Program-made: the position numbers and the translations under genes
NCBI GenBank assembly: GCA_030141605.1
Contig: JAQGDQ010000106.1
Span: 124,001-188,000 of the forward strand
DNA from: Tubiluchus corallicola
Taxonomy: Eukaryota; Priapulida; Priapulimorpha; Priapulimorphida; Tubiluchidae
DNA length: 64,000 bases
Direction: 5' to 3'
The notes under the pieces: model-generated
Databases searched by the model: none
Told to the model about the DNA's origin: nothing
The model's input: only the letters and a program-made list of their open reading frames with translations
Part shown: positions 1-64,000 of the stretch, one piece after another
Numbering within the stretch: the first letter of the stretch is position 1
Layout: each line of letters begins with the position of its first letter

Positions 1-600
1 GCTGACTTCGATGATGTTATTGATAACTTTTCATGGTCACCATTTCAATCATGTTGACCTTTGCCATCGTCATTATTGTAGCTCCCAACCTTACATTACC
101 TCTTATTTTTCCAGTTGTACAACTGCTTATCCGAAAGTTTATGAATTCGAAGTACTTACTAAAAGTAGCTACTTTTGCATCACTTACTGCATTTACAAGG
201 GCATAAAATAGTTAAATTGCACATCAGCCTCTTTAATACTTTTATCAAAGGATTCTAATGGAACACTATGTTGAAGATAGTAGAAAAAGCAGGTCCAGAC
301 AATACATTAATTCTAGTAGCTTAACATTTACAATCGCATAATATGTAATATATTGCCAGACAACAGTTTTTAACAATCTGAGAAAAATTATAGTAAAAAT
401 AACTAAATAAGCCATATAGTATTAAATTCTTAGCCACATGAAATTTTTTTGTGAAGGATCAATCCATTTTTTGATAAGTTTTATTTTGTAGTATTTTGTA
501 ATGATTAATGTGTATATTCTGCTAAATGTAATCTTTTATCTGACAAATTTTATTTATTATTGATTCAAAGTTTTAATATTATTTTTTGCCTTATTTTTAG
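1..600. other. Region upstream of the transporter gene
   Basis: No coding exon is recognisable. The stretch ends in a pyrimidine-rich tract and AG at about 600, a good 3' splice site. The leader of the transporter mRNA is therefore probably spliced, with an upstream non-coding exon here or outside the window. Confidence 0.4.
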
Positions 601-615
601 ATTTTCATTGATACC

Positions 616-636
616 ATGGAAGTTAAGAAACACTGA
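616..636 (+). other. Short upstream ORF before the transporter start
   Basis: An ATG at 616 opens a six-codon frame (MEVKKH, stop TGA at 634-636) that closes 12 bases before the main ATG at 649. It lies in the same putative exon as the main start, just after the splice acceptor at about 600. If transcribed it could lower or regulate initiation at 649. That role is inference; only the frame is seen. Confidence 0.4.
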
Positions 637-648
637 ACTGACATAAGA

Positions 649-3600
649 ATGGCACGTTTGTATCGTCAGGATGGCGGGTGGGCATGGATGGTTCTCATCT
701 CCTGCTTCATTGGACACATCATATTCATTGGCATGTCTTTCTCATATGGTGTTTACTTTGTCATTTTTCGAGATCACTTCGGCAGTGCGGCAAGTCTTAC
801 TTCATGGGTTGGTTCTCTTAATACTGGCTTGCTGTTTGGAGCAGGTAGGCATTTTTGCCAGTTTTTATTAACATAATTTGTTTGCTGTAGCTATGTTGAA
901 AGTTTTCAGAAATTGCTGACATGTGTGCAAGTGAATTTTCTTCTTAGACATGGTGTTTGAAGTAACATGTCACATTTTTTGCAAACTATAATATTGCAGG
1001 TCTTTGCTTTCAGTTGAAAACTGATACAGCTTTAGACCACTTAAATTGTCATTTCAATACCCCAAGAATGATACTTAGTTGGTTACCACAGCAGTTAATA
1101 TTAGTTCATCCGTCTTCATTAGTGTGTAGAGCATTTAAAAAATGTGCAGCTTGGAGTAAAAAATACGACACTAGGCACTGATGGTATGTTTTTTTGTTAC
1201 TTTTAACCTGCTATTTTGCTTAAAGAGGAAGCTTGGACATAGTCGTCAGAGCCAGAATTATGAAAGCTGATTGCCTTACAGTTGAAAAATGTTTCAAATT
1301 ACATGTATATTCCAATGCTTTTATCCATCTGGACAGGGGCTACAATTTAATGTTTGGTTACTTGTATGTATATATATATATTAAATTGCTACATTGTGTT
1401 GCAGCTAGGTAAGAACTAACCTCAACTATGCCACATACTAATCAAAATTGAAAAAAAGATTAATGTACATTGTTAAAAATATATTTTATACGTAGTGTAG
1501 TTATGGAATGTTGGTGATTATAAATGCTTAAATTGCATTGCTAATTAAAATGTGCAACAACCATTGTATGACTTATTTTTAAGTTATTTGTTACTCCCAA
1601 ATAAGAAATTTCAATAATATAGACTGTCACGTTCTTAGGAGATATTTAAGTTTGCAATCTTTTTCTTCAATCCCAGGGCTCGGAATAACATTTGGTACTC
1701 TGCCGGAAACTCAGCTGAAAATAACTTTCTTGACAGCACTTCCTGTGTAAGAATGTTTTAACCGATGTGCTGAAAAAATGGCTTGTCTGCTGAGTTAAGC
1801 TAGCTATTGCTGTTTTTATCATTTTATTTTATATCACACTGTAACTGCCTGCTGTAAAAATTTTGCAAAAAAAGAATTTATTGTTGACACGTTGACAAAG
1901 TTTCAACTACCAGCATGTTCTATTTAGCCTGGTAGTTTGGCTCCTCCTCTCTTCTCTTTGTAGGTATTGTAAGCTAGGCAACTGCAGCTAAGAGGCTAAG
2001 CATTCTGAGATGTTCCTAACAGCCATAAATGTACTCTCAGTAGAATTTACTCCGATTTATGATTGCCACAAATAGTATTTGCAGTTATAAACCTTGCAAG
2101 TTTTATACTCAAGCATGATATTTCCAGATGTTTTGTAAAGCAAGTGTTCGTGTCTTGAATTACTGTATTTGAAGGTCATTTGCTTGTAAATCTATGGAAT
2201 ATGCTCATTTTTTGAACAAAAATCTTTAGTTGTATGTAATTCTGATATTGTATAGTTAGCTTTGAACTGCATTGCAATCCATACCTAATGCCTGTAGCTT
2301 TGATACTTAACTAAGCGAGAAATTAGATAATTGTCATTTATTAACTTACTTCAGTTTTTAACATTCACAGTTTCACATCCTTTTAAATTTCTATGAAATT
2401 TTTGTTGTAATGAATATATTTCATATTGTTCAATGAAATATGAAACATTCATAAAGTGTTTGAATCTATGGAGACAAATTGTCAGAGTCGAGTCAGAAAA
2501 ATGCTGAGTGTGTTTTCAGCTGTGATAGTAAATCAGCCTAAGAAACCATTCCTGTAATTGATAAACTTCATTTTAGTTGCTTTGAATTTCGTAAGAATTT
2601 TGTAAGCTAGCATTAATGTCACATTAAATTTAGCATTAAAATTAGGAGATCGTGTCTCTCAATACAGGGTTATGAAAGATCTTTAGATTTCATGATCACA
2701 ATTATTGTGTAATCTTCTTTCATGCTCTTATGCTAAAAAAGCTAGAAAATAAACAATTTTTGCTGTAACGCCAGGTTTGAGAAGTGGAGTATTGAAACTG
2801 TCCCCACTGGGAGAGTTTGCAGATTTTGAGTAGGACCGAAATCTGAATCTTTCCCAATGACTCATCTGATGACCCTTTCCTTCGGTGGCAATTCTGTATG
2901 TCTGTGCCTTTGTAGACTGTATGGTTTGCAGTTGTTTGTGTGTGGTGTTGATGTCATTTGAGTTTAATTAGATATTCTGAATGTACATTCCAATCAACTA
3001 AATATGTTTTTGTTATTGCAATCTGAATATGCTGAATACTGCAGTTTACATGTTGCTGTGCACAATTTTTTTATTTTATTAGCATTACTACGGCACAAGT
3101 TTACATGTGGCAGATCATTACTGTAGGGATGTCAAAATCAGCAGAAAATGTGCATGTATTTCGAAAAATTTTAAATGTTCAGGTTTAGCATGTGAAACAA
3201 TGCAGTGGTTTGGGGGATACGATGTAGAGAGTTAAATACATTTACCAGATAGTTCTTGTCAGAATTTTCACTATCTTGGTTTCAAAAACTTCATTTCGTG
3301 AATCGGGGAATCAACCATTTCAAAACAACTACATTTACTCATTTTAAAAAGGCATCCAGTTGAGACAATATTGATCTTTGTTAAAAGTTCATAGACACAG
3401 ACTGACTTTACCCGAAAAATTTAGGGTCTACTTCGAGTCGGGAATTGCCTCACCCCGCTCCTTGACAAAAAAATGCCCGGATTTTGGGCACTTCAATTGG
3501 CGGCATAAGGAAATCTTCAGATTTCCGTTTATGAAAAGTATTACTTTTTTTCTTTCGTCATTTCGTTGGTGCCAGAAAAATTTGCTGACAGCCAGAAAAA

Positions 3601-6600
3601 AATGTGTTTGCCTGAATCTGGGGGGGGGGTTGTGGCCCCCTGGCTCGTATGCCTATGTTTATAGATGCGAGTACACTGCGGTAACATTTTAAAAATTAAC
3701 GTAATTTACGTTTGTTTGTTTGTGTAGGTCCAATTGCAAGTGTACTGCTAAACCTGCTTGGTTGCCGACCTACAATCATCATTGGAGGCTTCCTTGCTGC
3801 AGCAGGCTTTGTAGCAAGTTACTTTGCTACAGATATTTACCATCTGATTATAACTTTTGGACTTACTTCAGGTGAGTGATTTCAATGATGCCTTTCAGCT
3901 ATTAATGCTAGCAGGAGCTTGCTTGTTCAAAAGCAAGATTGTTTATCTTCTGCAAGAGCTATAAATTTTTTTCTGTAAATTCTGTTTAATTTGCTTTCCA
4001 AAATTTTGCACTTTTCATTGTAAGGCTCTTAGTGTGAAATTTGGGGTTTGTAAGCCCCAAGATCTAGTAAGCTGAAAGAATGAAAATTTGAAATTATTGC
4101 ATAGTCTCCATCCTACAGCATCCTAAGAAAAGCTGTATTTATGCTAATTTAACATAACCAGCTATTGACTATTTTTGCTTCTTTGTATAGGCCTGTCCAT
4201 TTAAGACTGCTCAGTCATATGATTCACACTTTCATTCGTCGCACCGAAAAGCTTATCTAGCCATAGACATCATTTTTATTTAGATCAATTAACACAGATG
4301 ATGATCACGATGATGCTGATGACTTTCTATATAAAAATTGCCATATATATACATATATATATATATATGTATATACGTGTATGGGAATTTTTACGTACAA
4401 ATCATCAGCATCATCATTATCATCATTGTCGTCATTGTATATATACACACACACATGTGTGCGTGTGTTTGTGTGTGTGTGCGCATGTGTGCATGTGTAT
4501 ACTATATACACACACACTCATGCACGTACACACACATGCGCACGCACGCACACACCCACACTAGGCCTCATGCCAAATATTTATGAATGGTGATAACAGT
4601 GATATTTGTATAAACGATGATGCGGTGCAGTTATAGCTGTCTAGTCTTGACTTTTCAGACTTCATAGAAAAAAAATATTTCAAAGCTCAAAATCCAATTA
4701 TTGTAATATTACGTTAGGCTTTGCATTTTCTTTTGTATGACTACATTTTCTTCTTTAAGCCTTGACGTCTTATGTCATAAGCCTAAATTTTGCATTTGCC
4801 TTTGCATGATTTTGGTTTAATTTTTTTCAGTTTTATACCTGTAATGTACAATTAAATGTGACTCTAATCTGAGGAAAACTGCCCTTTCAACATCCCAAAC
4901 AATAGTTCAATAATTTATTGCTGCACAACCCTTTTCATTTCTGAAAACAGGAATTGACACGAAATATTATTTTACTACAATGGTATTATGCAGTAAATAA
5001 TTCTTATTTATTTGCAGGCCTTGGATTTGGTATTAGTTATACACCTTGTGTCGTAATGGTATCAAGTTACTTCAACAGATGGCGATACCTTGCTACTGCT
5101 CTGGCCTGCAGCGGAGGTGGTGTAGGCTGCATCCTGTTTGCCATCATCTTTAATAAATGCAGTGAAGCATATTCATGGCAGGGTTCAATGTTAATCAATG
5201 GAGGAATAGCGCTCAATCTCGTACTGTGTGGAGTCATCATGAAACCACTGCCAGCAGCCGCAAAGACTAAAATGAAAGTGTGCGATGTGTCACTGTTTTA
5301 TGACGCAAAGATGTTCATGTTCGCATTCAGCATGCTTTGCTGGAATATTGGTTCTATCTCAGTTTATGTAATTATCGCAGACTATCTCATGGAGACCGGT
5401 GTATTACTTGATAAAGCTGTATACATTTACACCGTTATAGGTATTGCTAATACCATAGGTCGTCCTTCCGCTGGACTCACAGCTTTGTTCCCCCAATTTC
5501 ATTATGGGAATCATTGGGTTTACACCGTGTCTATAGCAATATACGGTGTAGCCACTCTGTTATTTAATCTCGATTCAACATATGGTATATATGCTTTATT
5601 CGCTGCTATTTTTGGGTTTTTCTTTGGCAGTCAGTTGGGTGCCATTGCAAACATAATCATTGATCTGTTTGGAATGGATAAGTTTAATAACAGCTACGGG
5701 TATCTGATGTTTGCACAAGGTGTGGGAAACATCATCGGACCACCAATTGCAGGTAAGCCCTAGATTTTCTATTTTTTTACATTGATCCGCATCGTTGTTT
5801 CGCTTAGCTTTCTTATCAGAAATTCTTGTGAACTATAGGAAATTAGTATGTAATTGATGCTATACGGCATTTGTAATTCTAATTTATTGTGTCTCTGTGA
5901 TGAAGATTTGGCTTGCAGTTGCAGGAGTTCTGAAGTTCATAAGTGATAAGTTTTGTTTTGGTCATATCTTGTTATTCGCGCATTCCACATTTACAGTGTT
6001 CCTGGCTGACAACCATCATTTTTTCTGGCACTAATGTTTTAAAAATGATGTATTGATGATGGTTACTCATTCCAAGTTAGTTTTTTCATAAAAGTCTGGC
6101 AAAGTAAGTTCAGTACAATATTGAATATAACTTGTGCCTGATACACATTAACATTAATATTAACCTGTTTAGAATAGTCCTGCTTTAAGTTTTTTGAAAA
6201 TGCTGAACCATTAATATTCATGTGTTTGGCTGGATAATAACCGGCTGCTGCTAGCAATCTTTATGGCTTTTAGCTAGTCACTTTAGCAATTCATGCTGGA
6301 TAATGGTGATGCACAATTGCACATCTAGTACGTGGCAATTGCTTTGGGCACTACTGGCCAGTGTTCACTGTCCACAATGTAAAAATCATCCTCTTTTGTA
6401 ATTTGTAAAGGCCGGTGTTGTTTGTTTATTGATAGTTTGTATTAAAGCTTCTGTTGTTTTGCAAAGGTGCATTGCGTGATATGACACAAGATTACATGGT
6501 TTCGTTCGTATTTGCTGGCTGCGCGAGTTTGCTTGGAGCAGCAGTTCTTGTGGTCATCTACTTTGTGGATAAGTCGCAGCGACGGTTTGAAGTCCACCAT

Positions 6601-6678
6601 CCTGTGCCAGGAGATGAACCTTTGGAAAAAGAGCATGAGCTTCAAGAAATGGCACCAATGGCCACAGTGGAAATTTAA
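649..6678 (+). CDS. Monocarboxylate transporter family (SLC16/MFS) protein, 4 exons
   Basis: Exons 649-844, 3728-3871, 5018-5752 and 6467-6678 join in frame with GT-AG introns to 428 residues; stop TAA at 6676. The SLC16 signature DGGWAW is at residues 8-13, at the start of TM1. The second family motif (YFNRWRYLATALACSGGGVG) is at 131-150. The rest is alternating hydrophobic segments that fit a 12-TM major facilitator protein of the plasma membrane. The cytosolic loop between TM6 and TM7 is unusually short, about 15 residues. In TM8 the conserved Arg is present (R262), but the Asp that pairs with it in proton-coupled lactate carriers (D302/R306 of MCT1) is Asn (N258) here. That pattern is commoner in the orphan and non-lactate members, so lactate/H+ transport should not be assumed. 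The C-terminal tail is short and acidic. Substrate is unknown; the family assignment is firm. Confidence 0.93.
4297..4440. repeat. Imperfect palindrome built on ATG/TA repeats
   Basis: GATGATGCTGATGA at about 4311 is answered by TCATCAGCATCATC at about 4407. Inside them, TATAAAAATTGCCATATATA faces TATACGTGTATGGGAATTTTTA, around an AT-dinucleotide centre near 4355. Arms are roughly 55-60 bases. It lies in transporter intron 2 and could fold as a hairpin or cruciform. Confidence 0.7.
4441..4565. repeat. GT/AC microsatellite forming a second palindrome
   Basis: A GT-rich half (about 4452-4500) is followed by an AC-rich half (about 4507-4560) around the centre GTATACTATATACA. The two halves are roughly reverse complements. 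It directly abuts the preceding palindrome. The open frames seen through it are low-complexity artefacts. Confidence 0.75.
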
Positions 6679-7117
6679 AAATGTTTCTCAAAGCAGAACA
6701 AAAAACAAATCAGTGGCCTGGTTATTACCAATATTCCTTGTTAGAATGATGTTGTTTAGGCTGAAAAGAAAATATATACAGTGACATTTGCTTCTCGCTA
6801 AATTAGAAAAATGTACCTTATCTCACAAAACTTTAAGTTTAATCACTAACTGTAACTTTAATTGTATTACAGGAAATTTTACAGGAAATGTTTCACCAGT
6901 GTTCAGAAATTGCATCAGTAAAACTAGGCAAAAACAGTTATCCAACAAGTTCAGATGCTACATCACAATTATCTTTTAATAGATATTTTATGCAGTAAGT
7001 GCAGTCTGAGAAATGAAACATGGTGATTGATACGAGTACCTGAAATTGTTTAGGTATAGCTCACTATATTTGTGTTTGTAGGACGTTTTGTATGCTAGAA
7101 ACTGGTGCTAAGCCTTG

Positions 7118-7123
7118 AATAAA
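7118..7123 (+). terminator. Candidate polyadenylation signal of the transporter gene
   Basis: AATAAA lies 440 bases after the stop codon, in an AT-rich 3' region with no competing exon. Distance and hexamer fit a 3' UTR end; no cleavage site can be seen directly. Confidence 0.35.
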
Positions 7124-10048
7124 CTAGCAACAATAAGGTATCACTTCCATTTTAGATGTATTGAAAAGTTTTACAACATTTCAATTTGCACCCTCCCTTT
7201 CATTGAGCGATGACGCTGTTTGATTAATGTTGATGATAATCATGGTTAATGCATTTAGTCAAGTGTGTTGTTCTTATTTATGCTGTTAAGCTACTGGTGC
7301 TTAGTATAGGTAAGGCTTGGGTATTCTTTTTAATCATGAGCCAGCAAGGTGTTTTTAGGGTCAGTTTCAATTTGTGTACCACCTCATGAAATTAAATGCC
7401 AAATGAGAATAGGCCTTGTTCACTGTTGAGATCTGACTGATCTATTTTTTAATGATACGTTGGCCTAAATTAATTTAATTATTAGTAATAGATACTAAAT
7501 GGTTTCGTGATAGTTGTTTGATTTATTTAGATAACACTTGTCTTGCCGTTTGTTGTTTATTGTTTTTATGCTATTATTGTTATCAGTTATTGTCATTTCA
7601 TTATGATATTTTTGTTAAATTACCATTATAGCTGTTAAAGCTATGCAACTTACCGAGCTTGTTTAATGTGTTCATGCTTGACAAATTTTCAAATCATAGA
7701 TGGCTGCATTATGTTTACTATAGGCCTAACTTTTGTTCGTTATTTGTGGGAAAGAAATTTAGATCATGGGTTAGGCAACTGTCCAAGTTTTGTGGCTGCC
7801 AAAGGCTTAACTATTTTTCTTTTACTCAAGACAAAAATGAGTGTATTTTCAGTAGAAAAGAATTCACAATAAAAAAATCTTGAACTAATTTATGTAATTA
7901 TGGAACTAAGTTAAAAAATGTAAAATTCATGAAGGCTTATCAGACTGGCAGTGTTTACAATGGTTTACACTATCTGTCCATTTTAGCCGGCATGCTTGAG
8001 CAGAGATATGCAAGTATATAAAAAAACTTGCAATGAGAGGGTGTTTTCATTGATGAGTGGCTTGCGTTATCTTTCCTGTATTAAACTATTTGTTGTACTA
8101 ACTTAGTTTACCAAAAATGTGATGCTAACAAGACATGCTGGACCTAGTGATGCATAACATCTTATGCCAGTTGCAGTTATATTGACAGTAGATTTAGCTA
8201 GATGGTATGATTATTGCATTTTTTTACTATACTATGCTTGACAGTAGCTAACTAGTGTTTTGTTTCTTACCAATTTATTAACTTATTTATTACTGGTATG
8301 AATCAGTATTAAACTGTGCTTTGAAGAACTTTAATGCATTTGGTGTGAATGTATGGCCACCATAAACCATTACTGTTTGCTCAATTGCTTATCTATGTTG
8401 ATTATCAGTTGTGTCATTGAAGTTGGAGGAAGACGTGGTATCTTACTTCGTAACTTGTGCGTCAAACATTTGCAAATGTGTGTGTGCATTATAAGGCTTG
8501 TTGTTTACTGGCACTAATCTAAAATCACATTTTGCAAATATTGAGCTTCAGTTGTATAAAAAAGGATAATTACATCAAGTGGCGGCAAAAAGTGCGCTGA
8601 AGTTTTGGTTGTGATATTATAGGAAGGAAAAGAATCTCTCGAAAATTACCACACTGGTGTTGTGTAATGTGTATACGTATGTATAAGAACCAAAAAATTT
8701 TAAGTAATTTTCTTAGATTTTTCTAGAGATACACGTCTTAAATCAAGATGTCAAAAAAGTAAACGTCGAACAAGTTTCGCACATCATCATTGTTAAAATT
8801 TGAAGCAAGTGCTCTATGTCCAGGGTCCACCCTTTTCAATGTAAACTAGGTAAAGGTATTTCTTCAAACAGCTGATACAGTTTTCTCACTTCTCTAAAGG
8901 GCATTTGGTCCCCGCGCTTAACAATTTTTGCTTTTCTTCCTCTGCTTCAAACGACTCCCAGTAGCCATTGTACACTTTCTTTTTAAGGGAGCTCCAGATA
9001 TTGTCTAGATGATCAAGTCCCATTTATTTTTATTGACAACAAATATCTATCAGTATTTTACTTTCTGTGGTGAAGACTGTGATGCAAACTTGCTAATTTC
9101 TTTACTGTTCTGTTGTTGTGTAATGAGAGTGTTATACGTCAACGCTTACAAACTTGTAACATTCACTGCCACAAGCTAATGCATTGAACTTCCCCTTTGA
9201 AATTTCGATTTTGTAGATCACTTGCTTCTCATATTTTTCCAGTTATAACTTCAGCACGTTTTTTCTGCACCACGATTCTCAACCTTGAGGAAGGGATCTC
9301 AAATGTCGATAAGTGGGCATTAGCAGTGTTTGTGAAATGAATGTAATACCCCTTATAGCATTCTTAGAAAAAACATTCGTAGCAATAATTTGTCTTGAGA
9401 AAAGTTGCTGCTGCGAAAGGTGATATAAAGACATTGTTGAAATTTGTTGTTTGCAGTTGAACTTTAGAAATCGTCTGTAGCTTTGCTTACTGTGAAAAAT
9501 AAACAATATAAAGCATCAGTTATTTTGGTTCGAGAGTTTTTTTAGATTTTACTCCACCCGAACTACAGTAGATGGAAACAAAAACAATGTTTACTTGAAA
9601 AAAAGTTTATAAGGACAACAACTGTAAAAATAACAGCAGAGGTTTCAGTGTGCTGTTGTAAAAAGTTAGTTTTTTGTAAGGACAAATGTTCACTAATGAC
9701 TTTAGTTTTCACTAACTGCCAGACAAAGCTACACTAAATGTCCAAACAAAATCAGAATTTTGCAATACTGTAGCTAATCATGATAATATCTGTGAAACTC
9801 GTACAAGCATACTAATAGCCCTAGTGACCAATGACCACCATTTCTGGGAAGCGCATTCATTGCTAGATTTGCTTGAATTCCAACATTTTCAAGCTCTTAA
9901 TGTATATTTAGGAAGTGCTCCCTGAATTGTGAGTAAAACACATTAAAGGGTAAATAAATATTTTTTAATACAAAAATGTGGCTTTGTGTTGTATGGAACA
10001 GGCTTTCTGGATTTAAGGATAAGTTGCTGAATGTTGCAAGCCGTCGCG
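7124..10048. other. Intergenic space between two convergent genes
   Basis: AT-rich sequence between the 3' end of the transporter (+) and the 3' end of EFCAB2 (-). I see no coding exon, RNA gene or clear repeat. Part must be 3' UTR of one or both genes. Confidence 0.5.
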
Positions 10049-13000
10049 TCAAGAGTTGTCCTCAACAACAAGCATTGCAGAGAATCGCTTTAAATCTACC
10101 ATTCCAGTTTCCTGATCGACCACTGCAGACAACGTTTCTTCGATCTCTTCTTTATTAAATGGTTCGCCTAAAAACAGTACTCTAGATGTAGCACTGAAGC
10201 TTAAACAATTTATCTTACATAAAATAACAAAAATAGTTGATATTACGTAACAAATCTCATGATTGTATTTAATTTTAGCTATCCCTAATGGCATTAAACT
10301 GGGATATTTCAGTCTTGTTTAATCATGTCACAATCTGGAGCAAAAAATGCAAACCATTAAGTGGTGTACAAACTGATACTACTCTGCAATTCCATACTTT
10401 GAATTAAGCATTTTTATAAGTGTAGTTACCTTCGGTAGTCAATAAATGGGTCAGTTCTTCAACCGTAAAAACTCCCTTGCTTTCCGGATCTATGACATGA
10501 AAAGCTTTCAGTATTTTGTCTTCTGGAGCAGGACTCAACCTGATGAAACGAATAGCTAGTAAAAACTGATGAAGAAATTGACACATGATCACTGCATGCA
10601 ATATTAGTTCTCTACTATGTTAGAGTGACAAGAATAAACATCTCGTCATCTTACCTTCTTTCCATTAATATTTGAGTCATCACAGGCAGAAACTTTTGAT
10701 ATTTGACGTAACCAGGTGGATCATCTTCCTCTACCTATTATAGTAATTGCATTAACATAAGACCTGACATCCTCAAATGCCTCTAATAACACTACCTGGT
10801 GATGCCACCTCACGTCCGATTTCACTCATGAATATTACGGCATTACTTGTGGGTAAAATTACAAATCGCACTAATGAACAACAATGCTAACTAAGGTTTT
10901 TAGATTTCATAGATTAAGGTTTCTAGGAAGAATTCTAGTCTTGCAGTATTGCTAGATACCCTCCATGGACTTATTTTCATTGTGTTAATCTATAGATGCT
11001 ATTAACAGATATCTATTAATATATACTTGTGCACTCGCAAGTAATTCGTTAGCTCTTTAAATTGAAGAAATCATTGAATTAAGTGAAAACTGGGTTACAT
11101 AATTTGAAAATTTTGAAATGCTGAATACAGTAGAAACATATTACAAAGAAATAATACTCTTAAATAGTAATTACAATAATATTTTGAAAGTAGAATTTTA
11201 ATGACAGCATATACATTCTAATAGATAGGCACCAAAAGTGAAAACTTGTTAAGTGCTAACATAGAAAAGCAAGTTCAATTAATTAAGCAAAAACTGACAA
11301 AAAACAAAGGATTAGTAAACCGTTTAAAAGGAGCAAAATGGTGGAAACAGGGACAGAGATGGTGGATAAAAGAATGTTCAAGGAAAGAAAGGTTGTTTGA
11401 GAAGACTCCTCTCAGTGACCCCAAGAAGGTGTTCAGAATTCGATTAAAAGACATGGCTACGACTAATGTATCACACAGATACAGGGGTTTGTTGAAAAGA
11501 CCTAGCTTATATAAGCGGCAAAAAAGTTTTGTTTAAGAGAAGATTTAAAGCTGCGAATGCTGCATTGACTTTTATTGTTTATGGGTAGCGAGTTCCATAA
11601 TTTGGAAGCACTATAGCTAATGAAATATTTTGCAATATTTGTTCTACAATAATGATTTTATCTTGTATTAAACAACTTAACATTGTTAATTATAGGATTC
11701 TTTAAGAGTGAGGGGAAGAGATCATTATTGGTTTGATAAACAAAAATTGTAAGAAATTAGATCATCAGTGGATAGAATTCTGTAGTCGCTATAATGCGTT
11801 CCACTTACTAGATTAAATTTAGGAAGTTTATAAAGGGTGCATATGAATTTACGCTTCAAGCTATGAAGTGAGTTCAAATTAGTCTTGTATGTACTACCTC
11901 AATGCATATTAACTCAGAAAGACATGGTAAGATCAGTGTGTTATACAAAGTTATTGAGTGAATCGAAGTTAAAGAATTTTGCCTAGTTATTATCCAAGAC
12001 TAGGTGTATATGCATATGCTTATGCACACAGGAGTTGATTGGAGTTTCAGCTCTGATATTTGTAAACAGCAAATCCAAATTAACCACATCCTAATAGTGG
12101 ATTTAAATGTAGATAAAATTTAAGCAAACTTGCAAAACTATATGACACATACAAGACTGGTGCAAAAAACATGAAGAACTTTTAGCCACTAAAAGGAGTT
12201 AACAGACTTCACACAAGTTAATGCAGTGTGTTTACATATACTATAGGAATGCATGGAGATTTAAATCAAGTACCCTAAAAAAATAAACTTTTAGAATACT
12301 TTACTTCTGCTAAAATATCTTGCAATTCGTACTCTGTGGGACAGCAGTTCAGTGATCGAATTATGGTGCCAATTTCCCTGTAAGATACGACATAATTGAA
12401 ATAATTACACATATTTTTAGTAAATAATTTGACATTGCAATTCATACAAGCCACACAATGTATACACACATTTTAGTAGAATGCAGTAGTATTATACAAA
12501 GTGTTCCTAAAGAAACAATGCAGCAAAAAAAGGACAAAATGAACATGGACGTCTGCATCTTGACATCAAAATTTCCGTACTATATTGGTATATAAGTTAG
12601 TATGAATTCATATGCTGATTGAACTTTGTATGATGTAGATGATATTGACATGTTTTACGGCATTTGTTAGTGAACCAGCTCTTTTGAAACACCCTGTATA
12701 TACACTATATTCAGTAACAGTTTCAGACAAGAATAAAAATTTTATATGAAAATGCATGTAAACCAAATATTTTGCTCGTACCTAACATCAAACATTCAGC
12801 TAAGTTGTCAGTCTCCTAGTATTTTTCTTATTTATATTAACAGGGAAGATGTGTAAATTAATAAGTTATACTAAAGGAAGTAAACACAATAGCGCATACA
12901 TGTTGTTCAGCAAATGCTGTCGTTTTTAGCCACGTTTAGCAATTTTTGGATTCCCATGTTTAACTGTTCATTTCAGGCCATTACACAAAAGTTCTTGGAG

Positions 13001-14364
13001 ATTATCCAGCATTTACACCCAACTTTTGCGGGATGAAATCTGCCTCTTTAACACTAGCTACAATTGTTTGAATCCTGAGGGAGAGAGTAAAATATTTTTG
13101 TCAATGTCCGGTTGTAAGTAGGTGAAAGATTACTCTAATTCCTTGCACTGAGCTGACTCGTATCATTTTTGACCAACTTTGAGCAATATTTGAGATTTTG
13201 AACATTGAATCTTTAGCCCCAGGACATAGCAGGCCAGTGCCCAAAGTTTTTACTGATTACCATTACCTAGCTTTTACAACTGACATTTTGCAAAAGAAAA
13301 CCTGCCATTGCAACACTGCAATTGCAATTATTCGAATCCTGGATCCTAACTGGGGCAGAGGGTAAAATATTTTGTCTATGTTGGGTTGTTGATCGGTGAA
13401 GATCACCTTAAGTCCTGGCAATACGCTAACTGGGATCCTCCCACAACATCCGCCACCCTGGATCTTCGCTGGAGGACGGGTAAAATATTTTTGTTCATGC
13501 TAGTTTGTCAATATGCATTCAACTGATTCGGATCTTCCTATGATTACCATAGCTGCGCAGCTATTGACATTTCTACCTGTTTACCTTGTCCTTGATTATA
13601 TCCTCGGGATGAAATATGACCTTAACGTATAAAATATGATTTATACAAAATGTTTTTATCTTTGAATGTTATGATGCTATTAAAGTGCTCACAAGATTGA
13701 ATTTTATTTTATTACTTTATTTTTCATTGAAAAAGTCATCACAGGATAAAAACTTTTCATACAAACTGCTTGTAATTAATGATGATGATGGCTGTGAGCA
13801 AGAATTATAAGTCTTAGATACAACTACGACAGATGAGAGATAATGATATAGACTATAAAACATTCCTAGTTAGTGTGATAAAATAATAATTATCAGTTGC
13901 ATGCAAAGTTCAACATTAATTCATACATAAAGACCATAATGCTTACCTTACATCAACTGTGCTGTTTTGTTCATGGTCAAATATATGAAATGCTTCATGA
14001 ATTTTCATGTGTATATTAGCAACCAGGTGTTCTGCAAATAAAACTCATAATTGTTATATACTGCTATTAATTCTTGAGGTTCTTTGAACTACGAACCAAA
14101 AAAAACTGTGCTACTCCCAACAAGTGACAGTTGTAATAAATAACGAAACATTTTTTTCTTTTCAAAGCAAGTTCAAGTTCTCTGAATACGATCTATGTTC
14201 TCTCATCAACAAAACTTCGGATGTTTAACAATAATTGCTCTTTTCCTAATCTTTACTTACTACCACCATTGTCAAAAACCACTTCTAAATTGTGAAAGTA
14301 TGGAATTAAGAAGCAACCTAGAAAGTATTAGATTGCACTTATAGTTACCATGCAGGCTCACCAT
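10049..14364 (-). CDS. EFCAB2: EF-hand protein EFCAB2 / dynein regulatory complex subunit 8, 6 exons
   Basis: Exons in transcript order: 14349-14364, 13947-14031, 12305-12377, 10655-10734, 10430-10539 and 10049-10167 (stop TGA). All splice phases agree and give 160 residues, against about 162 in human EFCAB2. The protein is a chain of EF-hand units. The first contains FDHEQNSTVDVREIGTIIRS, followed by LNCCPTEYELQDILAEV, both very close to the mammalian protein. A later hand is DPESKGVFTVEEL, and the end is EEIEETLSAVVDQETGMV. In other animals and in algae this is DRC8 of the nexin-dynein regulatory complex, which sits between axonemal doublets and controls dynein in motile cilia. The first coding exon is only 16 bases (M-V-S-L-H plus one base). 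I chose it because its phase fits and an in-frame stop precedes its ATG; it is the least certain exon. The gene converges on the SLC16 gene. Confidence 0.93.
12493..12700. mobile_element. Small Tc1/mariner-type miniature element in EFCAB2 intron 2
   Basis: The left end TATACAAAGTGTTCCTAAAG matches the reverse complement of the right end (about 12682-12700), TATACAGGGTGTTTCAAAAG, as imperfect inverted termini flanked by TA. About 205 bases, no coding capacity. The ATACAGGGTGTTTC end is a familiar type of Tc1/mariner-like miniature element; that assignment is by resemblance only. Confidence 0.6.
13065..13512 (+). repeat. Three copies of a GTAAAATATTTTTGTC repeat
   Basis: Degenerate units at about 13065-13130, 13335-13410 and 13452-13512 share 'CCTG..gagggTAAAATATTTTTGTC' followed by a 'ggttgt..gtgaagat' type tail. 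They lie in EFCAB2 intron 2. The same unit recurs on the other strand near 15.55 and 15.65 kb. Confidence 0.6.
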
Positions 14365-14740
14365 TGATCACTTTATGTTATACACCATGAATGTTTTCAC
14401 ATGTACATATACAGATAGCAGAACATGTTGCTGACAAACAAAAGCATGCTGTGAAATTCAACACCCATGATAACATACAGACATATAGACTGTTGCTCAA
14501 TTATTTTCATGGCTTGCAAAGCAAAATATGGCCAAAGTGGGTAAGTATGGTCTATAGACTCCTTAAGCAAAAATTGGATTTTAATCTACACCTGTCAGGC
14601 TGTAAGCCTGCATAAGTGTTCAGTATATAGCTGAGGCAGCCAGCTTAACATGTACTTCAATATTGATCGACTAACTGTACAAGTATTTGTAAGAAAGCAA
14701 ATTCAAAATTTTGACAGAAGGTCCATATTGCCCCAGTTAG

Positions 14741-14805
14741 TATGGGCGCAGCTTCGATGTAATATGGACACAGCTTAGGTGTAATACGGACACGCTTAGG
14801 AATAA
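14741..14805. repeat. 22-base tandem repeat, three units
   Basis: Units at 14741-14762, 14763-14784 and 14785-14805 share TAtGGaCaCaGCTTagGTgTAA. The third unit is one base shorter. Divergence between units suggests an old array. Confidence 0.7.
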
Positions 14806-15534
14806 ACTGGACCACTACACCTACCCAAATGCTAATTTGAAATAGACAGAATTCCTGGATAAGTTTTATCAATGTGTACAAAAAATACGAATGGTTCTGG
14901 CTTGAGAAAAAGATTCCGACAGAACAACTGGGAATGACGACACTTGCGAATTAATTTCACTTGAAGGCCTTGTTCCTGAATAGTCGCACACTTACAACTG
15001 ATTCTGCTTGAACAGAAACAACCATCAGAACACTTGTGCTTGTGGAATTCAAATCTTGGTATACTTCCCACATTGAGGCGTATTAACGGGGCTGTGAGTG
15101 AGAACAGTCATACCATGGTATGATTAGCCATTTCGGTCATACGCTATATGAGTGCAACCTTTTTAAGTTGACATGTAGGTTTCTATGTTGACTGTTGAGT
15201 CAACCTGTGTTCTCTGAACAACCTGGTTTATATAAGTTAACCCAGGTATTAATGGTATGACCATGACTTTCCAAGTCTGGTGAACATAGGAGGTGATGCA
15301 GCATCCGTTGTCCTTCCAAAGTCCATTCACAATTTGGGTCTAAGCTAGTTATATCTGAACCACTTGGGGTAGCCTTGAGATTTTTTGGTATGAGGTAACT
15401 TTGGGGCAAATCAAAGGTTATCCCATACCCCATACCCAAAACAGGGTAAACAGCTAGAAACCTCAACAGCTGCACAGCGACGGGAAGATCTGAGTCAGTC
15501 TGGTAGAGTAGCTTGTTACCTAATGACAATCCAA

Positions 15535-15690
15535 CATAGGCAAAAAGAATTTTACCCCTCCACCAGGAAGGAAGGATTCAGGTATATGTTAGCTCAGCGC
15601 TAGTAAAAAGAGCGACCTGTCTCCTATTGACAATGCACCATTGACAAAAATAATTTTACCCCCACCCCAGGAGGGTAGGTCTAAGATTCA
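15535..15690 (-). repeat. Two reverse-strand copies of the GTAAAATATTTTTGTC repeat
   Basis: At about 15535-15585 and 15640-15690 the + strand reads '(c)aaaaa.aatTTTACCCC.CC', the reverse complement of the 13.1-13.5 kb units. The tail of the first also matches (CTATGTTGG, read on the - strand). Confidence 0.55.
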
Positions 15691-15880
15691 AACAAAGATT
15701 AAGGGTGAGCATTCTCTATTAGAAAAAGAATCAAACCGCATCAAATTGTTGACTTTTGAACTAGATTTTCAAGATTTTGAATCCGAATCAAATTTGAATT
15801 CAGTTCTAGAGATTTTTAAATAAATTTTCAAATCATTAGTAAAAACCAATCTTGCAAAGATCATGCACATTGCTTGGTTG

Positions 15881-15985
15881 CACGGTAAGAATGGCACAAG
15901 AAAAAATGACACGGTAAAAATGGCACAGGTGAAAATTATCACGGGAAAAATGGCACAAATGAAAAAGTAGGAAAAATGGCACATG
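15881..15985. repeat. ~30-base minisatellite with core AAAAATGGCACA
   Basis: Four successive units, each roughly CACGGTAAAAATGGCACA plus a variable 10-12 base A-rich spacer. The fourth unit is partial. An isolated core (GCAAAAATGGCACA) recurs at about 16792. No gene spans it. Confidence 0.75.
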
Positions 15986-17694
15986 TTATTTTGATGCAAT
16001 TTATTTCTATAATAAAACTAGAACGTGCTCAGTAGAAAGCAGATCTCTATCAAAGCCGAACAATCCTAAACTTATTCGTCTGATTATTTTGATTCAGAAA
16101 ATTTAACACACAAATAAACAAGCAAATATAAAAATGTAAATGTACTGGTATCATATAGACTAGGAAAAGGCTGACAAAATATTTGTTCATTAAAATTTAA
16201 TGGATTTATAATCAATAATGCGTGAATGTTCCACATGGTGCTTATCTCCCTTTTTCACCATTAATTTTGGCGACGATCATAGATTGACAAATATATACGT
16301 ACCAAATTTAATAAACAAAAGTTATAGACAGCATTACACAATTTTACAAGCGATAATTTCTCGAAATGGAACTGGAACTAACTCGTAGTTATTTGTCCAG
16401 GTGGAGATAACAAAAAGAAGTGCTAGACACTTCTCCAGAGCCTACTGTAGTGTTACTGTAGTACCTACCACACTGTTTATGTACAATATTATACTTTTTA
16501 AGTTACAATGTGGTTACAGGGGTGCGGTACCAGATCTAAACTTTTTGTCACGGAATTGAATTTTCACTTTTAGACGCCTTGTTTAGATTTATAATACAGT
16601 CTTTGAAAAAAATTACCATAACTAGCTTGCGAAGATCCCCTTTCTCCCTCTGCCATTACACTATAAATAACGTTTACAGAATTTTTGGGAAATGTTTATA
16701 AAAATATTCGTAATTTAAAATTCGACAAACCGCATCTATACAAGATATTGCGTTTCATTTGTTTATTCGCGCATAGCAACAGTCGGAGTGCAAAAATGGC
16801 ACAATGGCTATGAATTTACGACCATGGGATTGGATTACGAACAAACAGCTTATGCTAAATAAGTAAATAGGCATTAGGCAACTATGTCACTCGGCAGTTC
16901 GGCTTCCACCACCACCAGCAGCCTAAAAACAATCAAGGCGTAATAATGCGATACTCATAATAATAGTTATAGAAAATTACTTATACGTAGTTACGTACAA
17001 AACGGGATAATAGTTATAATTTCCGAACAGGTGGTTGACTTTGGCGTAACTTTTAAATTTTTCGCCACCCTTTCACCAATCACTTGAATATCATTAAACT
17101 CAGATAATTTATTCATTTAATAATTTTGTCACTTTGTATCGTATTATCGTTTCATGCTTTGTGTTTTTCTTGTAAAGAAGGTGATTAAATAAAGATAAAG
17201 ATACTACTACAGAACTGCAAATACGAACAGTACTGCCAATTTGCGATTGCACAATACATACTTGTATCTATGGTTGGTCACTCTTGGAGCTCTGACAAAT
17301 CGGCAAGATTCCCGTTATTGAAAGTCGTTTGTTATGTAAAAGCGCGCGTCGTCGATTGTGTAGATATTTATTTTTGAAATAATTGCAAAATGCATCAAGT
17401 TACTAAGGAGAAATTATCATGTTTCTGGTATGTTTCTACTATGTCTTGAACTGTGGGATGGTGTTATAGGTACCTGTTATTATTTATTGCATTATCGTCG
17501 TGGTGGTGTTTGTTGCCTTCTGGCCACCACACTAAGACAGTGTTAGTGTTAGACTAACAAGACAGGCACTATAATATAATATTAACTAGTGAATCCATCC
17601 GGTACCCGAAAACCCGCATTGTTTATTACCTGAGCCTAATGGCTCTACCCGAATCCGCTAATGAAAATGCAGACATTATTTGTAATACGATATC

Positions 17695-17701
17695 CATTAG
17701 A
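17695..17701. repeat. Left copy of hAT target-site duplication (CATTAGA)
   Basis: CATTAGA here equals CATTAGA at 19665-19671 on the other side of the element. hAT insertions normally duplicate 8 bases; seven can be matched here. Confidence 0.7.
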
Positions 17702-17704
17702 CTG

Positions 17705-19664
17705 CAGTGGTTCCCAAACTTTCTCGGACCGTTACCCAAATCGGGAAACCCGGTCGTGTCCATTACCCCCCACCTAGTACTACTTCTCCAACTCAAAAAG
17801 TAAACACACATATATGCCACAAGCAAGCAAAATTATTTATGTTTGCTCGTGACATAAATAAATTTCCAGGTGTTGTTGTTGTATTGTTGCCAAAACAAGA
17901 ATTACAATTACTGAACCTGCTCATTACTGAGTGAGCAGGTTCATTCGAGTAATTATTACTCGAACAAATGAAAACAAGAAGAAATGAATGACAACAACAA
18001 AATCTCAGTTAGTGGGACGGATGAGCCTGTTTTTCGGATGCCAGTTTCTCAATCCTGGGTTTCATCGGGCTCAAAGCAACGCGTGCATCGCTTTCCACGT
18101 CCAACCTATTTCTTTTCTTTGTTTTCATGTTCATTATGGACGAAAAACCTTGTTCACACAGATACGTTGTTGAAAAACACGTGAGAATATTCAATGCCCG
18201 TTCTGCAAGGACTGGTGAACTGGCCATCTCTCCTATCCAAAACTCTTCCAGGTTCTGCTGCTGGAATTTCATTTTCTTTTCCTCGTTGAGCCTCAGTTCA
18301 ATCCGCTCTTCTTTAGCTGGGAAATCGTTGTCTTCAATTTGACCATCCTCCGCCAAAAAGGGCTGTACGCACCACTGTAAGGATCTTGTTTCCAGGTCCG
18401 GGAAATACCGTTCCAAGTTTTGGACGAGCTCGTTGAGGTGTTCAACTATTTCCAGCTTTACATGTTCCAGCAGTTCTTCACCTTGCTCGTTAGTTTCGAT
18501 GAATTGATCCAAATGAGAAAACTGCGCCATGACGCCTTTCGATGCCCTTCTGCTCCACAGCTTGAGTTTTCCTATGAATGCCGAGACGGTCCCACGCACA
18601 TCAAGTATGGTGGTGTTCTTTCCCTGAAGAGCAAGGTTCCCTTTGTTGAGCTCCTCAAAAATATCGGCCAAGTAGCACAACCGACATAGCCACTCGTTGT
18701 CGGAGAAATGACCCGCCAGTGGCGAATTCTTTTCTGTCAGAAAACGGTTGATCGCCTCTCGCAGTTCTAGCACTCGACTCAACACCTTCCCTTTCGACAG
18801 CCATCTCACTTCTGTGTGATAAAGAAGCACTTCATACCTTTCCCCCATCTCCTTGCGCAATTCCTTGAACACGCGAGAGTTCAAATCTTTTGCCTTGATG
18901 AAGTTTAGGGAAGCTGGTAATGTTTTGGACCCCAGCGAATAGCGATGAGTGGCACAATGGTCAACTTTAATGCTCGGATTTTCTCTTTCCACAAACCCTC
19001 TGAATCCACGTTGACCCCCCATCATGGCAGGAGCTCCATCAACTGATACTTGCTGAACACGTTCCCAGCTAAGCCCGTTGCTTTCCAAGAAATGACTCAC
19101 AGTGTTGAACACGTCCTCTCCATTCGTCGTCATCTTGAGATTCTGGCACAGCAGAAATTCTTCTTTGACCATGTTTAGGTGAATGTAACGAATGAATCCC
19201 AGCAGAACACAACAGCTACTGACATCTGTAGACTCGTCGAATTGAAGACAAAACTTGACTGGACTGGACCTGACTTCCTCGCTCACCTGCTCGAGTATAT
19301 CACCCGCCATATCGTCTATTCGGCGACGAATCGTGTTGTTTGACACCGATACAGCTCTCAGTTTTTTCGCCTGCTCTTCTTCACACATTTTCTGTACCAT
19401 CACTTTTGTACAAGGCATTACAAGTGTTTCTGCGATTGTGTGAACTTTGACTTCTCCCCAGGATCGCACCAGAGATCGTGGGAACGTGCGAATGATGGAC
19501 CCCATGACACAGTGTTGCCTGCCGGAGGCAGTCTCTTCAAGAAGAAAACTACGTAAAATGCATTCCGAGCGAAGTTTTAAAAATTTTCAGAGGGGTGCCC
19601 GTTACCCCCCAAAAAAACCATATTACCCCCTGGGGGTAATTTACCCCTACTTTGGGAACCACTA
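17705..19664 (-). mobile_element. hAT-superfamily DNA transposon (Charlie/Buster-like), nearly complete
   Basis: The left end CAGTGGTTCCCAAACTTT (17705) and the reverse complement of the right end, TAGTGGTTCCCAAAG (to 19664), are inverted repeats of the hAT CAGNGG type. CATTAGA occurs at 17695-17701 and again at 19665-19671, immediately right of the element, as expected of a hAT target duplication. On the left, three extra bases (CTG) lie between the duplication and CAGTGG. Subterminal TTACCCC motifs occur near both ends. The 1960-base element holds one transposase gene on the - strand and little else. It sits between EFCAB2 and VRK and interrupts no recognised exon. Confidence 0.9.
18009..19505 (-). 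CDS. hAT transposase (ZBED5/FAM200-like), lacking the BED finger
   Basis: An uninterrupted 498-residue frame from ATG at 19505 to a stop at 18009. It has the RNase-H-like hAT core: F-DEST-D at residues 89-94 (first catalytic Asp, D90), DGAPAMMGG at 156-164 (second Asp), CATHR at 184-188 (the C-x2-H motif), and EVRWLSKGKV at 231-240. The C-terminus has the hATC dimerisation region (about 430-485; AERALNIL, CEQGFSS). The family proteins usually begin with a BED zinc finger. None is present, and only 159 bases separate the ATG from the terminal repeat, so the N-terminus is missing. Compared with relatives, the stretch after SKTLPASL also looks about a dozen residues short. It may therefore be inactive despite the intact frame, or a minimal form. 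Confidence 0.9.
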   Translation of the reverse strand: MGSIIRTFPRSLVRSWGEVKVHTIAETLVMPCTKVMVQKMCEEEQAKKLRAVSVSNNTIRRRIDDMAGDILEQVSEEVRSSPVKFCLQFDESTDVSSCCVLLGFIRYIHLNMVKEEFLLCQNLKMTTNGEDVFNTVSHFLESNGLSWERVQQVSVDGAPAMMGGQRGFRGFVERENPSIKVDHCATHRYSLGSKTLPASLNFIKAKDLNSRVFKELRKEMGERYEVLLYHTEVRWLSKGKVLSRVLELREAINRFLTEKNSPLAGHFSDNEWLCRLCYLADIFEELNKGNLALQGKNTTILDVRGTVSAFIGKLKLWSRRASKGVMAQFSHLDQFIETNEQGEELLEHVKLEIVEHLNELVQNLERYFPDLETRSLQWCVQPFLAEDGQIEDNDFPAKEERIELRLNEEKKMKFQQQNLEEFWIGEMASSPVLAERALNILTCFSTTYLCEQGFSSIMNMKTKKRNRLDVESDARVALSPMKPRIEKLASEKQAHPSH

Positions 19665-19671
19665 CATTAGA

Positions 19672-21534
19672 GAATTTAAAATTTAGATGCCACCTTCTGC
19701 TGTGCTACCTTGCACTTCTACACTAGGCAGTAGGTACCTATTAACACTCTAGCACAGTGTTAGGTGCTGTGTTGGCAGCAATAAGATGACAGATCAAGCC
19801 ACATTTGCATAGTGGTGAGTTACAAAAAACAAACTTTGATTCCTTTAGAAACCAGGCTGGAATTCATGTTGTAAATTTGGTATATATCCGGGCATTAAAA
19901 TTTTTGCAGGTGCGGAATCAGAAGTATGATGTGAGCACAGTGGTAGGCCACTAAATACATTGGATTACGAAAATAAATTACTTCAATCTCTTAAAAAGAA
20001 TGACTAATCAGTTTGCAAACTGTTCAATCAATTAAATTTTTCCACCCTGTCCTCATTCTTCTTCATGCCACTCCACACTTCTGTGTTGTAAACTGTGGAA
20101 GGAATTACAACACTGTCAAGACATTTTTAATCTTACCACCTTAGCAAATGTTTCTATTTTATTCTTACCTCCTCAGCTTAATATATACATTATCATGCAT
20201 TTGTTTGTCTTTTTCTTTTCTATATTTATGTCCTTTTGTCCCTCTCCGTACAGATACTCTGCTAAATATTTGTACTAACTAACTTTTCCTATTTTTTCTT
20301 TTTTAACTGGATTTTTGATCCACCTCCTATTTTTTATTTATCGACCTGAAAGATTATCCTTGCGGTCTTCCATTTGCTCAATTTATCCTTTCATACTTTT
20401 AGTAGTGATTAGCTACCACATCTGCTATTTGGAGTAGCTCAAATTTTTTGAGCTACCTAAGTATGAATGAGGGGTGAATAAGCTATCTAAGTGGCACATT
20501 TTAAATCATAAGCTGAATAAAGTGAAGCAGGTTAATCTTACTAAAGAAGTCAAAAGTATTGTGAGTTCTATAGCAGTTTTTGTTGTATTTGTTTATCTAT
20601 TGTTCTATGAGAAACAGACACCGATGAGATGAGGTGACTGATTAAACTCAAACTTAATAAACTGGTTGTAACATATCTTTGTCAACATCTTTGTCTTGTT
20701 TTTAGTTATCTGATTTAAGATCCTCTAGACAGATCCTCTTTCGACTGTGACAGTTTCTTTTTAATTTTTCATCTATCAAGAATGGTGTTTCGTGTAGGTG
20801 TGATCAAGTCTGGTGGGTTTCGTAAGTCTGATGTACGAATAGTATCAAAAATACCAATGACGTTATGAGCATAGCACAGTTTATCAGGAATGTCTCAACA
20901 ACTTTGGCCAATTTTAACTTAAAGCAAAACCACACCCAATCTCAAACTGTAGGTCAAAACCATCTGCTCTTTAAAATATTCAAAGGAAACATACTATGTT
21001 TTCTAAAATGACTTACGTGAAAGCATTATTACACAAACACAATTTCACATTTGTGCCACTAGTTCTTTGCTGTTAGATGCATTTCGCCATTTGTGAGTTA
21101 GACAGGCACTAACACCTGCATTTTGAAAAAAGCAGTGCACAAAAAAACAGATGCTGTACCTCTCAGTTCAGATGTGTTAGTTTGTGACGAACTACACACG
21201 TTCGACAGCTCATGTGTGAACACATTAGTAAATTTGAAATTTGAACTTTTATCTTAAAACTTGCCTAGTTTTTGCACAACACACTGAATACCTTACAGTA
21301 GCACTGTTATTCATTTTTCGCTTTTGCAAACATGTGCAATGCATTCATGGAATATTTTTACTTTTGAAAATTATGTTAGTTTGTGATGTCATCAATAGTT
21401 GGGCTCCCCCACTCATTTGAATTTTCTTGGTTTTTTCAGAAAAATGAAACACTCGCACATATTTATGTGTTACTAGATGAATAAATGCAACAGGGCCTGT
21501 GGGCAACTTCTAGCCTCTCTGGACAGCACTCGCT
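19672..21534. other. Region upstream of VRK
   Basis: AT-rich, with no exon seen. It must hold the VRK promoter and leader. The last 50 bases before the ATG at 21535 are less AT-rich and look like 5' UTR. Confidence 0.4.
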
Positions 21535-24500
21535 ATGCCTAGAAAAATTGCTGCCCCTAGTCAGCCAAAGCGTAAAAGAGCGGCTAGCAGTAAAAGCATG
21601 AAAGATGGTGAAAGTCCTGGTAAGAAAAGTAAAGTAGCTGCAAGAAGAGATCCTGCAAGAAGAGCTCCTGCTAAGAAAGCCCCGGCAAGGCTACATAAAC
21701 TGGCACCGATTCTCCCAGCCGGGACCATTGTGATAGATGTCTTTAAGAAGCAATGGCAGATTGGTGGAGTTGTAGGTACTGGTGGATTCGGAGCTATATA
21801 TTTGGCTTCAGACGATGTAACAAAACCCGTAGGTGAGCAAGCTGAATATGTAATAAAAGTGGTAAGTACCTGATCTGTTTTTCATTTTAGTTGTACCGTG
21901 TTTTGTTGCATAGTACAACACCTTTTGATACTTAGTATTTTATAGGGCAATCTAGTTCAAGAAATAAAGATAGTTTGTTCAAAAACGATTCTGTTCCTAG
22001 ACTCTTACATATACTAAACACCTAGTTCTTGCTCTAGACTACTAACCTGTCCTTTTGTGCATGTGTACGAAAAGCCACCAAGTAGTGAGTACCAAATTAG
22101 TATATTAACTTTTTATAAGCACATGTGGCAAAAATTATTTAACCCTTTCACTACGGAAGGTGGCACACTGCCACCTGTGTTTTTCGTGCAAGGGACGGGA
22201 GGCGGTAGACTGTTGTCCAAGCTCACCACTAAGCGCAATCACAAAAACAGTAGATAAGTTAAATAGACGTGGGATTGGCGTTGCTTCACAACAAGTAACG
22301 CTTGCCAGCCAATCTGCATATGAACCCAGGTGCATTCCACAATACTGTTCTGTTTAGTACGTTTTCATGCAAAATTGCTTGTTAATAGTTGTTGAAAGTA
22401 TGTTTAGCCACTTGTTCTGCATTCTTATAAAATAATTGCATTTTATGGATTAATAATATGACTTTTGTGAAAATTGGCTTGTAAACATAAGTATCTGCTG
22501 ATTTGTGTGAGTGTGCATGTGCATGAGTGCATGTATATATCCATGGACGTGTGCGTGTGTGTATAAATTAAATTAATATTCAATATTAGTGCTTAATAAC
22601 AAATGGCTATTAGTTTATGTACAAGATTCTGTTTTAGTGACACACCACAAGAAGTTATTGTCAAATGTGCAAAGCCACCGCAGCCTTGTTAACAAGCAAC
22701 TACGTAGTGAAAGGGCTAATCTTATCAGAAACAAATTAAAAAGAACTTGTGTATTATTAAAGTGAAATGAAACTAAACATGAAAAAGAATATTATTGATG
22801 TCAGTATAACTTGTTTAATATTAGAATTTATTCATAATAGTAATAAATATCATAATAGTAATAATAGATTTCATATAGCACGTATAATAGCTTATGATAC
22901 CATCTTCCAGGAACCTGTAGGAAATGGACCTCTTTTCTGTGAACTGCACTTTTATCAAAGAGCAGCTAAGCCATTCATGTGTAAGTTTTTTTACTGTGCG
23001 ATTAGCTTATAATAATTTACTACTTGCATAATATTTCACATGTTATATTTTATGCGCTAAGAGTAAGATTCAACCAGATTTTTTAACAGAAAAAACCATA
23101 CTATGAATGCGCATTTAGCTAAAAGGGCGTCTTTTTATAATGCTTTCTTTTTTTGACAAAAAATGTCCATGGTATTTGTGAAACAGTAACTGTTGCTTAT
23201 TAAAACCACCATGTGACCAGCAGTAAGTCTTAATAAACTCGCCCTTTTATTATGCGGCTACCTGTTGCAAGCATGTGTATTTGTCAAAGTATAGTCTGTA
23301 AACACTTCACTACTTGACAAAACAACCGACTTTAACTTTCGTTGTGACAGTAATCACATGCTTTGACTAGGAAGAGGTGAATCTAGAAAATGGGATTTAA
23401 ATTTCATTTGCGTGTCTTAAAAAAATAGGCAAACTACCAAATTACGTTTATTTTTCATTTTGGTGTTGCTTTTGTCACCTATTACTGAAAAATGTGGTCT
23501 TGTTAAATGGTGCAATGGTTTTATTAACCTTTCTTATTGGACCTGTCTAGTCTTCAATATCTTTTTACTTGTCATATATTTTAGCAGCATTTACATAGCT
23601 TGAAGTAAACTTATTACAAATTCTTTAAACAAGAATAGCTATCATAATCTTTTGTTTGCCAATAAAAATATTCATTAAGAAATGCCACTACTATTTATTG
23701 CAAACCGTATTTGTGCATAATAAAGCTGCATATTTTAAGTGAGCCGTCGTGGAAGACAGGTTTTTTTTACCAAATGCTACCAAAGCTTCAGGGTCCCCGA
23801 GCTTGAGGCCCCTAGGCTGCAGCCTATATTAGCCCATAGGATAAGCAGATGCTGTATGTGGGTAATTTCGGACGTGCCTAAATGGTTCTAAAATGCCGCT
23901 AGTTTTATTAAGTGACAACTACTGTATACTATTATAAGCTTTGTTTGCAGGTTGCTGTTACCGTTTATAAAGTTATTATTGAACTACCAATAGCTGGTAC
24001 ACCTTTTTTCATGATTAATTTTACCCATCAATATTGCCATCATTGCTTTCAGTAATGGCATTAATCATATCATTTCTGGTGTAGTTTGGTAATTGAAATT
24101 TCACTGCTTAGCAAGTTAAGACTGGTTTTATTACTAATAATCTTTATTTAAGGTCAGCATCAACGTCAACAGTTAACATAACCACAGTTATTATTGCCCG
24201 CTTGATACTTTGATTAATCCTCGTTGTTAATCGAAGAATGTAATGTAACGTAAAATTTTATTCATATAGTGCACTAAATCATTTAAAATCTCACTACGCT
24301 GAATAATAAAATACATTTAAAATTAAAAAAACATAAAACTTAAAAGACATTAAAAATTAAAGTAGTATTTTGTAGGTGATACAAAGAATTTTAAATTGAA
24401 TTCGAAATTTTATCAGCAACCAATGTAACTCTCTTAGAATGGGTACTGTTTTTCAAGTTTCTTTTATGACTTGGCCATGTACTTTCTGATCCACATGGAT

Positions 24501-27500
24501 AGCTAGCACATTACCGCCGAGCTATTAAGTTAGCTAACAAAGTTTCAGCTAACAAGAAATACTTTTGCCGAATCTTACCAAGTTGTTTGGAAAAAATTAA
24601 CTTGGATGTGATACATTTTTGCTACTTCCATTATTTTGTTTTTCTTGTATCAATAATCTTCAGCACTCACCAACAATGATGAATAATCATATAAATTGTA
24701 CTAGTTATCCAAGTAGCAGATTCGACTTTGTCCATTAAAGCTGTGGAAATAATGTACATGTAATGATGTTGTCATTTCAGTGAAAGAGTGGAAATCTAGC
24801 AAAAGATTAAAGTATCTTGGTGTACCAGAATATCAGAACACTGGCATCTTGAGTTACAAATCTACCGAATATCGGTTCATGGTCATGCAACGATTTGGAA
24901 CTGACCTGCAGAAAATCTTTGATGAGAATGGCAAGCGTTTCGGTGTGAAAACTGTACTACAGCTTGGCCTCAGAATTGCAAGTTTCCTCATTTTTAAACT
25001 TTTCGTTCATGAATTCAGTCTCTTAATGCCTTATCTTTTTGGTTTATTTGCTTTTTCTATGCTGAACTGTAGTTACTAGTTGCACTCTAATTTGAACATA
25101 TTTTATAGCTGGATGTGCTAGAGTACATACATGAGAATGAATATGTGCATGCTGACATTAAAGCGGCTAACCTGCTAGTTGGTTATAAAAAAGGAAAGCC
25201 AACCAATGAGGTATCCATTATTTTCTAAAGTTTTTATTTCCTAGTGATTAATTGTTGGCATAATATATATTCCCTATTTTATCTTAACTTGTTTGTCGTG
25301 TCATGCAAATGAAAATAAAGTTGATGTGTCACATATTACTCAACTCTTGAAGCATGTTACATGCTAAACATAGTATGCTGAGTATGCACACTTATAGCAG
25401 TTCAGCCATTAAAATGTTATCTTTACTGACTAACAGAAGAAATTAAAAATTAATATTTGGAAGATTTTATCTTTTATTAACATGTTTCCAGGTTTACCTG
25501 GTGGATTATGGGTTAGTGTACCGATATTGTCCCGGTGGAAAACATAAAGAGTATATAGAGGATCCACGCAAATCTCACGATGGGACAATAGAATTCACAA
25601 GTATTGACATGCACAGAGGCGTGTGTAAGGGCACATGAAATATAGATTTCATTAAATTGCTTTATGTAGAGATTGCAACCTTACACTTTTTCACATGCAA
25701 TTCTAATAAAATTAATTGCAACACCAAATACTTTTAGTCATTTTTGCAAATTTGAATTTATTTTTTACTGAGTTTTCGTTTGGTGGGACATGAGTAGTTT
25801 CTAAACCTATATCATTCAAGGAATAATTCTTTGAGCTATGAATTATGATTTTGACTTTCTAGCAGCTTTAGTAATTTTGTCTGAGAAAAATTGCACAAAA
25901 ATATTATCAAGCCTGTGCCCTTCTTTTAAACTTGCCTAAAGCTTGATGTCAAACTTGGCATCTCATATTTAAAGTTACTCATATTTACAGTTAAGGGGGA
26001 CTAATTTTTTATATGACCCAGTTCTGCAGTCTCACGTTTCCGTGAGTTATTGTGTCATTTTAAATGGTTAAATGGTGATATTTTTAAAACTAACAGCCAT
26101 ACTAAGTTTTTGTAAACCAGTTAAATTTTTTGTAAAGATCCAGATCTTTTTTCAATTTTTTTTCATTATTTAACTCGTTACAACAAATATGTGGGAAAAT
26201 TTTTTACTATTGCTGCTAAAACAACAATTTTTAAAATTGAAATATTAATTTTTACTGTAACTCAATAGATTTCATCTTTGTTTAGAACTGATGGTTCACA
26301 TTGCAACACCTCATTGTCTATTATCCTGGATAAGATTGTGCTGTTTTTTTTCTAGGCCCTTCTCGTAGAGCTGACTTGGAAATCCTGGGATATTGCATGC
26401 TTCAGTGGTTATGTGGACGACTCCCATGGGAAGACAATCTGAAAAACTGTGATTATGTGGCAGACGAAAAAATCAAGTAACTATTAGTTGGCATATAGAA
26501 TAATAATTTTATTATTTGTGTAACTTAAATCTAATTAAAAATTATCATAGTAAAGCTAGCTAGTTTTCATAAAACCATTCTAACATAAAGTTAACAACAT
26601 GAAGCTTTGATGTTATTATACTATTTCATTCTTAGTGGTTATTTGATTGCACATTTTAGCTTGTTGACCTGATGAGTTTTCCTATTTTTATCTGCATGAG
26701 TGTTTTTTAACAGTTAGGATGCAATTAATTACGAAACTTATTAATCTTCTCGTATATAAAATACGTAAATTAGTAAAGTTAATTGTTTACTTTAGACTGA
26801 GCTTTCCATGTGATTTTTTTTAAGGTACATGTCAAATTTGAGTAAACTAATGAAAGACTGTTTCAAAAAAGACAAACCGGTCGGTAAGCAGGCATACAAC
26901 TTGTCTTATGAACATATTTTTTGCTGTTTAATATTCATGCAGTATTACTAATGATCATAGAAATTCCATGAAGTTCATTTAATTTTATGTCTATCGTGAC
27001 ATAATAGCTTACAAACAGTTTGTGAATAAAAGATATTTGTGATGAGTTATGAATGGTCTTGTTCATTTTTTTCCATGTAATTTGATTACCCATAGATGTG
27101 TTATTTATTTCTCCTGGTAAATAACTACATAAATAACCAGTTAATTTGTACACTGCAGTGATTGTATGCTTGTATGTATCATTACATCTGCTATTATTTC
27201 AAATTTTGCATCTCTCACTGTAATAGTTTTTACATTTATAGAGGAAATAGCAAAACTGTTAGAATATAGCCGAACGCTCCGTTACAATGAGAAACCTGAT
27301 TATTCGCGTGTCCGGCGCATGTTTAAAAGTGCTCTCAAGAGCAGAAGGATGACAGATGATGGATATGTTGAACTTCCTGCTTTAGCCGTATCAGCAAGTG
27401 TCAAACGTCCTACTCGGGGCACAGCAAAGGCTGGAAGAAAGGTCTGTGTCATTTATGTTCTAATGTTAGGCATATAAGTAAAATCTTGCCTTTGCTATTG

Positions 27501-30500
27501 AGGACTTGTACTTGTAATCTTAGCTATGAAATGCAATCCTGGTTTTGATCTTGGACAGATTTTTAGTTCAGCAACCAGTGTAATTAAAATCTTTTGATTG
27601 AATATGATACAAACTTCATTCAGTAACCATAGACATAGACATAGAACATTTTTTACAGTTTTACAGCAAAAGTTTTGTTAAATATTAAATAATTGTAATC
27701 ATGGAGCAGGGCAGGGAGGGACCATAGCCCTCCTGCCCTTCCATATAGATAGATTGGTATATTAAAAATAAAAGGTGATGCTGCAGATAATAAAAACAAA
27801 TAAGAAAAAAATAGTACAAATTGTCAAAAGAAAAACTAAAAACAAAAATAGTAAAGTTAAATGCATAAATCTAAGCAAAAGAATGCAATTTCTGGGACAA
27901 CAAAAGATTTGTAAGTAACGTAATAAACCAAAAAAGGTTAAGTACGAAGTAAAGCATTGAATCAAACTAAAACAAAACGAATGAGTAATTTATTAATTGA
28001 AACAAAATGATAAAGGTTAAATCATAATCATTAATGTAGTCAAATTAACCAAAATCAATAATAATTAGAGGACTCGGCAAGAACCAATGAAGGGACAACA
28101 AAATCTATATGCAAAAAATATATATGACGTTGGTTTGGGTAAAAAAAATGAAAAATAATAAATAGTACTTGCAAACAAAGTAGTAGTTTCAAATGAGGTC
28201 TTATTAACAGGAGAATTTGAATAAGGTTAGTGGGTAAAGTTAGCAGTGTGGAAAAAAATAATTAGTTTGAAAAAAATAAACTGCCTCAGTGTTTGTGGTG
28301 TTAAAGCTAGTCTAGTTAAAATGTTTAATATGGAATTTAATATGGATAATTATTCCTAACAAATACTCCTCGATTTGGGCTTATTTTCAATTAATTTTGA
28401 ATGTTTACTCTCGTTTCTTACAATTTATTTTTAAACTAAATAAAATAATCACATGCATATCAAACATATGTGCATTGAGCAATTTTATTTCTTTGTGTAA
28501 CTATTCAAAGCTTAATTAGCTTACATCCTTATACAATTTACAAAGTGGGGTCCAGTACTTGACTGCTGGGTCTACTAATTAATATGCTGATGGTTTAACT
28601 CTGTGGCAAAACAGTAACTTAGCTCCTCGTAATCAAGGCTAGTCTTTTAGGATCAGACACTAAACTAGCAGACCTGTTTTTATCTCATTCAGCTGTACAA
28701 TGTACACCCTTGTCAACAAAGATAAAATAGCTGGAAGCAGTACAGCAGATGGAAACTTCCAAAAGCCAGTTTCCTGCTGAAGACCAGTTACTTTACTTTC
28801 AAGCTCCAGCTTGCTTAAGTTTGTTTACTGAAAACAGTTAAGATGACCACTTAACTATTTCCTTTGCACTGAATAATGTTGGTACCTTTCATTTTAAAAG
28901 GACACGTTTTTTCAATCCTGGAGCACAGGATTAAGTTTATCGTCCTTCCCAAAATTAAAATGAATCCTAGAATTGTAACTACTAGTCGAAATCTGGACAA
29001 CTTTGCAATTTTTGGACCTTGTTTATAACTACTTAAGGGTCATTGTTGGCCATCAGCAGGAATTCTCCTAGGTATGAAAATGGGAGGGTCTACAATTCCC
29101 TAGTCTTTAACATTTTTAGCACAGCTGTAATGAATATAATTATTAAGCAGCCATCAATCCCTCCACCTCACTATGAATCTTATTTCTTGGAAGAAAAATC
29201 TGAAAATACCTGGACAAAAAGTGACTTGAAGTTGCACTTTATCCATGCTGATTTTTGGAAATATTTTCACCAACAATTAATAATGAATAAAATTTTTTCA
29301 AGTGCACATTAATATTTAAAAAGGTTTTCAATGATTCTGTAGAGTAAATGTTAAAAATTAAATTTACTTTCTTACATAAAGCTCAGTGTACAAATCAAAT
29401 TAGACTCATTGGCACTGACTAAATTAGTTTTAGTGTATCATCTGTGTAGTGCACATGCAGAGAAGAATCGGCACATTTTGAAAGTTATGCGCCCACAATT
29501 TGAGAGTTTTGGATATTTACAATTAACCTAATATCTGATTTATGCAAATTTATCTAGAGAAGTAAGAGTGAATCTGGTGATTCTGCCTCTACATCACCGA
29601 GTCCAGTCAGAAGATCATCAAAGCCAAAATTATCATCCCCACGTAAGAGCATTCCAAAACGCCGGTCAAAGGTAATGAACAAACTGACTTCAATAGCAGA
29701 ATATGACAGTGACAGTGACGTTGAATACTTCACTCCCCCGCAGACGCTCAACAGCGGAGATTCATCTGAAGGTTAATTATTTTGTCATATCTTTCTTTTT
29801 TGTCTTTATCTTGTTTAAAGTTTTTGCACATATTTTTACTTTGCAGCTCACTTTTAGCATAACGATCTCCCAGTGTTACGTAGTGATTTCTCTTTTAAAT
29901 AGTTTGTTGATGGTAGTGAACCTGTGACCAATTATGTTTTGTAGTTCCATATAAAATATCTCAATTTCTAACACTAAAACCTGAATCTGTAAATCTTGCT
30001 AGAGATGGTGTCATTTATTTTATATAATAAAAAAGTATTTCACAGTGAGTTGATTAGGCTTACTACGCACCCAATTTTTCAGTGTGAACTAGAATTAATC
30101 AAAACTAGTTCATAAATGTGCTTACTTTCAATGCTGTAGTATACAGGGTATCCAGAAATAGACACAATGGCTTTATTCTTGTACTGATTTTCTAATTTTT
30201 CTGACATAGTAATATGTTGTTTAATTCTTATTTCTTATTTCTGCAAGTAAAAAGTCAAGTTTTTGAAGAAAGCCATGAAACAAGTTTCATTTAGAACAAG
30301 AAACTCCAGCGATTGTACTCCTGTTGATTAATAGCTGCCAGAGCTGCAAATTGTGCGTGGCAATATCAGATATTAAAATATTTGTTCTTTATTCAAAATT
30401 AAGTACTTCACTGTCTGTATGACGAGATGCCTATACCGGCACCTGGCAACACATTTCATAAATCAGAATACTGAGAATAAAGTGATGCTGTCTGCTGTTG

Positions 30501-32053
30501 GCCAAAAAGTTAATATATAGACCACAAAATGCCTATATTGTCACCACAGCCAAAAACATGAGCAAAACTCGCAGAAAAGATTGCTGTTATTACTGAATGT
30601 GCTCTGCAATCTGCTGTTGACTTTTGATTTTACCCTACATTTTGCAAGTTGCTTTGAATTATACCATGCAAAGTAAAACTACTTTTGAAGTGTTGTGATG
30701 AAACTGGTATTGATGAAAATGGTTGTACTAGTAATGACAGTAGTGGACAGCAACAGCAGTGAAATTATTGGGGTGACAACAACTATGGTGGTGGCAATAT
30801 TTTGCCATGATAGTTTTGACAATAAAACTGATGCAGTAAACGTTGCAGTAACCTGTAGTCTGTAGCAGTACAACTTTTCCTTTTCTTAAGATTTTTCCCT
30901 GCACCATCTACAATAAGAAATGCATGGCCTTGAAGAGGTTAAGTGCTCTTCTTGGGTTTTCACTATTTTTATTTATTTATTACATTTTTTTCTGTAGAAG
31001 GGATCTGGCACTTTATGATATCTTATATACTTCATTATAACCCAATGCGATTCTGTATTTGCTGATTCACTTTGTCACAAAAAGCAAAATATAAGGCCAA
31101 TCTCTTTTCCACTACGGTAAAATTTCTGTTAAACAATTATCTAGATCCAAATCTTTATTAACACATTACATTATGCATGTAAATTACTAATTTATTGGAT
31201 TTGGAAGATATCTGCGAGCAAGCATCATGTTCCTTTCCATTATTATACTATGATATTAAAATAATAAAGCAGCTTGTATAACTGTAGATCAATTGTTCAA
31301 AGACATTTTGTCTGAATATGGTCTGGCTTCCATGATATGTTTAGTTAATCAACACCTTACTCTAGTTTAGTATACCCTGTATCGAATTACACTCTGTGCG
31401 TGTGCGTGCGTGCGTGTGTGTTGTAACAAACTGTGAAATTATTTTTCAACATGATGTTACACATTGTTCTAGATGAAGGAAACAGCCGAGCATTTAACAA
31501 ACGTAGACAGACACTGTTAAACAATGCCCGGCGTAGGTCTTCGCTGATGCTAGCTCCAGTACAGTCTAAAGGTAGTAATCACATTAATCATTGTTAATCA
31601 TTAATAACAGCCAACTTTTAGTGATTTGGCTGTTGAAAATCTGACATCTGTTATTTGTGTGAAAAATAGTGATGGACACTTGACTGGTTTGCTTGGATTT
31701 TCCTGTGGCTGCACTACAGTGTTTGCCACTGCAGCTTTTACATTTGCAATTCAAATTATTAATTGAATTAAATGTCAGCAATCATCCATAGATTTTTCTT
31801 TACTTAGAAATAATTCTAGAGTTATTATTCAGAATACTGTGAAATGCTGAAGAAAATACAGGTAGCTACACAATGGTGATTTTCTTATTTATATTTTTCA
31901 GCATTAAAGTTGAAAGACAAAGCATTGAAAACTATGACAAAAGCTCAGCCATCTACATCTTCATTAAAACATTTGGCATTTGCACGTGGTCCACCACTTC
32001 CTGGACAAAGGCGCACTGACACTAAAGTAGCTACACCAAAACGAAGAAAATAG
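21535..32053 (+). CDS. VRK1: Vaccinia-related kinase (VRK1/2-type) nuclear Ser/Thr kinase, 11 exons
   Basis: Exons 21535-21861, 22911-22980, 24781-24977, 25109-25210, 25492-25624, 26356-26476, 26825-26883, 27242-27441, 29558-29771, 31473-31571 and 31902-32053 join in frame to 557 residues. Kinase features: glycine loop GTGGFG (81-86); ATP-binding Lys K108; the VRK-typical [17 protein letters not shown] segment (about 114-130); catalytic loop HADIKAAN (212-219, Asp214); and DYG in place of DFG (237-239). The activation segment contains [10 protein letters not shown]. VRKs phosphorylate BAF, histone H3 and transcription factors in the nucleus. The N-terminal ~55 residues are very basic ([12 protein letters not shown] type), longer than in human VRK1. 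The C-terminal ~190 residues are Ser/Lys/Arg-rich with an acidic patch ([10 protein letters not shown]) and end in a basic PKRRK, a likely nuclear signal. Intron 3 uses a GC donor. Whether it is VRK1 or the pre-duplication VRK cannot be told here. Confidence 0.96.
22143..22715. mobile_element. piggyBac-type miniature element in VRK intron 1
   Basis: CCCTTTCACTACG at 22143-22155 is mirrored exactly by CGTAGTGAAAGGG at 22703-22715. The left end is flanked by TTAA (22139-22142) and the right by CTAA (22716-22719), one change from a TTAA duplication. TTAA targets and ends starting with CCC are the piggyBac hallmark. 573 bases, no transposase frame. It lies wholly inside the first VRK intron. Confidence 0.75.
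24978..25108 (+). other. GC-AG intron (VRK intron 3)
   Basis: The only junction that keeps the reading frame and the family sequence (LRI followed by LDVLEYIH) places the donor at GCAAGT directly after ATT, with the acceptor TTTTATAG before 25109. Use of the nearby GT at 24981 (GTTTCC) would shift the frame. GC-AG introns are a recognised minority class of U2 introns. Confidence 0.8.
27709..27738. repeat. GC-rich hairpin in VRK intron 8
   Basis: GGGCAGGGAGGG (27709-27720) pairs with CCCTCCTGCCC (27728-27738) across a 7-base loop, with one bulged G. It stands out from the surrounding A-rich intron. Confidence 0.6.
30141..31382. mobile_element. Possible Tc1/mariner-type non-autonomous element in VRK intron 9
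   Basis: ATACAGGGTATCC at 30141-30153 is answered by GTATACCCTGTAT at 31370-31382, 12 of 13 inverted matches starting at TA. No transposase frame between them. The termini resemble those of the 12.5 kb element. The right boundary is adjacent to the 3' splice site region of exon 10. Confidence 0.5.
31395..31422. repeat. TG/CG microsatellite in VRK intron 9
   Basis: A run of TGTG/TGCG dinucleotides about 28 bases long, just outside the right end of the putative element at 31382. Confidence 0.7.
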
Positions 32054-33650
32054 AAAGTTTAGTAACAGAACATTGTCAAATGCTAAAGTCCTTGCACTTT
32101 TTTTCAGTAAACTGCTCATTTATGGAGTTTTTCAGCAAGTGGATGCTATGAAATTTGATATTTCTAAATACATGTGCACGACTAATATTTGCAATAATTC
32201 TAAAAACACTTTTCTTTAGTTTATTTTATATAAGAATATGGTTCAAGTATATGTTAGGAGAAAAACTGTTTGCAAACTGTAATAGTTTTTTCCAACTATT
32301 GATTTGTTCTCCAAAATTGTTTTTGATACAGTTCTTAATAGACCAAGTCAATATTTTGTAATTTATATGTTGCTTATTAAATGTTGCACCAAATTTGTAA
32401 AATATAAACGATTAGTTAGACATTTTATTACATTGCCTTAAGTACTGCATTGAAATTAAAGGTCTGCCAGTGCCTACTAATACAAGTGTGGTTAACATAC
32501 TTTTAACACAGTGTTTAATATGCTGTACTAAAACACAATTAACCAGAGTTAGAGGTAGCTTCTCCCGTAAAATAAAATGGCGATAAAATTGCGTTTTTGC
32601 AAAACACTAGCAATAATTTCCATATTTACACTATTGCTTGGTTGCATGGTATTAGAGCAATTACATCATATATTGAACAGAATACTCTCATTTACAAGAA
32701 CGATGTTCAAACCATGAGAACTTTCAATGTCAGCTGCATTCGTGTCAGCATTGCTATTTTTTTCAAGATCTAGCAGCATCTGCGCGTTGGCTTCTTCACA
32801 AACTTTGAACTTTGTGGTTGTTCTGACATACACAACACAATACTACACCTGTGGAAATCTTTATCTGTTGTTAACAGAGTCTGTAATGCAGCTCGTTGCT
32901 GCTATGCACCAAAATAATAGGTCAACTTGGCACCTCAACCGTAATTCGCTGTAAAAAAAACGTTTTGTTTATCACTCGGATATAATCAAACAATAACTTA
33001 GCACTATAATTTTATAATGCACTAAAAATTGCCGGAGTTTGTAATCTAAGATTACAACGCATGCAAGTAGACATAAAATAAGAAATAAAATAAGAATGCA
33101 TAAGAATAAAAGCTAAACTATATTTTATTCTAGTAACACAATATTTGCTTTAATAGTGTTAATAACTACAAAAGTGACATAAATTCAGTCAGCTGATTTG
33201 TTTGATTACCAAAATCAGGTTGTTTTATTTTAAGTCATTGCAAGCTGCATTGGTGACATAGCTGCTACAATATCAAATTATAAGTTAGCGTGGGTGAGCG
33301 CTGGTTACTTACAACAAGAACAGTAGTACATAAAAGATTTTTTGCATCAATAATAACACCAAAAATTTTCAAACAACTTTGTAAAATACTTAATATATGT
33401 TAACATATTTTAATGCAGATGCGCATTCATTAAACCTATTTATTGTTATTACATAAATATTTATAAAAACCGAAATGAAAACAATAAAAGTTTTAGTGGA
33501 GCAATCGTTGCTCTACCAGATAAAAATTGGAAGGCAACAGCAATAATTTATGGAGCAAATCCAAATATTTTGAGCCCTTTTCGCTACGTGGTATGTAACG
33601 TGCATGAATAGCTGGTCTTGAATACAAGCTACCTCAAACATTGCTTTCGG
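32054..33650. other. Short intergenic space between convergent VRK and FANCL
   Basis: 1.6 kb containing the 3' UTRs of both genes. AATAAA at about 32571 is a candidate VRK polyadenylation signal. No exon or RNA gene is seen. Confidence 0.45.
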
Positions 33651-36600
33651 TTAGATGCAGCTGCGGTGGCACAAAACTCTGATCTGGAAATGTTTATTAC
33701 GCAATTATGAATTAAGAGAGCAATGGTATTGTTACTTACTGTGCAGCAGTAAGGGCATTCTCCAAAAATTCTGTTAAAGCTTTGCTGGTTATCTGGGTTT
33801 GACCGCAAACACTGAAATTGATTATTATTAATGATTTTTTATATTCTTAGCTTCAGCATTATTTATTAACGATGGAATGAACCCACAATTACTGAAATTT
33901 CAAGACCAAAAAATAAAGAACCAGACAAATTTGTCTGAAAAAAGGAAGTATCATGAAGTCGTAATTAAGCTGTATTTGAATCAGCTATTGGATTACACAT
34001 CGAATGGCACAACATTTTTATGCTTTAAATTTAATGCAAAAAAATTAATCAGACTAAACTGATGGTTGGCGACCTACAATGATGAGTTACGACCTGGCAT
34101 GATCCTAGAGCTGAGTATTCTAGGGGTCATAGGATTAGATCTGTATTCTAAAGGTTGCTGATTCAAATCCAAACTTAGTCTCTCCTTTTGAATAAATTTA
34201 TTTTGAAATTCTAATATATGCAGGTAAAGAATAGTAGCCGCAGGTGAAAAAATTGCATATTTCATAAGCAAGTAAATATTGCAAGCATTAGATGCTACAT
34301 AGTTTCAGTCATGGGGTAACAAACAAAATTATGAAAACTGAAAATGAGCACAAAGAACAATGCGATCATTTCTATTTCTTACTCGCAAACCAAAACCGTA
34401 TATAAATCAGCATAGTTAAAACTATATCATGATGCTTCAAAGTAGAATGACCCAAAAAGTTCTGTCTAGAAACTAGTACTACAACTGTAAAAAACTCCTA
34501 TTTTCAAACTCCGATAGTAGCTCCTGGAAGCCGTCATTTTGTTTCAGGTTTTTTTCTGTCGCCAAGCCCAAATCTTCGTGAAAAAGGGCCATCTACTTGA
34601 TTAAAACATAGCTTCAATGTGCTCTAGCAAAGTCCGTAGCAACCAACGTGTCAAAAAACAATAGCTCAACTCCAATGTGGATTATCTCAGCTTAGAAATA
34701 CTATAGAGCGATGAGCTTGGTATCAAAACGGTCCTCATGAAACAGAGATTCGGGATATGTAAATAACCAGAAAAACTTGATTGCCAACTTATGGACGATT
34801 TTGCTATGCAAGAACACATTTAATTCTTTTTATTTGTAATATACAATAAGGAAGATACCAGGTTCATCTGCAATTTTATATTAAAAAGCCACGTGAAAAC
34901 AATTACGGGGAGGTACCTGGTAGATACATTCCTGATGATATGCTTGTCCACATTTGCTATTCTCGCATAAAACAACTGGTAGTGTCTTCCCAAGCTGGTA
35001 GGCATAGCAAATGCCACAACCGATGTCAAAATCCTGGAAAACCAATTTGAGCCACTAGATGACAATTAAAGCAAGTGAACGAGTTCATTTGATTGTTTTA
35101 CAGATTACTTTCAGTGTTACAATACAAGAAATTCCTCAATAATCTACTACTAGTCTAGGCCACGCAAAAATTTTGCTCATAAATACACGTGCATAATAAA
35201 CACAGCCCTGTACTTCCTCTTTACAGAGAACTATAAATTTTCCCCCAAGACCCCCACCAAGTAGTTGGGTCTGGGATAACGCTTGTTACGGCTAAAGCCC
35301 TCGCGTGAATTCTAAATGCGCTTACTACACCAACCGTTGAACAGGCTATCTAGCCATTATAAGCACAGCCCCCGGCATGTTTTCATTCTCTACAGCAAAT
35401 GAGATATAAGTTCTGCAAAAAACGGGCAAAAAGGGTCATTTTTAGAGGTTTTTTCTCTCGGCGACCCCAATTCAATAAATAAACCATGAATTAGGAGACC
35501 TTTTGTTTGATGCGAGGATCACCAAGAATTGTGCTGTCTTTGGAGCTCTAGCTTCAAATCTGAATTGAATATATATATATAACACGCATTACCACCGAAA
35601 TTAATTTATATAGTGACATGAGCAGCATATAGAATTCAGAATTAAAAAAGAAATACTATACTGCAATGCCAAGAACTACTGTCCACTACATGCCTAGTGT
35701 CACCAGAAAGATACGTGCAAAATATTGTTCATGACTTTCATCTTGAAAAGTGCGCAGTATTACACAAGGAAAAATATCATACAGTTATTTTATTGTGCAT
35801 GAAATATCAGTTTTCTATGGCCTTTTTGAAACTATTTGATTTAAAAATGTGAAATACCTTAATAAAAAACATCATTAGTTAAATAAAATTTGAATTTAGA
35901 TGTAATACCCGTGCTTCAGGTTCCATCCGGGAAGGTAGCGTCACCTCCATTAATAATTGCAAGTTATTTATTAATGTATCCTTCGTATCCCTATTGTAAA
36001 AGCAAAAGGGAGTAGTCTGGTGTTATGCAAACTTGCTATTAGTGGGCAACAGTAGCAAAAGAAAAATAAAAACAAGTTAAATTTTGAAACTGTTAAGTTT
36101 TTGCACTGAATCGGATTGGAAATTTGCAAAGATACTCAATATAATTTCTAAGTATTTTCACTGCATCTATAAACTTTACTTATACACTACAAACTGTTGA
36201 GAGTACAAATATAATAATTACAAAACTAAGTGTATCTAAACAACCACGGCTGCAGATTTACTAACCATTTGTCTGTATTTACTCGAAACTTTTCTCGATA
36301 CTGTCCCACCGCTGAAACACAAAAATATTTTAGTTGTAATAACGCTGCATTTACAAAGCATTGAGGCAAATCGACTGCCAACAAATGCACCAGCAGGTAG
36401 AGCAATGGAAGAAATACTAGGTGGTTAACTCTTATCACACATAACAAGGACATCAGCTCGAAGTAAGGCTGTCAATCGAATAGAAAATTTTGAAATTGAA
36501 TCGAATTGGAAGTTTTTGGAATTGCATCAAATTGAATCAACATTTTCAAATTGAATTTGAATCAAATAAAAATTTACAATATATGCACTTAAATCTGGAT

Positions 36601-39600
36601 CTTGGTGTGCAGTATTGCACTTTTGCATCTCTATGTTTTTAAGCTAGGATTTCTGAGTCACTTTTAGGTTGCGGTTTTTCAAGGAAGGTCGAAAAAGTGC
36701 AGTGGCACCTGCGAGTGTATTTTTCGGCAGTTCTTTACTTTTCAAACAAGGTCAAGATTGCAAAATTTATTCCAAGATTATCAAACACAGTAAAATCAGG
36801 CATTTAGAGTCGAAATATTTATTAATATTATGCGATTAAGCATGCTTAGGTCTATGATAACACTGTCTGAGAGTTCTGCTATAAGTTTTACAGTTAAAAA
36901 ACTTTTGTAAAATTATCCACACAACTTAATTTTACAACGTGTTCTACCATTAGTAACATTAAATAAAAAAATACAGCTAAGGGTTTTACAGTTAAAAAAT
37001 TCGAGTACTAGAGCTAACACAAATAGCAGCTAGCCATCTTCAATTCAAGATGTGCATATTTCTTACATGAACAACACATGGTAACATAGTAACGATTACA
37101 ACTACATCATGACAGCAACGGCATGAATTTCTCAAATTTTGGAGACATCAAATCGAATGTGCGAATTTTCAGATTCGACTGCCAGTCCTGGCTCATATTA
37201 CAATAAATTAAGATACAATTATTATAAAAGAAACAACAGCTAAATGTTCGAAATCTTAAAGAATGTTATGTGTACACCAAAGTTACTGCTGTAATGCACA
37301 AATGCACATTGCAAAGGATGTATTGTCACAACTTTGCCTGGGATTATCACGTGCGCAAAACAGTCATAATTTATATCATTACCAAGCAGTTACAAACAAA
37401 CAAAAAAGACAGATAGTAGTACTGATACAATGGCAACAAAAACATTTAAACTGAGCAGTTCTTGCAAAATATTTAGTACACTTGTTCAATATACACTGAT
37501 ATTACCAATGTACCGTGTTCAGATCCAATAAAGATGCATTCGGGCAAGGCACGTGGATTCCAAGGGTCTATGATCATGTGGAGAAATGCATTTTTATCTG
37601 AAAAATAGATCCACTACAAATTTAGAAAATCAAAGAACAATAAATTCATTAATAATAGTTAATCAACAATTGTGGTGAGTGGCTGTGTCTTGGTTAGCGA
37701 AAAGGCAGCACATAGTTTACACTTATGAAAAATTTATCAAAAACAAAATTGATCTTAAGTTGAAAGATTTGCTAAGAGGTTGCACCTTGTCGATTGTGAG
37801 GTTGACTATGTTCATAGACCAACAAACTCTGTATCTCTAACATCCACTGTCATTGCCTATTTATAATTTAAATTTGACAATTATTACTTTTGATGGAATT
37901 AAGTTAGTGAACCCTACCAGCCATGTTTGGTTTATAGACTGCTGAAAATATGGTTTGACCCAAAAAAATTGTTACAAATGGTTTTCAACAGGTTTTTATA
38001 GTATCAAGTGTGCTTATCAGAGGTCACTTTAACCACAGTCTGGTCACCAGAAAGGCTTCATTTTCAAGATGGTGTCAAGGGTGGCCGTTAAATCATGAAA
38101 ACATTTATCAGTCCTTCATTATTCCTCCTGGTAAAGTAATTTTGATGCCTAATCCCATGTTTTGGAGATCCGAGGAATCCAATTTACATAATTAATTATC
38201 CAAGATGGCGCAACCAGTATCGGCCGCATAACTGTGAAAATATTCATTAGTTTATCAGTGATCAGTATTCATCACAGACAAGGAATTATGGTCCTATCCC
38301 CATGGTTTGGGGTTCAAGGGATGCATTGCAGTTCGTATCCTGCACAACTACATATTGGTTAGCATGCAGTTGTCCAATTACAATGGACCATTTGAAGGAG
38401 ACATTTTGAAGCAGCAGTTTTCTTGAACATAATTGGCATGAGTCGATAACTCTTTGGATTCTATAAGGAGGAAGATATTCTGGGGAACAAATAACTTGGC
38501 AGAAACAATTTTCTTGCTAAATAGACTACAGCATAGCGAGATAACTAAATCGACACTCTTGGTACTAAACAAAATGCCATGCTTCTTTGTTGCCAAAGGC
38601 TTCTGTGACATTATATGATTGATTTGGGATCAGATCCTGTCACAAAATCAAAAAGCCCATGTTTGTTACAGACTCAGAAAAGAAAACTAACATTTTTTTC
38701 CTGTTATACTGTTATAACAAGGATATACTAGTATCTACAAAAAATGATTATCCCATATATCCATGACAACCCTGTATTCTCCATAAACAAAAACCAAATG
38801 TAGGTTTGCAGCATGTTAAATACCTTCTGTTTGCATGTAAGCCCATGCTGGCTGTATTACATGAAATTTGTTACCAGTTGCTTCAGTTACCTGCTGCTGC
38901 TGAATTTGATAGAGATGTGACAGAGATTAAAAGTAAGAACCTGAAATGAGTGCATACTATAATATAAATGTTAACAATTAGTAATGTTGCACAAAGGAAA
39001 TCATACAATTAACAAAGGCAGCTTCACCTATGAGCATATTTTAAATCTGAGTAAGAGTCATAGGCCACTTCCATAGTGTTTCAGCCATATTGGTAGGTCA
39101 TTTTGGATTTTACTTCATAATCACATAATCACTTCAAAGTTCAGCATAATTCTAATATGCAAACTGGATTCCTCGAATGCCAAAAGATGGCAGCAAAATT
39201 CCTCGTCTATGATGAATACTAAGAGAATTATTCGCATTTTCTCAGTTATGAGGCCATAATGGTTGGCCATCTTGGATTTCAGATCACTTCACTGTAATTT
39301 AAATATGCAAATTTGATTCATCTGTCACTAAAATATGGGAGTGGGCACCAAAATTATTCACCTAGGATAAATAATGAAGAAGCACTGAGCAACTTCGGTG
39401 ACATCTTGAAAATTAGGTCTTTTCTACTGTGCTACCTTCTTATAAACAAATCTCCAACAATATAATTGTGTAGCTTGTATCGTTTAATCTGAAAACAAAT
39501 AAGATAATTTTATATAATTTTGCTCAATTTTACGGCGAAATCTAAACCAAATTGATCTAATTAACTTTAACAAAGTTTTACGCAAATTATAAAATCTAAT

Positions 39601-42600
39601 CGCTAGTCTTTTTAATCTAATCTTTTTAATAAACAAAGGTTCAAGATTTAAGAAATTAATAAATGAACTTACATGGTGATCTTCTATAAGTGTAATTATG
39701 AAATTATAACAACAAATCAATGAATGACGCTAAACAATCTGTAACTGCACTGTGTGAATGCCTCAGTGACTCCAATCTACAGGTAAGTGTACAGGTAAAA
39801 GACCGGTCACATGACCTGTTTAAAAGGAAACCAATTTATAACAGAAAAGAGGGGGCACAACAAGTTTAAATCAGCACATCTACTAATACTATAATACATA
39901 CCTGACAATATAAAAACCGTTGAAAAACCTTTTGCAGCAAATTTTTGGGACAAGGTGATTTTTTCATATAATGCAACCACCTATTATTTTATCATCCAAT
40001 ATCGTTGTGCTTAGAAATAGCAATAATGCACAGTGTTGGGTTACAGTGCGCCTCTTGCAGGCACCACGAATAATTTTTCTACAGTATGCTGAGCAACTGC
40101 AAATCACAATTAATCTGACAAAAAATGCCACTAGCCTATTCAAGTTTTACGTTAATTGTGATTGATTAATTAATAGGTAGAACAATAATTAATGCCCAAG
40201 GAAAATTTAATGCAAGAGCTGATTGTTTTCATAAAACAAATGATGATGCCTAAGGAAACTTTATTTTAACAGCCATTTCCATAGAATACTTCCCCTCCCC
40301 AAGCTATCCAAAGCTTTGACTACTGATATTCAACTTTTTTTATTTTACGTTATTTTTTTAAAAAAGATAGCAGCATTTATACTGGAATTTCTAATACATG
40401 TTGTACTGTCTCAACGAAGATAAAGCAATGCGTATTGCACAACTTGTATACTACAGTATGTAAATACAAACTGCTACCTGTGTGTCTTCTCTGAATAAAT
40501 TATAATTACAAAATGATATATCTCACATGCCTTGCCAGATTCTAAAACATGCGTGTTGAAGCAGACATATTACTTTACACCCAAGTTTGTTTACCTAATA
40601 CCAATCTCCTAGAAGTCGATTTAGGGGAACAGTCAACTGCATCTAAAACATGAGCAGCAGAATCCAATTCCTCCAGTAAATTCCACAAATCTTGATGAAG
40701 GCACAGTTGGTCTTCAAATTGACGTACAAGATCAGCTAAGGTCATTTTCTAGTGATTAAATGCAAAAGACAACTAATAATGTTATGTGTGCTTGCATAGC
40801 AAAACCGTCCATAAATCGGCAATTAACCTTTTCTAAATCTCCATTTCATGAGGATCATTTTGATACCAAGCTCATCACTCTATTTTATTTCTAAGTTGAG
40901 ATAATCCATGTTAAGTTCAGGTGCATGCTGCACACTAAAAAGCATAATCTTGAGAAAATCGCTGTTAAAGTTAGCCATTGTTTTCTGCCTCATTTCTACA
41001 AAACACTTAACACCCACATGAATGTTGGTTGCTATGGACTTTGCAAGAGCAGATTGAAATTATTTGTAAATACAGTAGATGGCTCTTTCTGATGATAATC
41101 TGGGCTTGGCAACAGAAAAAACCCGAAGCAAAATGATTGCTTCCATGAGCTACTATCGGAGTTTGAAAATGCAAGTTGCTTGCAATTGCAGTGTTAGTTT
41201 CTGGCATGAAAAATGGGTACAGTGTTATAAAATCTGATTTTTAGTATTTTCTGTACATTTTCTTGATAATTTGATGTTAGAATATAAAAGTCCATATATT
41301 TAGCATTTGTTTTATAAAAGACAAAAAATTGACATTTGACCAAATTTTTGGTACATTTTACTTTGAAGCATAATAATGTTGTTTTAACTATGCTGACTTA
41401 TGGATGGTTTTGGTCTGCAAGCACACACATGCATAATTATAGCAATTTAAGTAATTTGTACAAACACAAAAACATTACCGAGTCTTCCTTTTTTTATATT
41501 TCAATAAATATTATAAGAAAAGATCCGAAACAGTATAAAAATAAAATAATTTTATTAAAAAGAAAAGTAAAAATTACCATCTTGGTTGCTTGGGGAGGGT
41601 TTAATATTACAAATTAAATGTTTCCACACGACGTGTCCACCGCAGACACTAACTGATTAAAGCACATATGTAACAAAAAAAATTAAAGGTAGCATAAATC
41701 CAAATATTATTTACAAAAACACCGTGTTTTGACAATGGTACGGTTGCTACAGTGGGATCACCTAGTCCAAATTCCAACAAATGAAAATTCTGGCATTTTC
41801 TCATCCTCTAATTAAGGTATCAACAAAAACTTTTCACTGATCTATAAATTTTTTTATCTCCCCCTTATGGTTATCTCGTTCTCAGTGGATCTGCACGGAT
41901 ATATTACACTAAATTCTGCTATAGTAACTACTATTTAAAAACCCCTACCAGGTTAGAAATCACGAAAAACTTACGGTATGCCATTGTACTGAGAACGGTA
42001 CAGGAAGTTCAGCTTGACACGAAGGAGGCTCATAAGGATACTGAAAACCAGACAAATAGGTAATTAAATCCAGCACAGTATATATATATATATATATATT
42101 TATTGTATAATATTAAATGTGATTCACGTACATTAAGGCATCAATATCAAAAAATTCTCAGGAAGTATATCACTATCAAGGTTTACAAAAGTTCAAGTTT
42201 TTGCACAATACTACATTTCATATATTATTTATTTACACATGTTCTATTCATTATTCTAAATCGACTGCAAGAACACATTAATGTGAGATATTTGCGCACT
42301 AGTATGGAATTTGTTAAACAAAAGCAGATGCTTAGTTAATATTAACCGAATGTGAGTAAAAAATAAAATTTACTCCGCCATTTATCATACTAGCTTGAAA
42401 CATTACTTCTTTCATCGTTCACAACCTCATTACGTACCTCAGCAGGAATGTGTACAGTTAGCAAGTGGCTTCGTTCACGCTCATCCTGGACTTGTACTTT
42501 CAGCAAAGAAAAATCTGAATCCACGTGAGATATCCTGTCCGTATATAATTACAAAGTCACAAAAATATATGATCAGCATTGTTACATTTGAATAATATTT

Positions 42601-45395
42601 CTAGTTTCCTGCTCTTGTAAAGTGTCAGAAAGTTATCCTATTGCAGGTGGCATTCTACAAACCCGTAGTTACACTGTACGAGTACAATTAAAATAGCAAG
42701 CAATAATGCTATTCACTGTTCACGTCAGCATGAGGACTGATATCCCAAGCTATGTTGTTTTGCAGCACAGTATTTGACACCAAACAAAAATGAAACAAGG
42801 CTTTGAATAACGAAAATTAGTAACATCACATACATAAGTAAAAAGCTTTTAAATGCAGTTATTGAACAAATGTGCCATAAATGGCCTACAAGACTCTGTT
42901 CGTTCACTGTAGCATTTTGCTAAAACTTTTAAGTCGTTGCATTAAATTTAATATAGCTGAATTTTATTGATTATTTTAAATTTCAGTTCTTTTCAACCAT
43001 TATTGAGAACAAATGCGAAGTTTCACCTGCTCCAACCAACGGCATCTAAATCGCTCACAATCCGTTGACAAAATTCTGATTGTAAACATGTTTTGGACTT
43101 TCCCTGCTTTAGTTTACTTTCCTAGAATAAAAGAGCCAGTAAAGCTAATATTTGGTGTCAGAATACTTCATGTAACAAATGGAAAAAATCCAAAGAACTT
43201 GAGTGGCACATACATAAATTATGACTATTTTTTACTTCAATGTTGGCTTAGAATGAGGTAAACTAATATCTAAGCGTGTAAAAGGCAATAATTTATCAAT
43301 TATACTAAACTGATTTAAAGATGGATTTTATACCAACAAGGGATAACACAATTTATATTATGCAAAGCATGTAATTAAATGTAAACATTCAGTAGTTAAC
43401 ACCCAAAGCACCGATATATTTTATTAATCGCTCAGAGACTCATAATAACAATCCTTATATCAACTGCTCAGAAAACGAAAGCTGTCTCACGCCAATGACA
43501 TTTTTTGATATCTCAGGTCTCTTGTAAATTTTACTAATTAAATTTTTAGATACTCAAAAATAATTCAATGTTTTGGGTTTCTACCTTTCAAACGCTCTGT
43601 ACATATTTTGAAATGTTGATGCTTTGGGCACATACGTTTCAGATGCCTCGTGTCACGTTCACCTTTCTAGGACCTTAGCCACTTTTTGATGGCCAAAACA
43701 ATTACTTTTTAGAATTGTTTGACAAATGTCACCCAAAAAAGAGAGTATAAAAATTCACAAGATGTCTGGGACATGTGTGTGCACGCGTGTGTGCCAACCC
43801 TTATGAAATATTTATTACAGAAATTTTAATTAATTAATGTAAGTATTACTCACCAAAATAGTAGACAGTTCATGTAGAAATGTTCCTATGTTATCACTTT
43901 GCCTGAGTCTCTGTAAACAAAAAAAAACTTTGTCAATCAGTATTCGGCAATTTGTCATTGGTTCATTCAGTTCCGTGCACCATGATTCAGTTGTGTGAAT
44001 CATTAGGTAATGACCACCTATTTGACTCTGATTCACTAGTTAACAGTCCCAACACATCTTTGGCAGGTGTAATAGAAAAATGCAATCTATCACCTTTTTA
44101 GAACTAAAGGGTTAATGTAGATAATAAATGTTTATTTGCAATATGTGACATACAGCATTTAATGTGATAACATAATTATAATGTTTTTCTACTACACAAT
44201 TTGTTTCTACTCTGCAGAATGCAGAAGGGATCGCAAAAGCTCCAAAGCAGAGCAATCTTAACACTTCAGAATCATTGCCTGATGTTTGCATCCCTGGAAG
44301 TAAATTCCATTAGCCCAGTTTGGGGATATGTGATAAGAGCAAATACAGAGTATAATGAAAGCCAAGTAAAATAGACTACTGTGCACCTTGTAGGTTAGAC
44401 GATGGAATACAAGCAATGAACTTTCTGTTCTAACACAGTTCTGTTGTGCACAGAAATTGCATACAAATATAAGATGGTCTAGCTGATGACCAGATTCCAC
44501 TGTAATCAAAGTTACACTGCATTACTCCACACTTCCGCAGGCAAAATGTTATAATTATGTTGCACTACGATAATATTACAGCAAGATTTCTTCTGCATAC
44601 ACTGTATAAAATCAGTGTTTATTAAACAGTCCTATAATATTTCTTCACAGTTTTCTGTTGGTCAAGTATGACAAAAAAAATACAAGGCATTAGAATGAAA
44701 ATATACCGGAACATTAAAAATATTGTGCTCTTCCAACCACAAACCTATAAGATAGTATTAAATGCATCTTCTAAATTTACATCACATTGCCCTTATTATT
44801 TAAAAGTTCATTAACTTTTATACCTTTTGAACCACATTAAGGTTGTTTTGCAACAAATGTTTGACTCTCCAGTTAACGAACAGCGAAGCATCTTGTAATG
44901 CATCTGGTTTTCTAAGTATGATCCTCAAATGATATGTTTCACCCTGAAATACTAGTTTCTTGTAGATGTAGTTAAGTAAACAACATCTAATACAACTATA
45001 GTTAAAATGATTAGAGAAAATGTTGTTAGTGATAAATTAATGATTAATTCCAAAATTAGGTAATTCAGTTACCGATTCGATAAGAAGACAAAATTAAAGG
45101 CATGACAATGACAGTTCTAGTTAAAATTACCAAACTTATTTTTGTAATCACCATAATTACCATGTTCTCACTCTTGTAAAAACGAACTGTTACATAAACT
45201 ATGAAAGGTGAGGGCATGCGATTGCATGCTCTAATTAAAAGTAGTGCATACTTGATGATGATGAATACATGGCACTTGTTGACCAAACAGAAAAAATGTA
45301 AATTTTCTAAAACTGGTACTTACACAAGTGGATATAAGGCCAATAAACATAGTATTGTCTGAGTTGATTGGTATGTAGGAGCTTGTAGAAACCAT
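33651..45395 (-). CDS. FANCL: FANCL, Fanconi anaemia core E3 ubiquitin ligase, about 14 exons
   Basis: Assembled from splice sites and family similarity: 45324-45395 (ATG), 44824-44943, 43854-43910, 43585-43621 (tentative), 43027-43075, 42438-42534, 41975-42040, 40595-40748, 37514-37597, 36266-36311, 35909-35990, 34917-35033, 33740-33811 and 33651-33683 (stop). Every junction keeps frame; about 361 residues against 375 in human. The N-terminal ELF part has GETYHLRIIL. The two central UBC-like RWD units include YPYEPPSCQAELPVPF and NPRALPECIFIGSE. The RING-type domain is at about 294-350: CGICYAYQL, then C311, C316, H321, C324 and GECPYC. FANCL with the E2 UBE2T monoubiquitinates FANCD2-FANCI in interstrand crosslink repair. 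Ile296 and Tyr298 match the human E2 contacts I309 and Y311, but the W341 position is Cys328. The exon of residues 84-95 is the weak point. The gene converges on VRK. Confidence 0.95.
34501..34815 (+). repeat. Dispersed repeat in FANCL intron 12, copy A
   Basis: From TTTTCAAACTCCGATAGTAG through TTTGCTATGCAAG this stretch is closely matched by the reverse complement of about 40790-41178. Shared blocks include GTTTTTTCTGTYGCCAAGCCCA, GCAAAGTCCRTAGCAACCAAC and GAGCTTGGTATCAAAA. No coding capacity. Confidence 0.75.
36467..37188. mobile_element. Possible non-autonomous DNA element in FANCL intron 9
   Basis: The left end GGCTGTCAATCGAATAGAAA is matched by the reverse complement of the right end, GGCAGTCGAATCTGAAAATTC (imperfect inverted termini of about 30 bases, rich in ATCGAAT). 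About 720 bases, no transposase frame. Ends of this style occur in hAT-type miniature elements; class is uncertain, and no clean target duplication could be assigned. Confidence 0.5.
38010..38340 (+). repeat. Degenerate ~110-130 base unit repeat, copy A
   Basis: Two consecutive diverged units each run from CAAGATGG, through GGCCG..TAA.TGTGAAAA, to CCATGTTTTGGAGATCCGAGG / CCATGGTTTGGGGTTCAAGG. A reverse-complement copy lies at 39.06-39.35 kb. In a FANCL intron; not coding. Confidence 0.6.
39060..39355 (-). repeat. Degenerate unit repeat, copy B (inverted)
   Basis: Read on the - strand it gives CCAAGATGGCCAACCATTATGGC, GGCCTCATAACTGAGAAAAT, TATTCATCATAGACGAGGAATT and ATTCGAGGAATCCAG, matching copy A unit by unit. 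It is inverted relative to copy A, 0.7 kb away. Confidence 0.6.
40790..41178 (-). repeat. Dispersed repeat in FANCL intron 7, copy B (inverted)
   Basis: Reverse complement of the 34501-34815 family, with about 70 extra bases in the middle. It lies in opposite orientation in another intron of the same gene, 6 kb away. Confidence 0.75.
42079..42099. repeat. TA microsatellite
   Basis: About ten TA dinucleotides in a FANCL intron. Confidence 0.8.
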
Positions 45396-47482
45396 CTTGC
45401 AGTAGCCTTAAAACTCATAAACTAACTGGTATCCATTATAGGGCTTCTTCAACCAGTCTGTTAATAGTAATCACTGTAATAATCAGTAAAGTTAAATTAC
45501 ATTATTTCAGAACTATTTTATGTGTGTTACAACAAGTCAGCCCTGTCAAAATTTAAAAAAAACTATTGTTAAAATTTCATGGTACCGCTTTCGTATCACT
45601 TAACAAATTTCTTCACTTGTGACATCTCACTAGTGTTCCCAGTGAAAGTCTACTTTTTGAAACTTATAAAAAGTTTACAAAAGGTTAAAAATTTAGTTTA
45701 TAAAAAACATTTTCAGCTATTTTTATAAAATTTGTAACATCACTTTTGCAGAAAACAAGACTGGACATTCTATGTATCATTGCAACGTTCTTTGAATGGA
45801 AAGTGCTATAAACATAGTTCTGTTTTCTGGGTAGTCTAGGGTTTTCAGAGAGGCCACCCAAATTTTGCAAAATGTTTTACACAAAAGACTTTCAAAATAG
45901 ATTTTTTTTCACCCACTTGGGTGTCACAGAAAGATTAGGCACATGCCTGGAAAAAGAAAAAAGGTCCACACAGTGAAAAATGTTTATTTAAAGATACACT
46001 TGCTGACCAAAACAGAAAGGGCATACTTCAATGTTCATATAAGCTCACAGTGTTACTTTTTACTTGGTATGTCATTGTCTTTTTTTTCAAAAAATCTAAT
46101 ACCATAATCTCTGTTCTCCGCATTGTCATTGTCCTCTGCACTGTATTATAACATATTGAGTTATTATGTTACTATTCAATTAGTTAGTATTATGGGCAAA
46201 CCAAAGGAAACAAGACAAACAATATTACTGGTTACAATAATTTCAATTTAATCATGGTGATGCATAAACAATTTTGCAATGCCTTTGCTTTCAAATTTAG
46301 GGATTAGTATTGATAACAGATTTGTACCATGAATGTACACACTGTAGTGTTGTTGTTTTTATTGTTACTGTTGATCACACGTTGTAGTTTCTTTTAACTG
46401 TTGTGCCCATTGCTGTGTTGTTGTTGCTGATGATGAGGATGAAAAATTGAAAATGAATGACGATTATGATGATGATTACTGATGAAGACGAAAACATACA
46501 GCTACTTTTTTATAATAATGACAATAACAAATATGATAATACTGGCAAAAAACAATGGGGTTGGCCGCTAATGTAATGCTTTACAAGTCAATTTCCATCC
46601 AAAGTGTACTACAATGGTTTTGTAAGGTCTTTCTCATTTTCTTGTAGTTGACTTAATATTCTGCAGATAATGCTTTTCTTAGTATACTGTCAGTACTAAC
46701 AATGAGGTATGGAAATGTAAAAAGCAGGTTTAAGTTCAAATTGGAAAATACAAAAAGCAGACCACTAAGATTTTTAATTAATGTAAATGAATAGTACCAG
46801 ATACTTTATTTGTTTAATATCACGTTTAACAAAGTTCGTTCATTATCAGTGCAAAACAAGTTTCCTCAAACACATGATGTTTCTTCAAGTTGTAACAATT
46901 TTTAATACAGTTAGGTAAAAAAAAGTGTAAAATGAATCCCTATAAAAATAAAGAAGGAAAATTAACTAATGTCATTCAAAATTTCTTATGGTAATTTACA
47001 CACAATTGGAAATGTCATTTTCCTACTACATATGGTAGGCGTACCAATTGGTCTCTTACTTTTCCATCAAACATCTAATGTAATCATTTGCAATGAGACT
47101 CAATTCAAATAATTTGTAACAGATTGGTTAATACTTATTAAGTACCTATTGTGACATCACATAGAATCTTTGCATACAAACTGATAATTAGTCAATAAAA
47201 TTGATTTGTATTTGCAATTCTTAATCGATCATTACCAAAACTGATTGTTCTTCCTTTCACACGACTCCACAAGGTTCGTGAAAATAGGTTGAAGTAGCTT
47301 TTATGTAATTTTTATAACATCCTAACAAACTATTGGTGATGAAAACATAACCTCATGGGCAAAAGTAATAATTTTCTCCCATTTAATATTTAATACAATT
47401 ATCCTAGTTAATGCAATTGCATTTCAGATAATACAAACTTCCAAAGTTTCAATGCTATATCACTAACTTGTTGTGTGAGCCA
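45396..47482. other. Intergenic space between FANCL and the TM9SF2-like gene
   Basis: Both flanking genes are on the - strand, so this holds the 3' UTR of the TM9SF2-like gene (right) and the FANCL promoter (left). It includes a GAT/ATG-rich patch at about 46420-46490. No exon is recognised. Confidence 0.45.
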
Positions 47483-49456
47483 CTAAAAAGGCAAGGCATA
47501 TATTTTACGTATGAACAACATACAAGCAAGAAAGCCAATAGTTCCAGTAAAGAGGAACAGGCACCACATGATGATAGCTGTATAGCCAAAATAAAGAAAG
47601 GCGCTAACAAATCCCGTATAGTCAGTGTAAACAACATAGTAGTAGACACTATAAACACACGAAAAAATGGCTACACAACCTGAAGTCATATATGACCGCC
47701 ACCACCAATGATAATCTTCACCACACAGGTGAAAATAACACAGAAGAATTGTCGCTTCAGCACATGTAATAATTAGAATAACAAACACCATAAACAGAAA
47801 ACCAAACATGTAGAAAATCTGGTGAGACCAAATGCTTTTTAAGATAAAGAACAGCTGTATAAAAATGCAACTAAAAGGCAAAATACCACCAAACAGAATA
47901 CCTGGTATGGGTTTCTTATAAAAAGATTGTACTGGAATTTGTCGTGGTATCTGATTGGTGCATGCTGGCTGCTCAAAAAAGCTGTAACTACAACCCAAAT
48001 ATGTGCCAAAAAGTATTAGCGGGACACATCCAGCAAGCCAGATTATCAGTAGAACTAAAAAAGTAACAAACGGCATGGCTGCCGAGCTGCCACATACCCA
48101 TGAGATCAAGTTGCAGAAGAAAAATAAGGCAAATACAACTCCGGGGCATAAAAGACACGTCACTAACATGTTTGCTTTCCACTTTTCTCCTCCCATAATC
48201 TTGTAAAGTGATGCAGACATGTAGCCTGCAGACAATCCTGAAATACTATAAACCACTAAAATGCATTTAACAAGAGCCCCACGATTGCCGGGAAACAAAA
48301 GTCCGAAACAAGCAAATATCAATGTCACCAGTAAGGTTAAGCCTATCTGTGTACCAGAACCAACTAGAGCTGCTAATAATATGTCGTTAGCAGGTGGTCG
48401 AAAAACATCACCGTGTACTAGACGCCAGGCAAACTCGCCTTCACTCATCTGATCATTACTTTTGCACAGTCTTTTCAACAAAATCATAATTAACACTCCA
48501 GATAAAAATAACACAACAATTAATGAATTTATAACACTGAACCACAGAATATTAGCGTGAGGCATGGAACCCAAAATGTAGTCCCAACGAGAAGACCAAT
48601 TTATGTCTTTATTTTCCACAAAAGTTACACCATATGCATATGTTATAGTGACAGCACCGTTTTCTCCAGGTTGTTTAAAGCTAGCTGTACCTTGTTGCAA
48701 AGTGCACTTGTTCTCATCTTTAGGATCAATGGCTATGCCTATGCTCATTGGCTCTATTTTGATTGACAATATACGTCCAACTTGTTCAAACTGAGAGGAC
48801 GTAAAAGATATATCACCTTTCGGTGGGGTATGATAAGCTACTGTCAGGTTGATGTAATTGAACACATAGAATGTGTTAGGCTCTGAATATGCATTGCTAA
48901 TGACACAAGCATCTTTTGCACGTCCATCCATATCCACATAACAGCCAATTGGAAACCCGATTGCACAATATTCTACACCACTTTCTACTTGGTAACACCA
49001 TGGAACAGGTAAATTGTCTACAATCCAATGATGTTGGTAATTCAACATAATTCCTTTACTGAGAAATTTAAGCTTTTTCTTATGATCACTATTTGATTTA
49101 TCATCATATGTTTTTGAACACGCCACTTTGCATGTCTCGCTTTCGTTGAAGTTCAGTTCATAAGGAGAGGGACGTATCCGTTCCCCAAAAACAACCTGAC
49201 CCAGATTCTCCTTGTAGCTTGGGGCATCTTCTCTGCTAGGACAAAAATCAAAATGGCTGTATTCGAAAGGAATCACAGACACTTCTGAATCCAATCGGTT
49301 GACATATACAGGTATTTTGCTCTTGCAGTCTTTTACATCTTTATGTGCACAGTAACTAACGGGACCCTTTAACGGTAGGTGAAAAGCGTTTGTTTGAACA
49401 CCTAGTATTACAGTCTGAATTGCTAACATCAATGCCCAACTGCCCCAATGTGCCAT
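47483..49456 (-). CDS. TM9SF2: TM9SF2-like nonaspanin, intronless paralogue without KXD signal
   Basis: One uninterrupted 657-residue frame (human TM9SF2: 663). I chose the ATG at 49456 (MAHWGSWALML) because it starts a signal peptide ending near residue 23. The open frame further upstream runs across an apparent leader intron. The lumenal domain has the family blocks VNRLDSEVSVIPFEYSHFDF, NLGQVVFGERIRPSPY, LNYQHHWIVDNLPVPWCY and SRWDYILGSMPH. Then follow nine membrane segments with TNQIPRQIP, PGILFGGILPF and AEATILLCYFHLC. TM9SF proteins are Golgi/endosomal membrane proteins with roles in glycosphingolipid and membrane-protein sorting. The cytosolic loop after TM1 is about nine residues shorter than usual. 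The C-terminus is RKIYALPF, lacking the KXD/E COPI-binding end. Most likely a diverged duplicate of the gene at 63.5 kb. Confidence 0.96.
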   Translation of the reverse strand: MAHWGSWALMLAIQTVILGVQTNAFHLPLKGPVSYCAHKDVKDCKSKIPVYVNRLDSEVSVIPFEYSHFDFCPSREDAPSYKENLGQVVFGERIRPSPYELNFNESETCKVACSKTYDDKSNSDHKKKLKFLSKGIMLNYQHHWIVDNLPVPWCYQVESGVEYCAIGFPIGCYVDMDGRAKDACVISNAYSEPNTFYVFNYINLTVAYHTPPKGDISFTSSQFEQVGRILSIKIEPMSIGIAIDPKDENKCTLQQGTASFKQPGENGAVTITYAYGVTFVENKDINWSSRWDYILGSMPHANILWFSVINSLIVVLFLSGVLIMILLKRLCKSNDQMSEGEFAWRLVHGDVFRPPANDILLAALVGSGTQIGLTLLVTLIFACFGLLFPGNRGALVKCILVVYSISGLSAGYMSASLYKIMGGEKWKANMLVTCLLCPGVVFALFFFCNLISWVCGSSAAMPFVTFLVLLIIWLAGCVPLILFGTYLGCSYSFFEQPACTNQIPRQIPVQSFYKKPIPGILFGGILPFSCIFIQLFFILKSIWSHQIFYMFGFLFMVFVILIITCAEATILLCYFHLCGEDYHWWWRSYMTSGCVAIFSCVYSVYYYVVYTDYTGFVSAFLYFGYTAIIMWCLFLFTGTIGFLACMLFIRKIYALPF

Positions 49457-49500
49457 CTCACTGATTTCACGTATTCTTGAATGCTGTTTATTTGCAAAGC

Positions 49501-49567
49501 CTGTCAAACAATGAAAACAAAATATATGATGACTGTATTGAAATATAACTTTTAACAAATGACTCAC
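49501..49567 (-). other. Probable 67-base intron in the 5' leader of the TM9SF2-like gene
   Basis: On the - strand, ATTACC is followed by GTGAGTC at 49567, and a pyrimidine-rich tract ends in TTTGACAG at 49501. Forty-four bases later comes the chosen ATG. Splice-site quality supports a short leader intron; transcript evidence is lacking. Confidence 0.55.
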
Positions 49568-51149
49568 GGTAATGAATTTAATATTCGGTTAACAGGACCG
49601 GCAACATGTCACTTTTTCAAGAATGTGCAGTACCTCATTCACTGAAAATTGAGTAATATAACGTGACGACCGATTTCAAATCACAGATTACACACAGCCA
49701 GCATTTAACTATACGTCAAGAAAAACTACCAAGTGGGCTGATATGACAGATCAACACTATCGTTGGCAAAAGTGACTTGACAGCAAAATTATATACAAAT
49801 TATAACCACTTGCGGAAAAGTGTGCAGCTCAGTTGATCTACTGCTCTCTTTTGGAAAGAAAATGAAGCAAAATCTGCCTAACTTGGCTGCTATTAAGGGG
49901 AACACCAAAAAATGCATACTGACATAACAGATCTATCTTCACTTACACTTATTAGTGTGTAAGTTTCAAATAATTTAACGAATAAGTATCACTCGTAAAA
50001 ATTATTCAAATATTCGACTTTGGGGTACTTTCCTTCCACCCTCATTATGGTAGACTGCGAGGAGATAAATAAACAAAAACGCAGCTGTATTGATTAATTC
50101 TTCTATGTTCCAGTTACTGTATCATTGTGTATACCCCTTGCTGACCTGGAATGACAAATTTACCCACACCCATGCTTTTGCCCAGACAGAGCTGCAGCAA
50201 TAAATACTGCAACCTGAAATCGAAGATGAGCTGTACATGTATATTATTTAACATAGAGCTGTTTGACTTTTACATAACCGAATTTCTCTTTGCACAATGA
50301 ACATTCTATAGAGGTTGAATCGAATTTACAAATTGTTGTCATACCAAGTTTTTGAAGCCATAAAGACGACGAAGTATGTACAGACAGTACAGTATTTCTG
50401 TCCTCCCACCAAGTTGCCTGGACGTTGAGCTAATGATGGAATGACAATTTTCATGCCTCCTATTTGCAAAGACAAGGCATTATTATTATAAGGACATGCT
50501 GGACGATGTTTTTATCCGGTTTTTATGGGTTTTGCAAGTCAGGAACATTGTCTTTGCTTAGCACATGATATTGATTTACTCTCTCTATTCTCTAGAACAG
50601 ACATGATTTAGGAAATACATATTTGATTTTAAATGATGATGGTTAACTGATTTCTTTTCTTGAACTTCTCGTCAGTTTTGGGGTCATAACAATAAGTTTT
50701 TTATTCTAGTATGTTCAAATTAATGTACAGAAACATTCCTTAGCTGATCATGTGGTTAATTCATGGAATCTTCTTCAAAGCATAGACAATATACCCATAT
50801 CAAATTATTTATTTAAATTGTAGTTGTCTTTACAATTGCAATAGTAATTTTAGATGTAATTGAACTGTTACTGCATTAATTGAAATTCCCATTATATGGA
50901 AACCAATATTACGAACAGATAATAACGTAATTATAATAACTTTGGGAAAACAGGGAACTTGAGAGTAGTCTTAAAGGAAAAGAAAAAAATTGTTATAATT
51001 ACATATGTTCAGTCTTGAAATGCAAAAAGGCAACAATTTAACAAGAAATATTATCATGAACAATTACAAAATTTCATAAATGTACAGGCATTTTTTAAAA
51101 ATTATCCCTAGTAAATTTAAACTTTGCACTTGGCATCATACAAGCTAGG
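49568..51149. other. Region upstream of the TM9SF2-like gene
   Basis: Presumably holds its promoter and first non-coding exon. Otherwise AT-rich sequence without recognisable genes. Confidence 0.4.
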
Positions 51150-51152
51150 CAC

Positions 51153-52170
51153 ATGTTGATGGGTCCAGTTATGCAGTGTAGTGTTACAAAAAGGTACTGC
51201 AGCAAAAGCAATCAAACCTTTTCCAAAGTATTTCTACAATTACTAGACTTGAAGACGAACAAAAAAGTTGTCTACGGATATGTCATTAATTACCAAATCG
51301 GTCTTTGCAACTGTAAAGTTGATAATGCGATTAATCATCTTGATAAAATCAAAAATGACATTGATGATAAGCTAGAGAGGACACATGCCAGAAAGTAGTT
51401 GAGAGAAGTAAAAAGAAAAACAATTTTAGTAATCTTGGGCCTCAGTGGATATTCCAGCAACAACATCGAAGACAGGAAGTATCATGATTTAGGTCATATT
51501 GAAACACTCTTGCAAAAGGTGGAGTTGGACCCAGATTCTGTCGTAACGGACTCCACTATCCGACTTAGTATAAAACTCTAACCCAAAAATTCATCAGATG
51601 AAGAACAATGAGGATAACTACTGCGACCACTCAAGATCGAGCATAGATCCTCAAACTAGCTAAGCACCTAAGCAAGATCCAGCCCATCCTGCTTAGCATA
51701 CATATAAATAAGGACATGACACCTAAGGAACGTAAAATAAGACATAATCTAGTTAAAGAATTGCAAACTAGGAAAGCCGATGAAAAAACTTACAGATATT
51801 CAATCACAAAATAGCGAAGGTGAAAGAAACAACTGAGTCAAGATTCTGCATGACTATGCACTCATCATTCACAAACATTAAAACAGTCTGTTTCAAATTT
51901 AATCACTGCTAATGATTACAATTGTTCTGATAATGTTCTAACTAATATTAAGTGCCTGTATACTAATACTGACTCCCTGATGAATAAACATCATGAATTG
52001 AAACTTCTAATAAATTTGCATTAGAAACGTCTAACACTTAAGATAACTGCTGTTATTGAAGTTAAATCAAAAAATTGTAAATACACCATGCAGAAATCTG
52101 AAATTAACATCGACGGATATCGGCTGTTTCTCGAAATTAACATTCGATTCTTATAGGTTCATCTGATATA
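51153..52170 (+). mobile_element. Decayed non-LTR retrotransposon (CR1/L2-like): ORF1 and start of endonuclease
   Basis: Frame 51153-51581 is an ORF1-type protein: a charged helical stretch (LDKIKNDIDDKLERTH), one in-frame TAG at 51396, then an ILVILGLSGYSS segment like the start of the ORF1 RNA-binding fold. At about 51700-51820, after frame damage, comes INKDMTPKERKIRHNLVKEL, the usual ORF1 C-terminal block. From about 51940, LKCLYTNTDSLMNKHHELK and later AVIEVKSKN match the N-terminus of the LINE AP-endonuclease, with stops. The rest of ORF2 is not found downstream, so this is a 5' fragment, the opposite of the usual 5' truncation. A pseudogene. Confidence 0.8.
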
Positions 52171-53864
52171 ATTAGATAAATGCCATTGCAAGAATTTTTT
52201 TATTAACAGAATCATTTACACAATTCTGCTGCTTTATGCAAGTAATAGAAAATGTGCGAAAAAGCTGCATGTGTCAGTGGTGTCTGAGTGAAATGATGTA
52301 ATCTTAGAAGACCATAAAAAGCAAAAGTAGAAAGTGTTTTGCTGTGAGAAGACACCTCTACGTCAGCGTCAATGAACCATACATTTCAACAGGACAACGA
52401 CGCAAGTAGTTCGTTTTATCTAATTTGAGTGTTGTGCACTTAATTATACAATACATACAATGAATGTCCTACAGAATCTTATTCTTATGGTAACTTTTAA
52501 AATGAATTTGGCACCTTAGGGAACAACCCAGTCTGCCCAGTGGAAGAGCCGGGCCTGGCCGATCCACTCAAAGGGGTTCCCTACTAGACAGCTACTAATT
52601 AATACACACAGAGAAATATATGTGTTTTTTTCACTGCATTTAGTGCACTCATTGCGACAGCGAGCACAGAAGTTGGTGGAAGTTCGTTTCAGTGCAAGAC
52701 TGTGCAGAAAGTTTTCTTGAAGCATACTTAAATTTTGTTTTAAGATGTTGAGCAATTCAGAGCCAGAGATACACAATTTAACATTTGAGTTTGAAGACTC
52801 CAAAGACAATAAACTGATGCAAGATATTAAGCAATATATAGCTACCAAATAAAACTGTACTGTTTTGGGCCTGTTCAGAAAATGACGAAAATCATGAAAA
52901 TAACCTAGTATATTAAGTTTTGGTATCAATGTGTAAACTATATTCAGTACTTTTTAAAAATGCAAAATAAGTAGTCTGCAGCATTATTTTTTAGGAACTA
53001 ATTGCCTTACCTATATACGTAGTGTCATAATAAGTTAATGCACCACATATTTCATTCAGTTTCCTCCTTACTTGTCATCCTTACATTTGTACTTACAAAA
53101 ACATATTTTTGCATTTTCTCTTTAGTAGCAATAAGTGGAGTGCGAAAACCATTGCTCAAGTGAAAATAAGTACCAATTACACGTTGCTTGTTCTTAGTAA
53201 TTAACGAATCATTTTAGTTTCTCTGTCTCCCCATTACTTGTTTTTCCGTTACTAAAAAGAGGTGCAAAATTACTTTTTAATTTTTGTTTTTATAATTCTC
53301 AAAGAATTACAGCATTTTCTTAAAAAAGTGTGCTGCTGTCAGGGCTGGCTCTACCCACCAGACAAGCAGTTCTTCAATTTTAAAGTCTATCATAAATGAT
53401 TACATTATTCAAGCGTAATTGGTTAAGTGCGCAACACATTTACTATGTCACTTCGGATTTCCTGTCAAAATGTATGACTCATCGACACAAGTATCTTTCC
53501 TAATGTTATGTCAGTTTACTCAAACACTTCTAATGCGTTTCTCTACTTTTTGCTGGCAGTTTCTATTTTATCCATATACCTGCAGGTTTAAGGTAGTGCA
53601 CATAGTAATAATTCATTTGTTAACAAAAAAGATTTCTTGCAACAGCATTTATCTAATTATAGCAAATAAACTTATAAGAATCGAAGTCTTCAATTTACAA
53701 AACTACAAGGAGCAGCAAATTTATAGTAACAGAAGTATACAGAGTGATGATGATGCTAACTCAAGAGTCCCTCAATCTGTTACCTTACAACATAAAATGC
53801 AATATTCAGAGCAGAGGAAATGATTTGTGGAAAAGATGTAAATACCTTGCTAGCTTGTTCTTCT
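52171..53864. other. Intergenic, no recognisable gene
   Basis: Includes an open frame of 137 codons (52516-52929, - strand) with no family resemblance, and a short GGGCTGGCTCTACCCACC stretch at about 53341 that looks like a transposon end. Nothing else can be supported. Confidence 0.4.
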
Positions 53865-54290
53865 TCAAAGTTTCATTCCACCTGTTGTAGGCATTGAGGC
53901 ACCAACATTTATTGGAGTATTCCACCCATCTCTATCTGCAGCTAACAGCCTAACTCTTAAAGATAGATTTGGTTGTAGTTGTTGAACATCTTTGTTTCAC
54001 TTAGCTATCCAAGTTGTTTTTGGTATGCCAGGTGGATTTTTGCAAGGTTTTAAGGCTTCCTTTAAGGCGATTCTTACTGGTGCTTCACTTGGTAATCTTA
54101 GAAGATGTCCTAACCATCTTAATCTTCGGATCTTGACTTTTGAACTCCTTTCTTTCGTTCTGGTGTATAAATCTTCACTTTTGATTATGTATGGCCATCT
54201 TATCTTTAAAACTTTCCTTAAAAGACATCTATGAAATGTGTCAATCTGCTTTTCCCGAGTAATACTTAATTTCTTGCTAGTTAATACGTT
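53865..54290 (-). mobile_element. Non-LTR retrotransposon fragment: C-terminal part of reverse transcriptase ORF
   Basis: Read on the - strand: TFHRCLLRKVLKIRWP, then RLRWLGHLLRLPSEAP, ALKEALKP and PKTTW, then a stop, then LAADRDGW. This is the ordered C-terminal signature of many LINE ORF2 proteins after the RT thumb. In-frame stops and the lack of an upstream RT core make it a dead 3' fragment. Confidence 0.8.
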
Positions 54291-56479
54291 TTGGCGATAT
54301 CTGTGGATTTAAAATAACACCAATCCACGAGATTGCCGTTTTAAGTCAACGAGACAAATTTTTCATAACCAAATCTTACCTGTGTCCGAAGCTGAGTGAC
54401 TTTTCATTTATGGATTTTTACTAAAATTACTAAATTAATACAATTACTAATATTAATAAAAATTATACCAAGAATAATATTATTATTAATAATAATATAA
54501 CATTATAAAATAAAAATATTACTAGCTTGTTGGTAGTTTTCAGTTTTTACCGTGGAAAAAAAAAGCAATATGCGCGATCTTTGAGAACAGCTGTAAGAAG
54601 AAAATAAGTAACTGTCGGCCAGACGCGAATAACGCGCCAGCGAGTCTAGCTTATGACCAATTTCAATTTTCAATTCAAATGTATTAGCTAATTAAACAAA
54701 GTACATTGATACAAAATCACAGTTAAATATTGTATTTTTTAGCAATGAAAGACAAGGAAAAAATGTCATTAGCTCTAGTGATAGCCTATCTGTTTCAGGT
54801 ATTTGAATAAAAGTTTATAAAGAATAAATTATCAATGAGTTAAAAAGAATTATGATCAAAGCTTGTTGCGGTAATGCTGATTTCTTCCTTCCTGAAGATC
54901 GGAGAAGCAGTTGCCCACTTAAATTTCTTGTACTGATGTGAACTATGACCCAAACTTATAATTATGTGAAGCATGAGCACAAAGCCTTTAAAAAGAAAAG
55001 AAAAACGATTAGTAAACTATATTTTTAGCAATATATACTTATACAGACATGCTTAAAACATCTCAGCTCTTAAGCAGCTGAATACTTCAGAAATTTAAAT
55101 TCAATCAAATCCAGTTTATTTGCTCAAATATGTGAGAAAAATACATTGGGAAATGAGCCATGATTTACTTATATAACTATTACACAAAGTACTTTCAGTA
55201 AGTTAATCATAAAAACAAACACAAAAGTTTAGTTAATAATTAACTAAGGCAAATAACATGAAAAGCCTATGGACATTTACATTAGACAAAATAACATTAC
55301 GTCCAACCGAGAGTTTTGTTGGAACTGCAGAACATGCATTCACTGATAAAGTTTCCAAAGCTGTTAAGGTCAGACTTATTGCTGGAGTTAAATAGCCAAA
55401 GTATGGGAAAAACTGAGACATTTAAAAAAGCAAAATTATAAAAACAATTACTGTATTTTTGTCTGATTTCTTTATTTACAGGGCATTCATCCTCTATGCA
55501 AGGGTTTTGTATGTTATCTCTACTAGTGGCACAGAAGGAACAGAGTCAGCGTCCTTTCATTTTCTTGTTGACTTTAATATCTGCCTTTTTCAATTTATAG
55601 GTCATAATTGCTTATTCTGAGTTTAGTTACGTTTCATCTGTGTTGCTTATTACAGTTTGAAGGTATGGCTCTGCATGGTATGTGTATTTCATGTTTCTGT
55701 AAAATCTTAGCTTATTCTTTCCTCCTACTTTTCTGTTATTGTTAAATATTTTTTGAAAAAATAGTGCACTTGCACCATAGATGATACTCAAAACTAGTGC
55801 ACTACATGGGCTGTCCAAGTACCACATTGACATTATGACTGAGTCACTGAGTTTCATTATACATGAAATTATAATTAATTAAAATATTAGGAGAGCTTTA
55901 CTTGTAAAATGTTGTGGCACTCGAATAAGTTGTTTCTGGTCACATTTATGCTGTTTTATCTGTATCTGTCTTGCTTCATTCCACAACATAAAGTAATAGT
56001 GGTGAAATGAAAAATGCTGCCCACAGTAAGTAAGACATTGGAGTCATGTTGTACATCCTGATGTTATCAAGTGGTAATGATGATGCCAAATTAGTGCATC
56101 ACCTTCTGATTGCCTATTACTGATTCTTTAGTAATTTTTTTTGGAGGGATTTTCTGAATTACCTAAAAAGCTGGCTTATTTCAGCTCAAAAAAGATCCCA
56201 AAACCAAATTTAATATTGCTCATCTGCCTACCTCAGAATAAATGATTACTTTATTTTATTGAATGTATAATTTCTATATAATTAATTATTCAAAGTATTA
56301 TTATTAAATAAACAAAGACAACGGATAAGGCGAACTAGGCTCATTTCTTTTCCTAACTGCATTCTGGTGCTAGGTGGAGTATGAACATTGTTTAGCCTGG
56401 GAATATAAGCTGACTTCGAGCTAACTGTTGCTCAGGTAAATAACAACCATTACTATGGCAAAAAGGGTTATCATGTTAG
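54291..56479. other. Intergenic, no recognisable gene
   Basis: AT-rich, including an AAT/ATT-rich patch at about 54420-54520. No exon, RNA gene or confident repeat. Confidence 0.4.
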
Positions 56480-57441
56480 GAGCTTTCATTATGCAATACA
56501 GCACCACTCACAATTTGATGCCATGTTCCCCGATCTGCTGCCACGTACATACCAACTATTCACGTCATTTAAGTCAAACAGAGTATTTAATAAATCTTTC
56601 TTCAGAACATCTAAATATGTGATCAGCTGTCCTCCTCTTGGTTTCTTCATTTAAGGTATTGGTGCTTAATGTAATGCTGTAGTAACTGGAAAATCCTGTG
56701 GTAATTTGATGATGTGTCCAATCCATCAATGCTTTTGTATGACTTCACTACATTTCTTCTTCTTTGTTAAATCATATAAATCCTGATTTGAAATTTTCTT
56801 TGGGCATTTTATACCCAGCATCTTTCTGGGCAACTTTTACTGTCCACAGTTCAGAATTACACAAGAATACAGGTTCTGCAAGTGATGACAGAATAATACG
56901 TACTTTAGTTTCTATGATAAGATTTGGATTTTTAGAAATGTTTGTGAGCCCAGAATATGCAGCCAAAATTAATATTTTTTGTGCATGCTATGTCAGCTTC
57001 GGTGCCTAGTAAACTAAGGTATTTGCAATTCTTTCAAGACGTATTTCCACCACGTTGTGTTGTGTATTGTTCTGTTTTGGCGTCATTTACCTTTAGATTG
57101 AAGTTTCTTAGACTGTTGGTTGCATCTTGTTTCACAGACTCAATTTAACTAAAGTTATGTGCTACCCACACAATATCATCAGCATGTTGCATGGGTAAGA
57201 GACTAGAAGGAGATCCAAGTATTGCATAATTATGCTCTTGCTGAATAATCTGTCGGATTGAATTTTGATCTAGAATTGGGTTCACATGATCTAAATGCTG
57301 TACAGGTGGCACGTAATTTATTTCCTTCAGGGTAGTTGCAAGATAAAATGTGAAGAGAACAGGGCTTAGGCAATCACCCTGCGCAACACCAGTGTTTGAG
57401 CAAAATTCTGAGCTGAATACACTATCACATCTTTCTTGCAT
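56480..57441 (-). mobile_element. Non-LTR retrotransposon fragment: RT palm to C-terminus
   Basis: Read on the - strand from 57441: NTGVAQGDCLSPVLFTFYLA (RT motif 4/B), then LPMQHADDIVWVA (the catalytic YADD box as HADD). Further on come LAEPVFLCNSELWTVK and, after stops and frame changes, GHIIKLPQDFP and LDVLKKDLLNTLFDL. The order matches RT palm, thumb and C-terminal region. Its C-terminus differs from the 53.9 kb piece, so the two are separate copies, probably of different families. Confidence 0.85.
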
Positions 57442-60400
57442 GAAGATTATGCAACACTATACTTGTCATGTACAATTCGTTTTTGTCCTGTACATCTGTT
57501 AAATGACTTAGTGTATGAACAATGTAATTTGTGCTAGAGATGGCTTTTTCTGCTAGAAGTTTACAAGCAAGAACTTAAGACTTCCCAAAGGTCATTTTGG
57601 TTTACCTGTTTTTGTAAAGAGGTTACAAACATTCGGTTTATACTACTGACCACTATGTAGCAAGATTCATATCTTTTTTCCGACTCATTCTCTCGTCCTT
57701 CAATTACCTGCTATTATTGCTACAAGGTTCGAGTTACATTTCAGTTATTGTTATTATTTTTTTAACTTGCTTTACTGTTATTATTATTGATCATAATGAA
57801 ATATGTTAGTATTGTTATAACACTGTCAATATAATCTCGTTATAATCTCTATATATATCCTGAGTTGTGTTTTCCAAATTTTTGCAATTTATTGGCATCG
57901 ACCGAATTTATTTCTCAAGTATAGCCCATTACGAGTTTATCCCAAGCTATTACTTCGTGCAGTGCCATCGGACGTCTCTCGTGTGAACCATTAATCACAC
58001 CACATTAACATGGCCTGTAAAAGTACTTATTTCAGATTATTTGGTAGCCTTTAATAAGTAAGTAAATAAGTAAGAAACAAGCATTAGCAAATTAACAGCA
58101 AGAATACTACTGCGGAAAATGACTCAAAATTAAACCATTACATACAGCATTACAAAAACAAAAGCAAAAATTTACTAATAATGAAACTTCCTAATACATC
58201 ACAAATCAGCATGCACCTGCACAATCATGCACGCTTACATAAAAACACGCATATGCAAAAGTTGCAAAAAATCAGTAATTAGGTATGACTTTAACAATAT
58301 AAACACCATCAGAAACTCTTGAACCGACAAATGAATTACTGCAAAGCTCTATACAAAAGTAAGCAAACAAATGAACTTACAAACGTTTGAGGCTCTGTAT
58401 AACAAACTTTAAGACAATTTTCAGAGATTAACAGAGTCATGCTGCTCTACAACAGTGGCGTACTCAGGCCTCTATACAACTAAAAACAGGATTTTGCACT
58501 ATTCAAAGGTTGTTTAAGTTCTCATACTAGAGCAGCCAAGCATGTTAAACAAAAGCGTTACAGGTAATGCAAAATAACGACGCTCTCCATTCAACACACC
58601 TAGCTTCACTATACCCACGCTAGCCTGAGAGATAACAGGGCCTATGCCAAGGCCTATCGTACAAGACCCCTATGACAGAGTCTGGTCATGAACTGAATAA
58701 AATTTAATGTCGCAGGAAGTGTATTGAGAGTTTCCCTCAAGCTAGGCTTCAGGGGACTTGTCACACAATGCATTATCTTACCCTTTTTTCTAACTTAATT
58801 GCATTATTCTAATTAATTGTTAAATTACAAATCTACATTATTTAGTACTGCAACATTGACTCTGTTATGTGTTGTATGAAGTGGAATAAACGAATATTGA
58901 GAGTAAGTTGAGTCATATTGTAACTTGCATATTAGAACACAATAGTCAAAAGTAATACATTTATGGGTTATTCTTTTTATATGGGAAATGGGTATACAAG
59001 GGAGTGGATAAATCATAATTGAATCCTTTTATTGTAATTTAGGCATTCAGGTCATCTAACAATGTTTCATAGCTGATCGAGTCAGTTCGTTACAGGGGCT
59101 GCCATCTTGTAATCGTGATAGTTGTCTGTTGTAAAAGAGATTTTAATGATCTGCTTCAATAACTGCCGAGTCAACCATTAGAATACGCAAGTTATTAGTC
59201 AGTCACTGATTATTTTAATGAATGAGCAAACTAACAAAAGAGGAAATAAACGAATATAAAATAACTAGGATAAAAATAAACTATACACGTAACACTAAAA
59301 TAAATGCTTACTTCGTAGCAAACTAATTAACTGGCTGATGGACTGATCGAATGACTGACTCACTGACTTACTGGTTGTACGACGGGTGGGTTGGCCAGTT
59401 AGCTTACTAACTGCGGCCCGTTGGCATAGACGCATAGAAGATATTTCTTCTGAAAATTTTCAGTATGCAAAATGCTGCTCAATCAAGCTGGTTTATTATA
59501 AACTATTTGTAACTAAACTAAACTAACGTAATTAGTAGCGTTTTGTGACGGAGTTGTCAACTGATCTCGTAACATATTGTTTTAGTTCTATGACAATAGT
59601 TGAGACAATGTCACTTGCTTAGTTAATAGCTAAGCCCACAACCAGGGCCGGATTAACACATAAGCAAAAATTAAGCACGCCCTTAGGGCACCAAGCAGGC
59701 AAAAAATAAAAGGTACGCTGAAGACAACAAATCTTTCACGGTTCAAAATATAGGTGGTTACAGGAGAATGAGGCACTTTGGCTGGGTCGTTTTTCACATT
59801 GCATCGTAGCGGGGCGGAGTAAGCATTTCGCGGATCTAAAGATATCAAAACATGAAGGACTTAAACTTTTATAATTAACACAACTTTGTTAAAACTTTTA
59901 CTTTACATAGTTAAAATCGTGTCAAACGCTTCGACACACTACTGCTGTCATCATCAGTGGTAAATGTGATATTTTCGCACTTATGAACTATAGCATAGCA
60001 GTAATTTTAGCGCAGTTAGCTACGTTTAGCATAGTTTCCTCTGAATATTAAGTGGTGTTTACCAGACATACGGAATCCGTATGCGTTATACTGATACGGA
60101 ATAGATAAAATCGGTTAATTTACATCGTTTTCAGTGCACTAGTTTATCAGACCTGCCTCATGTGTTATTTTTTTCTGCAGCTATTTCCTATAGATTTTTT
60201 GTGTACACAGTTGTTCCGCAGGTGGATAACGCATTTCGGATGTCTGGTAAACGCAGCTGATTTTAAAAAAGCAACCTCTAGCATTGTTAGCGTGCTTTAG
60301 CAGCAAATGAATCTGTCTTGTGTCGTTAGCAGTAGCAATGCTAGCAGCTTTTAGCGTGGTTAACATGTGCTAACAGATTTAGAGTAGTTTAGTGCGAGAA

Positions 60401-63400
60401 TTGTTTAGAGTAATTTAGCAAGAATACTGGGCTATAGACTATTTAGACTGTATTGCAAAAGTGTAGGTAGATTGGTTTATTCAGCTAGTGTGCATAGCAT
60501 TACTCATGACCGGTAACAAAGTCACAGGAAAAAAGTCACAATTAATTTTGGCGGACTTTCTTCTTTCATATGCCTTTTTTATCTGTGACTTATAATTTAT
60601 TACCTAGATTCGCATTGCCATTACAGTTTAAAAACAGTAACACATTTCGATCTAGCCTGGGCCAACCTACAGAGAGCGCTGCTCACACCTACAAAATACT
60701 GTTGATCCAATTAAGGCCATATGGATTGTACATAACAGGATGATCCATTATACAACATCGACACAATGGAACGAGCATAGATTGTACATAAGGAACTCTG
60801 GGTAATAGGCTACGTGTACATTATTTTAACTTGAACCATTACTGATTGCAAAGAAATAGCAATATCCAAAATTAATGATTCATAAATAATTGTAAATTAA
60901 ACCAAATAAAGCCCATGGTCCACAACTCTGCTGAAATCCAACTTTTATCAGCTGGGGTTATATCTGTAGTACTTCGGCTGATGCATTAGTCATCATGAGT
61001 TAGCATGTAGCCTTTCACTTATATACTGAAATTTTATACTACGTGCCACTGATGATACACTAATGATTTGACAGTTTTTATTTTACTATGTTGTACTAAC
61101 TCTTTGTAATACTCGGTGAAAAATAAATTTAAAAAATACTGCGCCAAAGGCCGGTAATGCTTCAAGTCGAGCAGGCCGGGTCAGAGGTATCCAAAATCAG
61201 CACTGTTTGACATTGGCGAAATATTTCAAAATCGTTTAAATTTAAGTATTTTAAGTAAATCATTTTTTTGAAATATTATATTTAATTTAGCTATTTATTT
61301 ATGCAACTGACGGTTGAGATTGAATAAATGATCAGAAATTGGTTTAGTTATGAAGGACGATGACTGTTTATATTTTAAGCTTGCGTTTATTATAATTTTA
61401 AAACATTTGTCAAATCTTATACATGTACGTCTGCCTGTCATTCAATAAGAATGTAATTTGCTGTTTCGTAATTTCCATAAACCTGCTCGGTAGATAAGTA
61501 GTTATAACTGGGCACCAAAAACTATATGCCTGATGTCTACAGTTTTCCACAACAACGGCACCCAAAAGAGATGAAAATCATACTGTTTACTGCATTAAAA
61601 AATGAATGATGCACAAGTGAACATTGCCAAATCTTATTGAACACTGACGATTCAAAAATGAATTTTTAAAAACCTGAAAATGTGCATAGTACGTTTGTGT
61701 CAAATATGTAAGTACATGTTAAATCTTTTTGTTCAAGTTATAACACTGCCATACAATAACTTTGGCACAGTGGTATATTAGATTCATTATTTTAGTTTTT
61801 ATGTCTGTAGACTGTAGCATAAAACCAAACACTATGAGAAAACTACTAGTATATATACAACTGTGCTGACAATGTGTGCAGTTTAAACATATCAAGGATA
61901 ATCATTAAACTGAATTTATTTTAACATTACTAAATAAAAACAATTTGTTTTAAAGGCCAAAACAACAATATCGAAATCACTCGGCAATCTTGTTCGAAGT
62001 AAGAACTATTTGTTATCACATTTTTGCGGTTACAAGACTCTCCACATAACACTGTGCTAGACATATCTGCACAAATTATCTTCACAAAAACAAACAGTAA
62101 ATGCTTGCTTTTTCTCTGTTTTTAGTAAACCACAGTTTTTAGTAAATCAGTGTGTTATCTGTAATACATAGCTGTTTTCACAACGAAAACGGTGCACAAA
62201 CTCCTGAACATGTCTAGATACTGCAGATTAACACAAAAATGAATAAACCCATGTGACCAAAGGCCACTATAGTCAAAACATATAATTATCAAAGCACATC
62301 TATATTTAGTATGTATGTATACTTCAAACAGGTCTGGAATTAGCAAAAAAGGTAATTACTATACATGACACACTCTGGGTAAGACTCAGAAATATTAGCA
62401 TTGATACCAGTTTTGGAAATAGATTTAATTTAAACCTTTCTGGATGATGAATCTCTTATGCAAACTAGCACACTATCTACAAAAGTACATAATAACACCA
62501 TTGTGTAAACCTAACACACAATAAATGAAACGTGCTGTTCTTAATGTATATGTTTATGTAAGTGAAGACAATAATAAATATAACTCTACCCAAAATGGAA
62601 TTATTAATTAGACCATCACATATCACTTAAGCCATTTTTTCAACAACATGAAAGTACTTGAACAAAATTCTGTTTTTGCAGAACAATTTCACAGCTATTA
62701 CACCTTCAGCAAAACAAATCAGAAAGTTTAACTAGTGAGGCAGATTGAAAACAAAAATACAGTAACATAACAAAATATCAACACAGTATAATGTTTTCTA
62801 TGATCAATCATTAGCTTTCAAAAATGATCAATGATCAACTAATGATCGATCGTAATATTTGGTAATGTATGTCAGTATGAAATTAGACCATTAAGCTTTT
62901 GACTGTTATTTTATATCTTACGTTGTTTTACCGCTGATGCTATAGGTTATTTGTCCTCCTGTATCTAAATGGCAGAAAGGTGTGATGAAGTGTTACTTTT
63001 ATTGTATTGAGCGATCGATCGATCATGTTAATTTATAAGTGAGCACTTAGTTGAACGTCGCAGTCGACTAACTTTCGATAATATTAATTAATTGGAACAG
63101 CACTACAACACAGTGAGCCAGTAATAATGACAGATCACAAAACGTGCCATTTTATTAAAACTGAATACCTGGTCTCACATTTTTCAAGTTGTATTTAATT
63201 ACTGAACTTTAGCAAGTGCTCAAAATTTTCCTATCCACAAATGAGTGAATAACGTGCTTTTATTGTCAAAATCAAATTAAGAAATTCATGTTTACTTTGC
63301 CAATTGCTCTTGCACATATTTAACACTCACCACATCAACTCAATGCATAAATATCTTATTAAAAACGAGTTTATAACACATTTAGAATATAAGGCTTAAC

Positions 63401-63452
63401 TGCGAATACAGGAAATCATTTAATATTGTGAGATTTTCTCGTCAAATTCTCA
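57442..63452. other. 6-kb gene-poor region
   Basis: No exon is recognised on either strand. Noted within it: an ACTG-like quasi-tetranucleotide patch at about 59330-59370; a GC-richer transposon-like stretch at about 59640-59830 (GGGCCGGATTAAC ... CCTTAGGGCACC); a foldback element at 60057-60252; and GATC-rich short palindromes at about 62824-62850 and 63010-63027. The right end must contain the 3' UTR of the TM9SF2 gene. Confidence 0.45.
60057..60252. mobile_element. Foldback/miniature inverted-repeat element
   Basis: GTTTACCAGACATACGGAA at 60057-60075, continuing to ATGCGTTAT, is mirrored by ATAACGCATTTCGGATGTCTGGTAAAC ending at 60252 (imperfect arms of about 28-33 bases). 196 bases in all, non-coding. 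Class unknown. Confidence 0.6.
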
Positions 63453-63998
63453 TCAATCTACTTTTACAATGCTATAAATTTTACGGATAAACCAGAAACA
63501 AGAAAAGAAACCAATAGTGCCTGTAAAGAGGAAGAAGCACCATACCATGATGGCCGTATAACCAAAGTAAAGAAAAGCATTAGCAACACCCTCCACATTC
63601 ATTTTTGTGGCATAGTAATGTATGCTATAAATAAACAAGTAAACAGCAGTGAAACCTGATGTTAGAAAAGATCGCCACCACCAGTGGTAATCCTCAGCAC
63701 ACAAATGAAAGTAGCAGAGAAGAATCGTGGCTTCAGCACTTGTGACAATCAGAATAATGAACACGATGAAGAGAAAACCGAACATGTAGTATGTCTGATG
63801 AGACCAAATGCTGTTAAGAATAAAGAACAATTGTATAAAAATGCAGCCAAAAGGAAGAATGCCACCCATCAGAATACCTGGTATGGGTTTTGTATAGAAT
63901 GATTGTTCAGGAATTTGTCGCGGTATCTGATTGGTGCGAACTGGCTGCTCAATCGTGTTACGTTTATAGCCAAAGTAGGCACCAATGAAAGTAAGAGG
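63453..63998 (-). CDS. TM9SF2: TM9SF2 nonaspanin, 3' part (gene runs off the right edge)
   Basis: Partial: the frame is open from the window edge to the stop at 63453 (about 181 residues). It begins PLTFIGAYFGYKRNTIEQPV and continues with RTNQIPRQIPEQSFYTKPIP, GGILPFGCIFIQLFFILNSI, AEATILLCYFHLCAEDYHW and FLFTGTIGFFSC. It is closer to human TM9SF2 than the 47.5 kb gene and ends KVD, the KXD-type signal that binds COPI and keeps nonaspanins in the Golgi. No intron interrupts this part, although the human gene has several here. It shares HWWWRS (human HWQWRS) with the 47.5 kb gene, which supports duplication within this lineage. Same strand as that gene. Confidence 0.96.
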   Translation of the reverse strand, partial: PLTFIGAYFGYKRNTIEQPVRTNQIPRQIPEQSFYTKPIPGILMGGILPFGCIFIQLFFILNSIWSHQTYYMFGFLFIVFIILIVTSAEATILLCYFHLCAEDYHWWWRSFLTSGFTAVYLFIYSIHYYATKMNVEGVANAFLYFGYTAIMVWCFFLFTGTIGFFSCFWFIRKIYSIVKVD

Positions 63999-64000
63999 AA

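Follow-up and report, generated by a model that had tools for sequence, protein, structure and literature searches.

In the priapulid Tubiluchus corallicola, a gene for a protein kinase of the VRK family lies tail to tail with FANCL, which encodes a DNA-repair ubiquitin ligase. We take the human genes VRK2 and FANCL to be convergent as well, in band 2p16.1. This likeness raises the question of whether the pair was inherited from a common bilaterian ancestor and, if so, what has kept the two genes together. The window, meaning the whole 64-kb stretch of DNA that was analyzed (C2147:124001-188000), is part of a contig of 618,660 bp in an assembly of 343.5 Mb in 2344 contigs. The first-pass annotation had described the two genes as adjoining and convergent as in human, and the adjacency is real: both are complete, VRK on the plus strand and FANCL on the minus strand, they converge, and no gene was recognized between them. 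Adjacency of the human genes is recorded in PMC6906185 and PMC3436827.

The VRK gene was modeled as 11 coding exons spanning 10.5 kb.

21535-32053, plus strand: VRK gene, 11 coding exons in a splice model with one continuous frame, 557 aa
21535-21861, 22911-22980, 24781-24977 and 25109-25210, plus strand: VRK exons 1 to 4
25492-25624, 26356-26476, 26825-26883 and 27242-27441, plus strand: VRK exons 5 to 8
29558-29771, 31473-31571 and 31902-32053, plus strand: VRK exons 9 to 11

The third intron is of the GC-AG type, with the donor GCAAGT at 24978. This GC donor was accepted because it is needed to join the conserved kinase stretches LGLRI and LDVLEYIHE, as in the VRK1 chain. When the product was compared with chains in the PDB, VRK1 matched best (424.5 bits), followed by VRK2 (343.3 bits) and VRK3 (220.6 bits), and the best casein kinase 1 (CK1) chain, at 129.9 bits, fell below all of the VRK families. 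A full VRK kinase domain is present, as judged by VRK1 and VRK2 scores above those of CK1, and the catalytic motifs YVHxDIKAxNLL and LVDYGL were both found, at the aligned places where the VRK1 chain has YVHGDIKASNLL and LVDYGL. The single-frame, 557-aa model and the PDB matches bear out the earlier placement of this gene on the plus strand with its end at 32053.

Which human VRK the gene corresponds to is a separate matter. The VRK1 chains score 81 bits above the VRK2 chains, but the VRK1 constructs are longer (361 to 403 versus 324 to 345 aa) and 349 versus 305 residues were matched, so the score difference alone does not put the gene nearer VRK1. A C-terminal membrane anchor is a feature of VRK2A; no hydrophobic stretch of this type was seen by eye in the predicted product, whose C terminus is basic and ends in KVATPKRRK. 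These comparisons identify the gene as a member of the VRK family without singling out VRK2.

Paralogs could complicate the comparison with human. The genome contains 15 VRK matches, 11 of which correspond to exons of the gene described above; the best of the others, on contig C215, has 123.6 bits and 33% identity, and the remaining three have E values of 1.1e-5 to 2.4e-4. The C215 match was considered as a second VRK and rejected, as its 412-aa open frame reads by eye as a CK1-type kinase. All 10 FANCL matches are exons of the FANCL gene described here, and a search of viral and prokaryote contigs gave no FANCL relative. No second copy of VRK or FANCL was found in this genome-wide match search, from which weak matches or stretches of N could escape, and thus the comparison involves no choice among paralogs. 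The genome yielded at least 118 homeodomain matches, and 10 of these loci were read. Named by reading their peptides, eight resemble Hox1, Hox2, Hox3, Hox4, Scr/Hox5-like, Gbx, engrailed, and Hmx, and the other two are another central Hox gene and a Hox-like gene of no clear placement. These Hox-, Gbx-, engrailed-, and Hmx-like homeodomains indicate that the genome is a bilaterian's. A search for mitochondrial COX1 gave no match. Because a single VRK was found in a bilaterian genome, it is probably co-orthologous to both VRK1 and VRK2.

FANCL was modeled on the opposite strand as 13 coding exons spanning 12.5 kb.

32922-45395, minus strand: FANCL gene, 13 coding exons, 362 aa, from Pfam and FANCL chain alignments
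45395-45324, 44943-44824, 43910-43854, 43121-43027 and 42534-42438, minus strand: FANCL exons 1 to 5
42040-41975, 40748-40595, 37597-37514 and 36311-36266, minus strand: FANCL exons 6 to 9
35990-35909, 35033-34917, 33811-33740 and 32948-32922, minus strand: FANCL exons 10 to 13
32922-32948, minus strand: corrected last FANCL exon (exon 13), 27 bases, with acceptor TTTTTTTTACAG and peptide RITVEVPS-stop

The domains FANCL_d1, FANCL_d2, FANCL_d3, and FANCL_C (PF09765, PF18890, PF18891, and PF11793) all match above the cut-off. The product has three UBC-like domains and a C-terminal RING, whose cysteines and histidine align with those of FANCL chains, and the alignments to chains 6sri_q and 7kzp_L span residue 8 through the C terminus. 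The start at 45395 and the four Pfam domains uphold the minus-strand gene that had been annotated beside VRK; its end had been put at 33651, and this part had to be revised. Splicing exon 12 to 32948-32922 gives CPYCCTRITVEVPS-stop and restores the conserved FANCL C terminus. The corrected end raised the scores of four of the six matched chains, those reaching the RING (from 283.9 to 286.6, 267.7 to 271.5, 89.7 to 93.5, and 52.2 to 54.4 bits), and left the other two unchanged. Its acceptor ranks first among the 85 AG sites between the FANCL donor and the VRK stop codon (score of 8, runner-up 3), in a ranking that measures similarity to the C terminus of two FANCL chains and that followed the spotting of the exon by eye. 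Two other ends, at 33651 and at 33634 (the latter used in our initial model), were rejected on the acceptor ranking and the PDB scores. The 33660 site scores -10 versus 8 for the corrected exon, and with the end at 33634 the alignments stop at CPYC. FANCL is therefore predicted to end at 32922.

With the corrected last exon, the two stop codons are 868 bp apart and not about 1.6 kb, the distance given in the first-pass annotation.

32054-32921, no strand: stop-to-stop interval, 868 bp, with the corrected FANCL end

The description of the genome as one of small introns does not suit it either, as introns measure 275 to 2997 bp in FANCL and 131 to 2116 bp in VRK (from the exon lists) and the genome 343.5 Mb. 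A coding-like stretch was noted by eye within the interval (32666-32800, minus strand), downstream of the FANCL stop codon.

We think it likely, with a probability of roughly 0.78, that VRK and FANCL are an inherited convergent pair, already tail to tail in the common bilaterian ancestor shared with vertebrates. This would be a tidy but rather unremarkable example of conserved order in two unrelated housekeeping genes. Ancient metazoan microsyntenic gene pairs were reportedly described by Irimia et al. in 2012. Two-gene microsyntenies common to distant animals form a known class (PMC10719294). According to PMC8851819, just 70 multi-gene blocks were passed down to the ancestor of vertebrates, a smaller number than in shuffled genomes (110, 120, and 124), which suggests that vertebrates lost most such blocks and that loosely defined blocks arise by chance. 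Like the pairs of this class, VRK and FANCL are unrelated genes that show the same adjacency and orientation in distantly related animals. However, well-supported ancient pairs rest on conservation across many phyla, whereas VRK-FANCL rests here on two lineages. An invertebrate VRK-FANCL pair was not named in the open-license literature searched; published supplementary synteny tables may contain it. The ancient block proposed in the first-pass annotation is accordingly upheld in part. The pair matches human, but only one non-human genome was compared, and the rest of the nameable neighborhood is not conserved, as described below.

PEX13 and one PPP4R3 paralog are presumably also near human VRK2. 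Human VRK2, FANCL, BCL11A, and PAPOLG form one regulatory block, in which BCL11A is proposed to be the target while VRK2 and FANCL are described as bystanders (PMC6906185), and a table in PMC3436827 lists one ultraconserved-element cluster with BCL11A, CCDC85A, FANCL, PAPOLG, and VRK2. For chromosome 14, a single unordered list in PMC6834745 gives VRK1, BCL11B, PAPOLA, CCDC85C, AK7, SETD3, and PPP4R3A; FANCL is absent from this list. The VRK, BCL11, PAPOL, and CCDC85 families thus occur both on chromosome 14 and in the VRK2 block, which suggests a linkage that predates the vertebrate duplications. In the priapulid, each of these four families was found at one locus, on four contigs in all, and a single locus each was likewise found for FANCL and PPP4R3, the state expected prior to the genome duplications of vertebrates. 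The exception is PEX13, whose exons occur at five places on C1796, C2016, C2136, C2140, and C2209, equal in score and in spacing. Redundancy among contigs or a recent duplication of large size could account for this, and it looks like assembly redundancy.

From the gene lists and presumed gene positions, the history of the pair might be reconstructed as follows. One VRK gene would have lain tail to tail with FANCL in the ancestor that this bilaterian shares with vertebrates. Duplication of the chromosome in vertebrates would then have given two VRK copies: VRK2, which stayed with FANCL and BCL11A, and VRK1, which is on chromosome 14 with BCL11B. In the priapulid, VRK and FANCL would have stayed paired, although the searched-for members of the vertebrate block are on other contigs. 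Retention would be mostly passive, a matter of 3'-to-3' packing: with 868 bp separating the stop codons, most breaks in the interval would harm a 3' untranslated region or poly(A) region, which would leave little room for a harmless one. We regard the combination of an ancestral pair with this passive reason for its retention as reasonably probable. Two of the alternatives accept the common ancestry and differ from the passive explanation only in the reason for retention.

According to the first of these, BCL11 enhancers in and around both genes kept the ancestral pair together, as proposed for vertebrates, where the bystander role of VRK2 and FANCL and the shared ultraconserved-element cluster would fit such an arrangement. 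A BCL11 gene is indeed present in the priapulid genome. Its only match is at C2137:98003 (on a contig of 649,352 bp), where a CCHC finger scores above the cut-off and is followed by an exon that we take to resemble the next BCL11 finger exon. A BCL11 gene was not found on the contig of the pair, which extends about 145 kb to the left of VRK and about 449 kb to the right of FANCL, and the lack of a match over flanks of this length counts against a BCL11 block acting at short range in this genome. None of the five families BCL11, PAPOL, CCDC85, PEX13, and PPP4R3 was found on this 618.7-kb contig, subject to the same loss of weak matches or of matches in stretches of N; PAPOL lies on C2252, CCDC85 on C1751, and PPP4R3 on C1804. 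A BCL11-VRK link across unjoined contig ends is possible at a distance of at least about 0.24 Mb, the least that the contig ends allow. Overall, we consider it unlikely that BCL11 regulation explains the retention of the pair.

The second alternative holds that the two 3' ends are functionally coupled, with an antisense overlap or a shared terminator regulating one or both genes and selection keeping the order. The pair would then be a bilaterian-or-older module held by overlapping or shared termination and polyadenylation, independent of the BCL11 block. The 3' ends of human VRK2 and FANCL presumably overlap, and the short priapulid interval contains poly(A) signals on both strands.

32376, 32455 and 32571, plus strand: poly(A) signals A(A/T)TAAA on the VRK strand of the 868-bp interval
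32519, 32429 and 32225, minus strand: poly(A) signals A(A/T)TAAA on the FANCL strand of the 868-bp interval

From these positions, the 3' ends of the two genes may abut or may share as much as a few hundred bases. However, the signals occur at chance density, with three observed versus 2.2 expected on the plus strand and three versus 3.0 on the minus strand, and at least one signal was present on each strand in 84% of 2000 first-order Markov simulations of the same composition as the interval. As the signals are no commoner than in simulated sequence, an antisense 3' overlap is allowed by the sequence, with which it is only compatible, and is not supported by it. No paper treating FANCL, VRK2, and antisense together was found in the open-license literature searched. 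Selected coupling of the 3' ends is to our mind as doubtful a reason for retention as BCL11 enhancers.

A third possibility is that VRK and FANCL were brought together independently in the priapulid lineage and in vertebrates. Only two lineages were compared, and the pair was picked for matching human. The surroundings were annotated over 134 kb around the window, with the following features besides VRK and FANCL.

134-kb region: MFS transporter
134-kb region: EF-hand fragment, weak match only
134-kb region: PSMA3
134-kb region: Dak1-domain gene
134-kb region: CREB3L-like fragment, named by eye, without a Pfam match
47483-49588 of the window, minus strand: first of two tandem TM9SF-like genes, a long single open frame
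C2147:187540-189369, minus strand: second of the tandem TM9SF-like genes, a long single open frame

We know of none of these neighbors (the MFS transporter, the two TM9SF-like genes, PSMA3, the Dak1-domain gene, and the others) near VRK2 in human. If 20,000 genes were arranged at random, simple arithmetic puts the probability of finding FANCL as the convergent 3' neighbor of VRK, for the named pair and orientation, at about 2.5e-5. For any of the eight adjacent pairs in the 134 kb to match human order and orientation, it is about 4e-4; these pairs come from nine features, some of them fragments, and unseen genes may intervene. Both figures stand before correction for the number of windows scanned, a correction whose size is unknown. 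A chance match of pair and orientation with human is unlikely, and we give this possibility less credence than either of the two reasons for retention discussed above. Least probable of all is a misjoin that placed VRK beside FANCL: the redundancy suggested by PEX13 would speak for such an error, but there are no Ns in the 64-kb window or the joined 134 kb around it, both genes are complete with no second copy found, and a misjoin would have had to recreate the human pair by a further coincidence.

If VRK and FANCL were inherited as a pair, the reading we favor, the linkage of VRK2 and FANCL at a locus associated with schizophrenia in humans (PMC6906185) would predate vertebrates, and the BCL11A regulatory block alone may not explain it. 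The two ohnologous regions would also be placed in order, with the VRK2 copy in the ancestral position beside FANCL. Convergent housekeeping pairs that outlive their neighborhood could provide a simple test set for gene order kept by 3' packing alone.

Several repeats and mobile-element-like sequences were observed around the pair. A dispersed repeat of about 480 bp (window positions 20925-21405) stops about 130 bp short of the VRK start codon. It has at least 41 matches (40 of the 4708 candidates were scored), 39 of the 41 being 85 to 88% identical, and a copy that is 82% identical sits immediately upstream of the CCHC exon of BCL11. The two TM9SF-like genes share a 489-base stretch that is 77% identical in DNA, and the EMP70 Pfam match was tested for the first gene only. 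Direct repeats of at least 40 bases were not found within 20500-46500, and a scan with a bacterial-code program found no tRNA genes in the window. Inverted repeat pieces, 81 to 89% identical, lie in two FANCL introns (34385-34750 and 40836-41418). A 525-aa open frame with a hAT dimerization domain (18009-19586, minus strand) lies about 2 kb upstream of VRK, and an open frame named by eye as a LINE-like reverse transcriptase lies to the left of the window at C2147:118385-119812.
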